Source of the DNA: Micromonospora pallida
GTDB lineage: Bacteria; Actinomycetota; Actinomycetes; Mycobacteriales; Micromonosporaceae
Length of the DNA stretch: 64,000 bases
NCBI RefSeq assembly: GCF_900090325.1
Contig: NZ_FMHW01000002.1
Coordinates: forward strand, 2,108,001-2,172,000
Direction: 5' to 3'
This document shows positions 1 through 64,000 of this stretch, in pieces (the stretch's first letter is position 1; every line of letters starts with the position of its first letter). A model generated the notes under the pieces. That model was not told where the DNA came from. It saw only the letters and a program-made list of their open reading frames with translations, and made no database searches. Both the position numbers and the translations under genes were made by a program.

Positions 1-1
1 G

Positions 2-259
2 GACTCCCTCCTGGCCCACCTCGACGACGTCCGGCAGGCCGGCTACGCGCTCGACGACGAGGAGGACGCCGAGGGCGTGTTCTGCATCGGCAGCGCGCTG
101 CGCGACCACACCGGGGCCTGCTCCGGGGCGATCAGCGTGACCGGCCTCAAGCTCGGTCTGCCCAGCTGGCGCTACCAGGAACTGGGGCGGCAGGTCCGGC
201 AGGCCGCCGAGGAGATCTCCGCCCGCCTGGGCTACGCCGGCCCGCAACTCACCTCTTGA
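2..259 (+). CDS. IclR-family transcriptional regulator, C-terminal part (5' end outside window)
   Basis: The open frame enters from the left edge and ends at TGA 257-259, leaving about 85 codons. The visible residues match the end of the IclR effector-binding (GAF-like) domain: a DDEE acidic turn, then EGVFCIGSALRDHTG, a GAISVTG strand and a final amphipathic helix ending in SARLGYAG. IclR proteins bind small catabolic intermediates, often sugar acids or aromatics, and repress or activate adjacent operons. The gene lies directly upstream of a sugar-catabolic locus on the same strand, so it is the likely local regulator. The helix-turn-helix domain is outside the window. Family assignment is good; the effector is unknown. 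Confidence 0.8.
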   Translation, partial: DSLLAHLDDVRQAGYALDDEEDAEGVFCIGSALRDHTGACSGAISVTGLKLGLPSWRYQELGRQVRQAAEEISARLGYAGPQLTS

Positions 260-294
260 CACCTGGTTCACCAGCTGTTTAACGTCACCGCCAA

Positions 295-340
295 CGTCAC
301 GACCTGCGGGTCGTGACGGGTCGGGACCCAGGTCACGACC
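295..340. promoter_or_regulatory. Three copies of GTCACGACC in alternating orientation; operator candidate
   Basis: GTCACGACC occurs at 296-304, its reverse complement GGTCGTGAC at 309-317, and GTCACGACC again at 332-340. The first two form a perfect 10-bp inverted repeat with a 4-nt loop (295-318). The array lies 36 nt after the IclR stop and about 200 nt before the first catabolic gene. It could be the IclR operator; the 295-318 palindrome could instead be a rho-independent-like hairpin ending the IclR transcript, but there is no T tract. Confidence 0.45.
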
Positions 341-543
341 ACTCTCGGGCGAACATGCTGACGCCCGCCGCGCCGCAGCCCCGGCGCCGGGCCGTACGGT
401 CAGCAGCTCCGCCGCCTGCGCGCCTCGCGCGTTTGCCCGACCTTCCCCCTCCGCCCTCCGGCGCTCCCCCGTGCCGGACGGGCGCCCCGCACCGCCGGAC
501 GGCGACACCGCCGTCCGCTGGACCGCGAAGGTCGAGGCTCTCC

Positions 544-2631
544 ATGGGTCAACCCGGTTCATCCACCCTTTCCCGCGAACCCCTGCTCCAGGTCGACACC
601 GTCGCCGCACTGCGCCGGCTCGACCCCGACGACCTGACCGCCCGCACCCTGGTCCGGGTCACCGGCCACCACACCCCCGGCGACGGGGGCGGCGCCCTGT
701 TGCGCTGGTCACCGACCAGCACCGTCGCCGGCAACGGCGGTACCGTGCACGACCCGTACGGTCGGCCGACCGGCCGCTGGCTGGCCCTGCACGACGGGGT
801 CGGCGACTTCCGGATGTTCGGCGTCTTCGGCCGGGACACCCCGGCCGACGCCGCACTGGACGCGATGGTCGCCGACCCGACGATCCACCGGATCGAGGCC
901 CACACCGACCTGCGCTTCGTCAAGCGGCACACCTTCGGCCGCAGCGACATCGAGCTGGACTTCGGCGGGCACACCGTGCACACCGACGGGATCGAGCGCA
1001 ACACCCACGACAACCCGTTCGGCGCGGTGCTCTACTTCCGGGGCACGGTCACCGACACGGTGGTCACCCACACCCTCACCGAGACGGTGCCGGAACTCTC
1101 TGACGTCTTCGAGGTGCCCGACTCCGGCCGGTTCGCCGTCGGCCAGTGGTGGACCGCCACCAGCAACGCGCTCACCGGCCGCGACGAGCGGGAGCTACAG
1201 AAGATGGTGCGGGTCACCCAGATCGTCGACGGCCGACACATCCGGGTGGACTACCTTAACGGCTGGGAACTGGCCCCGGGACGGACGATCACCTGGCGGC
1301 GGGTCGAGCCGGTGCGGCGGGCCCACGTCCGCAACATGGTCTTCCTCGGCCACGTCGCGTTCACCGGTGAGTACCCGGGCACCGGACCGGACGACCGCGA
1401 GTACAGCGGCTCCCACCCGATCGCCTACGAGTACGCGGTGCGCTGCGACGTCTCCGGCATCGACGCCACCGGCACCTGGTGGCCGGTGATCATGCGGCGC
1501 TGGTGCAGCCACTTCACCACCGCGAACTGCACCCTGAAGAACCCGCCGACCGTGATGTACGGCGGCGCCGGCTACCTCACCCAGCAGATCTACTGCCTCT
1601 ACGGGCACGTCGTGGACTGCCGCAGCTCCAACGCCCGGCACCTCAACGACCTCACCGCCTCGGCGTACTGCGTGGTGGAGAACTGCCACGGCGACGGGGA
1701 CGACGCCGGCGGCAACCCGTTCACCACCCACGGCCAGTACGAGCACGACCTGGTCTTCACCGGCTGTTCCGGCCTGATGGACATCGCCAACAGCGGCGGC
1801 CAGTGGGGCGTCAGCGCCAAGCGGATCACCGTCCGCCGGCACGTGTGCTCCTGGTTCGTCGCCGGCACCAAGATCACCGACCTGACTCTCGAGGACGTCC
1901 GGGTGATCGCCCGGTCGACCTTCGACCCGGCCGGCACCCTCCAGGTCAACGCCGACGGCCTCCAGATGCGCGGCTGCTCGGCCCGGACGCTGAGCATCGC
2001 CCAACGGTCCGCCCGCTCCCGCCGACCCAACATCGTCGCCGACTGCGACTTCGACCAGCCCGCCGGCACGGTCGTCGTGCAGACCCCGGTGAGCAACCCG
2101 GTGCACTTCGTCCGGACCACCTTCCGAGGGCTCGACGGAGCGATCCTGCGCGGCTCCGGGCCGGTGCACCTCACCGACTGCACGTTGATCGGCAGCCCGA
2201 CCGCCGCCCCGCTGACGGTCGGCGCGGCGGAGGTGGTGGTGTCCGGTGGCACGCTGACCGACACCGGCATCGAGTTGACCGCCGTGCGCGACCAGCGCCT
2301 GGTTCTCGACGGCGGTGCCGTGGTCACCGGCACCAACGCCCGTGGCACGCTGCTCGGCCGGGCCGCCGGCCCCGGTCAGGTCCGCGTCGAGTTGGGCGAC
2401 TACCACAGCACGGCGGCCGACGCGGAGACAGCGCACGTCCGCCTCGACACCGGCGTCAACCGGTACCGGGCGTTCGGCGCCCGCTTCACCGGCGGACGCC
2501 TCGTCCTCCCCCCGGCGGGCTTCGCCGCGCCGTCGACGCTGCTGCACACCGGGTGCGTCGAGGAGGGAGTCGGCCGGGAGCTGTCCGCCGACTCCGCCCA
2601 CGTCGCCACCGGCGGCAACCTCACCCTCTGA
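544..2631 (+). CDS. Right-handed beta-helix protein, putative polysaccharide-active, no signal peptide seen
   Basis: With ATG 544 the protein is about 695 residues. It opens with a ruler-like N-terminal region (VAALRRLDPDDL, then GHHTPGDGGG and an NGGTV/GRWL pattern) typical of pectate-lyase-superfamily (PF12708-like) and tailspike-type beta-helix proteins, and continues with repeated short strands such as LTDCTL. It is a close full-length paralogue of the next gene and probably binds or cleaves a polysaccharide; no CAZy family can be assigned by eye. The frame is open back to GTG 313, but codons 313-543 read as low-complexity Pro/Arg sequence, so ATG 544 with GAGG about 8 nt upstream is preferred. 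Unlike its paralogue it has no recognisable Tat or Sec signal from either start. Confidence 0.6.
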   Translation: MGQPGSSTLSREPLLQVDTVAALRRLDPDDLTARTLVRVTGHHTPGDGGGALLRWSPTSTVAGNGGTVHDPYGRPTGRWLALHDGVGDFRMFGVFGRDTPADAALDAMVADPTIHRIEAHTDLRFVKRHTFGRSDIELDFGGHTVHTDGIERNTHDNPFGAVLYFRGTVTDTVVTHTLTETVPELSDVFEVPDSGRFAVGQWWTATSNALTGRDERELQKMVRVTQIVDGRHIRVDYLNGWELAPGRTITWRRVEPVRRAHVRNMVFLGHVAFTGEYPGTGPDDREYSGSHPIAYEYAVRCDVSGIDATGTWWPVIMRRWCSHFTTANCTLKNPPTVMYGGAGYLTQQIYCLYGHVVDCRSSNARHLNDLTASAYCVVENCHGDGDDAGGNPFTTHGQYEHDLVFTGCSGLMDIANSGGQWGVSAKRITVRRHVCSWFVAGTKITDLTLEDVRVIARSTFDPAGTLQVNADGLQMRGCSARTLSIAQRSARSRRPNIVADCDFDQPAGTVVVQTPVSNPVHFVRTTFRGLDGAILRGSGPVHLTDCTLIGSPTAAPLTVGAAEVVVSGGTLTDTGIELTAVRDQRLVLDGGAVVTGTNARGTLLGRAAGPGQVRVELGDYHSTAADAETAHVRLDTGVNRYRAFGARFTGGRLVLPPAGFAAPSTLLHTGCVEEGVGRELSADSAHVATGGNLTL

Positions 2632-2661
2632 CCGTCCGGCCTCCCAGGAGGAGACACCCCC

Positions 2662-4845
2662 ATGGATCACACCTCCGAACCGACCAGCCGCCGGACGCTG
2701 CTGCGCGCCTCCGGCCTCGGCGGGCTCGCCCTCGCCGGCACCGCGCTGGCCTTCTCCCCCACCGCCTCGGCCTCCGCCGCTCCCGCCGAGTCGGGGGTCG
2801 ACCCGCTGAGCCCGGGCCGCGACGCGGTGTTCCACGTCCCCACCGTCGCCGCGCTGCTCGGCCTCGACCCGAAGCAGATCGACGACGGCCATCTGGTGCA
2901 CATCGACGGCCACCACGCCGCCGGGGACGGCGGGGCCCGCCTGGTGCGCTGGGTCGCCACGAGCAGCACGCCCGGAAACGGTGGCACCGTGCTCAGCCCG
3001 TACGGGGACCGACCGGGCAGCGGCCGGTGGCTCCAGGTGCACGACGGGGTCGTCGAGTTCCGGCACTTCGGCATCTTCGACGCGAAGACCCCTGCCGACG
3101 CGGCCCTCGACGCGATGGTGAACGACCCGACCGTGCACCGCATCGAGGCCCACTCCGACCTGCACTTCGTCAAGCGGCACCGGTTCACCCGCAGTGACCT
3201 GGTGCTCGACTTCGGCGGGCACACCATGAGCACCAAGGGCATCGAGAACGCCGGACAGGACGACCCGTTCGCCGCGGTGCTCTTCTTCCGGGGCACCGTC
3301 ACCGACCAGGTGCACACCCACAAGCTCACCGAGGTGGTGAAGGAGGGCTGGGACTCCTTCCAGGTCGGTGACTCGTCGGCCTTCGCCGTCGGCCAGTGGT
3401 ACGCCGTCGAGGTCAACCAGCTCGCCGGCCGCTGGGAGCGGGAGTTGCAGAAGCTGGTGCAGGTCACCCAGATCGTCGACGGCACGCACATCCGGGTCAA
3501 CTACAAGGACGGCTGGGAGCTGGCCGCCGGCCGTACCCTGACCTGGACCCGGGTCGAGCCGGTCAGCCGGGTGCACGTGCGCAACCTGGTCTTCACCGGC
3601 AACGGCGCCGACCAGTACACCGGTTCGCACCCGCTGGCCTACGAGTACGCGGTGCACTGCGACGCCACCGACATCGACGCCACCGGCAGCTTCTGGCCGG
3701 TGATCATGCGGCGCTGGTGCACGTACTTCCACACCGCCCGGTGCACCCTGACCAACCCCACCTCGGTCACCTGGGGCGGCGCGGGTTACCTCACCCAGCA
3801 GATCTACTGCCTCTACGGGCACGTCGAGGACTGCCGCACCTCCAACGCCCGGCACCTCAACGACTGGACCGCCTCGGCGTACTGCTACGTCACGAACTGC
3901 CACGGCGACGGCGACGACCAGGGCCCCTTCGTCACCCACGGGCAGTACGAGCACGACCTGGTCTACACCGGCAACTCCGGGCTGATGACCTTCGCCAACT
4001 CCGGCGCGGCCTGGGGCTCGGCGGCCAAGCGGATCACCGTCCGCAAGCACGTCTGTTCCTGGTTCGTGGCCCGGGTGAAGGTCACCGACCTGACCCTGGA
4101 GGACGTCCAGGTGATCCGCAAAGACGGGCTGGCCGGTTCCGGGATGATCTGGGTCAACGCCGACGGGATCCAGATGCGGGGCTGTTCCGCCGACGACACG
4201 CTGATCGTCTCGCAGGCGTCCAACCGGTCCGGGCGGCCCAACATCATCGAGGGCTGCGCGTTCCGGCTCGCCGCCCGGGCCACCGCGGTGGTGCAGCCGA
4301 ACGTCACCGTGCCCGTTCACCTGGTGCGGACCACGATCACCGGACTGGACGGGCACACCTTCGACGGCACCGGGGCGCTGCACCTGACCGACGTGACCCT
4401 GACCGGCGCGGCCGGGGCCGCCCCGATCGTGGTCAGGGCCGCCGAGACGCGGATCTCCGGAGGCACGCTGACCGACACCGGGATCCGGCTGGCCGGCGCC
4501 GCCGACCAGCGCCTCACCGTCGGCGGCGGGGCGGTGCTTCGTGGCACCAACGCGGCGAAGGCCCTGCTCAGCCGGGATGCGGCCAGCGGTACGGTGCGCT
4601 GGGAGCTGGGCGGATACCTGAGCGTGGCCGCCGACGCGGACACCGCGCACGTGGTGGTCGAGTCCGGGCGGAACCGGTACTCGGCGGTCGGCACCCAGTT
4701 CAGCGGCGGTCGGCTGCGGCTGACCGACGCCGGCTTCGGCGCGGGTTCCTACCTGCACCACACCGGCTGCGTCGAGGAGGACGTCGACCGGACGCTGCCC
4801 GCCGCCGGGCCCCAGGTCCGCGACGCCGGCAACCTGACTGTCTGA
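2662..4845 (+). CDS. Tat-exported right-handed beta-helix protein, putative polysaccharide-active
   Basis: 727 residues. The start ATG 2662 follows AGGAGGAG. Residues 10-40 are a classic Tat signal: SRRTLLRASG, a hydrophobic stretch, then an alanine-rich ASASAAP cleavage region. The mature part carries the same N-terminal GHHAAGDGG/NGGTV module and beta-helix repeats as the upstream gene, with long near-identical stretches, so the two arose by tandem duplication. Pectate-lyase-superfamily helices usually cleave or bind uronate-containing glycans; that role is inferred here from fold and the downstream sugar transporter and sugar-acid enzymes. No catalytic residues can be named with confidence. 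It lies 30 bp after the paralogue and 29 bp before the oxidoreductase, so one operon is likely. Confidence 0.65.
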   Translation: MDHTSEPTSRRTLLRASGLGGLALAGTALAFSPTASASAAPAESGVDPLSPGRDAVFHVPTVAALLGLDPKQIDDGHLVHIDGHHAAGDGGARLVRWVATSSTPGNGGTVLSPYGDRPGSGRWLQVHDGVVEFRHFGIFDAKTPADAALDAMVNDPTVHRIEAHSDLHFVKRHRFTRSDLVLDFGGHTMSTKGIENAGQDDPFAAVLFFRGTVTDQVHTHKLTEVVKEGWDSFQVGDSSAFAVGQWYAVEVNQLAGRWERELQKLVQVTQIVDGTHIRVNYKDGWELAAGRTLTWTRVEPVSRVHVRNLVFTGNGADQYTGSHPLAYEYAVHCDATDIDATGSFWPVIMRRWCTYFHTARCTLTNPTSVTWGGAGYLTQQIYCLYGHVEDCRTSNARHLNDWTASAYCYVTNCHGDGDDQGPFVTHGQYEHDLVYTGNSGLMTFANSGAAWGSAAKRITVRKHVCSWFVARVKVTDLTLEDVQVIRKDGLAGSGMIWVNADGIQMRGCSADDTLIVSQASNRSGRPNIIEGCAFRLAARATAVVQPNVTVPVHLVRTTITGLDGHTFDGTGALHLTDVTLTGAAGAAPIVVRAAETRISGGTLTDTGIRLAGAADQRLTVGGGAVLRGTNAAKALLSRDAASGTVRWELGGYLSVAADADTAHVVVESGRNRYSAVGTQFSGGRLRLTDAGFGAGSYLHHTGCVEEDVDRTLPAAGPQVRDAGNLTV

Positions 4846-4874
4846 CCAGCCGACCCGGAGCGAGGAGGAGCGAC

Positions 4875-6137
4875 GTGCCGCAGCAGGACCGGCCGGTGAC
4901 CGTGGCGCTGGTGGGCGCCGGCAACCGGGGCCAGACCTACGCCCGCTGGGTGGCCGCCCACCCGGAGCGGGCCCGGCTGGTCGCGGTCGCCGACCCGCGC
5001 GACCACCAGCGGTCCCTGGTCACCGCCGCGCACCCGGACGCCGCCGGGTTCACCGACTGGCGGGACCTGCTCGCGGCCGGGGTGGCCGCCGACGCGGTGA
5101 TCGTCGCCACCCAGGACCGGATGCACGTGGAGCCGGCGGTCGCGTTCGCCGCCGCCGGCCACCACCTCCTGGTGGAGAAGCCCCTCGCCCCGACCGCCGA
5201 GGAGTGCCGGCGGATCGTCGACACGGTCCGCGCCACCGGGGTGCTCTTCGCGGTCTGCCACGTGCTGCGTTACACCCCCTACACCGACCTGGTGAAACGG
5301 GTGGTGGACAGCGGGGTGCTCGGCGAGGTCGTCAGCGCGCAGCACCTGGAGCCGGTCGGCTGGTGGCACTTCGCCCACTCGTACGTGCGCGGGCCGTGGC
5401 GGCGGGAGGACCGGGCCACCCCGATGCTGCTGGCCAAGTCCAGCCACGACCTGGACTGGCTGAGCTACGTCACCGGCCGGCGGATCGAGCGGGTGTCCAG
5501 CTTCGGCGGCCTGCGGCACTTCCGCCCCGACCAGCGTCCGGCCGGGGCCACCGACCGCTGCCTGACCTGCCCGGTCGAGCCGGACTGCCCGTACTCGGCA
5601 CCGAAGCTCTACCTGCCGACGCTGCGCGAGCGCGGGCCGATCTGGCCGGTCAGCGTCGTCACCGACGGCACCGACGAGCCGGCGCTGCTCGACGCGCTGC
5701 GCACCGGCCCCTACGGGCGCTGCGTCTACTCCTGCGACAACGACGTCGTCGACCAGCAGGTGGTGGCGATGGAGCTCACCGGCGGGCTGACCGCCACCTT
5801 CACCGTTACCGCATTCACCGAGCAGACCCACCGACAGACCCGGCTGTTCGGCACGCACGGAACCCTGACCGGCGACGGCGAGCGGGTCCGGGTGCACGAC
5901 TTCCGCACCGACCGGATCGAGCAGATCGACGCCGGCACGGTCGGCGGCGCCACCGCCGCCGACGACCACGGCGGTGGCGACAGCGGCGTGATGGACGCCT
6001 TCGTCCGCGCCGTCGCCACCGGGGACGGCCACCACATCCGGTCCGGACTGGACGAGTCGCTCGCCAGTCACCTCGCGGTATTCGCCGCCGAGACGGCCCG
6101 ACACACCGGCACGGTCGTGACCGTGCCCGCGCACTGA
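4875..6137 (+). CDS. Gfo/Idh/MocA-family NAD(P)-dependent oxidoreductase
   Basis: 420 residues from GTG 4875, which sits 5 nt after GAGGAG. The N-terminal Rossmann fold starts VALVGAGNRG, and EKPLAPT (about residues 102-108) is the family motif carrying the conserved lysine. The C-terminal half holds the alpha/beta substrate domain. It contains a cysteine cluster, CLTCPVEPDC, followed by CVYSC, as in a subgroup of this family; these could bind metal or form disulfides. Family members oxidise or reduce sugars, inositols and their acids. Adjacent transporter and aldolase genes suggest oxidation of an imported sugar in the cytoplasm. The larger open frame starting at 3396 is antecedent shadow; the RBS and the domain boundary fix the start. 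Confidence 0.85.
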   Translation: MPQQDRPVTVALVGAGNRGQTYARWVAAHPERARLVAVADPRDHQRSLVTAAHPDAAGFTDWRDLLAAGVAADAVIVATQDRMHVEPAVAFAAAGHHLLVEKPLAPTAEECRRIVDTVRATGVLFAVCHVLRYTPYTDLVKRVVDSGVLGEVVSAQHLEPVGWWHFAHSYVRGPWRREDRATPMLLAKSSHDLDWLSYVTGRRIERVSSFGGLRHFRPDQRPAGATDRCLTCPVEPDCPYSAPKLYLPTLRERGPIWPVSVVTDGTDEPALLDALRTGPYGRCVYSCDNDVVDQQVVAMELTGGLTATFTVTAFTEQTHRQTRLFGTHGTLTGDGERVRVHDFRTDRIEQIDAGTVGGATAADDHGGGDSGVMDAFVRAVATGDGHHIRSGLDESLASHLAVFAAETARHTGTVVTVPAH

Positions 6138-6159
6138 ACCACCAGAGAGGACGAGACAG

Positions 6160-7395
6160 ATGCGAGTACGCAGGTTCGCGCCGGTCGCGGTCGCCGCACT
6201 GCTGACCGGGCTGGTCGCCGCGTGCGGCGGAGACGGCGCCGGTTCCGACGGGAAGCAGTCCGTCACCATGTGGATCTACCCGGTGATTCCCGACGAGGCC
6301 AGCCACCGGGGCTTCTGGGACCAGCAGGTCACCGCGTTCGAGGCCGACCACCCGAACATCGACGTCAAGGTGGAGATCTTCCCCTGGGCCAAGCGGGAGG
6401 AGTCGCTGACCACGGCGATCGCCGGTGGCAAGGGACCGGACGTGGTGTACCTGATTCCCGACCAGCTCGGCAAGTTCCACAACGTGATCGAGCCGGTCGA
6501 CGAGTACCTCTCCGACGACGCGAAGGCCGACTACCTGGACAACGTCCGCGCCGCCGTCACCCTCGACAGCAGGATGCTCGGCGCCCCGATCCTGACCAGC
6601 AGCAACCCGCTGATGTGCAACGCGCGGGTGTTCGCCGAGGCCGGGGTCACCGCGTACCCGAAGACCTGGGCCGACCTGCTCGCCCTCGCCCCCACCTTCA
6701 AGGCCAAGGGCTTCGACGTCACCAACTACTACGCCGACCCGAACGCCACCCTGAACCAGTCGTTCTACCCGCTGCTCTGGCAGGCCGGCGGGGACGTGTT
6801 CAGCGCCGACGGGAAGTCGGTGGCCTTCGACGGACCGGAGGGCGTGAAGGCGCTGACCTTCCTCAAGCAGCTCGTCGACGGTGGGTACGTGCAGAAGGAC
6901 CTGATCACCAGCATCCCGGCCTTCGAGCAGACCAACGTCGCCAAGAACAAGGTGGCCTGCACCTGGCAGCACGTCCCGGCCGACGTCGAACAGTTCTGGG
7001 GCAAGGAGAACATCAAGATCTTCCCGCCGCTGGCCGAGGCGAAGAGCGTCGGGTACGGCACCGTCGGCAGCCTGTCCATCCTGAAGGCCAGCAAGGCCAA
7101 GGAGGCCGCCGGTGAGTGGGTGGACTTCGTCACCGGGCCCTCGGCGGCCACGGCGTACGACAAGCAGGGCAACTACTTCTCCGCGAAGAAGTCGGCCGGC
7201 CGGCTCTACGCCGACGACCCGGTACGCAGCGCGATGGAGCAGACCCTGACCAGCACCACCGTCGGCACCCTGCACGAGAAGAGCCGCGAGGTGATGGGGG
7301 TGCTCGCCCCGGAGATCCAGGCCGCGCTGATCGGCAAGAAGACCCCCGAGCAGGCGCTCGCCGACGCGGCCAAGGCCGCCGAGGCGCTGCTCTGA
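6160..7395 (+). CDS. Sugar ABC transporter substrate-binding lipoprotein
   Basis: 411 residues. A lipoprotein signal ends in LVAAC with Cys22 as the lipidated residue, followed by a Gly/Asp-rich linker. The rest is a group 1 extracellular solute-binding protein (MalE/UgpB type): VTMWIYP near the N terminus, KGPDVVYLIPDQLG, and the conserved YKTWADLLAL-like region (YPKTWADLLALAP). It delivers a sugar or oligosaccharide to the permease pair encoded just downstream. ATG 6160 has GAGAGGACGAG upstream and starts 22 nt after the oxidoreductase. No ATPase gene is in the cluster, so the system presumably uses a shared MsiK-like ATPase, as is common in actinomycetes. Confidence 0.92.
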   Translation: MRVRRFAPVAVAALLTGLVAACGGDGAGSDGKQSVTMWIYPVIPDEASHRGFWDQQVTAFEADHPNIDVKVEIFPWAKREESLTTAIAGGKGPDVVYLIPDQLGKFHNVIEPVDEYLSDDAKADYLDNVRAAVTLDSRMLGAPILTSSNPLMCNARVFAEAGVTAYPKTWADLLALAPTFKAKGFDVTNYYADPNATLNQSFYPLLWQAGGDVFSADGKSVAFDGPEGVKALTFLKQLVDGGYVQKDLITSIPAFEQTNVAKNKVACTWQHVPADVEQFWGKENIKIFPPLAEAKSVGYGTVGSLSILKASKAKEAAGEWVDFVTGPSAATAYDKQGNYFSAKKSAGRLYADDPVRSAMEQTLTSTTVGTLHEKSREVMGVLAPEIQAALIGKKTPEQALADAAKAAEALL

Positions 7396-7409
7396 CCCGT
7401 CGACCACGG

Positions 7410-7438
7410 CCCGCCGCCGTCAGCGTCCCGGCGGCGGG
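7410..7438 (+). other. Stem-loop between binding-protein and permease genes
   Basis: CCCGCCGCCG at 7410-7419 pairs perfectly with CGGCGGCGGG at 7429-7438 (10 bp, 9-nt loop) in the 97-bp gap after the lipoprotein stop. There is no T tract, so it more likely stabilises the upstream mRNA end or partly attenuates transcription. This would give excess binding protein over permease, as in malE-malF-type operons. Confidence 0.5.
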
Positions 7439-7492
7439 CTCCGCGATACCGGCTCCGACGGTCGGTGCCGTACCTGAGACAAGGAGGACGAG

Positions 7493-8395
7493 ATGGCCGT
7501 ACCGGCGCAGGTGGTGGCCCGACGATCCCGGCGGGTGGTCGCGCGGCGCGAGGCCCGCTGGGGTCTGCTCTTCGTCCTGCCCGCGTTCCTGCTGTTCCTG
7601 GCCTTCCGGTTCGGCCCGGCCATCGCCGGGCTGGTGCTCGGATTCATGGAGTACGCCATCGGTGGCGAGGCCGAGTGGACCGGGCTGGAGAACGCCCGAC
7701 GGCTCGCCGACGACCCGGTGTTCTGGCAGTCGCTGCGGGTGACCACCGTCTACACCCTGCTGTACGTACCGCTGACCGTGGCCACGTCGGTCGGGTTGGC
7801 CCTGCTGGTCCGCCGGGGGTTCCGGGGCGTCGGCTTCTTCCGGTCGGTGTTCTTCCTGCCGGTGGTCACGAGTCTGGTGCTGGTCGCCACGATCTTCTCC
7901 TGGGTGTTCTCCAGCGAGGGACCGTGGTCGCGGATCCTCGGTTGGTTGGGCCTGCCGGACGGGTCCTGGCTGGCCTCCAGCACGCTGGTGGTGCCGGCGC
8001 TGGCGCTGGTCGGCGTCTGGTCGCACTTCGGGTACGGCATGCTGATCGTGCTGGCCCGACTCCAGGACCTGCCCCGGGAGCAGGAGGAGGCGGCGCTGAC
8101 CGACGGGGCCGGCCCCTGGCAGCGGTTCCGCTGGATCGTGCTGCCGCAGCTGAAACCGGTGCTGTTCTTCCTGCTGGTGATCGAGACCACCGCCTCCTTC
8201 CAGGTCTTCGACCTGGTCTACGCGATGACCGGAGGCGGCCCGGCCCGGGCCAGCTACACCCTCGTCATGGCCCTGTACGACCAGGGCTTCAAGTACTTCG
8301 ACCTCGGCTACGCCAGCGCGATCGGGGTGGCCCTGTTCGTGATGACCCTGGTCGTCGCGCTGATCCAGCGGCTCACCCTCGGGAGGGACAAGTGA
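7493..8395 (+). CDS. Sugar ABC transporter permease, first subunit (MalF/UgpA type)
   Basis: 300 residues, six hydrophobic segments, beginning with a basic N terminus and LLFVLPAFLLFLAFRFGPAI. The EAA loop that contacts the ATPase is visible as EEAALTDGAGPWQRFRWIVLP (the EAA-x3-G pattern), followed by LKPVLFFLLVIETT. This is a binding-protein-dependent transport permease of the carbohydrate CUT1 class. ATG 7493 follows AAGGAGGACGAG. It overlaps the second permease by 4 bp (GTGA), so the two are translationally coupled. Confidence 0.92.
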   Translation: MAVPAQVVARRSRRVVARREARWGLLFVLPAFLLFLAFRFGPAIAGLVLGFMEYAIGGEAEWTGLENARRLADDPVFWQSLRVTTVYTLLYVPLTVATSVGLALLVRRGFRGVGFFRSVFFLPVVTSLVLVATIFSWVFSSEGPWSRILGWLGLPDGSWLASSTLVVPALALVGVWSHFGYGMLIVLARLQDLPREQEEAALTDGAGPWQRFRWIVLPQLKPVLFFLLVIETTASFQVFDLVYAMTGGGPARASYTLVMALYDQGFKYFDLGYASAIGVALFVMTLVVALIQRLTLGRDK

Positions 8396-9297
8396 CCGCC
8401 ACCGCCACCGGACACACCGCCGGGGCCACCACCGCCAGGCCGGACCGGCCGCCCCGACGGCGGCGCGCCTACCGGGCCCTGGAGCCCGGACCCGCCGGCC
8501 GGGCGCTGCGGTACGTGCTGCTCGCCGTAGCCAGCGTGGTCACCCTCTTCCCGTTCTACGCGATGGTGGTGCTCAGCCTGAAGCCGGCCGCCGCCGTCGA
8601 GTTCCCGGCCAGCCTGCTGCCCTGGCCGGTGGACGTGGACGCGTACCAGCAGGTGCTGGCATCCCGGAGCATCCTGCGCTGGCTGCTCAACACCGTCGTC
8701 TACTCGGTGGTCAGCGTGGTGGCGGTGCTGCTGCTCGCCGCGATGGCCGGGTACGCCTTCGCCAAGAAGCGCTTCCCCGGACGGGAGGCCATGTTCTGGT
8801 CGTTCCTGGCCATGGTGATGGTGCCCTACCACGTCACCCTGATCCCCACCTTCATCCTGATCGCGAAGGCCGGCGGGGTGGACACCTACTGGGGGCTGAT
8901 CCTGCCCACCCTGGCCAACGCGCAGGCGGTGTTCCTGATGCGGCAGTTCATCCAGGGCCTGCCGGACGAACTGTTCGAGGCCGCGACGATCGACGGCGCG
9001 TCGGAGTGGCGGATGTTCGTGCGGATCGTGCTGCCGCTGTGCAAGCCGATCCTGGCCACCCTCGGCGTGTTCGTCTTCCTGTGGCACTGGAACGACCTGC
9101 TCTGGCCGTTGATCATCGGGCAGAGCGGAGACATGCGCACGCTCACCGTCGGCATCGCCTCCCTCCAGCAGGAGCAGGTGCCGCTCAGCGTCATGCTGGC
9201 CGGCTCGGTGGTCGCCTTCATACCCATCTTCGCCGCGTACCTGGTCGGTCAGCGCTACTTCACCGAAGGCGTCACGATGTCCGGAATCAAGGGTTGA
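8392..9297 (+). CDS. Sugar ABC transporter permease, second subunit (MalG/UgpE type)
   Basis: 301 residues from GTG 8392 within the GTGA overlap with the upstream permease; GGGAGGG lies just before it. A Thr/Arg-rich cytoplasmic tail of about 35 residues is followed by the first membrane segment (YVLLAVASVVTLFPFYAMVV). The EAA loop reads FEAATIDGASEWRMFVRIVLP, the family signature, and the C terminus VGQRYFTEGVTMSGIKG is the highly conserved CUT1 ending. It works with the preceding permease and lipoprotein to import the same sugar. Confidence 0.92.
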   Translation: MTATATGHTAGATTARPDRPPRRRRAYRALEPGPAGRALRYVLLAVASVVTLFPFYAMVVLSLKPAAAVEFPASLLPWPVDVDAYQQVLASRSILRWLLNTVVYSVVSVVAVLLLAAMAGYAFAKKRFPGREAMFWSFLAMVMVPYHVTLIPTFILIAKAGGVDTYWGLILPTLANAQAVFLMRQFIQGLPDELFEAATIDGASEWRMFVRIVLPLCKPILATLGVFVFLWHWNDLLWPLIIGQSGDMRTLTVGIASLQQEQVPLSVMLAGSVVAFIPIFAAYLVGQRYFTEGVTMSGIKG

Positions 9298-9302
9298 GAT
9301 CG

Positions 9303-10325
9303 ATGTTCACGAACGAGTCCGAGTTGGAGGAGCGGCTCGCCCGCCCGTCGCCGGCCCTGGTCGCCGACCTGACCGACGGCACCGGTGACCTGGTGGTACT
9401 CGGTGCCGGGGGCAAGATGGGGCCGTCGCTGTGCCGGCTGGCCCGCCGAGGGCTGGACGCCGCCGGCCGCACCGGCGACCGGGTGTACGCGGTGTCCCGC
9501 TGGACCGACCGCGCCGCCGCCGAGGCGCTCGCCGCCGACCGTGTCGATCCGGTGCCGTTCGACCTGCTCGGCGACACCGACCTGGGCGGACTGCCGGACG
9601 CCGCCGACGTGGTCTTCATGGTCGGCGCGAAGTTCGGCACCTCGGCCGCGCCGTACCTGGCGTGGGTGGTCAACGCGGTGCTGCCGGCGGCGGTCGCCCG
9701 CCGCTACCCGACGGCGCGGATCGCCGCGTTCTCCACCGGCAACGTCTACCCGATGGTGCCGGTGGGCTCCGGCGGCTGCCGGGAGGCCGACCCGCCCGGC
9801 CCGGTCGGCGACTACGCGATGAGCTGCCTCGGCCGGGAGCAGGTCTTCGCGCACGCCGCCGCCACCCGGGGCACGCCGGTGGCGGCGCTGCGGCTCAACT
9901 ACGCCGTCGACCTGCGCTACGGGGTGCTCGCCGACATCGGGCAGACGGTGCTGGCCGGCGAGCCGGTCGACGTGACCACCGGGCACGTCAACGTGGTCTG
10001 GCAGGGCTACGCCAACGAGGTGGCGCTGCGGTCGCTGCGGCACGCCACGCCCGACGTGTTCACCCTCAACCTGACCGGCCCGGAGACCGCCCCGGTACGG
10101 CGGATCGCCGAGCGGATGGGTGAGCGGCTCGGTCGGCCGGTCACTCCCACCGGCGCCGAGGCGCCCACCGCGCTGCTCAGCGACGCCACCCGCTGCCACG
10201 CCCTGTTCGGCTACCCGGACGTGCCGCTGGGCACCCTCATCGACTGGCAGGCCGACTGGCTCGCCGCCGGTCTGCCCACCTCGGGCAGGCCGACGAAGTT
10301 CGCCGTCCGCGACGGAAGGTTCTGA
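9303..10325 (+). CDS. NAD-dependent epimerase/dehydratase family protein
   Basis: 340 residues from ATG 9303, 5 nt after the permease stop. It is an extended SDR: a nucleotide-binding strand VVLGAGGKMGPSL replaces the strict GxxGxxG, and a later FSTGNVYP and DYAMSCLGRE region corresponds to the catalytic strand and YxxxK-like helix, although the usual YxxxK reads YAMSC and lacks the lysine. The substrate is unknown; the context (transporter upstream, aldolase downstream) points to a sugar or sugar acid. The missing canonical lysine means activity should not be assumed to be a standard epimerase reaction. The N-terminal 30 residues before the Rossmann strand are an extra helix. Confidence 0.75.
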   Translation: MFTNESELEERLARPSPALVADLTDGTGDLVVLGAGGKMGPSLCRLARRGLDAAGRTGDRVYAVSRWTDRAAAEALAADRVDPVPFDLLGDTDLGGLPDAADVVFMVGAKFGTSAAPYLAWVVNAVLPAAVARRYPTARIAAFSTGNVYPMVPVGSGGCREADPPGPVGDYAMSCLGREQVFAHAAATRGTPVAALRLNYAVDLRYGVLADIGQTVLAGEPVDVTTGHVNVVWQGYANEVALRSLRHATPDVFTLNLTGPETAPVRRIAERMGERLGRPVTPTGAEAPTALLSDATRCHALFGYPDVPLGTLIDWQADWLAAGLPTSGRPTKFAVRDGRF

Positions 10326-10326
10326 C

Positions 10327-11334
10327 ATGTCCCTGGATCTGCTGCGGGCCGGCACGGTCATCCCCGCCCACCCGCTCGCGCTGACCGCCGACCGGCGGCT
10401 CGACGAACGTCGGCAGCGAGCGTTGACCCGCTACTACCTGGCCGCCGGTGCGGGTGGGGTGGCCGTCGGGGTGCACACCACCCAGTTCACGATTCGTCAG
10501 GTGGGACTGCTGGAACCGGTGCTCGCCCTGGCCGCCGAGGTGGTCGACGGCGAGGCCGGGCGGCCGGTGGTGAAGGTCGCCGGGGCGTGCGGCGACACCA
10601 CCCAGGCGGTCGCCGAGGCGGAACTCGCCGCCGGGCTGGGGTACCACGCCGTACTGCTCTCCCCGGTGGTGCCCGGCGCGGACGAGGCCGCCCTGCTGGC
10701 CCGGGCGAAGGCGGTCGGCGAGGTGCTGCCGGTGGTGGGGTTCTACCTCCAGCCGGCGATCGGCGGACCCCGACTGTCGACGGCGTTCTGGCGGGCCTTC
10801 GCCGACCTGCCGTCGGTGGTGGCGGTGAAGCTGGCCCCGTTCGACCGGTACCGCACGCTGGAGGCGGTACGCGGCATCGCCACCGCCGACCGGGGCGCCC
10901 AGGTGGCCCTCTACACCGGCAACGACGACCACATCGTCGGCGACCTGCTCGGCGGGTTCGCCGGCCGGCGGTTCGTCGGCGGGTTACTCGGCCAGTGGGC
11001 CGTCTGGACCCGCGCTGCGGTGGAGCTGTTCGAGCGGGTCCGGGCTGCACGGGCCGGGGACGCGGCGGCGTTGGCGCTGCTCACCGGCCAGGCGGCGGCG
11101 GTCACCGACGCCAATGCCGCCGTTTTCGACGCGGCGCACGGCTTCCACGGCTGCATCGCCGGGGTACACGAGGTGCTGCGCCGGCAGGGACTGCTCGACG
11201 GGGTGTGGTGCCTCGACCCGGCCGAGGGGCTCTCCCCCGGCCAGGCCGGGGAACTGACCCGGGTCGCCGCCGCGCACCCGTGGTTGACCGACGACGAGTT
11301 CGTCGCCGCGCACCGCGATGACTGGCTCCGCTGA
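10327..11334 (+). CDS. Dihydrodipicolinate synthase/N-acetylneuraminate lyase-family aldolase
   Basis: 335 residues from ATG 10327, one base after the previous stop. It is a TIM-barrel class I aldolase: the Schiff-base lysine is K168 in VAVKLAP and the proton-shuttling tyrosine Y140 in VGFYLQP. These enzymes cleave or make 2-keto-3-deoxy sugar acids (KDG, KDPG, Neu5Ac) or related compounds; in this locus cleavage of a 2-keto-3-deoxy acid is the natural guess. A TTA leucine codon at 10984 (residue 220) is rare in this GC-rich sequence and could make translation depend on the bldA-type tRNA. The substrate cannot be read from the sequence. Confidence 0.85.
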   Translation: MSLDLLRAGTVIPAHPLALTADRRLDERRQRALTRYYLAAGAGGVAVGVHTTQFTIRQVGLLEPVLALAAEVVDGEAGRPVVKVAGACGDTTQAVAEAELAAGLGYHAVLLSPVVPGADEAALLARAKAVGEVLPVVGFYLQPAIGGPRLSTAFWRAFADLPSVVAVKLAPFDRYRTLEAVRGIATADRGAQVALYTGNDDHIVGDLLGGFAGRRFVGGLLGQWAVWTRAAVELFERVRAARAGDAAALALLTGQAAAVTDANAAVFDAAHGFHGCIAGVHEVLRRQGLLDGVWCLDPAEGLSPGQAGELTRVAAAHPWLTDDEFVAAHRDDWLR

Positions 11335-12364
11335 GCCGGTGGCCGGCGGGTCGGGTACCCGCCGGCCGGTGACCGTGGTGGACGTGCCGCGGCCGCTGCG
11401 CGCGCAGTTCTTCCCGGACCGGGTCGGCGAACGGCTCGCCGCCGTCGCCGAGTGCACCCTGCTCGACGAACCCGGCGCGCTCACCCACCCCGGACTCGCC
11501 CCGGTGCTGGCCCGGGCGGAGGTGCTCGTGACCACGTGGGGCGTGCCCCGGCTCGACGCGGACCTGCTGGACCGGGCCCCGGCGCTGCGGCTGGTCGCGC
11601 ACACCGGGGCCTCGGTGAAGCCGTTCGTGACCGGGGAGCTCTTCGCCCGGGGCGTGGCGGTCACCCAGGCCGGGCAGGGCATGGCCCGTGCGGTGGCCGA
11701 GGTGGCGCTGGCGTTCACCCTGGCGCTGCTGCACCGGCTGCCCCGCGTCGACCACGCGCTGCACGCCGGCGCCGAGTGGCACGTCGCCGAGGCGGTCCCG
11801 CCCCGGCACGAGCTGCTCGGCTGCCCGGTCGGGGTGGTCGGGGCGTCCCGTACCGGCCGGGCGTACCTGGAGCTGGTGCGGCTGCTCGGCGCGGAGGTCA
11901 GCGTGGCCGACCCGACCCTGACCCCGGCGGACGCCGCCGCGCTCGGGGCCCGGCTGGTGGCGCTGGACGAGTTGCTGGCCGGCAGCCGGATCGTGGCGCT
12001 GCACGCGCCGACCCTGCCGGAGACCCGGCACCTGGTCGGGGCCCGCGAACTGGCCCTGCTGCCCGACGGCGCGGGACTGGTCAACACCGCCCGCTCCTGG
12101 CTGGTGGACGAGGCGGCACTCGTCGCCGAACTGGCCACCGGCCGGATCGACGCCGCACTGGACGTCTTCGACGACGAGCCACTGCCGGTCGGGCACCCGC
12201 TGCGCGCACTGCCGAACGTCCTGCTCACCCCACACCAGGCGGCCGGCACGGTGCAGGGCCGCCGACGACAGGGCGAGATCGTGGTGGACGAGATCGTCCG
12301 GTACGCCGCCGGGCGGCCCCTGGCGCACGCGGTGACGCCCGAACTGCTCGCCCGACTGGGCTGA
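11318..12364 (+). CDS. D-isomer-specific 2-hydroxyacid dehydrogenase
   Basis: 348 residues from ATG 11318, overlapping the aldolase by 17 nt. The NAD-binding motif is VGVVGASRTGR (about 171-181). The catalytic Arg259 (VNTARSWL), Glu287 (DVFDDEPLP) and His306 (LLTPHQAAG) are all present, so the enzyme should be active. It interconverts a 2-keto acid and a D-2-hydroxyacid. Next to an aldolase and an FAH-family hydrolase it probably handles a fragment of sugar-acid breakdown such as a hydroxypyruvate or tartronate-like compound; the exact substrate is inference. A later in-frame start is possible because residues 1-17 are low complexity. Confidence 0.87.
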   Translation: MTGSAEPVAGGSGTRRPVTVVDVPRPLRAQFFPDRVGERLAAVAECTLLDEPGALTHPGLAPVLARAEVLVTTWGVPRLDADLLDRAPALRLVAHTGASVKPFVTGELFARGVAVTQAGQGMARAVAEVALAFTLALLHRLPRVDHALHAGAEWHVAEAVPPRHELLGCPVGVVGASRTGRAYLELVRLLGAEVSVADPTLTPADAAALGARLVALDELLAGSRIVALHAPTLPETRHLVGARELALLPDGAGLVNTARSWLVDEAALVAELATGRIDAALDVFDDEPLPVGHPLRALPNVLLTPHQAAGTVQGRRRQGEIVVDEIVRYAAGRPLAHAVTPELLARLG

Positions 12365-12386
12365 GACCCGAGGAGGAGAAGACATC

Positions 12387-13226
12387 ATGCGGTTCATGCG
12401 GATCGGGCCGGTCGGCGCCGAACGTCCGGTGCTCGTCGACGGCGGGGAGCACTTCGACCTGACCGGGGTCACCGCGGACATCGACGCGGCGTTCCTCGCC
12501 GACGACCCGGTCGGCCGGGTCCGGGCGGCCGGGCCGCTGCCCGGGATCGACGTGGCCGGCCAGCGGGTCGGCGCACCGGTCGCCCGCCCCGGCGCGGTGC
12601 TCTGCATCGGGCAGAACTACGCCGCGCACGCCGCGGAGAGCGGCGTCGCCCCGCCGGCCGAGCCGATCCTGTTCCACAAGTCGCCGAACACCGTGGTCGG
12701 GCCGTACGACGAGGTGTTGGTCCCACGCGGGTCCACGAGGACGGACTGGGAGGTCGAGCTGGCCGTGGTGATCGGCTCCCGGGTGCGCTACCTGGACTCG
12801 CCGGCCGAGGCCCTCGCGCACGTCGCGGGGTACGCGGTCAGCAACGATGTGTCGGAGCGGGAGTACCAGTTCGCCGACCCGGGTGGGCAGTGGGCCAAGG
12901 GCAAGTCGTGCGAGACGTTCAACCCGCTCGGCCCGTGGCTGGTGACCCCGGACGAGGTGGGCGACCCGCAGGCGCTGCGGCTGCGTTCCTGGGTCAACGG
13001 CGAGCCCCGGCAGGATTCCCGCACCGCCGACATGATCTTCGACGTGGCGTTCCTGATCTGGCACCTGTCCCGGTACACCGTGCTCGAACCGGGAGACGTG
13101 CTGAACACCGGCACCCCGCAGGGGGTGGCGTTGTCCGGCCGGTTCCCGTACCTGCGCCCGGGCGACACAGTCGAGGTGGAGATCGAAGGGCTGGGCCGGC
13201 AGCGCAACCCCCTCGGCGCGGCGTGA
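12387..13226 (+). CDS. Fumarylacetoacetate hydrolase-family protein
   Basis: 279 residues; ATG 12387 follows GAGGAGGAGAAG. An N-terminal subdomain of about 60 residues precedes the catalytic core: CIGQNYAAHAAE, FHKSPNTVVGPYD, DWEVELAVVIG with the metal-ligand glutamates, SNDVSEREYQ, KSCETFNPLGPWL and NTGTPQGV. This is the layout of 2-keto-3-deoxy-L-fuconate/rhamnonate-type diketo acid hydrolases and ureidoglycolate-lyase-like enzymes, which use Mg or Mn. In this operon a role in splitting a diketo sugar acid is plausible. It overlaps the GNAT gene by 4 bp. Confidence 0.87.
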   Translation: MRFMRIGPVGAERPVLVDGGEHFDLTGVTADIDAAFLADDPVGRVRAAGPLPGIDVAGQRVGAPVARPGAVLCIGQNYAAHAAESGVAPPAEPILFHKSPNTVVGPYDEVLVPRGSTRTDWEVELAVVIGSRVRYLDSPAEALAHVAGYAVSNDVSEREYQFADPGGQWAKGKSCETFNPLGPWLVTPDEVGDPQALRLRSWVNGEPRQDSRTADMIFDVAFLIWHLSRYTVLEPGDVLNTGTPQGVALSGRFPYLRPGDTVEVEIEGLGRQRNPLGAA

Positions 13227-14155
13227 GCGCGGCGGCCGGATACCGCACGGCCGGCCCGGACGACCTGCCGTCGCTGCGGGCGCTCTGGGCGGGGGCGTTC
13301 GCCGGCACCGACGTCACCGCCCTGTGGGCGACCGATCCGGGTCGGTTCGGCCGGACGTTCGTCGCGGTCCGCGACGAACGGGTGGTGGCCGCCGTGCACT
13401 ACCTGCCACGCCGGATACGGGCCGCCGAGGGAGCGGTCGACCTGGTCGGCGGGGTCGCCAACGTGGCGACCCACCCGCCGGAGCGGGGCCGGGGACACGC
13501 GCGACGACTGCTGGACCGGGCCGTGACGGCGATGACCGCCGACGGCTGCGCCTGGGCGCTGCTGTTCACCGGCACGCCGGCCGTCTACCGAAGCAGCGGC
13601 TTCCGGACCTTCCGCCTCGGGTACACCAGCGGCCGACCGGCGCCGCCGAGCGTGGCAGCACCGCAGGGCTGGACGGTGCGACCGGGATCCTGGGCGGACT
13701 GGCCCGCCCTCGCGGCGCTGCACCGGGGTTTCAACGCGCACCGCCCGCTGAGCACGGTCCGTGGCGACCACGACTGGCGGCACCGGGTGCCGACCTGGTA
13801 CGCCCCGCCCGCCGAACTGCTGGTCGCCCACCGGCACGGCGAGCCGGCCGGCTACCTGGTGCGGGAACGCTCCGCCGGGCTGGTCCGGGTGCTGGAGGTG
13901 GCCGGCGGGGTGGACGCGCTGCGGGTGCTGTTCGGCGCGGTCGCGGCGACCGCCCGGGTCGACGGGGCCGAACAGTGCGTGGCCCGGCTACCCGCCGACC
14001 CGGTGGTCCGGACGGCGCTGCCGTGGCTGCTGCGCGACCCACTGCCCGAGGTCGACGAGACCGGCATGGTCCGGCCGTTGCGCGCCGACGCCGCCCGGCT
14101 CGCCGCGACCACCGGGGCGCCGGGGGCGTTCCACTGGCCGGGGGACTACCTGTGA
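13223..14155 (+). CDS. GNAT-family N-acetyltransferase
   Basis: 310 residues from GTG 13223 in a GTGA overlap with the FAH-family gene. The N-terminal half is a GNAT domain: [20 protein letters not shown] is the acetyl-CoA pyrophosphate-binding motif A, followed by a YRSSGF beta-bulge region. The C-terminal half resembles the second domain of Eis-like acetyltransferases. Such proteins acetylate amines; no substrate is evident and the link to sugar catabolism rests only on the operon position. It is the last gene of the run: 109 bp follow before the next gene. Confidence 0.8.
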
Positions 14156-14264
14156 GCGCCACCCGGTCGCCGCTCGCCGACCAGGTCGACCCGGTGGTCG
14201 CCGGTCACGGCGAGGGCCGGTGCGCCCGGCGCCGGGGCCCGGCCGGGCACTATCGTTGCCGGTC

Positions 14265-15062
14265 ATGGCCCTCGTCCACTGCGACTTCTACGCCGAGACG
14301 CTCGGCATGAGCACCTCGATGACGGTGATCCTGCCCCAGCGGACGGCGTCCCAGATCGGCATGGCGGGCACCGCCCCGGCCGGCGCCCCGCCGACCCTCT
14401 ACCTGCTGCACGGGCTCAGCGACGACCACACGATCTGGCTGCGGCGCACCTCCATCGAACGGTATGTCGCCCCCCTGGGTTTGGCGGTGGTGATGCCCCG
14501 GGTCGACCGCAGTTTCTACGCCGACGAGGAGCACGGCCACCGGTACTGGACCTTCCTCAGCGAGGAGCTTCCCGAGGTGTGCCGGTCGTTCTTCCGGCTG
14601 TCCGACCAGCCCGCCGACACCTTCGTCGCCGGACTGTCCATGGGCGGGTACGGGGCGTTCAAGTGGGCGCTGCGCCACCCGGAGCGGTTCGCCGCGGCGG
14701 CCAGCCTCTCCGGGGCGCTGGACGTCGCCAGCCGCTCCCCCGACAGCGACCGCCCGCTCGACGCCCGGGTCTGGCACACGGTCTTCGGCGACCGGCCGGT
14801 GGCCGGCTCCCCGGACGACGTGCTGCACCTGCTCGACGCGGCGGCCGGACGGCGGGCCCCGCTGCCCCGCCTCTACGTCACCTGCGGCACCGAGGACTTC
14901 CTGTACGACGACAACGTGCGGTTCGTCGAAGCGGCCCGGGAGCGGGACGTGCCGGTGACCGTCCGGTTCGGACCGGGCGGGCACGACTGGGCCTACTGGG
15001 ACACCTGGATCCAGGACGTCCTGGCCTGGCTGCCGTTGCCGCCGGCCCGACCTGCCGGCTGA
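14265..15062 (+). CDS. Esterase of the S-formylglutathione hydrolase/FrmB type
   Basis: 265 residues, alpha/beta-hydrolase of the esterase D family (PF00756). The oxyanion region is [11 protein letters not shown], the nucleophile Ser125 lies in GLSMGGYG, and the acid and base are in [11 protein letters not shown] and GGHDWAYWD near the C terminus. It cleaves short acyl esters; no signal peptide is present, so it acts in the cytoplasm. ATG 14265 has no visible Shine-Dalgarno, and a TATCGT hexamer ends 8 nt upstream, which fits a leaderless transcript. It is separated from the catabolic run and probably has its own promoter. Confidence 0.87.
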
Positions 15063-15172
15063 GGGTCCACTCAGCCGGTTGGTCAGTTTCCCGGGCGGGG
15101 AGACGTCGGCGCGGGGAACAGCGGCGGTTACCCTGTCCCCGGCAAGCCTCGACAGTCGACAGGAGTTCCACG

Positions 15173-16003
15173 GTGCCGCAGACCGGTGACCAGGCCGTAC
15201 CGGAGCCGGCGGCGGCGCGCCCGCCCCGGATCGACAGTTCGGTGGCGCACAACGCCCGGGTGTGGAACTACTGGCTGGGCGGCAAGGACAACTTCGACGC
15301 CGACCGGCGGGTCGGCGACCACGTCCGGGGAATGTTCCCGGTGATCGGCGACGTGGCCCGCGCCGACCGGCGGTTCCTCGCCCGGGCGATCGGGTTCCTG
15401 GCCGGTCCGGCCGGTGTCCGGCAGTTCCTCGACATCGGCACCGGACTGCCGACCGCCGACAACACCCACGACCTCGCCCAGGCCGTCGCGCCCGACTCCC
15501 GGATCGTCTACGTCGACAACGACCCGATGGTGCTGGTGCACGCCCGGGCGCTGCTCACCAGCCGACCCGAGGGTGTGACCCGCTACGTCGAGGCGGACAT
15601 CCACCGGCCGGAGACGATCCTCTCCGCCGCCGCCGAGACGCTGGACCTCGACCAGCCGGTGGCGGTCATGATGCTGGGCATCCTCAACTTCGTGCTCGAC
15701 ACCGACGAGGCGTACGGAATAGTGCGCCGGCTGATGGACGCGGTGCCCTCGGGCAGCTACCTGGCCGTCACCCACCCCACCCTGGAGTTGGGCGGCGAGT
15801 CGAACGTGCCGGCGATGGCGTTCTGGAACGAGCACGCCGCCCCGCCGATCCGCGCCCGGACCGGCGCGGAGATCGCCGGTTTCTTCACCGGGCTGGACCT
15901 GGTCGAACCGGGCCTGGTCTCCTGTGCCCGCTGGCGGCCCGGACCGAACGAGGCGGACGCGGTGACCGTGCCGCAGTACGGTGCGGTGGCCCGCAAGCCC
16001 TGA
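15173..16003 (+). CDS. SAM-dependent methyltransferase-like protein (actinobacterial DUF574 type)
   Basis: 276 residues from GTG 15173, preceded by AGGAG. The family signature is obvious: SVAHNARVWNYWLGGKDNF near residue 30, then QFLDIGTGLPTADNTH (SAM motif I), VYVDNDPMVLVHARALL and ILNFVLDTDEAYGIVRRL. This family is expanded in actinomycetes, adopts the class I methyltransferase fold and is usually of unknown substrate. No operon partner is close: 109 bp upstream and 103 bp downstream are non-coding. Confidence 0.9.
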   Translation: MPQTGDQAVPEPAAARPPRIDSSVAHNARVWNYWLGGKDNFDADRRVGDHVRGMFPVIGDVARADRRFLARAIGFLAGPAGVRQFLDIGTGLPTADNTHDLAQAVAPDSRIVYVDNDPMVLVHARALLTSRPEGVTRYVEADIHRPETILSAAAETLDLDQPVAVMMLGILNFVLDTDEAYGIVRRLMDAVPSGSYLAVTHPTLELGGESNVPAMAFWNEHAAPPIRARTGAEIAGFFTGLDLVEPGLVSCARWRPGPNEADAVTVPQYGAVARKP

Positions 16004-16106
16004 CCGGTCCGGTGGCCGTGACCGGCCTGGCCCGGTGGCCCGGTTCCGGCCCGGTGGCCGGTCGGGCCGGGGCATCATGGGGACCGGAATGCTCGGAGGG
16101 AGCACG

Positions 16107-17006
16107 ATGGCGGACTACGGGCACGACCTCCGCTTCGGGGTGTTCGTCACGCCCACCGCCGAGCCGGTGCACCGGGCGGTCGAGTTGGCCGTGGTCGCCG
16201 ACCGCGCGGGGCTGGACCTGGTGACGTTCCAGGACCACCCGTACCTGCCGACCTTCCACGACACGTGGACGCTGCTGTCGTACACGGCCGCGCGTACCGA
16301 ACGGATCCACCTCGCCGGCAACGTGCTCAACCTTCCGCTGCGTACGCCGGCGGTGCTGGCCCGCAGCGTGGCCAGCCTGGACCGGCTCAGCGGCGGCCGG
16401 ATCGAGCTGGGCATCGGCGCCGGCGGATTCTGGGACGCCATCGAGGCGATGAGCGGCCGGCGGCTCTCCCCCGGCGAGTCGGTGTCGGCCCTGGCGGAGG
16501 GCATCCGCGTGATCCGGGAGGTGTGGGCGACCGACCGGCCCGGCCCGGTCCGCGTCGAGGGCGAGCACTACCGGGTGGTCGGCGCGAAGCGCGGCCCAGC
16601 ACCGGCCCACGACGTCGACATCTGGGTGGGCGCGTACAAGCCCAGGATGCTACGGCTGGTCGGCCGGCTCGCCGACGGCTTCCTGCCCTCACTCGGCTAC
16701 CTGCCGGGCGGCCCCGGTGACCTGGCCGGGATGAACGAACACATCGACGAGGCCGCCCGGGACTCCGGTCGGGAGCCGGCGGCGATCCGCCGGCTGCTCA
16801 ACGTCACCGGCCGGTTCGCCCCGACCGGCACGGCGTTCCTCGACGGTCCGGCCGAGCAGTGGGCCGAGGACCTGGCCGGGCTGACCGTGGAGTACGGGGT
16901 GAGCGCCTTCGTCCTGGCCACCGACGACCCGGCGACCGTCGAACGGTTCGCCGCTGAGGTCGCCCCGGCCACCCGGGAACTCGTCGCGGCCGAACGCCGC
17001 CGGTGA
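16107..17006 (+). CDS. LLM-class flavin-dependent oxidoreductase
   Basis: 299 residues from ATG 16107 with GGAGGGAGCACG in front; upstream in-frame starts are rejected because this RBS is strong. It is a luciferase-like TIM barrel: LRFGVFVTP at the N terminus, DLVTFQDHPYLPTFHDTWTLL, LSGGRIELGIGAGG and a DIWVGAYKPRML loop, typical of F420- or FMN-dependent enzymes in actinobacteria. It oxidises or reduces an unknown small molecule. It is convergent with the MauE operon. Confidence 0.87.
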   Translation: MADYGHDLRFGVFVTPTAEPVHRAVELAVVADRAGLDLVTFQDHPYLPTFHDTWTLLSYTAARTERIHLAGNVLNLPLRTPAVLARSVASLDRLSGGRIELGIGAGGFWDAIEAMSGRRLSPGESVSALAEGIRVIREVWATDRPGPVRVEGEHYRVVGAKRGPAPAHDVDIWVGAYKPRMLRLVGRLADGFLPSLGYLPGGPGDLAGMNEHIDEAARDSGREPAAIRRLLNVTGRFAPTGTAFLDGPAEQWAEDLAGLTVEYGVSAFVLATDDPATVERFAAEVAPATRELVAAERRR

Positions 17007-17118
17007 CCGGGAACCGGGTGGGGACAGCCCGGTGCCGGTGGGGTGGCGCGGAGGTCGCCTCGGGTGTTCGGCGACCGTCCGCGTTCTCCCGGTGGTGACC
17101 GGGCCACCCCGGCCGGTA

Positions 17119-17985
17119 TCAGGCGGGGACGACGGTGAGCTGGCCGCCGGCGGGCGGGGTCGTCCCGGCCACGCTCACCAGGGTCTGCCCGGTGACGTCA
17201 TCGACCAGGGCGACCCGCACCGCGGCCGGCTCCGGGTCGGCCAGCGGGACGGCGAACACGGCGGTCACCGTCCGGCCCTGGTAGCGCGCGGCGTGCGCGG
17301 CGAAGCGCCAGCCGTCCTCGTCCCAGTGTTCCCGGACGTCGGAGCGCAGCAGGGTGGCCACCTGTCGGTAGGCGTCGCTGAGCTGGAGTTGCTGCACGGT
17401 GGCGAGCAGCGGCACGCCGGAATTGCCGCGCAGCGGATGGGTCAGCCGGGCACGCAGCCGGCGCAGCGGCAGCAGCCAGGTCGCGTCCAGTTCGGGCGAG
17501 AGCGCCACCACCGCTGCGGCCTCGGCGAGCAGGACGGCGGCACCGGCCAGCGGGCGGTCGGCGAGCGCGGCGTACCAGCCGGTGGTGGTCGTGACGGCCA
17601 GCGCGCCGGCGGCCACCAGCAGCCCGGCCCGGAACAGGCTGCGCCCGGAGACGGGGGTCGGTTGGGCGCTGAGACAGCCGCAGGAGGCTGTCGGCGCGAC
17701 CCGCCGGGTGTAGGCGAGGTAGGCGAGGAAGCCGACGGCCAGCACGGTCGCGGCCACCGCCTCCAGCCGTAGCGTGGGCGGCAGCAGCAGTGTGGCGCCG
17801 AGGGTCAGCTCGACGGCACCGAGCAGCCGGTACGCGGGCAGGGCCCGGCGCTCGCCGAGCAGCACGACCAGCCCGGACCGGTGGGCGGTCGCGGTGGCGT
17901 GCCGGCTGAACAGCTTGAGGCGGGCGGACCAGACCAGTACCGCACCGATGAGCAGCGGTTGCAGCGCCGCGATCATGTCGATCAT
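17119..17985 (-). CDS. MauE/DoxX-like redox-associated membrane protein
   Basis: 288 residues. The first about 175 residues hold four to five membrane segments in the MauE pattern, with the conserved CGC motif (Cys102, Cys104 in TASCGCLSA) at a membrane face. MauE, first described in methylamine utilisation, supports disulfide formation in cysteine-rich exported proteins. The remaining about 110 residues are a soluble domain not found in minimal MauE, with PLRGNSGVPLLATVQQLQLSD followed by a beta-rich end. It is the third gene of a minus-strand operon whose first gene encodes a 15-cysteine protein, which is a natural oxidation client. Function of the C-terminal domain is unknown. Confidence 0.8.
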   Translation of the reverse strand: MIDMIAALQPLLIGAVLVWSARLKLFSRHATATAHRSGLVVLLGERRALPAYRLLGAVELTLGATLLLPPTLRLEAVAATVLAVGFLAYLAYTRRVAPTASCGCLSAQPTPVSGRSLFRAGLLVAAGALAVTTTTGWYAALADRPLAGAAVLLAEAAAVVALSPELDATWLLPLRRLRARLTHPLRGNSGVPLLATVQQLQLSDAYRQVATLLRSDVREHWDEDGWRFAAHAARYQGRTVTAVFAVPLADPEPAAVRVALVDDVTGQTLVSVAGTTPPAGGQLTVVPA

Positions 17986-18050
17986 GGGTTCTCCCTCAGG
18001 TGATCCGGCGGGTGACGCCCCGGGCGGTGCGGTCGCCCGGGGCGCGGTGG

Positions 18051-18647
18051 CTAGGCGGCGGCGTAGACGGTGGCGATGTCGATCTCGTTGGTCTTCGGGT
18101 GCCAGGCGCCGAGGATCTGGACGTGCCGGCCGACCTTCAGCAGCGACATGTCGCTGACCGCCGGGGTGCCGTTGTAGACCGCTCCGGAGTGGCCGGGTAC
18201 GACGTGCGCGACGATCCGTCGTCCCTTGTGGTCCAGGTGCAGGACGTTGCGGCCGACCGCGGCGATGTGACCGTGCAGGTTGACGATGTTGACCCAGACG
18301 GAGTCCGCAGCGAGGGTGCCGTCGGGCAGCCGGACGCCCCGGGCGTAGAGGCCGTCGCCGACGGCGATCCGGTCGAAGGTGGTCGGGTGCAGCTTCCAGA
18401 TGCTCGTGCCGTCGGTGATCCGGATCGAGTGCAGCACCTTGTCCGAGCCGTTCACCAGGAGCATGTGGCCGGAGATCGAGCTGATCAGACCCTCGGCGAA
18501 GTTCGGGTCGGGCGCGCCCGGCTCGACGCCGAGGGCCTCGGCGGCGAAGGCGGCATCGGGGGCGAGGGAGCCGAGTCCGGTGGCGCCGACGACACCACCG
18601 AGGGCGGCGGTGGCGAGCAACCGCCGACGGTTCACTGTCGGGTTCAT
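18051..18647 (-). CDS. Tat-exported protein of unknown function, OB-like DUF5666-type fold suspected
   Basis: 198 residues; ATG at 18647 with AGGAGG 8 nt upstream. Residues 5-38 form a Tat signal (NRRRLLATAALGG, then a hydrophobic core and an alanine-rich AFAAEA cleavage site). The mature part is beta-rich with repeated short modules (GLISSISGHMLLVN; GHIAAVGRNVLHLD; VGRHVQILGAWHPKTNE), reminiscent of small OB-fold extracytoplasmic domains, but I do not recognise a named family with confidence. It starts 14 nt after the Cys-rich gene stop. It may travel with, or carry, the Cys-rich protein through the Tat pore, which transports folded complexes. Confidence 0.65.
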   Translation of the reverse strand: MNPTVNRRRLLATAALGGVVGATGLGSLAPDAAFAAEALGVEPGAPDPNFAEGLISSISGHMLLVNGSDKVLHSIRITDGTSIWKLHPTTFDRIAVGDGLYARGVRLPDGTLAADSVWVNIVNLHGHIAAVGRNVLHLDHKGRRIVAHVVPGHSGAVYNGTPAVSDMSLLKVGRHVQILGAWHPKTNEIDIATVYAAA

Positions 18648-18661
18648 GGCGGGACCTCCTG

Positions 18662-19075
18662 TCAGACGGAGTCGACCGAGCAGGGCCGCAGCCCGGTGGA
18701 GAGACTGGCGATCGCGCTGTACGCCGCCGGCGTCAGGTCGAGGATTCGGTTGGTGCCGCAGGCCGACCCGCAGCAGGTGCGCTCGCCGCACCACAGGTCG
18801 GTCTGCGGGCCGCAGTCGGCGATGGTGGTGCCGATCCGCGCGTTGTTGCAGAGGTTGGTGGTGAAGTGCCGGAAGCCGCAGGTACGGCGGCTCATCCCGG
18901 TGATGCCGCAGACGTGCGGCCGGGTGATGGCCAGGCACGCGTCCGAGGCGTTCGGCCACGCGTGCTGGTAGTTGCCGGAGCTGCACGTGCCGCAGGCCCC
19001 GAACCCGGTCGAGCCGCACGGACCCCAGGCGTTGCCGCAGCAGAACCAGGACACCTCGCCTCTCAGAGCTACCAC
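18662..19075 (-). CDS. Small cysteine-rich protein (15 Cys in 137 residues), function unknown
   Basis: GTG at 19075 with GGAGGGAGG about 5 nt upstream; ends at 18662. The protein has 15 cysteines and four tryptophans with WFCCGNAWGPCG near the N terminus and RTCCGSACG further on. No signal peptide is visible. Cysteine density with a MauE-like membrane oxidant in the same operon recalls methylamine dehydrogenase light chain biology (disulfide-rich, tryptophan-derived cofactor), but I see no alignment that proves homology. Metal binding is the main alternative. It is the first gene of the operon Cys-rich, Tat protein, MauE. Confidence 0.6.
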   Translation of the reverse strand: MVALRGEVSWFCCGNAWGPCGSTGFGACGTCSSGNYQHAWPNASDACLAITRPHVCGITGMSRRTCGFRHFTTNLCNNARIGTTIADCGPQTDLWCGERTCCGSACGTNRILDLTPAAYSAIASLSTGLRPCSVDSV

Positions 19076-19095
19076 AGGTGCCTCCCTCCACGTCC

Positions 19096-19147
19096 ACGAT
19101 CGACATTTATCGATCGTTCTCTATATAGATGAGAATTGTTATGTCAG
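19096..19147 (-). promoter_or_regulatory. Promoter of the Cys-rich operon with a palindrome over the start site
   Basis: On the minus strand, CTGACA (19147-19142) and TATAGA (19125-19120) form -35 and -10 candidates with a 16-bp spacer in an AT-rich patch that stands out from its surroundings. Immediately downstream, ACGATCGA and TCGATCGT (19096-19103 and 19110-19117) make a perfect 8-bp inverted repeat with a 6-nt spacer over the predicted transcription start. A repressor bound there would block the promoter. Confidence 0.5.
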
Positions 19148-19233
19148 GATCCGCCGGAGTCAACGGTCGAGCGGAAGGTTTCCGACGAAATGCGACAGGA
19201 ACCCGCCGCCGGGCAGCCGCCCCGGCAGGCGCG

Positions 19234-19262
19234 TTTACTTATCGAAACCTGACGATTACCAT
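19234..19262 (+). promoter_or_regulatory. Candidate promoter of the RiPP operon
   Basis: TTTACT at 19234-19239 and TACCAT at 19257-19262 are separated by 17 bp, matching a vegetative-type promoter at four of six positions each. The predicted start lies about 25 nt before GTG 19293. The 217-bp divergent region shared with the Cys-rich operon is otherwise non-coding. Confidence 0.35.
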
Positions 19263-19292
19263 CGGTGCACCTACCGCAGGAACGGACTCCTC

Positions 19293-21083
19293 GTGATTCC
19301 ACCGCGCGCGCCGGCCTTCGCTGCCGACGATCCCGACCGGGCCGTCGAGCTGCACGACGTCGCGGGCCGTTCCCAGCTCGTCGCCTGGCACCGCGCCACC
19401 GGTGACCACCGGATCCTCACCCACACTCCACAGGGGGTGGACGCCTGCGACCTCGAACCGGACGGCGGCCACGTCTGGTGGTTCGACGCCGGCCCGGACG
19501 GGTCGGGAGTCTGGCGCCGCCAGCCGTTCACCGGCGGGCCCGCCGGTCCGGGCCTGACCGGCCTGCCCCGGGGCCGGCCGTACGGCGTCGCCTTCGACCG
19601 GGCCGGAACCCGGGTGGCCGTCTGCGTCGGAGTCGACGCGGAGTCCCACTGCTACCTGGGCCGACCCGGCGGGCCGGCACACCTGCTGGCCACCGCCCCG
19701 GGCTACCTGCCCCTGGTGGACCTCAGCGCCGACGGCCGGTTGCTCGCGCTGGCCGGACGACCCGACAGCCCCCGGGCGGTCACCGTGCTGCGACCCGGCG
19801 ACGGACACACCGACGTACTGGCCGGTGACCGGCACCGTCGGGTGTGGGCGCTGGAGTTCCGCCCCGGAGACGACGACCCCGACCTGCTGGTCGTCGTCGA
19901 GGCGGACGGGCGGTACACCGTCGGCACCTGGCGTCCGGGGCACGACCTGCGCCTGCGCGAGCACCTGGCGTTCGACTCGGAGATCACCGCCCACTGGTAC
20001 GCCGACGGCCGTCGGGTGCTGGTCCAACACGACCGGGCCGGCCGCAGTCGGCTGCTCCTGGCCGACCTCGACGGCGGCGTGCCGCGCGTGCTGCCGACCC
20101 CGGCCGGGACCATCCTCGACCTGGCCTGCGCCCCCGACGGGGCGATCCACTACGTGTGGAGCCGGGAGGCGGTGCCACCCCGGCACCTGGTCGTCGACCC
20201 GGAGCGCGACCGCGACCCGGCACCGGTGCCGGCCGTACCCGGGCGCGGCGAGGTGTGGACGCCGCAGCCGTACGGCCGGATCCACAGCTTCCTGGCCGTG
20301 CCGCCCGGCCCCGGGCCGTGGCCGACGATCATGCTCGTGCACGGCGGACCGTTCCTGCACGACCGGGACAGCTACGACCCGAGGGTCGAGGCGCTCACCC
20401 GCGCCGGGTACGCCGTGGCCCGCACCAACTACCGGGGCTCCTCCGGCTACGGCCCGCGCTGGCGGCACGGCTTCGGCCACCGGGTCGGCCTCGCCCAGCT
20501 CGAGGACCTCACCGCGGTACGCCGGCACCTGGTCGACCTCGGCGTCGCCCGAACCGGGCAGATCGGGTTGTGCGGCTACTCCTGGGGCGGCTACCTGGTG
20601 CTGCTGGCGATGGGCGTCCAGCCGGCGGACTGGGCGGTCGGACTGGCGGTCTCCCCGGTGGCCGACTACCTGGCGGCCCACCGCGCGACGATCCCCGCCC
20701 TACGGGAAGCCGACGAGGAACTCTTCGGCGGCACTCCCGACGAGGTACCCGACCGGTACCGCGCCGCCGACCCGATGACCTACCTCGACCGGGTCCGGGG
20801 TCCGCTGTTCCTCGCCGCCGCCACCGACGACGAGCGGTGCCCGGCGGAGGCGGTACGGCGGTACGTGGCCGGGCTGCGCCGCCGGTCGGTGCCGCACGAG
20901 GTGCGCTGGGTCCCTGGCGGACACCACGGGGACCCCACCGGCCAGACGGCGGTCTTCACCGCCCTGCTCCGCTACGCCGCGACGGTGCTGCCCGCCGAGC
21001 CGGGGCACCTCACCGACGTACCTGAACCGGACCTCCGCGACGGGCGGGGGTCGTCCACCCCAGAGACCATCGGAGGGAGGTGA
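19293..21083 (+). CDS. S9-family serine peptidase (prolyl oligopeptidase/acylaminoacyl peptidase type)
   Basis: 596 residues from GTG 19293 (AGGA about 12 nt upstream). The N-terminal about 330 residues are beta-propeller blades (repeated LLVVVEADGR, RVLVQHD strands). The C-terminal alpha/beta-hydrolase has GGPFLHDRD, Ser430 in GYSWGGY, Asp512/513 in AATDDERCP and His544 in GGHHGDP, so the catalytic triad is complete. S9 enzymes cut short peptides admitted through the propeller. The 3' end of this gene contains the ribosome-binding site of the precursor gene, so they are co-expressed. It is a plausible leader peptidase or processing enzyme for the RiPP, though a housekeeping role or self-resistance is possible. 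Confidence 0.85.
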   Translation: MIPPRAPAFAADDPDRAVELHDVAGRSQLVAWHRATGDHRILTHTPQGVDACDLEPDGGHVWWFDAGPDGSGVWRRQPFTGGPAGPGLTGLPRGRPYGVAFDRAGTRVAVCVGVDAESHCYLGRPGGPAHLLATAPGYLPLVDLSADGRLLALAGRPDSPRAVTVLRPGDGHTDVLAGDRHRRVWALEFRPGDDDPDLLVVVEADGRYTVGTWRPGHDLRLREHLAFDSEITAHWYADGRRVLVQHDRAGRSRLLLADLDGGVPRVLPTPAGTILDLACAPDGAIHYVWSREAVPPRHLVVDPERDRDPAPVPAVPGRGEVWTPQPYGRIHSFLAVPPGPGPWPTIMLVHGGPFLHDRDSYDPRVEALTRAGYAVARTNYRGSSGYGPRWRHGFGHRVGLAQLEDLTAVRRHLVDLGVARTGQIGLCGYSWGGYLVLLAMGVQPADWAVGLAVSPVADYLAAHRATIPALREADEELFGGTPDEVPDRYRAADPMTYLDRVRGPLFLAAATDDERCPAEAVRRYVAGLRRRSVPHEVRWVPGGHHGDPTGQTAVFTALLRYAATVLPAEPGHLTDVPEPDLRDGRGSSTPETIGGR

Positions 21084-21088
21084 AAGCA

Positions 21089-21232
21089 ATGAAGCGACGC
21101 ATCGTGCGGAACGACCCGATCAGCACCGGCGAGCGGGACCGCGGCGCCGTCATCGTCAAGATGCTCCTCGATCTCGACCGGGCGGTTCCGGCCGCGCGTC
21201 CGCAGGCGACCAACGCGGACCGCAGCAAGTGA
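21089..21232 (+). CDS. Candidate RiPP precursor peptide (47 residues)
   Basis: ATG 21089 follows GGAGGGAGGTGAAAGCA, an excellent ribosome-binding site; the gene ends at TGA 21230-21232. The product starts MKRRIVRNDPISTGERD, is rich in Arg/Asp, has an aliphatic patch (AVIVKMLLDLDRAV) and ends AARPQATNADRSK. It sits between an S9 peptidase and a radical SAM RiPP methyltransferase, exactly where a precursor is expected, and is followed by a stable hairpin that separates abundant precursor mRNA from enzyme mRNA. I do not recognise the peptide family, and the leader/core border is unknown; the C-terminal half with Ala, Pro, Gln, Thr and Asn would be the likely core. A non-precursor small protein remains possible. 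Confidence 0.7.
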   Translation: MKRRIVRNDPISTGERDRGAVIVKMLLDLDRAVPAARPQATNADRSK

Positions 21233-21251
21233 CCCGGTGAGGCACGCCCAC

Positions 21252-21290
21252 GCACCGTTTCCGGAGCGCGCGCGGCTCCGGGAACGGTGC
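21252..21290 (+). terminator. 16-bp stem-loop after the precursor gene (attenuator candidate)
   Basis: Arms 21252-21267 and 21275-21290 pair over 16 bp with one G-U wobble and a 7-nt GCGCGCG loop, 19 nt after the precursor stop and 26 nt before the radical SAM start. No T tract follows. It should act as a partial terminator or 3' mRNA stabiliser giving precursor excess over enzymes. Confidence 0.65.
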
Positions 21291-21316
21291 CCCGTCCGGT
21301 CGAGAGGAGTCCGCCG

Positions 21317-23215
21317 TTGAAGATCGTCTTGGTGCACATGCCGTGGGGGTCGCTCGACGTCCCGTCGCTGGCCCTGGGCATCCTGCGGACGGCGGCTGCC
21401 CGGGCCGGCCACGACGTCGAGATCCGCCACGCCAACCTCGACTTCGTCGACTGGTCGGTGGGACGACTCCCCTTCGGCCTGGCCGACTACCAGTACTTCG
21501 CCGAGTCGTCCTACTTCCAGGGGGCCGGGGACTGGGTGTTCTCCAGCGCGCTCTACGACGGACCACGCCCCGCCGCGTCGTTCGCCCGACTGCTGGCCGA
21601 CGCCGGTTCGAGCCCGGCCGAGATCGCGATGACCGCCGAACTGCACCGGCTGGTGCCCGACTTCGTGTCCGCCCTCGTCGCCGACCTGTGCGCCACGGAC
21701 GCCGACATCGTCGGCTTCACCAGCACCTTCCAGCAGAACACGGCCAGCCTGGCCGCCGCCCGGCTACTCAAACAGCACCGCCCGGACGTACGGACCGTGC
21801 TTGGCGGCGCCAACTGCGACGGCCCGCAGGGCGCGGCGCTGCACCGGAACTTCCCGTTTCTGGACTACGTGGTCCGGGGCGAGGGGGAGCTGGCCTTTCC
21901 CCGGTTGCTCGAGGCGGTGGACGCCGGAGCGACCGACCTGGCGGACATCCCCGGACTGTGCTGGCGGGACCGAGCGGGCGAGGCGCGGGCCAACCCGCTG
22001 TCGACCCGGCCACTGCCGCCGGAGCGGATCGTCGCCCCCGACTACGCCGGCTACGTCGAACGGCTGGACGCCTCGGCGGCCGCCGAGTGGGTGGCGCCGA
22101 AGCTGGTCGTCGAGGGCTCACGCGGCTGCTGGTGGGGCGAGAAGCACCACTGCACGTTCTGCGGGCTCAACGGCTCGCTGATGCAGTTCCGCAGCAAGAG
22201 CCCGGCCCGGTTCCTCGACGAGGTGCTCGGCCTGGCCCGCGAACACCAGATCCTCGACTTCATCGTGGTCGACAACATCCTGGACATGGCGTACTTCGAC
22301 TCCGTGCTGCCGCGGCTGGCCGAGTCGGGGTACGACGTACGCCTGCACTTCGAGGTCAAGGCCAACCTGCGCCGGCAGCACTTCCGGCGGCTGGCCGAGG
22401 CCGGCGCGGTACAGGTCCAGCCGGGGATCGAGAACCTGAGCACCCACGTGCTGCGGCTGATGGACAAGGGCGTGACCGGCTGCCAGAACGTCCGGGCGCT
22501 CCGCGAGGCGCAGAGCGCCGGCGTGACCACCAGCTGGAACTACCTGTACGGCTTCCCGGGCGAGACGACCGAGGACTACACCGACGTCATCGCCCAACTG
22601 CCGATGCTGCACCACCTCGACCCGCCGATGAGTTCCGCCCGGATCGCCATCGAACGGTTCAGCCCGTACTTCGACCGGCCGGAGCTGGGCTTCCCGACGC
22701 TCGAGCCGGCCCCGCAGTACCGGGAGATCTACCAGCTACCGGCCGGGGAACTCGCCGACCTGGCGTACATCTTCACCACCGTCGCCCAGGGCATCGACCG
22801 GACGGGGGCGGCGGCCCTCGACGTCGCGCTGGACCGGTGGCGGGCCGCGTACCCGGTCAGCCGGTTCACCTGGCAGGACCTCGACGACCGGATCGTACTG
22901 GTCAGTCGACGCGCCGGCTACGACTGGTCGGTACGGGAACTGACCTCGCCGGTCGAGGTCGGACTGTTCCGGATGCTGGAGCAGCCCCGTACGCCCACCG
23001 CGCTGGCCGCCCGGACCCCCGGCGGGGAAGCCGTGGTGGGTCGACTGCTGGAGCAGTGGTGGGAGCTGGGCATCGTGTTCCGCGAGGGCGGCTACTACGT
23101 ACACACCGCCGTGGAGTCACACAACCAGGTCCTGGCCCGGGTCGACCACCATCGCGCCCAGGCCGGCGACACGGCCCGCGCCGGGGAGGAGCGCCATGCC
23201 GTCGCCGCCGGCTGA
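21317..23215 (+). CDS. B12-binding radical SAM enzyme, RiPP maturation C-methyltransferase type (TIGR03975-like)
   Basis: 632 residues from TTG 21317, with GAGAGGAG 7 nt upstream; the open frame back to 21287 lacks a better site. N-terminal residues 1-200 form a cobalamin-binding-like domain (LGILRTAAARAGHDVE, TVLGGANCDGPQG, VVRGEGELAFPRLL). The radical SAM cluster is Cys271, Cys279 and Cys282 in RGCWWGEKHHCTFCGLNG, a CX7CX2C spacing characteristic of the RiPP maturation radical SAM family 1. The barrel continues with EVKANLRRQH and GIENLSTHVLRLMDKG. The expected role is methylation of unactivated carbons of the precursor peptide using SAM and cobalamin in the cytoplasm. It overlaps the next gene by 20 bp. 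Confidence 0.88.
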   Translation: MKIVLVHMPWGSLDVPSLALGILRTAAARAGHDVEIRHANLDFVDWSVGRLPFGLADYQYFAESSYFQGAGDWVFSSALYDGPRPAASFARLLADAGSSPAEIAMTAELHRLVPDFVSALVADLCATDADIVGFTSTFQQNTASLAAARLLKQHRPDVRTVLGGANCDGPQGAALHRNFPFLDYVVRGEGELAFPRLLEAVDAGATDLADIPGLCWRDRAGEARANPLSTRPLPPERIVAPDYAGYVERLDASAAAEWVAPKLVVEGSRGCWWGEKHHCTFCGLNGSLMQFRSKSPARFLDEVLGLAREHQILDFIVVDNILDMAYFDSVLPRLAESGYDVRLHFEVKANLRRQHFRRLAEAGAVQVQPGIENLSTHVLRLMDKGVTGCQNVRALREAQSAGVTTSWNYLYGFPGETTEDYTDVIAQLPMLHHLDPPMSSARIAIERFSPYFDRPELGFPTLEPAPQYREIYQLPAGELADLAYIFTTVAQGIDRTGAAALDVALDRWRAAYPVSRFTWQDLDDRIVLVSRRAGYDWSVRELTSPVEVGLFRMLEQPRTPTALAARTPGGEAVVGRLLEQWWELGIVFREGGYYVHTAVESHNQVLARVDHHRAQAGDTARAGEERHAVAAG

Positions 23216-23855
23216 CGTCGACGCCACCGGGGTACGGGTCGAGCTGTCCCGCGACTACGACCCGGTCGCCGCCCGGTTACCCGGGATGGCGCTGGGCGCC
23301 CGCGACCTCGCCGGGGCGTGCGGTCCGGCCGCCGCCGGCTGGTACCGCGAGGGGGCCCGGTACGCGCGGCTGCCCGCCCCGGTCGACCTGTGCCCCGACG
23401 CCGACGCCGCCTCGGCCCGGGCGCTCGTGCTGATCCGTGAGCTGACCGCGCACGGGATGGCGGTCGACTGGACCGCCCGCTGCCACGACGGATGCCACGG
23501 CGACGGCCTGTTCGCCCACCTGTACCCGCCGACGCGGGTCGACGGCGATCCGCACGGCGCGACCGCCGCCGGCTGGCGGGACGGGTTCTTCCCCAGCCGG
23601 TGCGTCCACCGCCGGGGGCCGGGGTTCGTCGAGGTCCGGGACCGGCGGTTCGGCCCGCTGGAGGTGATCACCGTCGACGAACCGGAGCACCTCGCGGCGG
23701 TCGCCGCGGCGGCGGAGGGCGTCGACCGGGAACGGGTGCCGGCCGAGGTCCGCCACGACCTCGTCGGGGCGCGACTGCTCGTCGAACGGGCCGGGCACCT
23801 GTGGTGGCTGCCGACCCGCGCCTACCGCTGGCCGTTCCCCGCCCTCATCGTGTAG
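23196..23855 (+). CDS. DUF5825-like partner protein of the radical SAM enzyme
   Basis: 219 residues; ATG 23196 preceded by GGGGAGGAGC inside the end of the radical SAM gene. A C-terminal module containing RRGPGFVEVRDRRFGPLEVI and HLWWLPTRAYRWPFPALIV is what I associate with DUF5825, a family found beside these radical SAM RiPP enzymes. Its biochemical role is not known; peptide presentation or a scaffold role is guesswork. A TTA leucine codon at 23277-23279 (residue 28) is notable in this GC-rich genome and suggests bldA-type developmental control of the pathway. Confidence 0.75.
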   Translation: MPSPPADVDATGVRVELSRDYDPVAARLPGMALGARDLAGACGPAAAGWYREGARYARLPAPVDLCPDADAASARALVLIRELTAHGMAVDWTARCHDGCHGDGLFAHLYPPTRVDGDPHGATAAGWRDGFFPSRCVHRRGPGFVEVRDRRFGPLEVITVDEPEHLAAVAAAAEGVDRERVPAEVRHDLVGARLLVERAGHLWWLPTRAYRWPFPALIV

Positions 23856-23892
23856 CCCGCCGACACCTCGACCGCTCGCCACGAGGAGACCC

Positions 23893-25083
23893 ATGGACAC
23901 GGCACCACCGGGACAGGCCCCGTTCATCGTCGACCCGTACCCGACCCTGGCCCGGATCCGGGCCAACGGGCCGGTGTCGATCCTGCACAGCGACGAGGGC
24001 CTGCCGATGTGGGTGATCGCCCGGTACCGCGACGTGCGGGCCGCGCTGGCCGACCCGAGGTTCGGCCAGGACGTCCGGCGGGCGCAGCAACTGGCCGACG
24101 ACCGGGTCGCGGGTACGACGCTCGGCAGCGACATGGTCCACATGCTCAACAGCGACCCGCCCGACCACACCCGGCTCCGCCGGCTGATCCACGGCTTCTT
24201 CACCGCCAAGCGGGTGGCGGCGATGCGGCCGATGGTCGAGCGGACCACCGCCATGCTGCTCGACGGGCTCGACGGCCGGGACACCGTCGACCTGGTGACG
24301 GACTTCGCCTTCCCCCTGCCCATGCTGATCATCTGTGAGCTGATCGGTTTCCCGCCGGAGGACCGCCTGGCCTACCGGGAGTGGTCGACGGCGGTGCTCA
24401 CCCACAGCGACGACGCCGAGGCGTTCGGCCGGGCGATGCGGGACCTGACCGACTACATCACCGGGCTGCTCCGGCAGCGCCGCGACGATCCCCGCGACGA
24501 CATCCTGACCGTGCTGCTCGCCGCCCGCGACCAGGGCCACCTCACCGACGACGAGATCGTCGGCATGGTGTTCCTGCTGCTCATCGGCGGTCACGAGACG
24601 ACCGTCAACCTGCTGGGCACCGCCACTCTCGCCCTGCTCCGCCACCCCGACCAGTACCGCTGGCTGCGGGAGCACCCGGCGGCCCTGCCCGTGGCGGTGG
24701 ACGAGTTCCTCCGGTACGAGTCCCCGGTCAGCATGGCCACGCTGCGGTTCACCACCGCCCCGGTGGACGTCGACGGGGTCGAGATCCCCGCCGGTGAACT
24801 GGTCCTCGTCTCACTGGGCGGTGCCAACCGCGACCCGGACCGGTTCCCCGACGCCGACCGGCTCGTCCTCGACCGGGCCGATCCCGGGCACCTCGCCTTC
24901 GGTCACGGCCTGCACCGGTGCCTCGGCGCGTTCCTCGGCAAACTCGAGGGTGAGGTGGCCCTCGGCCAACTGCTGGCACGCCACCCCGGGATGACGTTGG
25001 CCGGCACCGAGGACACCCTGCGGTGGCGCAACACGATCATGCTGCGAGGGCTGGAGTCGCTGCCGGTGGCCCTGCATGGCTGA
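23893..25083 (+). CDS. Cytochrome P450
   Basis: 396 residues; ATG 23893 follows GAGGAGACCC. All P450 landmarks are present: I-helix GGHETT, K-helix EFLRYESP (ExxR) and the heme loop FGHGLHRCLGA with Cys343 as thiolate ligand. It is the soluble bacterial class that uses ferredoxin. Placement between the RiPP radical SAM pair and an exporter, with an 8-bp overlap to the latter, indicates a tailoring reaction on the peptide, such as hydroxylation or oxidative cross-linking. No ferredoxin gene is adjacent. Confidence 0.92.
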   Translation: MDTAPPGQAPFIVDPYPTLARIRANGPVSILHSDEGLPMWVIARYRDVRAALADPRFGQDVRRAQQLADDRVAGTTLGSDMVHMLNSDPPDHTRLRRLIHGFFTAKRVAAMRPMVERTTAMLLDGLDGRDTVDLVTDFAFPLPMLIICELIGFPPEDRLAYREWSTAVLTHSDDAEAFGRAMRDLTDYITGLLRQRRDDPRDDILTVLLAARDQGHLTDDEIVGMVFLLLIGGHETTVNLLGTATLALLRHPDQYRWLREHPAALPVAVDEFLRYESPVSMATLRFTTAPVDVDGVEIPAGELVLVSLGGANRDPDRFPDADRLVLDRADPGHLAFGHGLHRCLGAFLGKLEGEVALGQLLARHPGMTLAGTEDTLRWRNTIMLRGLESLPVALHG

Positions 25084-26326
25084 CACCGCCACCGCCACCC
25101 GTCGACGCCTGCGGCCCCGGCTCGACCTGACGCCGCTACGGTCCCGGAACTTCCGGCTGTTGTTCGCGGCCGAGTCCATCTCGGTCTTCGGCGACGCGTT
25201 CCACGCGGTCGCGCTGCCCTGGCTGGTCTACACCACGGGTGGGGGCGCCCGGGAACTCGGACTGCTGGTCGCGGTCTACGGCCTGTGCCGGCTGGCGACC
25301 ACCCCACTGGGCGGGATCCTCGCCGACCGGATCGGCGCGTGGCGGGTGATGCTCGCCGCCGACCTCGTGCGGCTGGCCTGCACTGTCGGGATCGCGGTGG
25401 CCGCCGTCACCGGTGTCCGGGATCTCGTGCCGATCGGGCTCCTGGTCGCCGGCACCGGCCTGGGCGCCGGGCTGTTCCAACCGGCGGCGTACGCCATCAC
25501 GCCCCGCCTGCTCCCGCCCGAGCAGCTCCAGGCCGGCAACGCGCTGAACAGCACCGCCGCCTTCGCCGCCGGGCTGGCCGGCCCCGGGGTGGCCGGACTG
25601 GTGGTGGTGGCACTCTCGCCGGGTGCGGCGTTCACCGTGGACGCGCTCACCTTCGCGGTGTCGGCGGCCTGCCTGGCGGCCATCGGGGCGAGCCACCGCC
25701 GGGCCACGCCGGTCGTCGTCGAGGCAGGGTCACCCCCGGCGCCCCGGGCGACGTTCCGGCAGGCCCTGCGCGAGTCACCGTTGCTGCGTACGGTCCTGGT
25801 AGTGACCGCGGCGGCCAACCTGACCGTCGGCGGGATGATCCGGGTCGGCCTGCCCTCCCTGGCCAGCGTGGACCTGGCCGCCGGAGCCGGCGGCTTCGGC
25901 GGCCTGCTGGCCGCGTTCACCGGCGGTTCGCTGGCGGGTGGACTGTTCAGCGCCGCACTGACCGGCGTCCGGCGGCGGGGCGCCACCGCCATGCTCGCCG
26001 GGCTGGTGATGGCCGGGGCGGTGGCGCTGGTGCCGTTCGCCGGGTACGTCGGCGCCCTCGTCGCCCTGGCCGTCGCCGGGGTCGCCAGTACGGTCACCAA
26101 CGTGCTGATCATCACGGAGGTCCAGCAGCGGACCGCCCCGCACTTGCTCGGTCGGGTGATGAGCGCGGTGCTCTTCGCCGGGCTGGGTCTGTTCCCGCTC
26201 TCCACGGTGGTCGCCGGTCTGGTGGTGGAGGCGTACGGCAGCACGGTGCTCTTCCTCGCCACCGCCGCGACGCTGGCCGCCGCCTTCGGGTTCGGGCTGT
26301 CCCGCCGGACGATGCGGGAGCAGTGA
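25076..26326 (+). CDS. MFS transporter, probable RiPP exporter
   Basis: 416 residues with about 12 membrane segments; ATG 25076 overlaps the P450 end by 8 bp. The start FRLLFAAESISVFGDAFHAVALPWLVY and the loop GGILADRIGAWRVML are typical of the MFS group with EntS/macrolide-efflux-like proteins. As the last gene of the RiPP operon it most likely exports or gives self-protection against the modified peptide. It is convergent with the response regulator gene, 52 bp away. Confidence 0.88.
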   Translation: MADTATATRRRLRPRLDLTPLRSRNFRLLFAAESISVFGDAFHAVALPWLVYTTGGGARELGLLVAVYGLCRLATTPLGGILADRIGAWRVMLAADLVRLACTVGIAVAAVTGVRDLVPIGLLVAGTGLGAGLFQPAAYAITPRLLPPEQLQAGNALNSTAAFAAGLAGPGVAGLVVVALSPGAAFTVDALTFAVSAACLAAIGASHRRATPVVVEAGSPPAPRATFRQALRESPLLRTVLVVTAAANLTVGGMIRVGLPSLASVDLAAGAGGFGGLLAAFTGGSLAGGLFSAALTGVRRRGATAMLAGLVMAGAVALVPFAGYVGALVALAVAGVASTVTNVLIITEVQQRTAPHLLGRVMSAVLFAGLGLFPLSTVVAGLVVEAYGSTVLFLATAATLAAAFGFGLSRRTMREQ

Positions 26327-26378
26327 GCCGGAGCTGGACGGCGCTGCCGCTGGGCGACGGGTTCGGCCCGGGGCGGAC

Positions 26379-27023
26379 TCAGACCCCGAGGTAGCGGAGC
26401 ACCGCCAGCACCCGGCGACTGTGTCCGGTCGCCCGGGACAGGTCGAGCTTGTCGAAGATCGTGTTGATGTGCTTCTCGACCGCGCTCTGCGACACGTGCA
26501 GCCGCTCCGCGATGGTCGCGTTGGTGTGCCCCTGGGCCATGTGGTGCAGCACGTCCCGCTCGCGCGGGGTCAGCCGGCTGAGCGGATCGGCCGGGTCCGT
26601 GCCGGCCAGGACCTGGCGTACCACCTCGGGATCGAGCGCGGTCTCACCGGCGGCCACCCGGTCGAGGGCGTCGAGGAAGTCGTCCACCTGGGCCACCCGG
26701 TCCTTGAGGACGTAGCCGACGCCCTCCGGCCGGTCGGCGAGCAGGCGGGTGGCGTACCGCTTCTCGACGTACTGGGAGAGCACCAGGATGCCGGTCGCCG
26801 GCCAGCGCCGCCGGACCTCCAGGGCGGCCCGCAGCCCGTCGTCGGTGTGGGTGGGTGGCATCCGCACGTCGGTGACCACGACATCGGGCCGGTGCCGGTC
26901 GACGGCCCCGGTCAGCTCGTCGGCGGAGGCCACGGTGGCTGCGACCTCGTGTCCCTCCTCGGCCAGCAACCGGGCCAACCCCTCCCGTAGCAGGGTGGAG
27001 TCCTCGGCGAGCACTATCCGCAC
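26379..27023 (-). CDS. NarL/LuxR-family response regulator
   Basis: 214 residues from GTG 27023 (MRIVLAED). Receiver domain with Asp52 as phosphoacceptor (VVVTDVRMPP) and the conserved lysine in GYVLKDR; C-terminal LuxR helix-turn-helix (LTPRERDVLHHMAQGHTNAT). The long open frame upstream of GTG 27023 lies inside the kinase gene and is excluded. It overlaps the kinase gene end by 10 bp, so the pair is translationally coupled. Targets are unknown; the RiPP operon ends only 52 bp away, but on the other strand. Confidence 0.92.
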   Translation of the reverse strand: MRIVLAEDSTLLREGLARLLAEEGHEVAATVASADELTGAVDRHRPDVVVTDVRMPPTHTDDGLRAALEVRRRWPATGILVLSQYVEKRYATRLLADRPEGVGYVLKDRVAQVDDFLDALDRVAAGETALDPEVVRQVLAGTDPADPLSRLTPRERDVLHHMAQGHTNATIAERLHVSQSAVEKHINTIFDKLDLSRATGHSRRVLAVLRYLGV

Positions 27024-28162
27024 GGCAGCTCCACGAGGACGGTGGTGGGCCCGCCGGCGGGGCTGTCGACGCGTAGCCGTCCGTCGAGGGCCCCGACCCG
27101 ACGGGCCAGGCCGGACAGTCCCCGCCCGGCGGGGTCGGCCCCGCCGACGCCGTCGTCGTGCACGGTCATCCGTACCAGCCCCTCCCCGGCACCGATCTCG
27201 ACGGTGACGAGGGTAGCGGCGGCGTGCTTCGCCGCGTTCGTCAGCGCCTCGCAGGCCACGAAGTACAACACCGTCTCGACCTGCCCGGCGGGCCGTGCCG
27301 GCAGATCGCAACGGACGCGAACCGGCACGTCCGAGCCCTGGGCGACCAGCTCCAGCACCTGCCCGAGGCCGGCGTCCTCGAGCGCCGACGGGTACACCCG
27401 CCAGGCCACCTCACGCAGTTCCACCACGGCCTGCTGGACGTCGCGGTGGGCCTGGGCGAGCAGCTCGGCCGTACGGGCGACGTCCCGGCTGCGGCGGGCC
27501 CGGCCGAGCAGCATCCCGAGCGCGACGAGCCGCTGCTGGAGCCCGTCGTGCAGGTCCCGCTCGATGCGCTGCCGCTCGGCGTCCACCGCGGCGATCACGC
27601 CCGCCCGGCTCACCACCAGTTCCCGGACGCGGTCCTCGAGCAGTTCCCGCCGGCTCGGGCCGAGCAGGCGGCGGGCCAGCCGCACGTCCAGCGCGCCGAC
27701 ACTCGCCACAGCCTGCACGTTGACCAGGAACAACGCCGCGCCAACGACCACCTGCACCAGCGCGTCGGTCACGCCGAGGTCACCCCGGACCGTGGCCAGC
27801 AGCACGATCGACGCCAGCACCGCACCGACGGCGAGCAGACCGTAGGCCAGCAGGGCGAGCGCCCCGGGCAGCAGGCGTACGGCCAGGTAGCCCACCTCGC
27901 GCCACCCGGCGACCGTGGCGGACGGGAGTTCGACGTCGTGGAACCGGGCCAGGCGACGGCGCTCGTACCGCACGAGCGTCGAGGCGTACCGCCGGATCGT
28001 GGCGCGTAGCCGGCGGCGGGCCGGGGGCACGGCCCCGACCAGGCATCCGGCGACGGCCGTGACCGCGAGGAAGGTCGCCCCGACGCCGGCGGTGAGGATC
28101 CCGAGGGCGACCCCGACCGCGATCCGCAGCGGACGCGACGACACCGGCCGGTCCCCGACCAT
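27014..28162 (-). CDS. Two-component sensor histidine kinase (HisKA_3 type)
   Basis: 382 residues. Four hydrophobic segments in the first about 155 residues form a sensor region of the actinobacterial PspC/DUF1707-less type; a DHp domain follows with His205 in ERDLHDGLQQR; then a HATPase domain (EALTNAAKHA, DDGVGGADPAGRGLSGL). It autophosphorylates and passes phosphate to the overlapping response regulator. It starts 4 nt after the DedA gene stop, so DedA, kinase and regulator form one operon, which hints at sensing of envelope stress or membrane-active compounds. Confidence 0.9.
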   Translation of the reverse strand: MVGDRPVSSRPLRIAVGVALGILTAGVGATFLAVTAVAGCLVGAVPPARRRLRATIRRYASTLVRYERRRLARFHDVELPSATVAGWREVGYLAVRLLPGALALLAYGLLAVGAVLASIVLLATVRGDLGVTDALVQVVVGAALFLVNVQAVASVGALDVRLARRLLGPSRRELLEDRVRELVVSRAGVIAAVDAERQRIERDLHDGLQQRLVALGMLLGRARRSRDVARTAELLAQAHRDVQQAVVELREVAWRVYPSALEDAGLGQVLELVAQGSDVPVRVRCDLPARPAGQVETVLYFVACEALTNAAKHAAATLVTVEIGAGEGLVRMTVHDDGVGGADPAGRGLSGLARRVGALDGRLRVDSPAGGPTTVLVELPCG

Positions 28163-28166
28163 CGGT

Positions 28167-28976
28167 TCAGGACCGCCCGTCGGAGTTCCCGCCCGACGCC
28201 CGGCCGTCCAGCCGGGCGCTGCGGTAGATCGTGCCCCGCCCGCCCGGATCGGGTGCCCGGCGCAGCGACGCGGGCTCGACCGGCGGCGCGGGCTCGGGGG
28301 CCTGGCCGGCCCGGCGGGCCCGGAGGACCCGGGAGACCACGAACCAGCCGGCGGCCACCAGGCAGCCGACGATGACGACGTTCTGGAGCACGCCGACGTA
28401 GCCCTCGACCAGGTGCCAGTTGTCGCCGAGCAGGTAGCCGGCCAGCACGAAGGTGCTGTTCCAGATCAGGCTGCCCAGCGTCGTGTAGATGGCGAAGGTC
28501 GCCACCGGCATCCGCTCCACGCCGGCCGGCACGGAGATCAGGCTGCGGAAGATCGGGATCATCCGGCCGAAGAAGACGGCCTTGACGCCGTGCCGCTGGA
28601 ACCACGCCTCGGTGCGGTCCACGTCGCTGAGCTTGACCAACGGCAGCCGCGCCGCGACCGCCCGGATCCGGTCGCGGCCGAGCACGGCGCCGATCCAGTA
28701 GAGCGCGAGCGCGCCGAGCAGCGAGCCGAGGGTGGTCCAGAAGATCGCGCTGGCCACGCTCATCCGGCCCTGGCCGGCCACGAAACCGGCCAGCGGCAGG
28801 ATCACCTCGCTGGGAATCGGCGGGAAGAGGTTCTCCAGCGCCACCGCCAGACCCGCGCCGGGGCCACCGAGCCGCTCGACCAGGTCGGTGACGTGGCCGA
28901 CCAGTCCGTCCTCGGGCGGTGCGGCCGGCCGGGCAGCGGGGTCGGCGGTCAGCGGGAGGCGCGCGGTACTGATCAT
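28167..28976 (-). CDS. DedA-family membrane protein
   Basis: 269 residues from ATG 28976; GTG 28985 is an equally open start three codons earlier. The DedA signatures NLFPPIPSEVILPLAGF and FFGRMIPIFRSLISVPAG with a conserved acidic/arginine pair are clear, with about five membrane segments and a long polar C-terminal tail. DedA proteins flip undecaprenyl phosphate or phospholipids and support envelope integrity and resistance to cationic peptides. It is co-transcribed with the two-component system. Confidence 0.9.
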   Translation of the reverse strand: MISTARLPLTADPAARPAAPPEDGLVGHVTDLVERLGGPGAGLAVALENLFPPIPSEVILPLAGFVAGQGRMSVASAIFWTTLGSLLGALALYWIGAVLGRDRIRAVAARLPLVKLSDVDRTEAWFQRHGVKAVFFGRMIPIFRSLISVPAGVERMPVATFAIYTTLGSLIWNSTFVLAGYLLGDNWHLVEGYVGVLQNVVIVGCLVAAGWFVVSRVLRARRAGQAPEPAPPVEPASLRRAPDPGGRGTIYRSARLDGRASGGNSDGRS

Positions 28977-29130
28977 GTCCCACACGCTACGAACGAATCG
29001 ACGGATCGACCACGGGGCGGGCCCCCGACTCCGCCGGCGACGACCACACCCGGTGAGGTGCGGAAAACCACAGGGGCGCCCGCCCTGTCGCCGGTTTCTC
29101 CGACCCTCCGTCGACGTCGGGCCGGGTCGA

Positions 29131-31257
29131 CTACCCGGTCAGCGGGTTCGGGCGCATCCTGCAGCGCGGATCCTCGAAGGTCGCCGGCCGCTGCCGGCGG
29201 GCCAGGGAGCGCAGCATCGACTCGCGCAGCGGCAGGCCCAGGAGCGTGGCCGAGTCGCCGGGCAGGTCGGTGAAGCTCGGGCACGAGGTGCGCGACAGCA
29301 CATGGTCGTTCGGCACGATCTCCACACCGCCGGTGTCGGAGAGCACCGTCGTCGACTCCTCGTCGACGGAGACGACGTATCCGCGTAGTTGTCGCACCGG
29401 CCCGGTGGCCGGGGCGGGCGCGTCGGGGTCCGGGGCGGAGGGGGTGCGGTCCGCCACCGGGGTGTCGGCCGCTGGCACGGGACGGGCCACCTCGATCACG
29501 GTGGACGGCAGGATCGGCGTGGTGACCACGTTGTAGAGCACCCCGACCACGAGCACCGCGGCCAGGACGGCCGCGGCGCGGACGAAGGGCACCACCGCGG
29601 CGCGACGCAGCGGGACATGGACCCCGGCGAACGCCATCACGGCGGGCCAGGCGGCGGTGACGGCCAGCACCTCCTCCCCGTGTCCCGCGGCCGACCCGGC
29701 GACGACCAGGGCCACACACGCCAGGGCCAGCGCGGCGGCGACCCGGGGCCCGGTGCGTGACGCGGCGCGGGTATGCGGACCGATGGCGAAGAGAACCAGA
29801 CCCCACGCCGGCAGGAAGACGATCGGCGTGCTGATCGCGGCGACAGCGACGCTGGACCCGACCACCCACCCCGGGACGCGCGCCGTCCACCGGGCCACCG
29901 TGTACCGCGTGCTCAGGCGGCGCCGTCCGGCGTCCGTGGCGGCACTGCGGAGCAGCACCGCACCGACAGTGAACACGAGTGCCGGTACCGCCGGAAAGAT
30001 CCACACCACGGAGAGGCTGACCGCAGCCAGGAAGTTGATGGGGTTGACGCTCTCGGCCAACATCAGCGTGATCTGCCGGTCGCCGCCCGACTGGATCCAG
30101 AGGTAGAGGGCGGACACCGCCACCGGCACACCGAGCAGCAGGGTCCACGGCCCGGGTGACGCGGCGGCACCCGTCGGCGCGGTGTCGACAGGCCCGTCCG
30201 GGTCGGTGGCCGGCGGCCGGGAGGAGACGGGTACGACCCGCCGGGCCCACGGCCGGCGACGGGAACGGCGGTGCGCCAGGGACCGGCGACGTCGGACGCT
30301 CGGCGAGGGCGTTGCGGGCGGCGTCGATGGTGGAAGCGGCTCGCCGATGGTCCCGTCGCTCGCCTCCCGCAGCAGGGTCCCCTCCGGCTCTGGCTGGGTG
30401 CCCTGGAAGCCGGCCATGCCCAGGGTCCGGGCCATCACCCGCTGCCACGCGGCTGGCTTCTCCCGGGAGTGGTAGCTCGCCAGCAGGAACGAGTCCACGA
30501 GTGCCTTCAGGTGCGGGTCGTCGGCCGGCACCCCGACGCCGTACCGCTGCACCGGCAGTTCCACAGGGGCGGGGAAGATCTCCAGCAGCCCTTTGGAGCG
30601 GTGCGCGAAGCCACGCAGGAGGATCTCGTCGCCGGCGACCGCGTGGACCTGGCGGGCGGTCAGCTGGGCGACGCAGTCGCGGAGGTCGACGGCGGCGTGC
30701 ACCTTTCCCGGGGGCTGACGACGGTGGAACTCCGCCTCCACCGTCGATCCGGCCGGCACGCAGTATCGCACCCCTGCCGCGTCCGGCGGGCCGTCGGGCC
30801 AGGCCAGCAGGGCGACCCGACTCTCCAGGTAGGGACCGGAGAAGGCGATCGTCGCACGGCGCTCCGAGGTAATCGCCAGGGCGGCGAAGAGCACGTCGAC
30901 GTCGCGGTTCACCAGGAACCGGATCCGGTCCTCGGCCGCCACGGTGACGAACTGCGCGCGGACGCCGAGGGACCGGGCCAGGTATTCCGCGAGTTCCACC
31001 TCGAAGCCGCTCCGCTGCCCCTCCGGGGTCGACTCGGCAACGAACGGCAGGTCACTCAGGACACCCACCCGGAGGTCACGTCCATGGACCGACGAGCGGC
31101 GCAGGACGTCGGCCACGGTGGCTCCCGGCGGTGACTGCAGGTTGAACGCCAGCGTGGTTGCCGCCGCCATGGCCAGGCAGAGGAAGAGCGCGAGGCCACG
31201 CGAACCGACCGGGTCCGGGGATCCGTTGGTCCGCGTCCGTCGCCAGGAGCGCCGCAT
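29131..31257 (-). CDS. Solute-binding (SBP_bac_3-like) domain fused to multi-TM region
   Basis: 708 residues; ATG 31257 follows GGAGGTGG. A hydrophobic segment at about 21-40 is followed by a periplasmic amino-acid-type binding domain (LRVGVLSDLPFVAE, SGFEVELAEYLARSLGV, DVDVLFAALAITSERR, FSGPYLES). About residue 315 onward is an Arg/Pro-rich linker and then about eight membrane segments, ending with a short beta-like tail (VRQLRGYVVSVDEESTTVLS) that contains a few cysteines. The binding domain is predicted to face outside and the membrane part could be a channel or a signal transducer. I know no standard protein with this order; annotation as a sensor or glutamate-receptor-like channel is speculative. 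Confidence 0.7.
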   Translation of the reverse strand: MRRSWRRTRTNGSPDPVGSRGLALFLCLAMAAATTLAFNLQSPPGATVADVLRRSSVHGRDLRVGVLSDLPFVAESTPEGQRSGFEVELAEYLARSLGVRAQFVTVAAEDRIRFLVNRDVDVLFAALAITSERRATIAFSGPYLESRVALLAWPDGPPDAAGVRYCVPAGSTVEAEFHRRQPPGKVHAAVDLRDCVAQLTARQVHAVAGDEILLRGFAHRSKGLLEIFPAPVELPVQRYGVGVPADDPHLKALVDSFLLASYHSREKPAAWQRVMARTLGMAGFQGTQPEPEGTLLREASDGTIGEPLPPSTPPATPSPSVRRRRSLAHRRSRRRPWARRVVPVSSRPPATDPDGPVDTAPTGAAASPGPWTLLLGVPVAVSALYLWIQSGGDRQITLMLAESVNPINFLAAVSLSVVWIFPAVPALVFTVGAVLLRSAATDAGRRRLSTRYTVARWTARVPGWVVGSSVAVAAISTPIVFLPAWGLVLFAIGPHTRAASRTGPRVAAALALACVALVVAGSAAGHGEEVLAVTAAWPAVMAFAGVHVPLRRAAVVPFVRAAAVLAAVLVVGVLYNVVTTPILPSTVIEVARPVPAADTPVADRTPSAPDPDAPAPATGPVRQLRGYVVSVDEESTTVLSDTGGVEIVPNDHVLSRTSCPSFTDLPGDSATLLGLPLRESMLRSLARRQRPATFEDPRCRMRPNPLTG

Positions 31258-31417
31258 GCACCACCTCCGTACGTCCGGCCGGAGAGCTTGCTGTCCGCTG
31301 TCGAAGTGTCCTGCCGGCTGCCCCGGCCCCGCAGCGTACCGTCGCCGGACCACCACGCCTGGACGACCTGCCAGCCAAAGCCTTTCCATTGATAGATTGG
31401 CATGGTTGCATTTCGTC

Positions 31418-32734
31418 ATGCGTCGATTCCTCGCGTGCCTGGTCGCCACGCTCGCGGCCAGCCCCCTCGTCCTCACCGCGCTGCCGGCCGCCGCCGCGAC
31501 CACGGCACCGGCCCTGGTCATCGGCAGCGATTTCCCCGACCCCGACATCCTGAAGGTCGGCGACACCTACTACGCCTACTCGACCAACAACGGCAACGGG
31601 AACGTGCCGGTGGCCACGGCGACCTCGCTGACCGGACCGTGGACGCGGCGGCCGGACGCCATGCCCACGCTCGGCGCCTGGGCCAACGGGGGACGCACCT
31701 GGGCACCCGAGGTGTTCCGCCGCGCCGACGGCCGGTACGTGCTCTACTACACCGCGCTGAGCCGCAGCGTGGGCCGGCAGTGCATCGGCGCCGCGACGGC
31801 CGCCTCCCCACTGGGCCCGTTCGTCGCGGTCGGCACCGGGCCGCTGATCTGCAACGGCGGCGAGGGCGGCGACATCGACGCGTCCAGCTTCGTCGACAGC
31901 ACCGGACTGCGGTACATGCTGTACAAGGACGACGGCAACGCGATCGGCCAGCCGACCAGCCTCTGGCTCCAGCAGGTCGCCGCCGACGGCCTGACGTTGC
32001 AGGGTGGCCGGGTGGAGCTGCTGCGCAGTGGCCGCCCGGAGGAGGCCGGGGTCATCGAGGCCCCCGTCCTGACCAAGGTGGGCAGTCAGTACGTGCTGTT
32101 CTACTCCCTCGGCGGGTACGGCGGCGACGCCTACCAGACCAGCTACGCGACCTCGACCTCGCTGACCGGCCCGTACACCAAGGCGTACCGGTCGCTGCTG
32201 ACCACGGCCTCGCTGGACAACGCCGTCCGGGGTCCCGGCGGCGCCGACGTCGTCCGGGAGGCCGGCGGCGACCGCATCGTCTTCCACGGCTGGATCAACA
32301 ACAACACCGCCCGGGGCATGTACGTGGCCGACCTCGGCTGGTCCGGCGGCTTCCCGGTGGTGCGGGGCAGCCGGGTCCGCTACGAGACCGAGCGGGGCCG
32401 GCTCAACAACTGCGCGGTACGCGCCACCCCGACCGCCTCGCAGGGCCAGGCGGTGGCGTACATCGACTACGCCGACAGCTGGGTGGAGGTCACCGTCTTC
32501 GCGCCCCGCTCCGGCGGCTACACCGCGCACATCGCGTACGCCGCCGGCTATGGCGACGCCCAGCACACGCTCACCGTCAACGGGGGTGGCGCGCAGGTGG
32601 TCACCTACCCGAACTCCGGCTGGGAGACCTGGCGGCAGGTCCGCGCCGACGTCACGCTGAACGCCGGTTACAACACCATCCGGCTGACCCACCGCAGCCG
32701 CTGGGCGGAACTGGACTTCATCGAGGTCGCCTGA
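31418..32734 (+). CDS. Secreted glycoside hydrolase family 43 with C-terminal CBM6/35-like domain
   Basis: 438 residues from ATG 31418. A Sec signal (RRFLACLVATLAASPLVLTA, then LPAAAA) is followed by a five-blade GH43 propeller. The catalytic acids are visible: Asp in GSDFPDPDILK, Asp in IDASSFVD and Glu in VIEAPVL. From about residue 325 a beta-sandwich carbohydrate-binding domain starts with RVRYETERGRLNN and ends RLTHRSRWAELDFIEVA, as in CBM6/CBM35. It probably releases arabinose or xylose units from plant polysaccharide outside the cell. No Shine-Dalgarno is seen, so translation may be leaderless or weak. It is divergent from the binding-domain fusion gene. Confidence 0.88.
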   Translation: MRRFLACLVATLAASPLVLTALPAAAATTAPALVIGSDFPDPDILKVGDTYYAYSTNNGNGNVPVATATSLTGPWTRRPDAMPTLGAWANGGRTWAPEVFRRADGRYVLYYTALSRSVGRQCIGAATAASPLGPFVAVGTGPLICNGGEGGDIDASSFVDSTGLRYMLYKDDGNAIGQPTSLWLQQVAADGLTLQGGRVELLRSGRPEEAGVIEAPVLTKVGSQYVLFYSLGGYGGDAYQTSYATSTSLTGPYTKAYRSLLTTASLDNAVRGPGGADVVREAGGDRIVFHGWINNNTARGMYVADLGWSGGFPVVRGSRVRYETERGRLNNCAVRATPTASQGQAVAYIDYADSWVEVTVFAPRSGGYTAHIAYAAGYGDAQHTLTVNGGGAQVVTYPNSGWETWRQVRADVTLNAGYNTIRLTHRSRWAELDFIEVA

Positions 32735-32745
32735 TCTGCGCACGG

Positions 32746-32778
32746 CCCCGGCCGTTCCCCGGGTGGGGACGGTCGGGG
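32746..32778 (+). terminator. Hairpin terminator of the GH43 gene
   Basis: CCCCGGCCGTTCCCC (32746-32760) pairs with GGGGACGGTCGGGG (32765-32778) over 13 pairs with one bulge, one G-U pair and a GGGT loop, 12 nt after the GH43 stop; TTGTG follows. Confidence 0.6.
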
Positions 32779-32854
32779 TTGTGGCGCGGCGGCCTCGCGC
32801 TATGGGGATGCCGCCACAGGTACGCAATCTCCACTTCTCCGGCGGCTCGGCGGC

Positions 32855-32984
32855 TCAGAACGTCACCGGCTCGGCCTTGACGATCTCCAGCGGCACCCCG
32901 GGTCCGTAGTACGCGGGAAGCAACTTCTTTGCCCTGTCCACATCGGACACGCCGACCTCGATGTCGCCCTTGCGCAGGGCGTCT
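32855..32984 (-). pseudogene. C-terminal remnant of an unidentified gene
   Basis: On the minus strand about 42 codons read ALRKGDIEVGVSDVDRAKKL and on to EIVKAEPVTF then TGA. The composition is protein-like (hydrophilic, no low-complexity), but there is no start or ribosome-binding site: the frame runs directly into the 3' end of the DinB gene. It looks like the 3' stump of a gene cut by a deletion or insertion. Homology was not recognised. Confidence 0.5.
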
Positions 32985-32986
32985 GG

Positions 32987-33724
32987 TCATCCCATCGCGT
33001 CGAGGTCACGGACGGCGAAGCTGTGGTGCGCCCACTCCTCGTTGAAGATGACCCGCAGGCACGCCGAGGCGGCGCGAGGGCCGGGCGACGGCCAGCCGGG
33101 CGGGGCGTTCGGCTCGCGTACCCGGTCCAGGTCCTCCTGGGTGACGGTGGCGAGGAACTCCCGCACCTCGGTCATGCGGCCGGCCCGGACCGCCACCACC
33201 TCGGCGAAGCTCGGATCGGCACCCATGTCGATGCCGAGGTCCGCACCGTTCGTGATGAACGTCGCCGGCAACCCGAGCGGGTGGTACGGCCGTTCCCGGC
33301 CCAGTACCGCCTGACCGAACCACAGGTCGGTCGCCATCACCAGATGCCGCAGTGTCTGGACGAACGACCACTCCCCATCGACCGACCGGTGCAGATCCTC
33401 CTCCGGCAGCGACTCCGCCCGCGCCATCGTCGGCGCCCAGAACGCCTCCACGGTTTCCCACGCGGTACGCACATCGTCCGGTGTGGACGGACGCAGCTTC
33501 GTGCGCTCCGGGTACATCCGGTCCAACTCGGCCTCGACCAGCGGTGCCACCTCGACGCCGTTGACCCGAAGCCCGTCAATGGCCCCGTCGATGTCGGCGC
33601 CGTTGAGCAGGGCACCCCTGATCAGGGTGCCGCTCAGATCCACCTCGCGGAACACGCTGCCCGCGAAGTTCGTCTCGATGAACTCGGTGCCGCTCAGGTC
33701 GTCGGGTCCCGTGTAGGTGGCCAT
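32987..33724 (-). CDS. DinB-family protein with N-terminal pentapeptide-repeat segment
   Basis: 245 residues from ATG 33724. Residues 1-50 contain pentapeptide-like repeats (FIETNFAGSVF, DLSGTLIRGALLNGADIDGA). Residues about 75-245 are a DinB four-helix bundle: ETVEAFWAPTMARAESL, SVDGEWSFVQTLRHLVMATD with a candidate metal-ligand histidine, and EEWAHHSFAVRDLD with further histidines at the end. DinB-type enzymes are metal-dependent and include thiol transferases. The fused short pentapeptide part occurs in actinobacterial homologues. Its surroundings are broken gene pieces, so the block was probably rearranged. Confidence 0.8.
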   Translation of the reverse strand: MATYTGPDDLSGTEFIETNFAGSVFREVDLSGTLIRGALLNGADIDGAIDGLRVNGVEVAPLVEAELDRMYPERTKLRPSTPDDVRTAWETVEAFWAPTMARAESLPEEDLHRSVDGEWSFVQTLRHLVMATDLWFGQAVLGRERPYHPLGLPATFITNGADLGIDMGADPSFAEVVAVRAGRMTEVREFLATVTQEDLDRVREPNAPPGWPSPGPRAASACLRVIFNEEWAHHSFAVRDLDAMG

Positions 33725-33799
33725 CGCCGGATCGTAGTACCCGGGACCGACAGCGACCGGCGTACCGCGTCAACGGAGATGGTCCGTACGAGCACAATC

Positions 33800-33934
33800 C
33801 GCCCCTACAGGAACGGGAGAAACCGGACGTTCCCGCAACGTCGCTGAACAGGCCGGCGGGCAGGCCGGTCGCGCGGTCCGCGCGCAGCTTGCGGATCTCG
33901 GTGAGTATCGACTCCAGGATTCCGGCGGTCAGGT
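33800..33934 (-). pseudogene. Possible coding remnant downstream of the synthase operon
   Basis: On the minus strand, starting within the stop region of the condensation gene, a frame reads LTAGILESILTEIRKLRADR, continues ATGLPAGLFSDVAG and then decays to low-complexity Arg/Ser sequence. The helical first part looks like real protein, but it has no start codon or ribosome-binding site. It may be a fragment of a lost downstream gene, or chance. Confidence 0.25.
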
Positions 33935-35497
33935 GGTCCCGGCGTCGTCGGTGCTGGGCAGCGGGACGTCCGGTGCGGCCAGTAACTGGAGCAGCAGCCG
34001 GTGGTACCGGTCGAGCCAGTCGACGAGGGTGTCGGCGTCGAGCCGGGTCGCCGCGTACTCGACGTGCACCCACATCCCGCCCTCCGGCAGCGGGCGCAGC
34101 GACCAGGTCAGCTCGCCCCGACTGCCGGCCAGCACGACGTCCCGAGCGAGGGCCGGTTCCAGGCCGGGCAGGCGCAGCACCGGGTCGGGCAGGTCGAGCA
34201 GGTCGAAGTAGACCCGGGTCGGCGGGTGGGTGAACGCCGGGCCGAGCGCCGCGACCTGCACGACCGAGGGCACCGCCTGCCGGGCCAGCATCTGCCAGAC
34301 CACCCCGGAGGTCCGCCGGGCCAGATCGTCGAAGGACGCCACCCCGGCCACCGGGACGATCACCAGGGCCGCCTGGGCGAAGACCCCCACCACCCGGTCG
34401 AACCGGGCATCGGTGCGGTTGGCCACCGAGGCGATCAGGTTGATGACCGGCGCACCGGTCATGTCGTGCATCAGCCAGACGAAGGCGGCGGCGTACACGG
34501 CGTACGGGGTGACACCGCGACTCATGGCGTACGTTGCCACCGCCTCGGCCAGCTCGGCGGGGATGGTGTGGCGGAGCACCCCGCCGGGGTCGGTGACGCC
34601 CGGGGCGGCCGGCCGGTCCGTGGGCAGCCGGAACGGGACGGTGCCGGCGGGCAGTCCGTCGAACCACTCCCGCAGCATCCGCTGGGTCTCCGGTCGGGCC
34701 AGGTACTCCGCCTCCCACCGGCAGAAGTCGGCGTACTCGGCGGGCAGCGGCGGCAGGTCGGCGGGGCGGCCGGTGACCGCCGCCTGGTAGAACTCCGCCA
34801 GATCGTCCAGGAGTGGCTGGACCGACCAGCCGTCGACGAAGGCGTGGTGGATGGCGAGGGCCAGTTCGTGCCGGTCAGGGTCCGGGCCGGCCGGCCCGTC
34901 CGTCGGCTGGAACAGCGCCGCCCGAAACGCCGGCTCCCGATCCAGGGCGAACGGGATCGACGCCCACTCCCGGATTGCGCGGTCGAGCTGGTCGGTGGGG
35001 ACCGTCCGCACCGGCAGCGGCACCGGCCGGGGCTCGAGCACCTGCTGACAGAGCCCGTCGTCCCGAACCGCGAAGCGGGTCCGCAGGACCGCGTGCCGGA
35101 CGGCCAGGTCGGTGACCGACCGACGCAGCGCCGCCCGGTCCAGCGGACCACGCAGCTCCAGCCGGAGGGCGACGGTCAGCACCTGCGGGAAGTCGGTCTC
35201 CTGGGCGATCTGGAACTGCCGGGCCTGACCGACGCTGGCCGGCGCGGTGACCAGCACCCGACGGCCGCCCCCGTCGCCGTCGGGGACGACCTCCGTGGTC
35301 CCGGCGACGTCACCGCTGGGGCGAAGTCGGGCCAGCAGCGCCGGCTTGAGCCGCCGCATCGTCGCGAGCAGGTCCGCGTCGAGCGCGTCGGCGGGCGCGT
35401 CGTAGTCGAGCTGCTCCCCGCGTACGGTGAGCCGCACCTCCCGGCGGCGCAGCTCGTCCAGCAGGTCGTCGACCTGGGGTGAGTCGGTCGTGGTCAC
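33929..35497 (-). CDS. NRPS protein: TubC-type docking domain plus one condensation domain
   Basis: 522 residues from GTG 35497 in a GTGA overlap with the big synthase. Residues 5-55 (DDLLDELRRREVRLTVRGEQ, then LDYDAPADAL and LLARL) are a TubC N-terminal beta-hairpin docking domain. Residues about 90-510 are a condensation domain with an intact HHAFVDGWS active site. There is no adenylation, carrier or thioesterase domain. Docking predicts that it receives the chain from the preceding synthase and joins it to a free or separately carried amine, or releases it. This C-only protein is the last gene of the operon. Confidence 0.88.
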   Translation of the reverse strand: MTTTDSPQVDDLLDELRRREVRLTVRGEQLDYDAPADALDADLLATMRRLKPALLARLRPSGDVAGTTEVVPDGDGGGRRVLVTAPASVGQARQFQIAQETDFPQVLTVALRLELRGPLDRAALRRSVTDLAVRHAVLRTRFAVRDDGLCQQVLEPRPVPLPVRTVPTDQLDRAIREWASIPFALDREPAFRAALFQPTDGPAGPDPDRHELALAIHHAFVDGWSVQPLLDDLAEFYQAAVTGRPADLPPLPAEYADFCRWEAEYLARPETQRMLREWFDGLPAGTVPFRLPTDRPAAPGVTDPGGVLRHTIPAELAEAVATYAMSRGVTPYAVYAAAFVWLMHDMTGAPVINLIASVANRTDARFDRVVGVFAQAALVIVPVAGVASFDDLARRTSGVVWQMLARQAVPSVVQVAALGPAFTHPPTRVYFDLLDLPDPVLRLPGLEPALARDVVLAGSRGELTWSLRPLPEGGMWVHVEYAATRLDADTLVDWLDRYHRLLLQLLAAPDVPLPSTDDAGTT

Positions 35498-38400
35498 AGG
35501 GTCCCCCGGATCCGTCCCGGCCGGTCGGCGTCCACCGACTCCGGCCACGCCTCACGCAACCGCCGGGCCATCCCGCGTACCGTGGGCTCGCGCAGGAAGT
35601 CCAGCACCTCGATGCTCCCGCCGGTCTCCGCGCGGACCCGGTTGAGCAGCCGCATCGCGGTCAGCGACGTGCCGCCCAGCGCGAAGAACGTGGTCTCCAC
35701 GCCGAGGGCCGGCAGGCCCAGCTCGGCGCACCAGAGGTCGTGCAGCCGGTGTTCCAGGTCGTCGGTGGGTGGGGTGCCGTCTCCGGCCCACGCCACCGCC
35801 GTCCGGTCCGGTTCGGGCAGCGCGGCCCGGTCGATCTTGCCGCTGTCCGTGGTGGGCAGCTCCGGCAGGAGCGTCCAGGCGGTCGGCACCAGGTAGTCGG
35901 GCAGGTGGGCGGTGAGCCGACGGGCCAGGTCGGCCGGGTCGACCCCGGCCCGGTCGGGGACGACGTACCCGGCGAGGTAGTGGCCCCCCTCGGGGTCGCG
36001 CCAGCCGCGTACCGCCGCGTCCCGTACCCCGTCGAGCCGGCGCAGGTGGTGCTCGGCCTCGCCGGGCTCCACCCGGAAGCCCCGGATCTGCACCTGGGCG
36101 TCGGCCCGGCGCAGGAACTCCAGTTGCCCGTCCGGTCGCCACCGGAGCACGTCGCCGGTGCGGAACACCGGCCCGTACTCGGGATGGTGCAGGAACCGGG
36201 CCGCCGTCTCCTCCGGCAGCCCCAGGTAGCCCCGGCCCAACTGCCGGCCGCCGAGGTACGCCTCCCCGGGTACGCCGACCGGGGTGGGCCGGCCGTCGTC
36301 GTCGAGCACCCGGATCCAGGTGCCGGGCACCGGCTGGCCGATCGACGGCAGCTCGTCGGCGGGGGCGCTGCCGTCGAGGTGGACCCAGGTGGAGACCACG
36401 GTCGCCTCGGTCGGGCCGTACACGTTGGTGAGGGTGAACGACGCCTCCGGCGGCGCGCCCCGACGCAGCCGGTCACCGCCGACGACGAGGTGCCGCAGCG
36501 CCGGGCGGGGCCCGTCGGACCAGTCCAGGTCGAGCAGCAGTTCCCCGACCGGGGTGGGGAAGAAGGCCACGGTGATGGCGGTGTCGACCAGCCAGTCCCG
36601 CAGCCGCTCCGGGTCGAGACGGACGTCGTCGGGGACCACGTGCAGGGTGGCTCCCCCGCGCAGCGCCGGCCACACCTCGATGCAGGAGGCGTCGAAGCCG
36701 GGGCTACAGAACCAGCTCAGCCGGTCGTGGGCGGTGATGTCGAGGTCCCGGGTGTACCAGGCGACGGTGTTGCTGATCGCCCGGTGCGGGATGACGCAGC
36801 CCTTGGGCCGTCCGGTGGAGCCGGAGGTGAACAGCACGTACGCCGGGTCGTCCAGTCCGACCGTCACCGGGTGACCGCCACCGTGGTCACCGGGGTCGTC
36901 GACGGTGAGCCGGTCCAGGTGCAGGGTCGCGGCGGCCCCGGGCAGTGGGGGCAGCGTGGAGCGGGACACCACCGCACGCAACGCGCCCTGGTCGACGATG
37001 TCGGCCAGCCGGGCGGTGGGCTGCTCGGGTGCCAGCGGGACGTAAGCCGCCCCGGCGCCCAGCACGCCGAGCATCGCGGCGACCGCGTCGGCGCTGCGGG
37101 GCAGGTGGACCCCGACGAGGTCGCCGGGGCCGACGCCGGTGGCCCGCAGGGCGGCGGTCACCGACGCGGCGCGGCGGCTCAGCTCCGGCCCGGTCAGCCG
37201 CCCGTCCGGGTCGAACACGGTGGCCCGGTCCGGACGCAGCAGGGCGGGCAGCGGCGCGTCCGCACCGGCGGCCGGCGGTCCGCCGTCCTGCCACGGCAGG
37301 TCCGTCGTGGACGCACCGGTCGGGGCGGCCGGTCGGCGGTGGCCGTTCGCGCCGGCCGGGACCGGGTCTTCGCCGCGCGGGCCGGCGTCGAGGTCAGGAC
37401 GGTCCCCGCTGCTCGGGCCGGTGCCGGGCTCGAGGCGGTCGCCGTCGACGGGCGGCACGGTCAGCGGTTCGTCCGGCTGGTCCGTGCCGGTCCGCAGCAC
37501 CGCCGCCAGCCGGTCGAGGACACGACGCGCGGTGCCCGGGTCGAACAGCTCGGTGGCGTAGTTGAGCTGGCAGCGCAGCGTGTCCCCGAGGTCGGTGACG
37601 AAGAGGGTGAGGTCGAACGGCGCGCGGCGCACGGCCACGTCCAGCAGGGTGGTCCGGACCCCGGGCAGGTCGAACGCGAAGGCCGGCTGGTTGTCGTACT
37701 CGATGACCACGTCGAACAGCGGGTGCCGGCCGGGCTCGGGGTCGACGCCCAGGGCCCGCGCGACACGGCCGGCCGGTACATCGCCGTGGTCATGCGCGTC
37801 GAGCAGTGCGGCGCGGGCTGCCCGGACGACGTCGCCGAAGGTCGCGTCGGAGTCCACCGACAGGAGCAGCGGCAGCGTGGCGACGAAGAGTCCGACGGCG
37901 TCCTGCGCGGCGGCGGGACGGTGCGCGACCGGCGTGCCGAGCAGCACGTCGGGTTGGCGGCCGTCGCCGGTGAGGACCGTCGCGAACCCGGCCAGCAGCA
38001 CCATGAACGGGGTGGCCCGGTACCGCCGGCCGACCTCGCGCACCGCCCGGGTGAGGTCCGCGTCGAGCACCAGCCCGGCGACCGCGCCGGTTCCGCTGGG
38101 GGTCGCCGGGCGGGGCCGGTCGGTGGGCAGTCCGATGCCGGGTCGGCCCGACCCGAGCCGGTCCCGCCAGTACGCCAGCTGCGCGTCGACCAGCTCCGGG
38201 GACGGCTCGTCGGTGGGGATCGGCCAGGGCGGGGGTGCCGGCAGTTCGGCCGGGCGGCCGGCCAGCGCGGCCCGGTAGCCGGCGGCCACCTCCCGGGCGA
38301 GCACCTGGGCGGAGAGGGTGTCGATGACCAGGTGGTGCATGCGGAGCACGAGCAGGTGCACCTCGTCGACCACCCGGACCAGCCGGGGGGCGAACAGCGG

Positions 38401-41400
38401 GCCGGCGGCCAGGTCGAAGACGTGTCGGGTCTCCTCGTCGGCGAGCCGCTCGGCGAGGGTGGCGACGTCCTGGCCGGCCGCGTCGTGCACCGGCAGGTCG
38501 ACCGGGCCGGGCGGCTGGGCCACCAGGCGCGGCTCGCCGTCGACCTCACCGACGGTGGACCGCAGCGCCGGGTGCCGCCGCACCACGAGGGTCAGCGCGG
38601 CCCGCAGGGCGGCCACGTCGAGCGGACCGTCCAGGCGGACCACCTGGGACTCGGTGTAGGTGGGACGGCCGGGCAGCACCCGCTCGGCGAACCAAATCTC
38701 CCGTTGCGCCTCGGTCAGCGCGGTGGCGTCGGCGGTCGACGCCCCGGCCGGGTGGCCGGTGGTCGCCGTCGCGGCCGTCTTGTCCGATCCCGGTGCGGCG
38801 GCCGGGTCGGTTGCCGCCGGTACGGCGGTGGCGTCGGCAGCCGGTTCCGCCGGGCCGCGCAGCAGCATGCGCAGCCGGTCGACGCCGGGCAGACCGGCCA
38901 GCATCCGGTTCGGGGAGAGGCCGAAGTCGACGAAGCAGCCGATCTCGTCCACGCCCAGTCCGGTGAGGCGTTCCACCAGTGGTCGGGCCTCCTCCGGGCT
39001 GCCGATCAGCGCCCGGTCGGCGGTGTAGCGGTCGTAGGCACGCCGGAGGAGGTAGTCGAGATCCTCCGGGGTGGTGGACTCCAGGTCGATGGAGAAGCCG
39101 AGGCTGTTCGTCACCTGCCCGAAGAGGGCCAGGGACGACCGCAGGTAGTCGCAGAACGGGCCGAACGCCTCCTCGCGGGCCCGGTCACCGTCCGCGCCGA
39201 GGTAGGTGTGCAGCAACAGCACGACCCGTCCGGCATCGGGGTCCAGGCCGTGCTCGGTGCGGGTGGCCCGGTAGAGGGCGATGTTGCGGGCCAGTTGCGC
39301 GACGTCCTGGGACATCAGGTTGGTGATGACGCCGAGTCCGGCCGCCGCCGCCCGGCGGTAGCTGTCCGGGTTGCCGACGACGGCGGTGAACAGTGGCGGC
39401 ATCGGCTGGACGGGGGCCGGGAAGAGCCGCACCTCGACGGGTTCGCCGTTGCCGGCGGTACGGGTGACCGCCTCCCCGCGCCAGAGCTGGCGGAACTGGT
39501 CGAGGGACTCGTACATCGCCTCCCGGTGGCGGCCGTACGTCTGCGGGGCGAGCACGAAGTCGCGGGCGTGCCAGCCGCTGGCGCAGCCGATCCCCACCCG
39601 TCCCCGGGAGAGGTTGTCCACCACCGACCACTCCTCGGCGACCCGGATCGGGTCGTGCAGCGGCAGCACCACACAGCCGGCGTTGACGCGTACCCGGCTG
39701 GTGCGGGCGGCGACGGCGGCGGCCAGCACGGACGGGTTGGGGAAGATACCGCCGAACGAGTCGAAGTGCCGTTCGGGCAGCCACACCGCGTACAGGCCGT
39801 GGGTGTCGGCGAAGGTCGCCGCGTCGAGCACCGCGTCGTAGCGGTCCTGGACGTCGGCCTGCGGGTAGTCGCCGAAGAAGTACAGACTGACGTCGACCCG
39901 CCCCGACCGGGTGCCTCCGGTGGCCGGGGTCGCGTGCCCCTCGGCGTCGGGCCTCGGCACGGCCACCGTCGCCGAGGGCACCACGGCGACCGGCGCGGCG
40001 GGTGCCCCCGCGACCGGCGCGGGGACGGACGGGGTGGCCGGGGGGCTGGTCGGCACCCACGGCGGGGGCGGGGCCGGGACCGGTCCGGTGGTCGAGCGGG
40101 GGGCCGCGCCGGGCAGGAACCCACCGGCCCGCAGGTCGAGCAGGCAACTGCGGACGGCGTCGACGATCCGGTCGGCGTCGGCGTCGGTGTGCGCGTCGGA
40201 GAGGAAGAAGTTCCGCCACTCCCAGACGTGCACCCCGGCCAGCACCAGGTGGTGGAAGAGCAGGTCCAGGTTGACCTCGGAGGCGAACCGGAACATCGAC
40301 CCGAAGCGGTGCACCCGCAGCGGGAAGTCCTCTGCGGCGCAGAACGCGTTGACGGCCGCGGCGAGTCGTTCGGTGCGCCGGTTCAGCCCGTCCTGCAAGG
40401 CCGGTCCCCGCTGGCGCAGTTCGGTCAGGACGGCCCGGGCCGCGACCATCGACAGCGGGTGCTGGATGTAGGTGCCGCCGAAGAACGTGGTGTCCTGCGG
40501 CGGGGCGCTGTCGTCGCCGTACTGCCAGAAGCCGCCGTCGACCCAGTCCATGATGTCGGCGCGCCCGGCGACCGCGCCGATCGGGTACCCACCGCCGAGC
40601 ACCTTGCCGTACGTGGCGAGGTCGGCGTAGACGCCGAAGACGCCCTGCGCTCCCCGCACGTGGGGGCGGAGCCCGGTGAGCATCTCGTCGAAGAGCAGGA
40701 CCATGCCGTGGCGGTCGCAGGCGGCCCGCAGCGCGCGGAGGAACTCCGCCGGCTGCCGGTCCGGGTACCGGCTCTGCACCGGTTCGACCACCACGGCGGC
40801 GATCCGGCCGGCGGCCCGCTCGATCGCCGCCAGGCTGCGCGGGTCGTCGTACGGCAGGACCATGACGTCGGCCGTCGCCGAGTCCGGAATGCCGGCGGAG
40901 ATCGGCACGGTGCGCCAACTGTCGCCGTCGGGCACCCCACGGCCCAGCACCGGGTCGATGTGACCGTGGTACGCCCCGGCGAACATGACGACCAGCGGGC
41001 GGCCGGTGAACGCGCGGGCCAGCCGGAACGCCGCCGAGTTGGCCTCGGTGCCGGTGGCGGCGAAGGCGACCCGGTCCATCCCGGTCAGGTCGCAGAGCAG
41101 TTCGGCGGCCTCACCGGTCTCCGGGCCCCGGGGACCGAGCCGCAGCCCGCCGTCGAGGTGCTCGGCGATGGCGCGGGTGAGGAACTCCGGCTCGTGGCCG
41201 AAGAGCAGAGCCCCGAAGCCCATGGTGATGTCGACGTAGTTGTTGCCGTCGACGTCCTCGAGGTAGGCGCCCCGGGCCCGACGGGCGGCCAGCGGGTACA
41301 GCATCTCCTTGGTGGCTCGCCGGAAGCCGACCACGGCCCGGGTGTCGGCCAGCCGCCGCCGGTGCCGCTGGGCGAGCGCCTTGGAGGTCGGCGTCCGCTC

Positions 41401-44400
41401 GGTGTAGCGGCGGACCAGGTCGGCGAAGTGCGCCTGCTGCCGGGGATCGAGGCGACCGCCGCCCAGCCCGGCGCCGACCCGGATGGGTCGCGGGCCGACC
41501 TGGGCCGGCTCGGTGGCCGTGGACAGCGCGGACGTCGACGTCGGGGCGGCACCCGCAGCCCCCGGGGTGACGGCGGCCGGCGTGGCGGGCTGTGGCGCGC
41601 CCGTCGCGGTCGGCGTGGCCGGCCCCGGTACGCCAGCCACGACCGGCCCGGCGAGTCCTGGCACGGTCGTCGCGGCCGGTGCCGACGTCCCAGCCGGGAT
41701 CGCCGGTACGGACGACGCCGTGGCGGATGGCGACGGGACGGCGGCCAGCGCGGACAGTTGGCGGGCCATCAGGTCGGTGAACTGCCCTATCAGCGCGAGC
41801 TGGCCCCGGAGCAGCTCGTTGGTGGCGGGGTCACCGGTCAGGGGCACACCGGCCAGAGGCAGGCCGGGCACGGCCGGCGGGACGGCATTCAGCGGCACCG
41901 GACCACCGGATGGCGGGACGATGCCCAGCGGCGCCGGACCACTATCTGGCGGAACCACGGTAGGCACGGCGGGCAGGGGCGGCACCGGGGGCACCACGGC
42001 GGGGGCGACCGGCGTCCCGGGGACGGCTGGCACGGAACCGGGCGTCGTCGCCGCAGCGTCGACGGTCGCCGGGACGGCCGGAGCCACGCCGACGGTGGCC
42101 GGGACGGCTGAAGCCGTGTGACCGGCCGCCGGGAAGTCGACGGACGTCGGTGGGACGTCGGCGGCGGGGGCGCCCAACGCGGCCAGTCGCTCCGGTGCCG
42201 CCCGCTCGACGATCGCCGCCGTCAGTCGGCTCGGACTGTCGAGTTCCTCGAACAGTTCCCGCATGGGGACCCGGATACCGAAGGTCGTCTCCAGCTCCCG
42301 CAACAGGTTGATCATCAGCAGCGAGTCGGCGCCGAGGTCGAAGAAGGGCGTCTCCTCCGGCACCCGGTCCACGTCGGCGCCGAGCTGGGCGGCGGTCAGT
42401 TCCCGGACCCGGCGCAGGACGAGCGCGGTGGGGTCGGATGCCGGGGTGGCGGCCGGGGACATGGCAGGACCTCCTGCGACCGGGTGGTCGGACGGGACGG
42501 GCGGCGTCGGGCGGGGCACGGACACCCAGTGCCGGGTCCGCTGGAACGGGTAGGTGGGCAGGGGCACGCGGCGGCCGGTGGGGGCCAGTGCCGCCCAGTC
42601 GACCTCCACACCCCGGCAGAACAGCTCGGCCAGTGCCGCCGTCACCTCGGCCTCCCGCTCGGCGCGCCCGCGCCGGACCGGGATCCACCGGGTCTGCGGC
42701 CACTGCCGCCCGAGCATGGTGAGCAGCGCCTCCGGGCCCAGCTCCACGAAGGTGGTGCACCCGTCGGCGACCAGTCCGGCGACGCCCGCGCCGAAGTCCG
42801 ACCGTTCGCGGGTCTGCCGGCGTACGTGCCCGGCGTCCGGCCGGGTGCCGGGTGCCAGGCGCGCGCCGCCGAGCCCGGTGACCAGCGGGATCCGCAGCGG
42901 TCGCCAGTCGAGCGTGGCGGCGTGGGCGGTGAGGTCGTCGAGGACCGGATCCAGCAGGGCAGAGTGGAACGCCCGGTCGATCGGCAGCGGCCGGTGCCGG
43001 AGGCCAGCCTCGTCGAGCCGTCGGCCGAACCGGCGCACCGCTGACGGCGGTCCCGCCACCACGTGCCGCCGTGGCCCGTTGGTGACGGTCAGATCGATCT
43101 CCGGTGCCCGGCGCAGCAGCGGGGCCAACTCGGCCTCGTCGGCCAGCACGGCGAGCGCCGCCCCCGGCGGGGTGCCGCGTTGCATCAGCTCGCCGCGCAC
43201 CGCGGCCAGGTGCAGGCCGTCCTCGACGGAGAGCGCGCCGGCCAGGCAGAGGGCGGCGTACTCCCCCGCGCTCTGCCCGATCACCACGTCGGGGCGGACG
43301 CCGACCGACTCCAGCAGCCGGGCCTGCGCGACCTGGAGGGCGAACAGGGCCGGCTGCACGGTGGCGGTGGTCCACTCGTGCGCCGCTCCGCGCAGCGCGG
43401 CCAGCAGGTCGGTGCCCCAGTCCTGCCGGTACCGCGCGGCGCAGCTCTCCAGCACCTCGCGGGCCGGGTCGTACGCCAGCAGGCCGGCCGCCGCCGCGCG
43501 CAGGTTCACCCCCTGCCCGGTGCAGGCGAACACGACCGGTCCCGGGCCGCCGTCGGGAACCGAGCCCGTGACGAAGCCGCCCGATTCGCCCGCCTCGGCC
43601 GGCCGGTTCCGCAGTGCCGTCGCCGCCTCGCCGGGGCCGGCGGCCCACGTCACCAGCCGGTGCCGGCGGCGCTGTCGGCCGGCGCCGAGCGTGACCAGCA
43701 CGTCCTCGGGGCGCGGCGGGTCGGTGGCGAGCCGGTCGGCTGTCCGCTCGGCGAGAGCGGCCAGCGCGTCGGGCGTCTGCGCGGTCAACGGCACGACGGT
43801 GGGCGCGCCCGACGCGGGGTCCGCTGCCGGCGCGGGTACGGCTGGCGTATGGTCGACCGCCGGCGCGAGGTGGGCGTCCGGCGCGAGGTTGACCGGCGCG
43901 GGCGGCACCGAGTCCGCAGCCGGCGCGGCCGGGGGTTCCTCCAGGATCACGTGGGCGTTGGTGCCGCCGACGCCGAGGGACGAGACCCCGGCCCGGCGGG
44001 GACCGGGCAGCGGCCACGGACGGACGGCCGTGGGCAGCTCGAACGGGCCGTCGGCCAGGCCCAGTTCCGGGTTCGGTCGGCGCAGGTTGGCCACCGGTGG
44101 GATTCGGCCGTCCCGGACCGCCATCGTGGCCTTGATCAGCCCGGCCATCCCAGCGGCGGTGTCCAGGTGGCCGATGTTGGCCTTCACGGCGCCCAGCGGC
44201 AATGGCGTGTCGCGGTCGGCGAAGACCGTCCGCAGGGCCGCCATCTCGATCGGGTCACCGACCCGGGTGCCGGTGCCGTGCGTCTCCAGGTAGCCGATCG
44301 ACGCGGCGGGCACGCCCGCCGTCGCCAGCGCGTCCCGGATCACCCCGGCGTGGCCGTCCGCCGTCGGAGCGGTGTAGCCGGTCTTGGCCGCCCCGTCGTT

Positions 44401-47400
44401 GTTGACCGCCGAGCCGAGGATCACCGCGTGCACGGTGTCCCCGTCGGCGAGCGCGTCGTCGAGGCGCTTCAGTAGGACGGCCGCGACCCCATTGCCGCCG
44501 ACCGTGCCGTCGGCGTCGGCGTCGAAGGACCGGCAGACCCCGGTACGGGACAGGATCGAGCCCTCCGCGTGCCGGTAGCCGGCCACCCGGGGCACGTGCA
44601 CTGCGGCGGCACCGGCCAACGCCAAATCGGACTCCCCGGCCAGCAGCGACCGCGCCGCCAGGTGCACCGCGACCAGCGAGGTGGAGCAGGCCGTCTGCAC
44701 GCTCATCGCCGGGCCGGTCAGCCCCAGCCGGTACGCCACCCGGGTGGCCAGGAAGTCGGCCTGGTTGCCGATGGTCACCTGCAACGCGGTGAGGTGGTCG
44801 ACCGGGTCGGTGCCGGACAGTTGCTCCAGCAGGTAGGAGCGCAGCGAGTACAGGTGCATGCCGGAGCCGGCGAAGACCCCGACCCGGCGCGGTGTGCCGG
44901 CGTACCCGGCGTGCTCCAGCGCCTCCTGGCAGACCTCCAGGAACAGCCGCTGCTGCGGATCGGTCAGCGCCGCCTCGCGCGGCGCGATGCCGAACGCCTC
45001 GGCGTCGAAGCTCTCGATGTCCGCGAGCGCGCCGCTGACCGGCACGAACGTCTCGTCGTCGACAAGGGCGGCGGGCCAGCCGGCGGCGAGCAGCTCGGCC
45101 CGGTCGAAGCGGCGTACGTCGACCTGCCCGGCGAGCAGGTTGCGCCAGTAACCTGCGGCGGTGTCCGCGCCGGGGAAGCGCAGCGCCATGCCGACGATCG
45201 CGATCCGCCCGTCGCCCGCGACCCGGGCGCCGGCCGCGCTGGCAGTGTGCGACGCGGAACCGGCCAGCAGGTCCACCAGGTACGCCACCAGCGCGGTCGG
45301 CGTGCCGTGGGTGAACAGGGCGGTCTGCGGGAACCGTGCGTCGAGTGCCTGTTGCAGCAGGGTGTGCAGGCGCAGCAGGCGTACCGAGTCGAGGCCGACG
45401 TCGTGGAACGCCGTACGTTCCTCGAACCCGGCCGGCAGGGCCTGGCGCAGCACCTCCCGGACGGTGCGGGCGACGGTCAGCGGATCCCGACCCGGGGTAC
45501 CCGTCCCGGCCGGCCGGGGCCCGGGTGCCACCGGCACCGGGGCGGCGAGCGGGGCCGCGGCAGGCGGTGGCACGACGGGGCGTGGCGCGACGGGGGCGAC
45601 CGTCGTGGGCGGGCCGGCCGGCATCGGCCGGTGCTCCGGGATGCCGGGCGGTGCCGGGTCCGGCAGGCTCTCCGGAGCCGGTGGGTCCTCAGGTGCCACG
45701 AGGGCGGGGGTGCCGAACGCGTCCACCGGGTCCGGCGCGGAGACGCCAACCGCGTCCACCGGGTCCGGCGCGGGCGCGGCGACCGCCTCCAGTGGCCGGA
45801 CCGGCCGCACCAGGTGCCGGACGCGCGCCGCGTCCGGGTCGACGCCGGCGAACAGCTGCCCCGGTGCCAGGCGCACCGCCACCCGGGCCAGCGCGAGCCC
45901 CTCGGTGGCGGAGAGGGTCCGCAGGTGTCGCCGGGTGGCCTGCTCGACGCCGGCCCGGTCGGCGCTCATCCCGACGCCACGCCACATCCCCCAGCTCACG
46001 CACTGCACCGGTCGGTCGGCACCAAGGTGCGCGCAGAGCGCCTCGAGGAAGGCGTTGCCGGCCGCGTAGCCGCCGGTGCCGACCACCGGCACCAGCGCCA
46101 GCAGGGAGGAGAACGCCACCAGGCGGCTGCCGGGCCGGTGCCGCAGCAGCCGGGCCACCTGCACCGAACCGTCCACTTTGGCCGCTGCCTCGGCCCGCCA
46201 CCGCCGGGGGTCGATCTCGGTCAGCGGGGCCTGCCGGTAGTCACCGGCGAGGTGCAGCACTCCGTCCAGCGGCGCCCGCCACCACCGTTCGGCGGCGTCG
46301 ACGGCGGCCCACAGGGCGGGGCCGTCGGTGACGTCGGCGGTGGCGTACCGCACCCGTCCGGTGCCGCCGGCCAGGTCCGCCACGCCGGCGGAGACCTGGT
46401 CCGCCGGCGTCCGGCCGACCACGAGCAGGTGCAGGTCGAGTTCGGTGGCGAGCCGGCCCAGGACGGCCCGGGACACGCCGCCGAGGCCGCCGGTGACGAG
46501 CCAATGGGTGCCGGCCGGGACCACCGGCCCGTCGGCGGTGGCAGGGCCGGTGCGCTCCCGCGCGACGTCGTCCGCCTCGACCCGCCGCAGGGTACGTACG
46601 AGCGGCACGTCCCGCCAGGCCACGACGCTCTCCCGGTGCCGCCAGCCGGTGGCCGCCGCGAGGACGGCGGCGTCGGTGGGCAGGTGCCGGCCGGGCAGGT
46701 CCAGGTGCCAGGTGCGGATCTCCGGGTGCTCGACGCCGAAGGTCTCGCCGAGGCTGGCGGCAAGCGCGGCCGGGTAGCAGCCGGACTCGTCGCCCCGGAT
46801 CCGGTACAGGCCCTGACTGACGGTCAGCACAGTGCCCGTCCAGCCGGCGTCGGCGAGCGTGCGCAGCAGGCGGAGGGTGCCGGTGCCGCACGCCTCGACG
46901 GCGGCGTCGACGGCCGACGCGTCGTCCGGGTCGGGGGTCGGCAGGTAGCTCGGCGCGAAGACGACCAGCGCGGGCACCCGGCCCGGTACGGCCAACGCGT
47001 CACGCAGCGTGCTCGGGTCGCCGGCCGGTCGGCCCGGCCCACTCCCGTCGTCCGCGGCGGGTTCGTCGACGATCACCACGTCGGGCAGCACGTCGTGCAG
47101 GGCCACAGCGAGTCCGAGCCGGTCGGTGACCACGAGCACCGGTCCGGGCGGCGGGTCGGCGGGCATCACCCGGGGGGACCAGTCCGGGCGGTAGAGGCAG
47201 TCGGGGACGGTGTCGGGGCCGCTCTCCAGCACGTCGGCCCGGCGTTCGCCGGCGACGTACCCGCCGTCGAGCAGGCGGGTCCGCATGCTGCTGCGCTGGA
47301 TCTTGCCGCTGGTGGTCTTCTCGAACCTGTCCCGGGGCACCGGCACTAGGCGGGCCGTGGCGATCTGGAGCCGGTCGGCCAGGTGACGACGGATCCGGGT

Positions 47401-49395
47401 CAGCAGGGCGGCGTCCGGGTCTCCTTCGGCGACGAAGAGCACCACGATCTGCTCGGTGCCCTCGGTGTCCGGCGCGCCGACCGCCGCGACGAAGCTCGCC
47501 GCGACGCCGTCCACGTCGCCCACCACGTCCTCGATGTCGTGGCAGAAGTAGTGGACGCCGTTGACGATGATGACCTCTTTGCCGCGTCCGGTGATGGTGA
47601 GCCGGCCGTCGGTGAGGTACGCGAGGTCGCCGGTGTCGAACCAGTCCCCGTCGGGGAAGGCGGCCCGGTTGGCCTCGTCGTTGCTGAGGTACCCGGGGGT
47701 CACCCGGTCGGAGCGGAGCTGGAGCCGGCCGATGTGCCGCTCGGGCAGGGCGGTGGTGCCGTCCGGGCCGGTGATCCGCAGTTGGGTGCCGGGGGTCGGG
47801 GCGCCCATGCTGAGGAACCCGGTGACGCCGGGGCCCAGGGCGTCCCGCAGGGTGACCCGGATGCCGTCGGCGGCGACCTCCACGTACTGCACGGCCGAGT
47901 CGTCGGCGGGCTGGTAGCTGGCCACCGTGCTGGTCTCGGCCATTCCCCAGGCGAGCAGCATGGTGTCCGGCTCGATGCCGAAGCCGCGCATGTCGGCCAG
48001 GAACCGTCGGACCACCGGCACGGTGCACTGCTCACCGGCGTTGACCAGGCTCCGGACGTGCCGCAGGTCCCACCTACGCTCGGGTCGGGTCCGCAGCGCC
48101 TCGGAGACGAGCTTGTACCCGAAGTTCGGGGACCAACTGTGCTGGATCACGTGGCGTTCCAGCAGGTCGAGCCAGAGCAGCGGGTCGGCGAGCACCAGGG
48201 CGGTGGTGACGTTGGTGGTGCCGCAGCCGAGCACCACCGGGCCGATGTGCATCGTGACGACCCCGGCGACGTGGTCCAGCGGCAGCCAGTTGAGCACCTC
48301 GTCGCCGGGGCGCATCCGGCCGACCTGCCGCGCGGCGTGGGCGTAGCCGACGATGCCCCGGTGGGTCATCGGGATGATCTTCGACCGGCTGGTGCTGCCC
48401 GAGGAGAGCTGGAGCATCGCCACGTCACCGGGTTTCGGCCGGTGCAGTTCGGCGGCAGGCGGGTGGTCGCGGCAGTCGGCGACGTCGAGCACCCGCATCC
48501 CGTCGAGGCCGTGGCGGTCCGCGTAGCTGGCCAGGGCGGCGACGGTGCCGTCGCCGGAGAGGACCGGGGGTCCGTCGAGGCCGCGCCAGGCGTGCTCCAG
48601 TTTGTCCAGCGTGGCGTTACGGTCGGTGTAGCCGGGGGCCTGGGCGACCGCCACGGCGTGCAGACCGCCGATCAGGCAGGCCCACAGCGCGACGCAGTGG
48701 TCCAGCAGGGACGGCATGTGCAGGATCACCGGGTCACCGACGGTCAGGCCGGCCGCGCGCAGCCCGGTCAGCGTCCGCCGGGCGGCGACGAGCAGGTCGG
48801 GGTACGGCAGCAGCCGGGTCCCGTCCTCCTCGACGACCCGCAGGCCCCGGTTCGGCCACCGCTCGGCGGTACGCAGCAGCGCCTCCGGCAGCGTCGTCGG
48901 GTCGTCCGGGTGGGTGACCAACGCGGGAGCGTCCGCGATCGCGGGCGGGCCGACCGGGGGCAGGAAGTCCGGGGGCGGAGAGTCCGGGGCGCTGGTGGGG
49001 GACACCGGGGCGGACGTCGTCGCCCAGCGGGAGGGCAGTTCGATCAGGTCGGCCAGGTGTCGCCGGGCGTCCGACGGTGCGGGTGCCGGCCGTACCGGGG
49101 CCCCGACGGTGCCGGCCACCGGCAGCGTCGCCAGCGCGGCGGCGTCCGGGGTGCCGTCGGCGGCGCGGGGAATGCCGGAGACCACGGCCACGGTCAGTGG
49201 CGCCGTGGACGGCTCCCGCAGAGTCAGCGCGACCGCCTCGGCCGTGCGCCGGGCCCGGATCGGCGACACCGTGGCGGCGGGCACGACGTAGGCGACCCGG
49301 CGGACGCGTCCGTCCCGGTCGGCCCGGTCGAGCACGGCGACCTCGGTGATCTCGGCGCGGTCGGTGAACGCCCGCGTCACCTCGTCCACGGTCAA
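35494..49395 (-). CDS. Hybrid PKS-NRPS synthase for an alpha-hydroxy-beta-amino acyl aminoacyl product
   Basis: About 4633 residues from TTG 49395 (TTGA overlap with the exporter; GTG 49389 is the alternative). Rough domain order: degenerate AMP-ligase C-terminal subdomain (1-95); acyl-AMP ligase (110-720, LSSGSTSRSKI); ketoreductase (730-1180, GGLGGVSR, catalytic Ser, Tyr and Lys kept); ACP (DVGLDSVR, about 1332); KS (1400-1815, Cys in VQTACSTSL near 1569, both His present); malonyl-type AT (1955-2285, GQSAGEYAA, RAFHS); ACP (FDLGADSLL, about 2357); Pro/Ala linker; PLP aminotransferase (2650-3090, Lys in ATYGKVLGGG); luciferase-like monooxygenase (3165-3510); C (3555-3975, HHLVID); A (4060-4520, DAS...VYGPTE); PCP (FALGGTSL, about 4573). 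Starter acid, malonate extension, beta-amination, alpha-hydroxylation and one amino acid are predicted, as in microginin-type assembly lines. Confidence 0.9.
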   Translation of the reverse strand: MTVDEVTRAFTDRAEITEVAVLDRADRDGRVRRVAYVVPAATVSPIRARRTAEAVALTLREPSTAPLTVAVVSGIPRAADGTPDAAALATLPVAGTVGAPVRPAPAPSDARRHLADLIELPSRWATTSAPVSPTSAPDSPPPDFLPPVGPPAIADAPALVTHPDDPTTLPEALLRTAERWPNRGLRVVEEDGTRLLPYPDLLVAARRTLTGLRAAGLTVGDPVILHMPSLLDHCVALWACLIGGLHAVAVAQAPGYTDRNATLDKLEHAWRGLDGPPVLSGDGTVAALASYADRHGLDGMRVLDVADCRDHPPAAELHRPKPGDVAMLQLSSGSTSRSKIIPMTHRGIVGYAHAARQVGRMRPGDEVLNWLPLDHVAGVVTMHIGPVVLGCGTTNVTTALVLADPLLWLDLLERHVIQHSWSPNFGYKLVSEALRTRPERRWDLRHVRSLVNAGEQCTVPVVRRFLADMRGFGIEPDTMLLAWGMAETSTVASYQPADDSAVQYVEVAADGIRVTLRDALGPGVTGFLSMGAPTPGTQLRITGPDGTTALPERHIGRLQLRSDRVTPGYLSNDEANRAAFPDGDWFDTGDLAYLTDGRLTITGRGKEVIIVNGVHYFCHDIEDVVGDVDGVAASFVAAVGAPDTEGTEQIVVLFVAEGDPDAALLTRIRRHLADRLQIATARLVPVPRDRFEKTTSGKIQRSSMRTRLLDGGYVAGERRADVLESGPDTVPDCLYRPDWSPRVMPADPPPGPVLVVTDRLGLAVALHDVLPDVVIVDEPAADDGSGPGRPAGDPSTLRDALAVPGRVPALVVFAPSYLPTPDPDDASAVDAAVEACGTGTLRLLRTLADAGWTGTVLTVSQGLYRIRGDESGCYPAALAASLGETFGVEHPEIRTWHLDLPGRHLPTDAAVLAAATGWRHRESVVAWRDVPLVRTLRRVEADDVARERTGPATADGPVVPAGTHWLVTGGLGGVSRAVLGRLATELDLHLLVVGRTPADQVSAGVADLAGGTGRVRYATADVTDGPALWAAVDAAERWWRAPLDGVLHLAGDYRQAPLTEIDPRRWRAEAAAKVDGSVQVARLLRHRPGSRLVAFSSLLALVPVVGTGGYAAGNAFLEALCAHLGADRPVQCVSWGMWRGVGMSADRAGVEQATRRHLRTLSATEGLALARVAVRLAPGQLFAGVDPDAARVRHLVRPVRPLEAVAAPAPDPVDAVGVSAPDPVDAFGTPALVAPEDPPAPESLPDPAPPGIPEHRPMPAGPPTTVAPVAPRPVVPPPAAAPLAAPVPVAPGPRPAGTGTPGRDPLTVARTVREVLRQALPAGFEERTAFHDVGLDSVRLLRLHTLLQQALDARFPQTALFTHGTPTALVAYLVDLLAGSASHTASAAGARVAGDGRIAIVGMALRFPGADTAAGYWRNLLAGQVDVRRFDRAELLAAGWPAALVDDETFVPVSGALADIESFDAEAFGIAPREAALTDPQQRLFLEVCQEALEHAGYAGTPRRVGVFAGSGMHLYSLRSYLLEQLSGTDPVDHLTALQVTIGNQADFLATRVAYRLGLTGPAMSVQTACSTSLVAVHLAARSLLAGESDLALAGAAAVHVPRVAGYRHAEGSILSRTGVCRSFDADADGTVGGNGVAAVLLKRLDDALADGDTVHAVILGSAVNNDGAAKTGYTAPTADGHAGVIRDALATAGVPAASIGYLETHGTGTRVGDPIEMAALRTVFADRDTPLPLGAVKANIGHLDTAAGMAGLIKATMAVRDGRIPPVANLRRPNPELGLADGPFELPTAVRPWPLPGPRRAGVSSLGVGGTNAHVILEEPPAAPAADSVPPAPVNLAPDAHLAPAVDHTPAVPAPAADPASGAPTVVPLTAQTPDALAALAERTADRLATDPPRPEDVLVTLGAGRQRRRHRLVTWAAGPGEAATALRNRPAEAGESGGFVTGSVPDGGPGPVVFACTGQGVNLRAAAAGLLAYDPAREVLESCAARYRQDWGTDLLAALRGAAHEWTTATVQPALFALQVAQARLLESVGVRPDVVIGQSAGEYAALCLAGALSVEDGLHLAAVRGELMQRGTPPGAALAVLADEAELAPLLRRAPEIDLTVTNGPRRHVVAGPPSAVRRFGRRLDEAGLRHRPLPIDRAFHSALLDPVLDDLTAHAATLDWRPLRIPLVTGLGGARLAPGTRPDAGHVRRQTRERSDFGAGVAGLVADGCTTFVELGPEALLTMLGRQWPQTRWIPVRRGRAEREAEVTAALAELFCRGVEVDWAALAPTGRRVPLPTYPFQRTRHWVSVPRPTPPVPSDHPVAGGPAMSPAATPASDPTALVLRRVRELTAAQLGADVDRVPEETPFFDLGADSLLMINLLRELETTFGIRVPMRELFEELDSPSRLTAAIVERAAPERLAALGAPAADVPPTSVDFPAAGHTASAVPATVGVAPAVPATVDAAATTPGSVPAVPGTPVAPAVVPPVPPLPAVPTVVPPDSGPAPLGIVPPSGGPVPLNAVPPAVPGLPLAGVPLTGDPATNELLRGQLALIGQFTDLMARQLSALAAVPSPSATASSVPAIPAGTSAPAATTVPGLAGPVVAGVPGPATPTATGAPQPATPAAVTPGAAGAAPTSTSALSTATEPAQVGPRPIRVGAGLGGGRLDPRQQAHFADLVRRYTERTPTSKALAQRHRRRLADTRAVVGFRRATKEMLYPLAARRARGAYLEDVDGNNYVDITMGFGALLFGHEPEFLTRAIAEHLDGGLRLGPRGPETGEAAELLCDLTGMDRVAFAATGTEANSAAFRLARAFTGRPLVVMFAGAYHGHIDPVLGRGVPDGDSWRTVPISAGIPDSATADVMVLPYDDPRSLAAIERAAGRIAAVVVEPVQSRYPDRQPAEFLRALRAACDRHGMVLLFDEMLTGLRPHVRGAQGVFGVYADLATYGKVLGGGYPIGAVAGRADIMDWVDGGFWQYGDDSAPPQDTTFFGGTYIQHPLSMVAARAVLTELRQRGPALQDGLNRRTERLAAAVNAFCAAEDFPLRVHRFGSMFRFASEVNLDLLFHHLVLAGVHVWEWRNFFLSDAHTDADADRIVDAVRSCLLDLRAGGFLPGAAPRSTTGPVPAPPPPWVPTSPPATPSVPAPVAGAPAAPVAVVPSATVAVPRPDAEGHATPATGGTRSGRVDVSLYFFGDYPQADVQDRYDAVLDAATFADTHGLYAVWLPERHFDSFGGIFPNPSVLAAAVAARTSRVRVNAGCVVLPLHDPIRVAEEWSVVDNLSRGRVGIGCASGWHARDFVLAPQTYGRHREAMYESLDQFRQLWRGEAVTRTAGNGEPVEVRLFPAPVQPMPPLFTAVVGNPDSYRRAAAAGLGVITNLMSQDVAQLARNIALYRATRTEHGLDPDAGRVVLLLHTYLGADGDRAREEAFGPFCDYLRSSLALFGQVTNSLGFSIDLESTTPEDLDYLLRRAYDRYTADRALIGSPEEARPLVERLTGLGVDEIGCFVDFGLSPNRMLAGLPGVDRLRMLLRGPAEPAADATAVPAATDPAAAPGSDKTAATATTGHPAGASTADATALTEAQREIWFAERVLPGRPTYTESQVVRLDGPLDVAALRAALTLVVRRHPALRSTVGEVDGEPRLVAQPPGPVDLPVHDAAGQDVATLAERLADEETRHVFDLAAGPLFAPRLVRVVDEVHLLVLRMHHLVIDTLSAQVLAREVAAGYRAALAGRPAELPAPPPWPIPTDEPSPELVDAQLAYWRDRLGSGRPGIGLPTDRPRPATPSGTGAVAGLVLDADLTRAVREVGRRYRATPFMVLLAGFATVLTGDGRQPDVLLGTPVAHRPAAAQDAVGLFVATLPLLLSVDSDATFGDVVRAARAALLDAHDHGDVPAGRVARALGVDPEPGRHPLFDVVIEYDNQPAFAFDLPGVRTTLLDVAVRRAPFDLTLFVTDLGDTLRCQLNYATELFDPGTARRVLDRLAAVLRTGTDQPDEPLTVPPVDGDRLEPGTGPSSGDRPDLDAGPRGEDPVPAGANGHRRPAAPTGASTTDLPWQDGGPPAAGADAPLPALLRPDRATVFDPDGRLTGPELSRRAASVTAALRATGVGPGDLVGVHLPRSADAVAAMLGVLGAGAAYVPLAPEQPTARLADIVDQGALRAVVSRSTLPPLPGAAATLHLDRLTVDDPGDHGGGHPVTVGLDDPAYVLFTSGSTGRPKGCVIPHRAISNTVAWYTRDLDITAHDRLSWFCSPGFDASCIEVWPALRGGATLHVVPDDVRLDPERLRDWLVDTAITVAFFPTPVGELLLDLDWSDGPRPALRHLVVGGDRLRRGAPPEASFTLTNVYGPTEATVVSTWVHLDGSAPADELPSIGQPVPGTWIRVLDDDGRPTPVGVPGEAYLGGRQLGRGYLGLPEETAARFLHHPEYGPVFRTGDVLRWRPDGQLEFLRRADAQVQIRGFRVEPGEAEHHLRRLDGVRDAAVRGWRDPEGGHYLAGYVVPDRAGVDPADLARRLTAHLPDYLVPTAWTLLPELPTTDSGKIDRAALPEPDRTAVAWAGDGTPPTDDLEHRLHDLWCAELGLPALGVETTFFALGGTSLTAMRLLNRVRAETGGSIEVLDFLREPTVRGMARRLREAWPESVDADRPGRIRGTL

Positions 49396-50735
49396 CGTCC
49401 CTTCTCCTCGGCCGGGGTCGTCACGGCGACCGGACCCGCCGGCCCGGTGTCCGCGACCGCAGTGCCGCCGCCGGTGGCGACGGTGGGTCTCTGGGACCGG
49501 CGACGCAGCGCGCCGGCCAGCGCGACGGCGAGGGCCAGGACGACCACCGTGCCGTGCATGGTCGCCGCCACCGGCAGGGGCCGCCACAGTTCGAGCAGGC
49601 CGGCGGCGACCAGCATGCCCACGCCCAGCCCGCCGTTCTCGGCCATCGCGGTCGCCCCGAAGTAGTAGCCGCGCTGCGGGTCCGGCTCGGCCTGGAGCCG
49701 GGTGGTGTAGCTGATCTCGGTGAAGCCGTCCGCCGCCCCCGCGACCAGCGCCACCGCGAAGACCCAGTAGCCGGGCAGGTCGGCGAAGGCCAGGACGAAG
49801 GCCGCCGACATGACGCAGGTGCCGACGATGAAGGCCAGTTCGCTGCGGCGCGGGTCGTCCAGCCCCGGCCCCCGCCGGCTGAGCTGTTTGACGATCTGGT
49901 GGGCGGTGAGCAGGCCGACGGCCCAGACAGCGAAGAAGTTACCCACGAAGGCGGCCGGGTCGTCCGGGCGGATCTGCGTCGCGTAGATCGGCAGGCCGAC
50001 GTTGTGGGAGGCGGAGCCGAGCGCGTCGGCGGCGCGGACCACCACGATGACCAGGATGGCCGGCGCGGCCAGCAGCGCGGCGAACGCCAGCCGACGCTGC
50101 CGCCGGGACTCCGGACGATCGCCGGTGGCGGGTGCGGCCGGTTCGGCCCGGCGGTTCGGGAACGGCAGCGGCAACACGGCCAGTAGCAGGCCGGAGAAGA
50201 GGAACGTCCCCGCGTCGACCAGGAACGCCGCCTGGTAACCCCACCAGCCGACCAGCAGGCCACCGGCGGCGAAGCCGAGCGTCATCGCGACCGCCCGACC
50301 GGTGACCAGCAGCCCGTTGGCGGTCACCCGGTCGGTGTCGGACACCAGGTCGGGCACGCTGCTGCGCAGCAGGACCGAGGAGGTGGTGCCGAGCAGTCCG
50401 CCGACCACCGCGACGACCGGGAGCAGGCCGAGGCGTACCGAGGTGGGGGCGACTGCCAGCGCGACCAGCGCGGCGGCCTGGGTCAGGTCGCAGGCGACGA
50501 GCATCGGGCGGCGCGGCAGTCGCGCGGCCACGGTGCCGCCGGCCAGGCCGGCAAGGAAGCCGGCGCCCAGCCGCAGGGCCATGAAGGCGCCGGTCTGCAG
50601 GGCGCTGCCGGTCGCCTGGTAGACGAACAGGTTGAGCGCCACCATGTTCAGGTAGCTGCCGAACGCCGAGACCGAGGAGCCGACCACGAGCACCCGGAAC
50701 AGGCCCAGTCGACGGGACGCGCGGACCTCCGGCAT
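49392..50735 (-). CDS. MFS transporter, probable exporter of the PKS-NRPS product
   Basis: 447 residues from ATG 50735, with about 12 membrane segments. The opening FRVLVVGSSVSAFGSYLNMVAL and loop GGTVAARLPRRPML follow the MFS drug/siderophore efflux pattern; the protein ends in a Thr/Pro-rich tail. Upstream in-frame GTG codons would add up to 32 low-complexity residues, and no strong ribosome-binding site decides. Its stop overlaps the synthase start by 4 bp, so it is the first gene of a three-gene operon with the synthase and the docked condensation protein. Confidence 0.87.
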   Translation of the reverse strand: MPEVRASRRLGLFRVLVVGSSVSAFGSYLNMVALNLFVYQATGSALQTGAFMALRLGAGFLAGLAGGTVAARLPRRPMLVACDLTQAAALVALAVAPTSVRLGLLPVVAVVGGLLGTTSSVLLRSSVPDLVSDTDRVTANGLLVTGRAVAMTLGFAAGGLLVGWWGYQAAFLVDAGTFLFSGLLLAVLPLPFPNRRAEPAAPATGDRPESRRQRRLAFAALLAAPAILVIVVVRAADALGSASHNVGLPIYATQIRPDDPAAFVGNFFAVWAVGLLTAHQIVKQLSRRGPGLDDPRRSELAFIVGTCVMSAAFVLAFADLPGYWVFAVALVAGAADGFTEISYTTRLQAEPDPQRGYYFGATAMAENGGLGVGMLVAAGLLELWRPLPVAATMHGTVVVLALAVALAGALRRRSQRPTVATGGGTAVADTGPAGPVAVTTPAEEKGR

Positions 50736-51048
50736 CAGGCGTACCACCCGGTGGGTGACGGCCGGCGGGCAGCCGTGGTGCGGCGGAGAGACTCCACGTG
50801 ATCCATCCCGTCTCGGCCCGACGAACAGCACTGACGCCCGTCGATCATACGGACCCGCCCAGTCTGCCGAAAACGATCAGCCGTCGCCAACAGAGCCCGG
50901 TGGGTAACTTTCCGTCACCAGCATTGGGCAGCGCGCGGTAACCGGTTCGGGACGCTGCGTCCAGCATGGATCAGTTTGCCTTGATCAGCCACACTCGCCC
51001 GGTGCGCTCCTGTCACATCCCTCGAGCCGTACCGGGAGTGGGCTGGTC
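50736..51048. other. Divergent intergenic region (313 bp), no gene seen
   Basis: Between the exporter of the synthase operon (minus) and the membrane-protein trio (plus). It is less GC-rich than its flanks and should hold both promoters; GGGAG about 11 nt before 51049 is the only clear translation signal. I see no open frame with a ribosome-binding site, no strong inverted repeat and no tRNA-like fold. Confidence 0.5.
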
Positions 51049-51351
51049 ATGTGGTTGATCTGGTTGGGCGGTGGCGTGCTGCTGGTCGCGGCGGGCGCCG
51101 CGACCACACTGGTGCCCCGCTGGCGCACGCGCCAGCAGGAACGACGGATCGCCTGGTCGGCGGCCCGGGCGGCGATCGACAGCGCGGCGGTCAGCCGGGA
51201 CGCGGCACCGCGTCGGGTAGCCGAGGCGGAGCGGCTGATGAGCCAGGCCGAACTGGTCGCCGCCGACCACGGCGGGGTGGACGCGGCCCGGCTGGCGGCC
51301 CGGTACGCCCAACAGGCCGACCGGCTGTGGCGGGCGGGCCACGATGACTGA
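51049..51351 (+). CDS. Small single-pass membrane protein (DUF6403-like, tentative)
   Basis: 100 residues. An N-terminal membrane segment (LIWLGGGVLLVAAGAATTLV) is followed by a charged helical region (RWRTRQQERRIAWSAARAAI...LARRYAQQADRL). The layout resembles the small actinobacterial DUF6403 proteins, but I would not insist on it. It overlaps the next gene by 8 bp. No enzymatic motifs. The three consecutive membrane proteins likely form one complex. Confidence 0.65.
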   Translation: MWLIWLGGGVLLVAAGAATTLVPRWRTRQQERRIAWSAARAAIDSAAVSRDAAPRRVAEAERLMSQAELVAADHGGVDAARLAARYAQQADRLWRAGHDD

Positions 51352-52711
51352 GCGCAGCACGCGCCACCGCCTCGAACAGGTGCGCTGGGTGTTCCTCGGG
51401 GTGGCCGTGCTGGTCCTCGTGGTCTTCCTGCTCGCCCAGCGGCAGAGCGTCGACGTCAGCTACGGCCGCTCCCCCGCCTCGGCGGCGGTGCCGGAGGGGT
51501 CGGCCGGGGAGCTGTCCGACGCCACCGTCCCGTCGACGGCCGAGATGACGGCGATGGTGGCCGCCGCGCCAGTGGTACGGCTACCCGGGTCGGTGGCGTA
51601 CTGGGACGAGCAGCGGGTCCGCGAGGTGATCGACGACCGGGACGTCCGCATCATCGTCGCGCCGCCCGGCCTCGACAAGGCCGAACGCGAACGGGTGTGG
51701 GACGTGGAGGACGTGACGGTCCGGGTGCTGGGCCTCGAGGTGAGCGGGGGCCTGTACCAGGCCAGCGCCGACGACCTGACCGGGTGGCGCGCCCAGTTCG
51801 CCACCGGGGACGTGACGAACCTGCTGGTGACGCTGATCGCCACGCTGGGCAAGGAACCGACGCCGCCGGACACCGACGCACTGCGCTGGCGCGACCCGGA
51901 CGCGGCCGAACTCGCCGAGGTCACCGCCGACCTGCGCGCCACCGGGCTGCACGTGGCCCAGGGCGCGACGCTGAGCGCCGTACCGGACAGGACGGCGGCC
52001 ACGGCCTTCCCGGACGGCGACGCGCTGTACGTCGCCCTGCCCCGGCAACGGCAGGGCGAGCCCGTCGCCCGGTACGGACCCGCGCTGACCGGGATCTTCC
52101 CGGACCGGCCCATCGTGGTGCTGTACGGCGCCTGGATCGAGTACCACGGTCCGCACGGCGAGGAGTTCGCCGAGGTGACCGGGGCGAGCTTCTACGGCCA
52201 GTTCGCCGACCGGCTCAGCCGGTACGACTATCCGCAGAACAACGTGCTCTCCGCGTACCTGGCCCGGGTGACCGACGTGCGGTACACGGGGCTGTTCGAC
52301 CGGCCGCTGCCGTATCGGCCGGTGGACCCGCTGCGGGTGGCCCTGCCGGCCCTGCCCTGGCTCTTCGCGGGTTGTGTCGTGGTGTTCCTCGCCCTCTCCG
52401 CGCGGTCGCTGTGGCGCGGCGTCGGCCGGGCCGGGACGGTGGTGGGCCGGCCGGGCACGACGGCGCGACTGGCCGGGCTGACCGCGTTGGCCGTGGAGAT
52501 GTCCCTGCTGACCGACCGGCGCAGCGACCCCGGGCTGACCCGGGGCGTGACGAAGCTCCAGGCGGCCCGGTCGGCGCTCGACGAGGGACTGCCGGACCAG
52601 CACGTCCACGCTCTGCTGGCCGACGCCGAGGCCGAACTGGACGACACCGCCCGCGCCATGGGCGTCGCCGGCTACCGGCCGGCGCTCTACCTGCGGGAGC
52701 GGCTCGCATGA
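51344..52711 (+). CDS. Two-pass membrane protein of unknown function
   Basis: 455 residues; ATG 51344 inside the preceding gene. One membrane segment at about 14-32 (VFLGVAVLVLVVFLLAQRQ) and another at about 340-365 (PALPWLFAGCVVVFLALSA) flank a large extracytoplasmic domain with a conserved-looking GAWIEYHGPHGEEFAEV stretch; a cytoplasmic helical tail of about 95 residues follows. I do not recognise the domain. The next gene has the same two-segment layout, so they may be distant paralogues or complex partners. ATGA overlap with that gene indicates strict co-translation. Confidence 0.7.
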   Translation: MTERSTRHRLEQVRWVFLGVAVLVLVVFLLAQRQSVDVSYGRSPASAAVPEGSAGELSDATVPSTAEMTAMVAAAPVVRLPGSVAYWDEQRVREVIDDRDVRIIVAPPGLDKAERERVWDVEDVTVRVLGLEVSGGLYQASADDLTGWRAQFATGDVTNLLVTLIATLGKEPTPPDTDALRWRDPDAAELAEVTADLRATGLHVAQGATLSAVPDRTAATAFPDGDALYVALPRQRQGEPVARYGPALTGIFPDRPIVVLYGAWIEYHGPHGEEFAEVTGASFYGQFADRLSRYDYPQNNVLSAYLARVTDVRYTGLFDRPLPYRPVDPLRVALPALPWLFAGCVVVFLALSARSLWRGVGRAGTVVGRPGTTARLAGLTALAVEMSLLTDRRSDPGLTRGVTKLQAARSALDEGLPDQHVHALLADAEAELDDTARAMGVAGYRPALYLRERLA

Positions 52712-53667
52712 CGGACCGGAAGCGGGCGCGGTTGTTCGGGACCCCGTTCGGCCTGGCCTCGCTGGGCTGCCTGGTGCTGGCCGGCTGGGCACTGTGGACC
52801 GGCGGGATCCTGGATGGTCCGATCGCCCGGGACGTCCGCGCGTCCTCGGTCTACGTCGCCCCCGGCGTCGAGCTGGACGAGGCGGCGGCGGAACGGATCA
52901 TCGGCAACCGCCGGCTGGTCGTGTTGCTGCTGGAGCCCGGTGCCGACGGGAGCGACGCCTGCGACGCGGTCCGGCGGGCCGCCGACGGCACGGTGGTACT
53001 GATACTCAGCCGCGACGGCGACGACTACGACCGGTACGGCTGCGCACTGCTGCCCGACCGTGACGACGAGAACTTCGGCCGGGCGTTCGTCGCCGAGACG
53101 GTGATCGGCAGCGGCGTCGACGGGTTCGTCGACCGGCCCCTGGAGGCCCTCAAGGTCGTCACGGTCAACTACGACCGGCTGGTGAAGGCCGGCACGGTCC
53201 CCGACGGCACCCGGACCATCAGCCCGTCGCTGCCCCGCTACCTGGTCGCGGCGGCGGCGGTGTTGGCCGTACTCGCCGGCTCGACCCTGGTCTACGCAGC
53301 AGGGCGGCGGGCCGGCCGGCTCACGGCGGCTCGCCGGAGCCTGCGGGACGCCGCCGACGACAGCCGCAGCGCGCTGAGCGCGGCGACGGCCGTCCTGGCG
53401 CAACAGATCATCGACCTCGACCAGCGGTACGCCCGGATGAAGCCTACGGCCATCGCCGGCGACGCCGACCACAAGGCGTTCGTCCGGGAGTATCCCCAGC
53501 TCGTCACCGACTACACCGGACTGCTGGACGCCGTCGCGACAACGGGCGACCGGGACGAGGCAGACCTGACGGAGGTCGCCGGACGAGTGGCGGAACTGAG
53601 CCGACAGGCCGCGAAGTTGGCCCGGCTGGCGGAGACGGCCCAGATGGCACGGCCAGCCGGTTCCTGA
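52708..53667 (+). CDS. Two-pass membrane protein of unknown function, coiled-coil C terminus
   Basis: 319 residues from ATG 52708 (ATGA overlap with the previous stop). Membrane segments lie at about 12-30 and 178-200; the loop between them has a beta-rich character (VYVAPGVELDEAAAERI, RRLVVLLLEPGADG). The C-terminal about 115 residues are a long helical region (AARRSLRDAADDSRSALSAA) of coiled-coil type. No family recognised. It is the third gene of the trio; 113 bp separate it from the carbonic anhydrase gene. Confidence 0.7.
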   Translation: MTDRKRARLFGTPFGLASLGCLVLAGWALWTGGILDGPIARDVRASSVYVAPGVELDEAAAERIIGNRRLVVLLLEPGADGSDACDAVRRAADGTVVLILSRDGDDYDRYGCALLPDRDDENFGRAFVAETVIGSGVDGFVDRPLEALKVVTVNYDRLVKAGTVPDGTRTISPSLPRYLVAAAAVLAVLAGSTLVYAAGRRAGRLTAARRSLRDAADDSRSALSAATAVLAQQIIDLDQRYARMKPTAIAGDADHKAFVREYPQLVTDYTGLLDAVATTGDRDEADLTEVAGRVAELSRQAAKLARLAETAQMARPAGS

Positions 53668-53780
53668 GCCACCTACGTTCCTGGCGCTGCCCGGCATGGG
53701 GAGCGGTCAGAAAGGGGACACAGTGGATCACACCCTGGTGGTAGAAAGCAGGCGAGTGCCTCACCTCCCAGGAGATCATC

Positions 53781-54488
53781 GTGAACCACAACCCTGTGTC
53801 CCGTCGGTCGCTGCTGGCCACCGGCGGAGCTGCCGCCGTCGCGCTCGGCGTCACCGCGGCTGCCGGGCCGGCGACGGCCGCTCCGACCCAGCCGCCCGTC
53901 GTCACCCCGGCCGAGGCGTGGCGCCGGCTGCAGCACGGCAACCACCGGTTCTACACCGGGCACGCCCGGCACCCGCACCAGAGCCTCGCGGACCTGCGTC
54001 GCCTCGCCGCCGGCCAGCACCCGTTCGCCATCACCCTCGGCTGCGCCGACTCCCGGGTCGCCCCCGAGGTGCTGTTCGACCAGGGCCTCGGTGACCTGTT
54101 CGACAACCGGGTGGCCGGGAACATCGTCGACGACCTGCTGTTGGGCAGCATCGAGTTCGCCGTGGAGGAGTTCCACAGCCCGCTGATCGTGGTGCTCGGG
54201 CACGAGCGGTGCGGGGCGATCACCGCCACCATCGACGCCATCCGCACCGGTGGGACCGCCCCCGGTCACATCGGCACCATCGTCGACGCGCTGCGGCCGA
54301 TCGTGGAGCCGGTGCTCGGGCAGCCCGGGGACGCCGTCGACAACGGCGTACGCGCCAACGTCCGCGCCCAGGTCCAGGCGCTGACCGAGCGGAGCGAAAT
54401 CATCGCCGAGGGCGTGCACGCGGGCACGCTGAAGGTGGTCGGCGCCCGGTACGACCTGGACACCGGCCAGGTCACGCTGGTGAACTGA
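53781..54488 (+). CDS. Tat-exported beta-carbonic anhydrase
   Basis: 235 residues from GTG 53781 with AGGAG 6 nt upstream. Residues 7-35 are a Tat signal (SRRSLLATGGAAAV, hydrophobic core, ATAAP). The beta-class zinc site is complete: Cys88, Asp90 and Arg92 in GCADSR, His141 and Cys144 in GHERCGA. It hydrates CO2 in the cell wall space. Exported beta-class enzymes are uncommon, but Tat-linked examples are known in actinomycetes. No operon partner. Confidence 0.93.
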   Translation: MNHNPVSRRSLLATGGAAAVALGVTAAAGPATAAPTQPPVVTPAEAWRRLQHGNHRFYTGHARHPHQSLADLRRLAAGQHPFAITLGCADSRVAPEVLFDQGLGDLFDNRVAGNIVDDLLLGSIEFAVEEFHSPLIVVLGHERCGAITATIDAIRTGGTAPGHIGTIVDALRPIVEPVLGQPGDAVDNGVRANVRAQVQALTERSEIIAEGVHAGTLKVVGARYDLDTGQVTLVN

Positions 54489-54502
54489 CCCGTCGCATCG
54501 TC

Positions 54503-54538
54503 CGGTGGTCCGCTCCGCCACGCCGAAGCGGACCACCG
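54503..54538 (+). terminator. Stem-loop terminator after the carbonic anhydrase gene
   Basis: GGTGGTCCGCT (54504-54514) pairs perfectly with AGCGGACCACC (54527-54537), extended by C54503-G54538 to 12 bp, with a 12-nt loop, 15 nt after the stop. TCTTC follows a few bases later. Confidence 0.65.
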
Positions 54539-54698
54539 CCGTCTTCGCCGGTTGTCGTGGGCGCGGCCACCGCGTCAGCGGCGACCTCAGGGCAGGAGCG
54601 GGCTGGCCTGGGCGTATGGACGCTGGTGACAACCAACAGCAAGCCATGGATACTCGTCGATCAGACCGCCATCCCGATCGAACAGCGAGGTCCAGGAG

Positions 54699-55838
54699 AT
54701 GCCAGTTCAACCGAAGAGGACCCGTCTTTATTCAGCGATGCTGATAGCACTCCTGTTCGTGTTGGCCGCATGGTCGCAGCCAAGCGCGGCCGCGGTTCAG
54801 CCAGTCAAGATCCATGTCCACTATGACACGGGCTGGGGAAACTCACTGACCATTCGCGGCAGCGCGGCACCACTGAGCTGGACCACCGGCACGGCGATGA
54901 CCTGGACCAGTGGCAATGTGTGGGTCTGGGAGGCGCCGTCCACTCTGCAGAGTTTTGAGTTCAAGCTGCTCATCAACGACACAAAATGGTCAACCGGTAG
55001 CAACTACAAGGTCACGACCACAAGCCCACGCTCTATCCATGTCTACCCGTTCTTCGGTGCCGCGCAGGGCAGGATGGCCAGCATCGCGAACTTCTTCTCA
55101 CCACAGCTCAACAATTACCGAAACATAATTCTCTACTTGCCACCGAGCTACAGCGAGAATGCCGCAAAGCGGTATCCCGTGATGTACATGCATGACGGCC
55201 AGAATCTGTTCAACGCCCAAACGGCGTTCGGTGGGGTCGAATGGCAGGTTGACGAGACACTCAACCGCCTGATCGGCCAGGGGACGGTCCGCGAGACGAT
55301 CGTGGTCGGGATCTACAACACGGCCAACCGCATGAGCGAATACACGCCAAGCGTCGATCCCCAGTACGGTGGCGGCAATGCGAACGCCTACCTTGATTTC
55401 ATCCAGCAGACACTCAAGCCGTATATCAACGCCAATTACCGCACCCTCACCGCCACGCAGGACACCATGATGATGGGCTCGTCGCTGGGCGGCCTGCTCA
55501 GCTGCTATGCCGGCTGGACCCGCAACACGGTCTACGGGGGTGTGGGCTGCATGTCGAGCAGCTTCTGGTGGGACGGGGAGGAATTCACCCGCACCGTCGA
55601 GGCCCACCAGGGCAAAAAGGGTGGGCGCTTCTACATGGACGCCGGAGGCAACAACGATGGAGCGACTCAGACCGCTCGTTTCCGCGATGCGATGCTCGCA
55701 GACGGCTACACAAGCGGCTCCGACCTGATGCACGTCTACGATCCCAGCGGTTCGCACAACGAGTCGTCCTGGGCCCGCCGGCTACCCGTGCCGCTGGAAT
55801 TCCTGCTGCCAGTGCGGCTGGAGATTCGCACGCAATGA
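54699..55838 (+). CDS. Secreted esterase (PF00756) with N-terminal beta-sandwich domain
   Basis: 379 residues. A Sec signal (LYSAMLIALLFVLAAW, then PSAAA) precedes a beta-sandwich of about 85 residues (VKIHVHYDTGWGNSLTIRG... FEFKLLINDTKW) that resembles a starch- or glycan-binding module. Residues 130-375 are an esterase D-type hydrolase with Ser262 in GSSLGG and a late histidine in SGSHNESSW. It may deacylate polysaccharide. The GC content and third-position bias are visibly lower than in neighbouring genes (AT-ended codons such as ATA, AAT), which suggests recent acquisition. The start at ATG 54699 has GGAG about 10 nt upstream. Confidence 0.82.
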   Translation: MPVQPKRTRLYSAMLIALLFVLAAWSQPSAAAVQPVKIHVHYDTGWGNSLTIRGSAAPLSWTTGTAMTWTSGNVWVWEAPSTLQSFEFKLLINDTKWSTGSNYKVTTTSPRSIHVYPFFGAAQGRMASIANFFSPQLNNYRNIILYLPPSYSENAAKRYPVMYMHDGQNLFNAQTAFGGVEWQVDETLNRLIGQGTVRETIVVGIYNTANRMSEYTPSVDPQYGGGNANAYLDFIQQTLKPYINANYRTLTATQDTMMMGSSLGGLLSCYAGWTRNTVYGGVGCMSSSFWWDGEEFTRTVEAHQGKKGGRFYMDAGGNNDGATQTARFRDAMLADGYTSGSDLMHVYDPSGSHNESSWARRLPVPLEFLLPVRLEIRTQ

Positions 55839-55979
55839 CCACGCGTTGACCCAACGCCTTCAGCCGGTCGCGTAGGCTCCACCCCTGCTCGGTGGACTCC
55901 GGCCGACACGCTGCAGAGCGCGACGAAGAGCAGGCATCATTCCCGTAACTGATGATCTTGGAACGGCGAGGGGCTGCGG

Positions 55980-56438
55980 TTGCCGGACTACATCAGATGG
56001 CTGCGACAGCAGGTCGGCCAGGCACCGGTCTTCCTGAACTTTGCCGGTGCCTGTGTGCTGCACCACGACCAGGTGCTGCTACAACGCCGCAGTGACGACG
56101 GCTGTTGGGGACTGCCAGGTGGCGCCCTGGAACTCGGCGAATCAGCCGAGGAGGCGGCGGTACGGGAAGTCGCCGAAGAGACCGGCCTGGAGGTGCAGGT
56201 CGACGGCCTGTTGGGTGTGTACACCAAGTACCGACACGTCTACCCGAACGGCGACGTCACGCAGCCGATCACGGTGTTCTTCCGCTGCTCCGTCTCCGGA
56301 GGCCAACTGACCGAAGGCGGCAGCGAAACCCAGGAACTGCGCTTCTTCGCGTTGTCCGCCCTACCGCCGCTGGGCCACCAACAGCACACCGACGCGCTCG
56401 AGGACCTACGGGCAGGCCGAACCGGCGTCTACCGATAG
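55980..56438 (+). CDS. NUDIX hydrolase
   Basis: 152 residues from TTG 55980 with GAGGGG upstream. The Nudix box is perfect (GALELGESAEEAAVREVAEE followed by TGL), with the metal-binding RE-x2-EE glutamates. It hydrolyses a nucleoside diphosphate linked to another group; the substrate cannot be told from sequence. It is convergent with the VOC gene and ends 45 nt before the shared hairpin. Confidence 0.88.
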   Translation: MPDYIRWLRQQVGQAPVFLNFAGACVLHHDQVLLQRRSDDGCWGLPGGALELGESAEEAAVREVAEETGLEVQVDGLLGVYTKYRHVYPNGDVTQPITVFFRCSVSGGQLTEGGSETQELRFFALSALPPLGHQQHTDALEDLRAGRTGVYR

Positions 56439-56483
56439 CCGATGCGCCACGATCAGCGGCCTGTGCCGCCTCACGCTCTCGCG

Positions 56484-56520
56484 GGAACGCTTGGCGGCCT
56501 GTCAGGCCGCCAAGCGTTCC
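56484..56520. terminator. Perfect 17-bp bidirectional terminator hairpin
   Basis: Arms 56484-56500 and 56504-56520 are exact reverse complements (17 bp) with a 3-nt GTC loop, located between the convergent NUDIX (stop 56438) and VOC (stop 56525) genes. The VOC stop is 4 nt away. Confidence 0.75.
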
Positions 56521-56524
56521 AGGA

Positions 56525-57256
56525 TCAGGCTGGGGTGAGGAGGCAGAACTCGTTGCCTTCCGGGTCGGCCATGACCGTCCACGGGACATCGCTCTCGCCC
56601 AGGTCGATGGCGGTGGCGCCGAGAGCCCGCAGCCTGGCCGCCTCGGCCTCCATGTCGTCACCCGGGTACGGGCGGACGTCGAGATGGACGCGGTTCCACA
56701 CGGTCTTCACGTCGGGTGTGCGGAGGAACTGCAGGTAGGGGCCGACGCCCTTGGCGGAGCGCAGTACCGCGTTGTGGTCGGTCACCTTGAGCACGGTCCA
56801 GTCCGTGGCCTCGCCCCAGAAGCGGGCCATGACTCGCGGATCCGCGCAGTCGACCACCACCGTGGCGATCGGTCCGGTCTCCTGGTAGAGCGAGTCCAGC
56901 ACGCAGAACTCGTTGCCTTCCGGGTCGGCCATGACCGTCCACGAGACGTCGCCCTGGCCCACGTCGGCGAGGGTCGCGCCGAGATCCTTCAGGCGCGCGA
57001 CCACCTCCGCCTGATGAGCTGGCGAGTTGGTGGCGAGGTCGACGTGCACGCGGTTCTTCACCGTCTTGGGTTCCGGAGAGGCGATGAGGTCGACGCAGAC
57101 GGCGACGGGGTCGGGGTAGACGAAGCCCTCGGGTTCGAGGTTGGTCACGCCGGGCGCCTCGCTGGAGATTCCCCAGCCGAGCGCCTCCGCCCAGAAACCG
57201 CCCAGCGCGGAGTCGTCCCGAGCCTTCATGTTGATCTGCACAAGCCGCGTTGCCAT
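56525..57256 (-). CDS. Protein with two tandem VOC (glyoxalase-like) domains
   Basis: 243 residues from ATG 57256. Two copies of the VOC fold, each with a GFWAEALGW- or RFWGEATDW-type start and a WTVMADPEGNEFC end, lie at about 1-120 and 125-243; the DNA of the two ends is nearly the same. Members are metal-dependent lyases, dioxygenases or drug-binding resistance proteins. No neighbour gives a hint of substrate. Confidence 0.85.
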   Translation of the reverse strand: MATRLVQINMKARDDSALGGFWAEALGWGISSEAPGVTNLEPEGFVYPDPVAVCVDLIASPEPKTVKNRVHVDLATNSPAHQAEVVARLKDLGATLADVGQGDVSWTVMADPEGNEFCVLDSLYQETGPIATVVVDCADPRVMARFWGEATDWTVLKVTDHNAVLRSAKGVGPYLQFLRTPDVKTVWNRVHLDVRPYPGDDMEAEAARLRALGATAIDLGESDVPWTVMADPEGNEFCLLTPA

Positions 57257-57396
57257 GCCGGCGATGCTAAACGACCTGCTCGGGCCGGCCGGTAGCCGGT
57301 CGGGCCACGAGGCAGCGCGTGCGGCCAGGGACGCGTGCGACAGACCCTCGTTGAATGTCGTTAGACGCTTGACGGGTTACCGGGAAGACTGGTCCC

Positions 57397-57822
57397 ATGA
57401 GCTCGCGGCGGTTCGTCTCCCTGGACCCTGATGGGATGACCGGCGGATGGCTCTACGTGGTCGTGGAGGCCCAGACTGGTGTGCTCTACCAGCACCAGTA
57501 CGGCGGCACGGCGTGTCGACAGGGACAGGTGGAGGGCTTCCTCGTTCCGATAGCAGGCGCCGACGCCTTGGACGCACTACGCCAGTTGTTCGAGAAGGAC
57601 CTCAGTGGCGCCGGTACGTGGAACTATTCGTGGCCGGACGAGGAGCGGATCCGGCTCCGCCAGATCATCGGTGGTATCTCTTACTGGGCATGCGATGGAC
57701 ACAGCGAGGAACTGCACGCCCTGCGGCTGGACGAAAGCCGGATCCGCGAGGCCGACGAGGCATGGATACCGGTAATCACCCCGGACGGCCCTGGAGTACT
57801 CGTCTGGTTCAACTCGGACTAA
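57397..57822 (+). CDS. Conserved hypothetical protein (DUF6210-like, tentative)
   Basis: 141 residues. The N-terminal FVSLDPDGMTGGWLYVVVEA and QQYGG-like QHQYGGTACRQGQVEGFLV stretch match what I remember of DUF6210, a family of actinomycetes without known function. Soluble, no membrane segment. ATG 57397 follows GGGAAG about 14 nt upstream. Convergent with the DUF397 gene. Confidence 0.7.
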   Translation: MSSRRFVSLDPDGMTGGWLYVVVEAQTGVLYQHQYGGTACRQGQVEGFLVPIAGADALDALRQLFEKDLSGAGTWNYSWPDEERIRLRQIIGGISYWACDGHSEELHALRLDESRIREADEAWIPVITPDGPGVLVWFNSD

Positions 57823-57878
57823 ACAGGGCGCTGACCGCCTTCGACACAGACCCTAGGGCCAGCAGGCAGCGCATGCGG

Positions 57879-58076
57879 TCAGGAACGCGGAGCCGTGCCC
57901 GTCTTGAGCGCGCCCAGGAAGCTGGTCCACGCGCCGCCGTCGAAGGCGAGGGCCGGACCGCTGCGGTCCTTGGAGTCCCGCACGCCGACGTTTCCGCCAG
58001 CGAACCGAACCTCGACGCAGGCCGCGTTACTCGCGCTGCGGGAGGACTTGAACCAGTCACGGTGAGGAGTGCTCAT
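57879..58076 (-). CDS. DUF397 domain protein
   Basis: 65 residues from ATG 58076, overlapping the regulator stop by 4 bp. The motif WFKSSRSASNAACVEVRFAG with VRDSKDRSGPALAF is the hallmark of DUF397. These small proteins are nearly always paired with a Scr1-type helix-turn-helix protein and are proposed to act as regulators or toxin-like partners controlling development and antibiotic production. Confidence 0.93.
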   Translation of the reverse strand: MSTPHRDWFKSSRSASNAACVEVRFAGGNVGVRDSKDRSGPALAFDGGAWTSFLGALKTGTAPRS

Positions 58077-58972
58077 GCCATCTCCTTGGCGATCCGCCGG
58101 ATGAGATCCAGTGAGTCCCCCGAGCCTAACGCCCGCTCCTGCGTCTCCGCGAAGGTCACCACGTAGTCCGCGACGCGCGTCGACTGGTCGATGATGTCGC
58201 TGGAGGTCAGCACCTCCTGCCAGACCAGTTCGGGCAGCCGGGGTGACGGGAAGGAGAGGATCTCAAAGGGACCACCGAGCGCGGGATGCGCCCCGGCGGT
58301 GAAGGGCACGACCCGGATCTCGATCTGCTCCGGTCGCTCGGTCACCAACCCGGCAAGATACTCAAGCTGGGCACGCATCACCGCTGGTCCGCCGACCTGC
58401 TGACGCAGCGCGCCTTCGCTGACGACAGCGGTCAGCCGCATCGACCGGTCGGCCTTCAACCGCTCCTGGCGGGCCATCCGCACGGCGATGCGCCGGTCCA
58501 TCTCCGTCAACCGGACGTAGGTGTTCCCACCCCGGATGACGGCGCGGGCGTACTCCTCGGTCTGCAACAGCCCGTCCACCAGTTCGCTGTGATAGGTGCG
58601 GACGTGGTCGGCTCCGGCCTCGTAGCCAAGAAAGCGCAGGAACTCGGCGGGGAAGAGCTGGGAATACTGGTGCCACCAGGCACGACGCATGGCAGCGACC
58701 CGCAGTTCCTCCAGCTCGGCAGCGTCGGCCGCCTCGATCTCGTAGATCTTGATGAGCTGGGCCAACCGGTCGGCCGGCAGCTTGACCCGTCCCGCTTCCA
58801 CACCGGACACGTACGCCTGGGTGATGCCGCTGGCCCGCGCGGCGGCCACCGCCGTCATGCCCAACTCATCCCTTCGCTCGCGCAGTCGCAGGCCAAGCTC
58901 CCACGCCTGCACCGTGGGCGATAGGGCGACGCTTCTCGATGGCTCGCGGGAACTTGCCGACTTGCCCCTCAT
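58073..58972 (-). CDS. Scr1/DUF5753-type helix-turn-helix regulator
   Basis: 299 residues from ATG 58972 with GGAG 7 nt upstream; GTG 58996 is a weaker start. An N-terminal XRE helix-turn-helix (LGMTAVAAARASGITQAYVS) is followed by the DUF5753 region (YEAGADHVRTYHSELVDGLL, QTEEYARAVI, RRIAVRMARQERL, RVVPFTAGAHPALGGPF). It overlaps the DUF397 gene by 4 bp; the pair is the standard actinomycete module with bldD- or whiJ-like roles. The 141-bp divergent region upstream is the probable regulatory site. Confidence 0.9.
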   Translation of the reverse strand: MRGKSASSREPSRSVALSPTVQAWELGLRLRERRDELGMTAVAAARASGITQAYVSGVEAGRVKLPADRLAQLIKIYEIEAADAAELEELRVAAMRRAWWHQYSQLFPAEFLRFLGYEAGADHVRTYHSELVDGLLQTEEYARAVIRGGNTYVRLTEMDRRIAVRMARQERLKADRSMRLTAVVSEGALRQQVGGPAVMRAQLEYLAGLVTERPEQIEIRVVPFTAGAHPALGGPFEILSFPSPRLPELVWQEVLTSSDIIDQSTRVADYVVTFAETQERALGSGDSLDLIRRIAKEMA

Positions 58973-59113
58973 GCCAACTCTCCAACCACTAACCACAGAA
59001 CGTGTCGAACACGCTACTCAATGAAACCCGGTCAAGCCAAGGGGTTGATATAACCACAACATTGCTCGACTCTGTAACCGACAGCAGCACACCTAGCGAC
59101 ACGGAGTGATCAC

Positions 59114-59464
59114 ATGCAGGTTGAGGGACGGTGGGTGTACCAGGAGCAGGGCGTTCGGCACGCGTTCTCGCTCTGTCGGGTGCTCGACGCGGGCACCTTC
59201 GACCAGTCGTACGACCTGCTCGGGGTCGTCCAGGTGGCGGTGGACCGGCGCAGGCCGGAGAAGCTGTCCGCCGGGCTGCGGCCGTGGGCGCTGGCCACGC
59301 TCGCCTCCGGTGGCTACGGCTTCGGCCGCTTCTACGCGGCGTTCACCACCCTCGACGAGGACGGCGAGCCCTACCGGTCCATTGCCGAGGAGTACGTCGA
59401 CTGGTCCGGCACCGAGGTCCTCGTCCCCGCCGCGCCGCTGCCGGGTCCCGACGGGTCGGAGTGA
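59114..59464 (+). CDS. Hypothetical protein
   Basis: 116 residues from ATG 59114; no strong Shine-Dalgarno (GAGTGATCAC). It contains a polar, mixed alpha/beta sequence without signal peptide or membrane segment (RHAFSLCRVLDAGTFDQSYDLL; GGYGFGRFYAAFTTLDEDGE). No family recognised. It may be a target of the divergent Scr1-type regulator. Confidence 0.6.
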   Translation: MQVEGRWVYQEQGVRHAFSLCRVLDAGTFDQSYDLLGVVQVAVDRRRPEKLSAGLRPWALATLASGGYGFGRFYAAFTTLDEDGEPYRSIAEEYVDWSGTEVLVPAAPLPGPDGSE

Positions 59465-59512
59465 CCCGCACCGTCACCGCGTCCTCCGGGGTGGCGATCC
59501 TGGCTCACGTTC

Positions 59513-59662
59513 ATGGCGTCGGTCGGCGGCGCCGCCATCGCCTCACTGATACTCAATGCACTGGCGGTCCGGTTTCGGTGGATGCCACGCTGGACTCTCG
59601 CGATCCCCGCTGTCCTGTTGGCGGCGATGGCGCTGGCCTACGCCGCAACGTCGATCGGATAA
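59513..59662 (+). CDS. Small two-helix membrane protein (49 residues), possible gene
   Basis: ATG 59513 to TAA 59660-59662. The product has two hydrophobic helices (AAIASLILNALAV and TLAIPAVLLAAMALAYAATS) separated by a basic turn (RFRWMPRW), with an in-frame stop directly upstream that excludes a longer start. It lies 48 nt after the hypothetical gene and 6 nt before the DUF4184 gene. No clear ribosome-binding site. It could be a real small protein or a truncated relic. Confidence 0.4.
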   Translation: MASVGGAAIASLILNALAVRFRWMPRWTLAIPAVLLAAMALAYAATSIG

Positions 59663-59668
59663 ATCCCC

Positions 59669-60439
59669 GTGCCTCTCACATTCCCGTCCCACCCGGCAGC
59701 GATCGTGCCCCTGAAACTTTCGCGGCCACGCTGGTTCGATGGGACGGCGTTGATCTTCGGTTCGATGGCGCCGGATCTCGCCTACGTCCTCGACGGCTCC
59801 GGCCTGCCGGTCTGGCCCTTCTCCCACCAACTTCCCGGGCTGGTCGGCTGGTGCCTCCCGATCGCATGGGTCTGCACCTGGACGACACGGCGGGCCGCGC
59901 CCGTCATCGCCGCCCACTTACCGGCCGGCGGCGCGCTGGCGCTGCGCGACTACGCATGCCTCAGCCTGGCCAGCCACCGCTGGTGGATCACCGTGACGTC
60001 CGCCCTGACCGGCGCGGCGAGCCACCTCGCCCTCGACCGGCTCGAACTGCAGATACCCGCCGCCGAGTACGTGATGCACCTACTGGGCGCGATCGGCATG
60101 CTGCTGCTCGCCCGACACATCGGCAAGCATCAGTTGCTGCGCCGGTGGTACGGCGATCCGCCGGCACGCCGGGCCCGTCCGGTCCTGTTCTGGTCTGTCA
60201 CCGCGGTCGTGGCGGTGCCCGCGATCGCGGTCACACCTTTCCTGCCCGGCGCTTCCCTGGCCCACACCACGGGCGCGCGCCTGCTGTGCGCGGTCACCGC
60301 CGGGTTGCTTCTCGCCTCGGCCGCGGCGGCGATCGCCGTACGGGACCGTCGATCGGGATGGGTTCCGGGGCGACGGCGGGCGGTCGACCCGCAGGCAGCG
60401 AGTCCCAGGTCGCGGTCAGGTTCCCGCATCACCCACTGA
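59669..60439 (+). CDS. DUF4184-family membrane protein
   Basis: 256 residues from GTG 59669. The start MPLTFPSHPAAIVPLK and then FDGTALIFGSMAPDLAYVL is the DUF4184 signature, with about six membrane segments and histidines (SHPAA, SHQLPG, ASHLALD) that suggest a phosphatase- or metal-hydrolase-like membrane site. Function is unknown. A TTA leucine codon lies in the HLPAGG stretch. The end of the gene overlaps the transposase remnant on the other strand. Confidence 0.87.
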   Translation: MPLTFPSHPAAIVPLKLSRPRWFDGTALIFGSMAPDLAYVLDGSGLPVWPFSHQLPGLVGWCLPIAWVCTWTTRRAAPVIAAHLPAGGALALRDYACLSLASHRWWITVTSALTGAASHLALDRLELQIPAAEYVMHLLGAIGMLLLARHIGKHQLLRRWYGDPPARRARPVLFWSVTAVVAVPAIAVTPFLPGASLAHTTGARLLCAVTAGLLLASAAAAIAVRDRRSGWVPGRRRAVDPQAASPRSRSGSRITH

Positions 60440-60793
60440 CGGTCGACCGTGTCCTGACGACCTCGTGCACGGTTGGCGGTAGAAGGAGCAGCGCCGGCTC
60501 ATCGAACTTTGGGTGCAGCGGGTAGGGCTCTGATTCGCCGGGCGTTGTGCCCGGGCGGGTCTCGCCGCAGAACAGCAGCCGGCCGAGCGGATCACAGATC
60601 ACCAGGGCCTTCATCGTGTTCAGAAGGGCCTTGCCGGACACGAACCGGTCCCGGCCCGCACGGCCCGCGACCGGCCGACGCACCCGCACCTCGGTGGCGT
60701 CCATCAACGCCTGCGGGTGGTGCCCGAGGTGCGCCACCGCGTCGGAGAAGGGTCCGGAGCCGGACACCTCAATCACCGAGCGCGTGTCACGGA
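60429..60793 (-). pseudogene. IS5-type (DDE_Tnp_4-like) transposase remnant
   Basis: Minus-strand frame VIEVSGSGPFSDAVAHLG, then LMDATEVRVRRPVAGRAGRD and FVSGKALLNTMKALVICD, GRLLFC matches the middle of IS5/HARBI-type transposases: an ATE-x-R-R-P segment at a catalytic Asp and a SGK-x-x-N-T-M-K motif. N-terminal and C-terminal parts are missing; the 3' end diverges into unrelated residues up to TGA 60429. No terminal inverted repeats were found. A dead insertion sequence fragment next to the AraC gene. Confidence 0.6.
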
Positions 60794-61747
60794 TCAGTCG
60801 ACGGAGTACCCGGCGGCTGTCAGGGGGTGGACGGCGGTGGCCCAGACGGCGGGGGTCAGCCCGTAGGCCCGCCGGAACATGCGGGTCAGGTGTGCCTGGT
60901 CGGCGAAGCCGGACCGGACGGCGGCCTCGGGCAGCGGGGTGCCGGCGCGGATCAGGCCACGGGCCAGGTCGAGCTGGCGCAGCGTCCGGTACCGGGTGGG
61001 GCTGGTGCCGAAGGCGACGCGGAACTGACGGGCGACCGACCACCGGTCCAGGCCGGCCACCACCTCGAGGTCTGCGGCGCGGTGCCGGATCGTGGGTTCG
61101 TCGGTGAGCAGCGCCCGGACCCGGTGCACGGCGGCGAGGTCGAGCGTCGGCCGGCGACCTCGGACGGGGGCCGCGTGCGCGCGCAGCAGGTCCGCGATCG
61201 CGGCGGTGGCCTCCACCGACTCGATCTCGTCGAGCGGCTCGTCCAGGTGGGTCAGGGCGTCGACGAGGACGCGGGGCACCCCGACCGGCCGGACCACCGG
61301 ATCGGCGACGAAGGGCAGCGGCCCGCCGCCGAGGGCCGCTCGGACCAGGGCCGGATCCAGGTAGAAGATCCGATAGCCGAACCCCTCGTCGGTGCCGCCC
61401 GCGCCGTCGTGCACCTCGTCGGGGTGCAGGACGTGCCACTCGCCGGGCAGGCAGTAGCGCTGTTCGGCGCGGTAACGGAACGTCTGCACCCCGGTCCGGG
61501 TGACGCCGACGGCGTACCGGTCGTGGCGGTGCGGGGAGAACCGTTCGCCGCGCAGCTCGGCCGCGAGACGCTCGATGCCCGCGCCGCCGGCACCGAGGCG
61601 AAGCCGAACCCCCGTCGCGAGGCGCCGACCTTGGGGCGTCGACGTGAGGTGACGGCGCAGCAGGGCACGGTCCGCGCGGCCGGAGGGCAGGTCGCGGTCC
61701 GTGTGACCGGACGACAGTCCGCGCGGCCGGAGGCCGCCCGCGGTCAC
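60794..61747 (-). CDS. AraC-family transcriptional regulator
   Basis: 317 residues from GTG 61747 in a GTGA overlap with the cupin gene. The N-terminal half is an AraC-binding cupin (FSPHRHDRYAVGV, CLPGEWHVLHPDEVHDG); the C-terminal half has two helix-turn-helix units (LDRWSVARQFRVAFGTSP and SGFADQAHLTRMFRRAYG). It is co-translated with the upstream cupin gene, which may be regulated by or aid in binding the same ligand. The ligand is unknown. Confidence 0.9.
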   Translation of the reverse strand: MTAGGLRPRGLSSGHTDRDLPSGRADRALLRRHLTSTPQGRRLATGVRLRLGAGGAGIERLAAELRGERFSPHRHDRYAVGVTRTGVQTFRYRAEQRYCLPGEWHVLHPDEVHDGAGGTDEGFGYRIFYLDPALVRAALGGGPLPFVADPVVRPVGVPRVLVDALTHLDEPLDEIESVEATAAIADLLRAHAAPVRGRRPTLDLAAVHRVRALLTDEPTIRHRAADLEVVAGLDRWSVARQFRVAFGTSPTRYRTLRQLDLARGLIRAGTPLPEAAVRSGFADQAHLTRMFRRAYGLTPAVWATAVHPLTAAGYSVD

Positions 61748-62070
61748 CGGGCTGCCGCCGTCCCCTCGGCGGGGCCGAAGACCACGAGCACGGTGAGATC
61801 CTCGGTGACGTCGACGAAGCGGTGCTCCTCCCCCGCCGCGACGAAGACCACGCTGCCGGGTCCGACGTCGACGGACTCTTCCGGCGTACGCAGTCGGCCC
61901 CGGCCACGGACCACGACGTAGATCTCGTCCTCCGTGTGCGGCCGCTGAGGGTCGGGCATGCCGGCGGGGATCGTGTAGGTGCCGAGACTGAGGTGGGGCA
62001 CCCGCAGGTGCTCGACGTACGTGGCCCCGGCCTCGACGTGGTGCCGGCCGGCTTCCGCGATCACCCTCAT
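61744..62070 (-). CDS. Cupin-domain protein
   Basis: 108 residues from ATG 62070 (GGGGGAGACGGAC upstream). A single small beta-barrel with the two cupin motifs, PHTEDEIYVVVRGRGRL and PGSVVFVAAGEEHRFVDV, keeping the metal-binding His, Glu and His. Small cupins act as ligand-binding or isomerase proteins. It is the first gene of the cupin-AraC operon and is divergent from the dehydrogenase gene. Confidence 0.88.
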   Translation of the reverse strand: MRVIAEAGRHHVEAGATYVEHLRVPHLSLGTYTIPAGMPDPQRPHTEDEIYVVVRGRGRLRTPEESVDVGPGSVVFVAAGEEHRFVDVTEDLTVLVVFGPAEGTAAAR

Positions 62071-62286
62071 GTCCGTCTCCCCCGCTGTCGTCCCGCCGTG
62101 GCCCGGCTAGCCGGCCGGTAAGGGCACGCTCCTGTCCGGCGGCCCTGCCGATGACATCCCACCGCAGGTGGACGTCCGGTTCGCGGTCCAATCCGCTGAT
62201 CCTGGCCTGTGCACGATCGTTCAAGACACAGGGTCACCCGAGCGCCTACAACAGACCGACAGACGACCGTGGAGGTGACCGCGACG

Positions 62287-63168
62287 ATGACGGGGACGGT
62301 GGGGTTCGTCGGCCTCGGGGTGATGGGCCAGCCGATGGCGGTGAACCTGGCCCGCGCCGGAATGCCGCTGCTGGTCTGGAACCGTACGGCCTCACGGTGT
62401 GACCCGGTGGTGGCCGCCGGCGCCGAGCGGGCCGGCGGATCGGGCGAGGTGTTCGCCCGGTCCGAGGCGGTGGTGCTGATGCTCGCCGACGAGCCGGCGG
62501 TCGACGCCGTCCTGGGGCGCGGCACCCCGGAGTTCGCCACCGGGGTCCGGGGACGGACGGTGGTGCAGATGGGCACGTTCGCCGCCGACTACTCCCGCGC
62601 GCTGGCCGAGGACATCGCCGCAGCCGGCGGCAGCTACGTCGAGGCACCGGTGTCCGGTTCGCGGGGTCCGGCCGAGGCCGGTGAGCTGATCGCGATGGTG
62701 GCCGGCGACGACGCGGCGGTCGCCCGCTGCCGGCCGCTGCTGGCGCCGCTCTGCGCCGAGGTGTTCGTCTGCGGTGCCGTGCCCTCGGCCCTGGTGACGA
62801 AGTTCGCGGTCAACCTGTTCCTGATCACCATGGTCACCGGGTTGGCGGAGGCCGTCCACTTCGCCGAGGAGCACGGCGTGGACCCGGCTCTACTGAACCG
62901 GGTCCTCGACGCGGGGCCGATGGCCTCGGCGGTTTCCCGGGGCAAGGCGGCCAAGCTGGTCCGACGGGACTTCGCGGTGCAGGCGTCGATCGCCGACGTA
63001 CTGAAGAACAACCAGCTCATCGCCGCCGCCGCCCGCAGCCGGGGCACCGCCGCACCGCTGTTGGACGTCTGTCACGCGCTCTACGGCGAGACGCTCGGGC
63101 TGGGCCACGCGGACGCGGACATGGCCGCGGTGATCCACGCCCTGCGGGCCCGTACCCGGTCCGCGTGA
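62287..63168 (+). CDS. NAD(P)-dependent 3-hydroxyisobutyrate dehydrogenase-like oxidoreductase
   Basis: 293 residues from ATG 62287 with GGAGG 11 nt upstream. The beta-hydroxyacid dehydrogenase hallmarks are all present: [40 protein letters not shown] with the catalytic Lys, and [10 protein letters not shown] near the end. These enzymes oxidise 3-hydroxy acids or reduce tartronate semialdehyde and glyoxylate-type aldehydes. It is divergent from the cupin-AraC pair, which is a plausible regulator. Confidence 0.9.
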
Positions 63169-63189
63169 CCTCCCGGACGCCCCGCTACG

Positions 63190-63891
63190 TCACCGGTGGG
63201 CCGGGCGGACGACGGTGAACACCGCGCCGGTCGGGTCGGCGAGCGCGGCGACCCGACCCGTCGGCACGTCGCGCGGCGGCACCAGGAGCCGTCCGCCACT
63301 CCCGGCGACGCGCTCGGCGACCCCGTCCGGGTCGGACACCGCGAAGTAGACCATCCAGCCGGTGGGCAGCAGGTCGGCCAGCGGGGCGGGCAGGGCCAGG
63401 CGGCCGGCGACCGGGCGGCCGTCGTGGATGAGCAGGGCGTACGTGTCGTCGGGCGCGCCGGGCGGCACGCTGGCCGCCAGCCCCAGGGTGCTGGTGTGGA
63501 ACCGGTCGGCGTCGCCGGGGTTCGCCGTCATGTACTCGTACCAGCAGGGCCGGCCGGGTCCGGGGGACGCGGCGGTCGCCCCGGCGCGGACGCGGAAGCA
63601 GCCGCCGATCGGGTCGTGCACGTCGTCGCCGTCGAGGCGGGCTCCGGCGTCGGTCGCCGCAGCTCGGACCGCCTGCGGGTCGTCGGCGGCGAAGACGGTC
63701 CACCAGCGGGCCGGCCCGGCACCGGTACGCAGGGCGGCGGCGGGCACGCCGTCGGCGAACGCGGTGACTCCCTCGGCGGTGTCGACGTACGTCCAGCCGA
63801 GCAGGTCGGTGTAGAAGGCGCGGACGGCGTCGACGTCGCTGGTGACGAGTTCGACGCGGTCCGGTACCGCCGGGGTGGTGGGTGCGCTCAC
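63190..63891 (-). CDS. VOC-family protein with two glyoxalase-like domains
   Basis: 233 residues from ATG 63891. Two VOC halves: DRVELVTSDVDAVRAFYTDL, then LLGWTYV, and CWYEYMTANPGDADRFHT, with a C-terminal DPTGAVFTVV. The pattern matches hydroxylase-like proteins of the 27-kDa antigen CFP30B group. No substrate is suggested by neighbours; it is convergent with the dehydrogenase gene, 21 bp apart. Confidence 0.85.
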   Translation of the reverse strand: MSAPTTPAVPDRVELVTSDVDAVRAFYTDLLGWTYVDTAEGVTAFADGVPAAALRTGAGPARWWTVFAADDPQAVRAAATDAGARLDGDDVHDPIGGCFRVRAGATAASPGPGRPCWYEYMTANPGDADRFHTSTLGLAASVPPGAPDDTYALLIHDGRPVAGRLALPAPLADLLPTGWMVYFAVSDPDGVAERVAGSGGRLLVPPRDVPTGRVAALADPTGAVFTVVRPAHR

Positions 63892-63917
63892 CTGGATCTC
63901 CCGATCAGACGGCGTGG

Positions 63918-64000
63918 TCAGTGGTCGGGATGTCGTACCACGGCGTCGGCGTCGATGGTGGTATGCCGTTCGTCACGGACCCGGTCGAGCAGCAGGTCCA
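63918..64000 (-). CDS. 3' end of an unidentified gene, runs off the window
   Basis: The last 27 codons of a minus-strand frame read LLLDRVRDERHTTIDADAVV then RHPDH and TGA (63918-63920). The codon bias is typical of the region, so this is the end of a real gene. It lies 26 nt after, and on the same strand as, the VOC gene, so both may be in one operon. Too short to identify. Confidence 0.6.
   Translation of the reverse strand, partial: DLLLDRVRDERHTTIDADAVVRHPDH

Follow-up and report, generated by a model that had tools for sequence, protein, structure and literature searches.

A conserved 47-residue peptide of Micromonospora pallida, very probably the RiPP precursor of a clavusporin-type locus that bears a P450

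We analysed a 64,000-nucleotide stretch of the Micromonospora pallida genome (hereafter, the window). Its contig measures 7.6 Mb, and the genome, in 4 contigs, was scored as 100% complete. A 47-codon open reading frame, described earlier from this DNA as a candidate RiPP precursor gene, was located as claimed between the genes of an S9 peptidase and a radical SAM (rSAM) enzyme, and is followed by genes for a DUF5825 protein, a cytochrome P450 and a probable MFS exporter (Table 1). Loci with a precursor of the window's type are referred to as MKRR loci (22 in total, excluding L051, which is a second copy of the L061 locus).

Table 1. Features of the precursor locus, with positions in the window.
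Feature	Position	Strand	Details
S9 prolyl oligopeptidase (POP) gene	19293..21083	+	PF00326, 112.8 bits (cutoff 22.6); GYSWGG serine motif; start uncertain
Shine-Dalgarno GGAGGTGA	21076..21083	+	S9 stop codon (TGA) inside
Precursor peptide gene, 47 aa	21089..21232	+	ATG 21089 to TGA 21232; sequence MKRRIVRNDPISTGERDRGAVIVKMLLDLDRAVPAARPQATNADRSK
Parts of the precursor peptide			Leader ~1–19, predicted core ~20–34, variable tail 35–47 (residues; boundaries inferred from conservation)
Hairpin	21252..21290	+	16-bp perfect stem, 7-nt loop, no T-run; begins 20 nt past the precursor stop
Cobalamin-dependent radical SAM C-methyltransferase gene	21317..23215	+	TTG start; TIGR03975, 643.8 bits (cutoff 281.85); B12-binding and Radical_SAM domains
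DUF5825 protein gene	23196..23855	+	PF19142, 221.4 bits (cutoff 25); overlaps the rSAM 3' end; rSAM partner in the known system
Cytochrome P450 gene	23893..25083	+	PF00067; heme motif FGHGLHRCLG; fixed in the MKRR subfamily
MFS transporter gene, probable exporter	25076..26326	+	PF07690; match in 21/22 MKRR loci (none in L049)

The short frame is very probably a real gene. Its ATG lies 5 nt after a perfect Shine-Dalgarno, GGAGGTGA, which encloses the S9 TGA and bears out the earlier proposal of a strong ribosome-binding site made from the end of the peptidase gene. This element is found ≤25 nt from the precursor start in 21 of the 22 MKRR loci and contains the S9 stop in 6 of the 18 in which this was readable; translation of the S9 and precursor genes may be coupled. 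The mean pairwise difference at codon positions 1, 2 and 3 was 0.137, 0.118 and 0.315, respectively (codons 2–22, 22 loci), a pattern as in coding DNA, and dN was lower than dS in 11 of 11 pairs computed (ratios ~0.4–0.75), with only moderate constraint across the whole frame because the tail evolves fast. A chance open reading frame was rejected in view of these codon-position differences, the conservation of 64 peptides and an S9/precursor/rSAM order that was kept in all 15 strong matches. The peptide itself had no match in Pfam or NCBIfam, and the sources that name MKRR-type peptides call nearly all of them 'hypothetical protein' or 'uncharacterized', so that the class is easily missed; so tiny a gene can also escape length-filtered gene calls.

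The hairpin reported 3' of the precursor gene was recovered with a perfect stem of a length reached by none of 200 dinucleotide shuffles. Stems of 12–17 bp, differing in sequence, occupy the same place in 23 of 23 loci examined, including that of Streptomyces clavuligerus, and their length was matched by at most 1 of 200 shuffles, several of these loci being near-identical relatives. These results were obtained with loops of up to 26 nt, the first search having been confined to loops of 3–8 nt and having returned stems of 5–6 bp in 7 of 22 loci. The folding energy of the window spacer alone was modest (z −1.96; 9 of 200 shuffles folded equally well) because the region is GC-rich. The hairpin is possibly an mRNA stabiliser, or an attenuator of read-through, that sets the ratio of precursor to enzyme, and may thereby lift precursor mRNA above enzyme mRNA.

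The POP frame is open from 18972; its three closest homologues align from residue 100–102 and others from residue 125 or beyond, and between 19200 and 19330 the frame offers a single start codon, the GTG at 19293 (residue 108). The gene after the precursor had been described as a cobalamin-type radical SAM enzyme of a RiPP maturation family with a CX7CX2C cluster, in agreement with its TIGR03975 score and with its cluster motif, CWWGEKHHCTFC; the same pattern was present in 92 of 92 rSAMs examined. A search of solved structures with an alignment of 60 DUF5825 sequences returned nothing up to E 10. When 14 window proteins were searched in relatives, those that recurred were the S9, rSAM, DUF5825, P450 and MFS proteins. 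Flanking genes were rejected as cluster members: three had one sporadic match each (g28167m in L068, g15981 in L113 and g11318 in L123), and six more of the 14 proteins had no match in relatives. The minus strand at 35494–49587, outside the 14 proteins searched, holds a 4697-aa open frame with a strong GC3 bias, which, going only by its size, is possibly an NRPS or PKS and was judged by its position only to lie outside the peptide cluster.

Precursor matches were found in 16 of 354 family genomes. Fifteen of these, the window included, were strong and had an S9 homologue upstream and an rSAM homologue downstream; the sixteenth was weak (8.9e-4) and had neither neighbour. The precursor profile used (A1) was built from loci found via rSAM or DUF5825, and at least 8 of the 15 strong genomes (the window, G001, G006, G020, G093, G105, G121 and G181) supplied rows to it, having been found through DUF5825. 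A single-sequence scan of the genus, independent of A1, identified the precursor in 9 of 160 genomes (window included), with an adjoining rSAM in each of the 9. Queried with the single sequence, a protein search returned 8 peptides; the alignment raised this to 51, and both totals count the window peptide. A scan of 396 phylum genomes yielded, besides the window itself, one match that was weak and partial (3.3e-4), and phage records contained only distant rSAMs (24.8–26% identity over at most half of the query). The closest named relatives of the locus belong to Micromonospora, then Salinispora, Catenuloplanes, Actinophytocola, Streptomyces and Kitasatospora. S9, rSAM, DUF5825 and P450 were all present in 22 of 22 MKRR loci, although such co-occurrence counts partly reflect shared ancestry. 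Thus, a small ORF is conserved at this place in related genomes, the outcome that had been named beforehand as support, and with 64 distinct peptides the sequence comparison strongly supports its candidacy as a RiPP precursor.

The 64 distinct peptides (window included; counted after removal of duplicates and N-terminal extensions and with M imposed as the first residue) were near-invariant in the N-terminal half (MKRRxVxxDPI...ERxRGAV; leader pattern of the subfamily, M-K-R-R-x-V/I-x-x-D-P-I ... E-R-x-R-G-A-V), a conservation that is biased upward because the set was seeded by A1. Invariant residues were R3, R4, D9, P10, R16, R18, G19 and V21, and K2 (62), I11 (63), E15 (62) and A20 (58) were nearly so. 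Positions 22–34 were mostly hydrophobic and variable, with A32 in 55 peptides, D28 in 56 (N in 8) and P34 in 54, the last being replaced by A in 7, V in 2 and T in 1; at position 25, F (28) and M (23) prevailed over V (6), I (6) and S (1). Beyond residue 35, both sequence and length varied freely. The hydrophobic middle of the window peptide (~residues 20–34), which is semi-conserved in the family, reads AVIVKMLLDLDRAVP; this predicted core is charged and contains no Phe, Tyr, Trp or His. We read the peptide as a putative leader, core and follower. The preliminary description had named a conserved C-terminal core and a variable tail as features that would support it; the tail is indeed variable, but the conserved parts are the N-terminal half and the middle, and it is the C-terminus that varies. 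L049 (6697–6861), P0043 and P0047–P0051 made up a divergent MKRR subtype, centred on RGLVVPIRIFLNAVDPAP, that has N28 and carries a Pro within its core; the L049 P450 was 57% identical, and no MFS match was found at that locus.

The conserved P450, absent from the preliminary description, is the most distinctive feature of the locus. It lies just downstream of DUF5825 in 22 of 22 MKRR loci, in at least 8 genera (one fewer if Salinispora is treated as Micromonospora). Among 65 other named loci any P450 match was seen in only 2 (42% and 32% identity, neither adjacent), counts that refer to fetched stretches, a few of whose contigs end near the rSAM. Within the genus, the P450 (E ≤ 1e-140) and the precursor were found in one and the same set of 9 genomes out of 160, window included. 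This link is strong, though partly a matter of shared ancestry, and P450 and MKRR precursor thus travel as one unit. A midpoint-rooted FastTree phylogeny of 92 rSAMs grouped the 22 MKRR loci into one clade (support 1.0).

One further member of this clade, L097 (Streptomyces toxytricini), in which the MKRR peptide was not found, carries at 9826–9912 a different, Trp-containing peptide, MKKRTVQSTDSAAGSGRWMVWAAPAARK, with no S9 or P450 match; an upstream protein there has an AMP-binding match (39.9 bits, cutoff 29.9). Outside the clade, L055 (G183:C4, same genus) combines rSAM, DUF5825 and P450 (38%), and simple scans of it returned no D-P-type precursor. The window's own genome holds a second, paralogous cluster (L006 5321–11450; G000:C2 ~1882.9–1889.0 kb, minus strand). 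It comprises a gene for a 252-aa protein that matched no Pfam family and looks like ferritin by eye only; a tandem pair of small ORFs, MKITVVKVKASTHGVSQHCVLARRDGARPAPTAR and MKITVVKVKAPTHGVCKYLVPLNRPQTQK, both containing GGAGGTGAT; and genes for a B12-rSAM, a DUF5825 protein, a P450 and an MFS protein. The second of these peptides had a match in 4 of 160 genus genomes (its own included), the best being 93–100% identical, with an rSAM homologue beside each. This precursor type is wholly unlike MKRR, and its novelty may be the greater.

From the conserved peptides, the order of neighbouring genes and the co-occurrence of the P450, the 47-aa peptide is therefore very probably a RiPP precursor. 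We estimate a probability of roughly 85% that it gives rise to a ribosomal natural product of a P450-bearing, clavusporin-type branch, with C-methylation, oxidation and trimming as the proposed steps. As suggested by the known relative, rSAM and DUF5825 would C-methylate unactivated carbons of Val, Ile and Leu in the core, the POP would cut after Pro34 and so remove the tail, and the MFS protein would export the product, while the leader would be removed by the POP or by another protease. Pro34 would be a natural POP site because the predicted cores of the window and S. clavuligerus both end in V-P, although the replacement of P34 in 10 of the 64 peptides weakens this proposal, and the POP alone does not explain removal of the leader because there is no Pro beside the N-terminal side of the core. 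In what is the least certain step, the P450 would hydroxylate an aliphatic core carbon or Asp/Asn28 rather than cross-link aromatic residues; hydroxylation is favoured because the window core lacks aromatics and position 25 is variable.

We regard it as unlikely that the P450 instead cross-links core residues into a macrocycle, as in biarylitides or cittilin. P450s do cross-link in several RiPP families, according to two papers (PMC12951456, PMC12257519), and F is found at position 25 in 28 of the 64 precursors; however, the same position is M in 23, V in 6 and I in 6, the window core offers no Phe, Tyr, Trp or His, and the P450 scored far under the cut-off of ApyO, the RiPP P450 taken for comparison (63 vs 525 bits). 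Slightly less probable again is that the peptide is C-methylated and exported like clavusporin and that the P450 acts on some other molecule or is linked merely by position. The enzyme does look like an ordinary tailoring P450, its best match among solved structures being TamI (337.6 bits), and the related MQKD and MRKN loci have no adjacent P450, yet its constant place downstream of DUF5825 across the MKRR genera and its occurrence in just those 9 of 160 genus genomes that carry the precursor argue against this reading, as does the distant paralogous cluster in the same genome, in which rSAM, DUF5825, P450 and MFS again occur together.

That the small ORF is no enzyme substrate at all, and is instead a conserved leader peptide or small partner protein of regulatory or structural function, seems to us very improbable. 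This would fit an N-terminal half that is more constant than substrate recognition may need and a hairpin placed past the small ORF, as in attenuators. It fits poorly with the differently cored D-P-[I/L] peptides that precede the rSAM at the same place in 68 of 80 named rSAM loci and in S. clavuligerus, with the two quite different peptides at this place in the paralogous cluster, and with the coupling of precursor type to P450 presence; moreover, within the operon nothing else stood out as a possible substrate of the rSAM and peptidase.

We lean slightly towards the view that MKRR loci specify an undescribed class of doubly tailored peptides, C-methylated and P450-oxidised on the same aliphatic core, which come partly from non-aerial actinobacteria and have a non-morphogenetic role. 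Micromonospora and Salinispora mostly lack aerial mycelium, so that a morphogen role need not carry over; if this is true, the MKRR product would serve a purpose other than morphogenesis, such as that of an antibiotic or signal. The 64 precursor sequences and the six-gene cassette provide a means of finding peptides that may be both C-methylated and P450-oxidised, and the P450-bearing branch can now be separated from clavusporin-type loci that have no P450.

Clavusporins are reportedly hydrophobic, multiply C-methylated, surface-active peptides that help Streptomyces to raise aerial hyphae, and their operon is said to be widespread in actinomycetes. PMC12257519 describes C-methylation of clavusporins by a homologous B12-rSAM and DUF5825 pair, and PMC12951456 identifies the POP responsible for clavusporin leader removal as MpcP. 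The window has a TIGR03975 rSAM, an adjoining DUF5825, a POP and a short precursor gene between POP and rSAM. On S. clavuligerus pSCL4, in a locus that we take to be the published clavusporin (mpc) cluster, the order is MFS, alpha/beta hydrolase (POP), a 39-aa ORF (MQKDVIHNDPLAGDEENRKPSVGITITVPFRNAEDADED, missing from the incomplete PLSDB table), rSAM and DUF5825, with identities to the window of 43.7% for POP, 56.5% for rSAM and 39.1% for DUF5825. Both loci thus share the series POP, precursor, B12-rSAM and DUF5825, a predicted core ending in V-P and a hairpin past the precursor gene, and without gaps the two peptides have D9-P10 and R18 in common, with L for I at position 11. The window differs in its MKRR precursor, whose core is longer and charged and whose tail varies, whereas the clavusporin type has an acidic FRNAED... 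sequence. P450 and then MFS lie downstream in the window, whereas pSCL4 has its annotated MFS on the upstream side of the POP, and neither window protein had a match in the 12.6-kb S. clavuligerus stretch.

Three main precursor types were recognised: MQKD (Streptomyces), in which most members aligned have a second Pro just before the core; MRKN/MRKR (Micromonospora and others), with a V/T- or V/S-rich C-terminus and no tail; and MKRR (the window). Of the 12 named rSAM loci not counted among the 68, L097 had an ORF of another kind and the other 11 yielded none of the D-P type once the RBS filter was applied; a profile search recovered at least L081 and L093. The MKRR profile scored MQKD peptides at E ≥ 0.55 and the MQKD profile scored MKRR peptides at E ≥ 2.8, with unrelated ORFs scoring equally, and hhalign of the two leaders gave a weak match (E 0.0025, probability 11.8%). 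Profile links via MRKN were E 3e-6 to 8e-5 for MQKD–MRKN and E 0.002 to 2.9 for MKRR–MRKN. The MKRR leader is likely homologous to the MQKD leader by position and motif, though not proven so by score, because the D9-P10-[IL]11/R18 spacing is identical, the position is shared and the MRKN type is intermediate. The window core does not follow the MQKD pattern as read from the loci here (short alternating V/I/T between K-P and V-P-F), and we did not file the peptide as a clavusporin because its core is charged and has no Pro on the N-terminal side.

Several other families were compared. DUF5825 is not known from the polytheonamide or bottromycin systems. Polytheonamide precursors carry a long nitrile-hydratase-like leader; a proteusin assignment was rejected for the window peptide, which has 47 aa, a short leader and no Pfam/NCBIfam match. 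An Apy-type RiPP was rejected on the scores of the rSAM against ApyD (84 vs 750 bits) and of the P450 against ApyO (63 vs 525 bits), and a biarylitide/cittilin-type P450 RiPP on the absence of aromatics from the window core, although F25 is present in 28 of the 64 peptides. According to PMC11285071, polytheonamide PoyB/PoyC and the bottromycin rSAM C-methylate RiPP side chains, with B12 dependence for PoyB/PoyC, and the window likewise has a predicted rSAM C-methyltransferase for a RiPP. Biphenomycin-like clusters of the YHxYxY kind contain a second B12-rSAM and a DUF5825 protein, according to PMC12257519, and in this pair they resemble the window; in contrast to them, no MNIO (PF05114) was found among the 14 window proteins scanned with Pfam, and the window precursor has no FHxFxF or YHxYxY motif.

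The literature searched contained no paper on the MKRR/P450 type, the original clavusporin paper, which may already list the branch, lying beyond it, and a search with six precursor fragments returned one unrelated paper (on lipoxygenase secretion). The earlier suggestion of an unrecognised precursor class and perhaps a new product needs revision in one part, since POP, rSAM, DUF5825, hairpin and leader motif set the locus alongside the clavusporin-type systems, but holds in another, since the MKRR type, its core and the conserved P450 were in no paper found. Judged by its genes, the window locus belongs to a P450-bearing branch of the B12-rSAM and DUF5825 systems (clavusporin-type in the wide sense), and what is new here, namely the MKRR precursor type, the charged core and the fixed P450, is a distinct subfamily beside the kind described in 2025.
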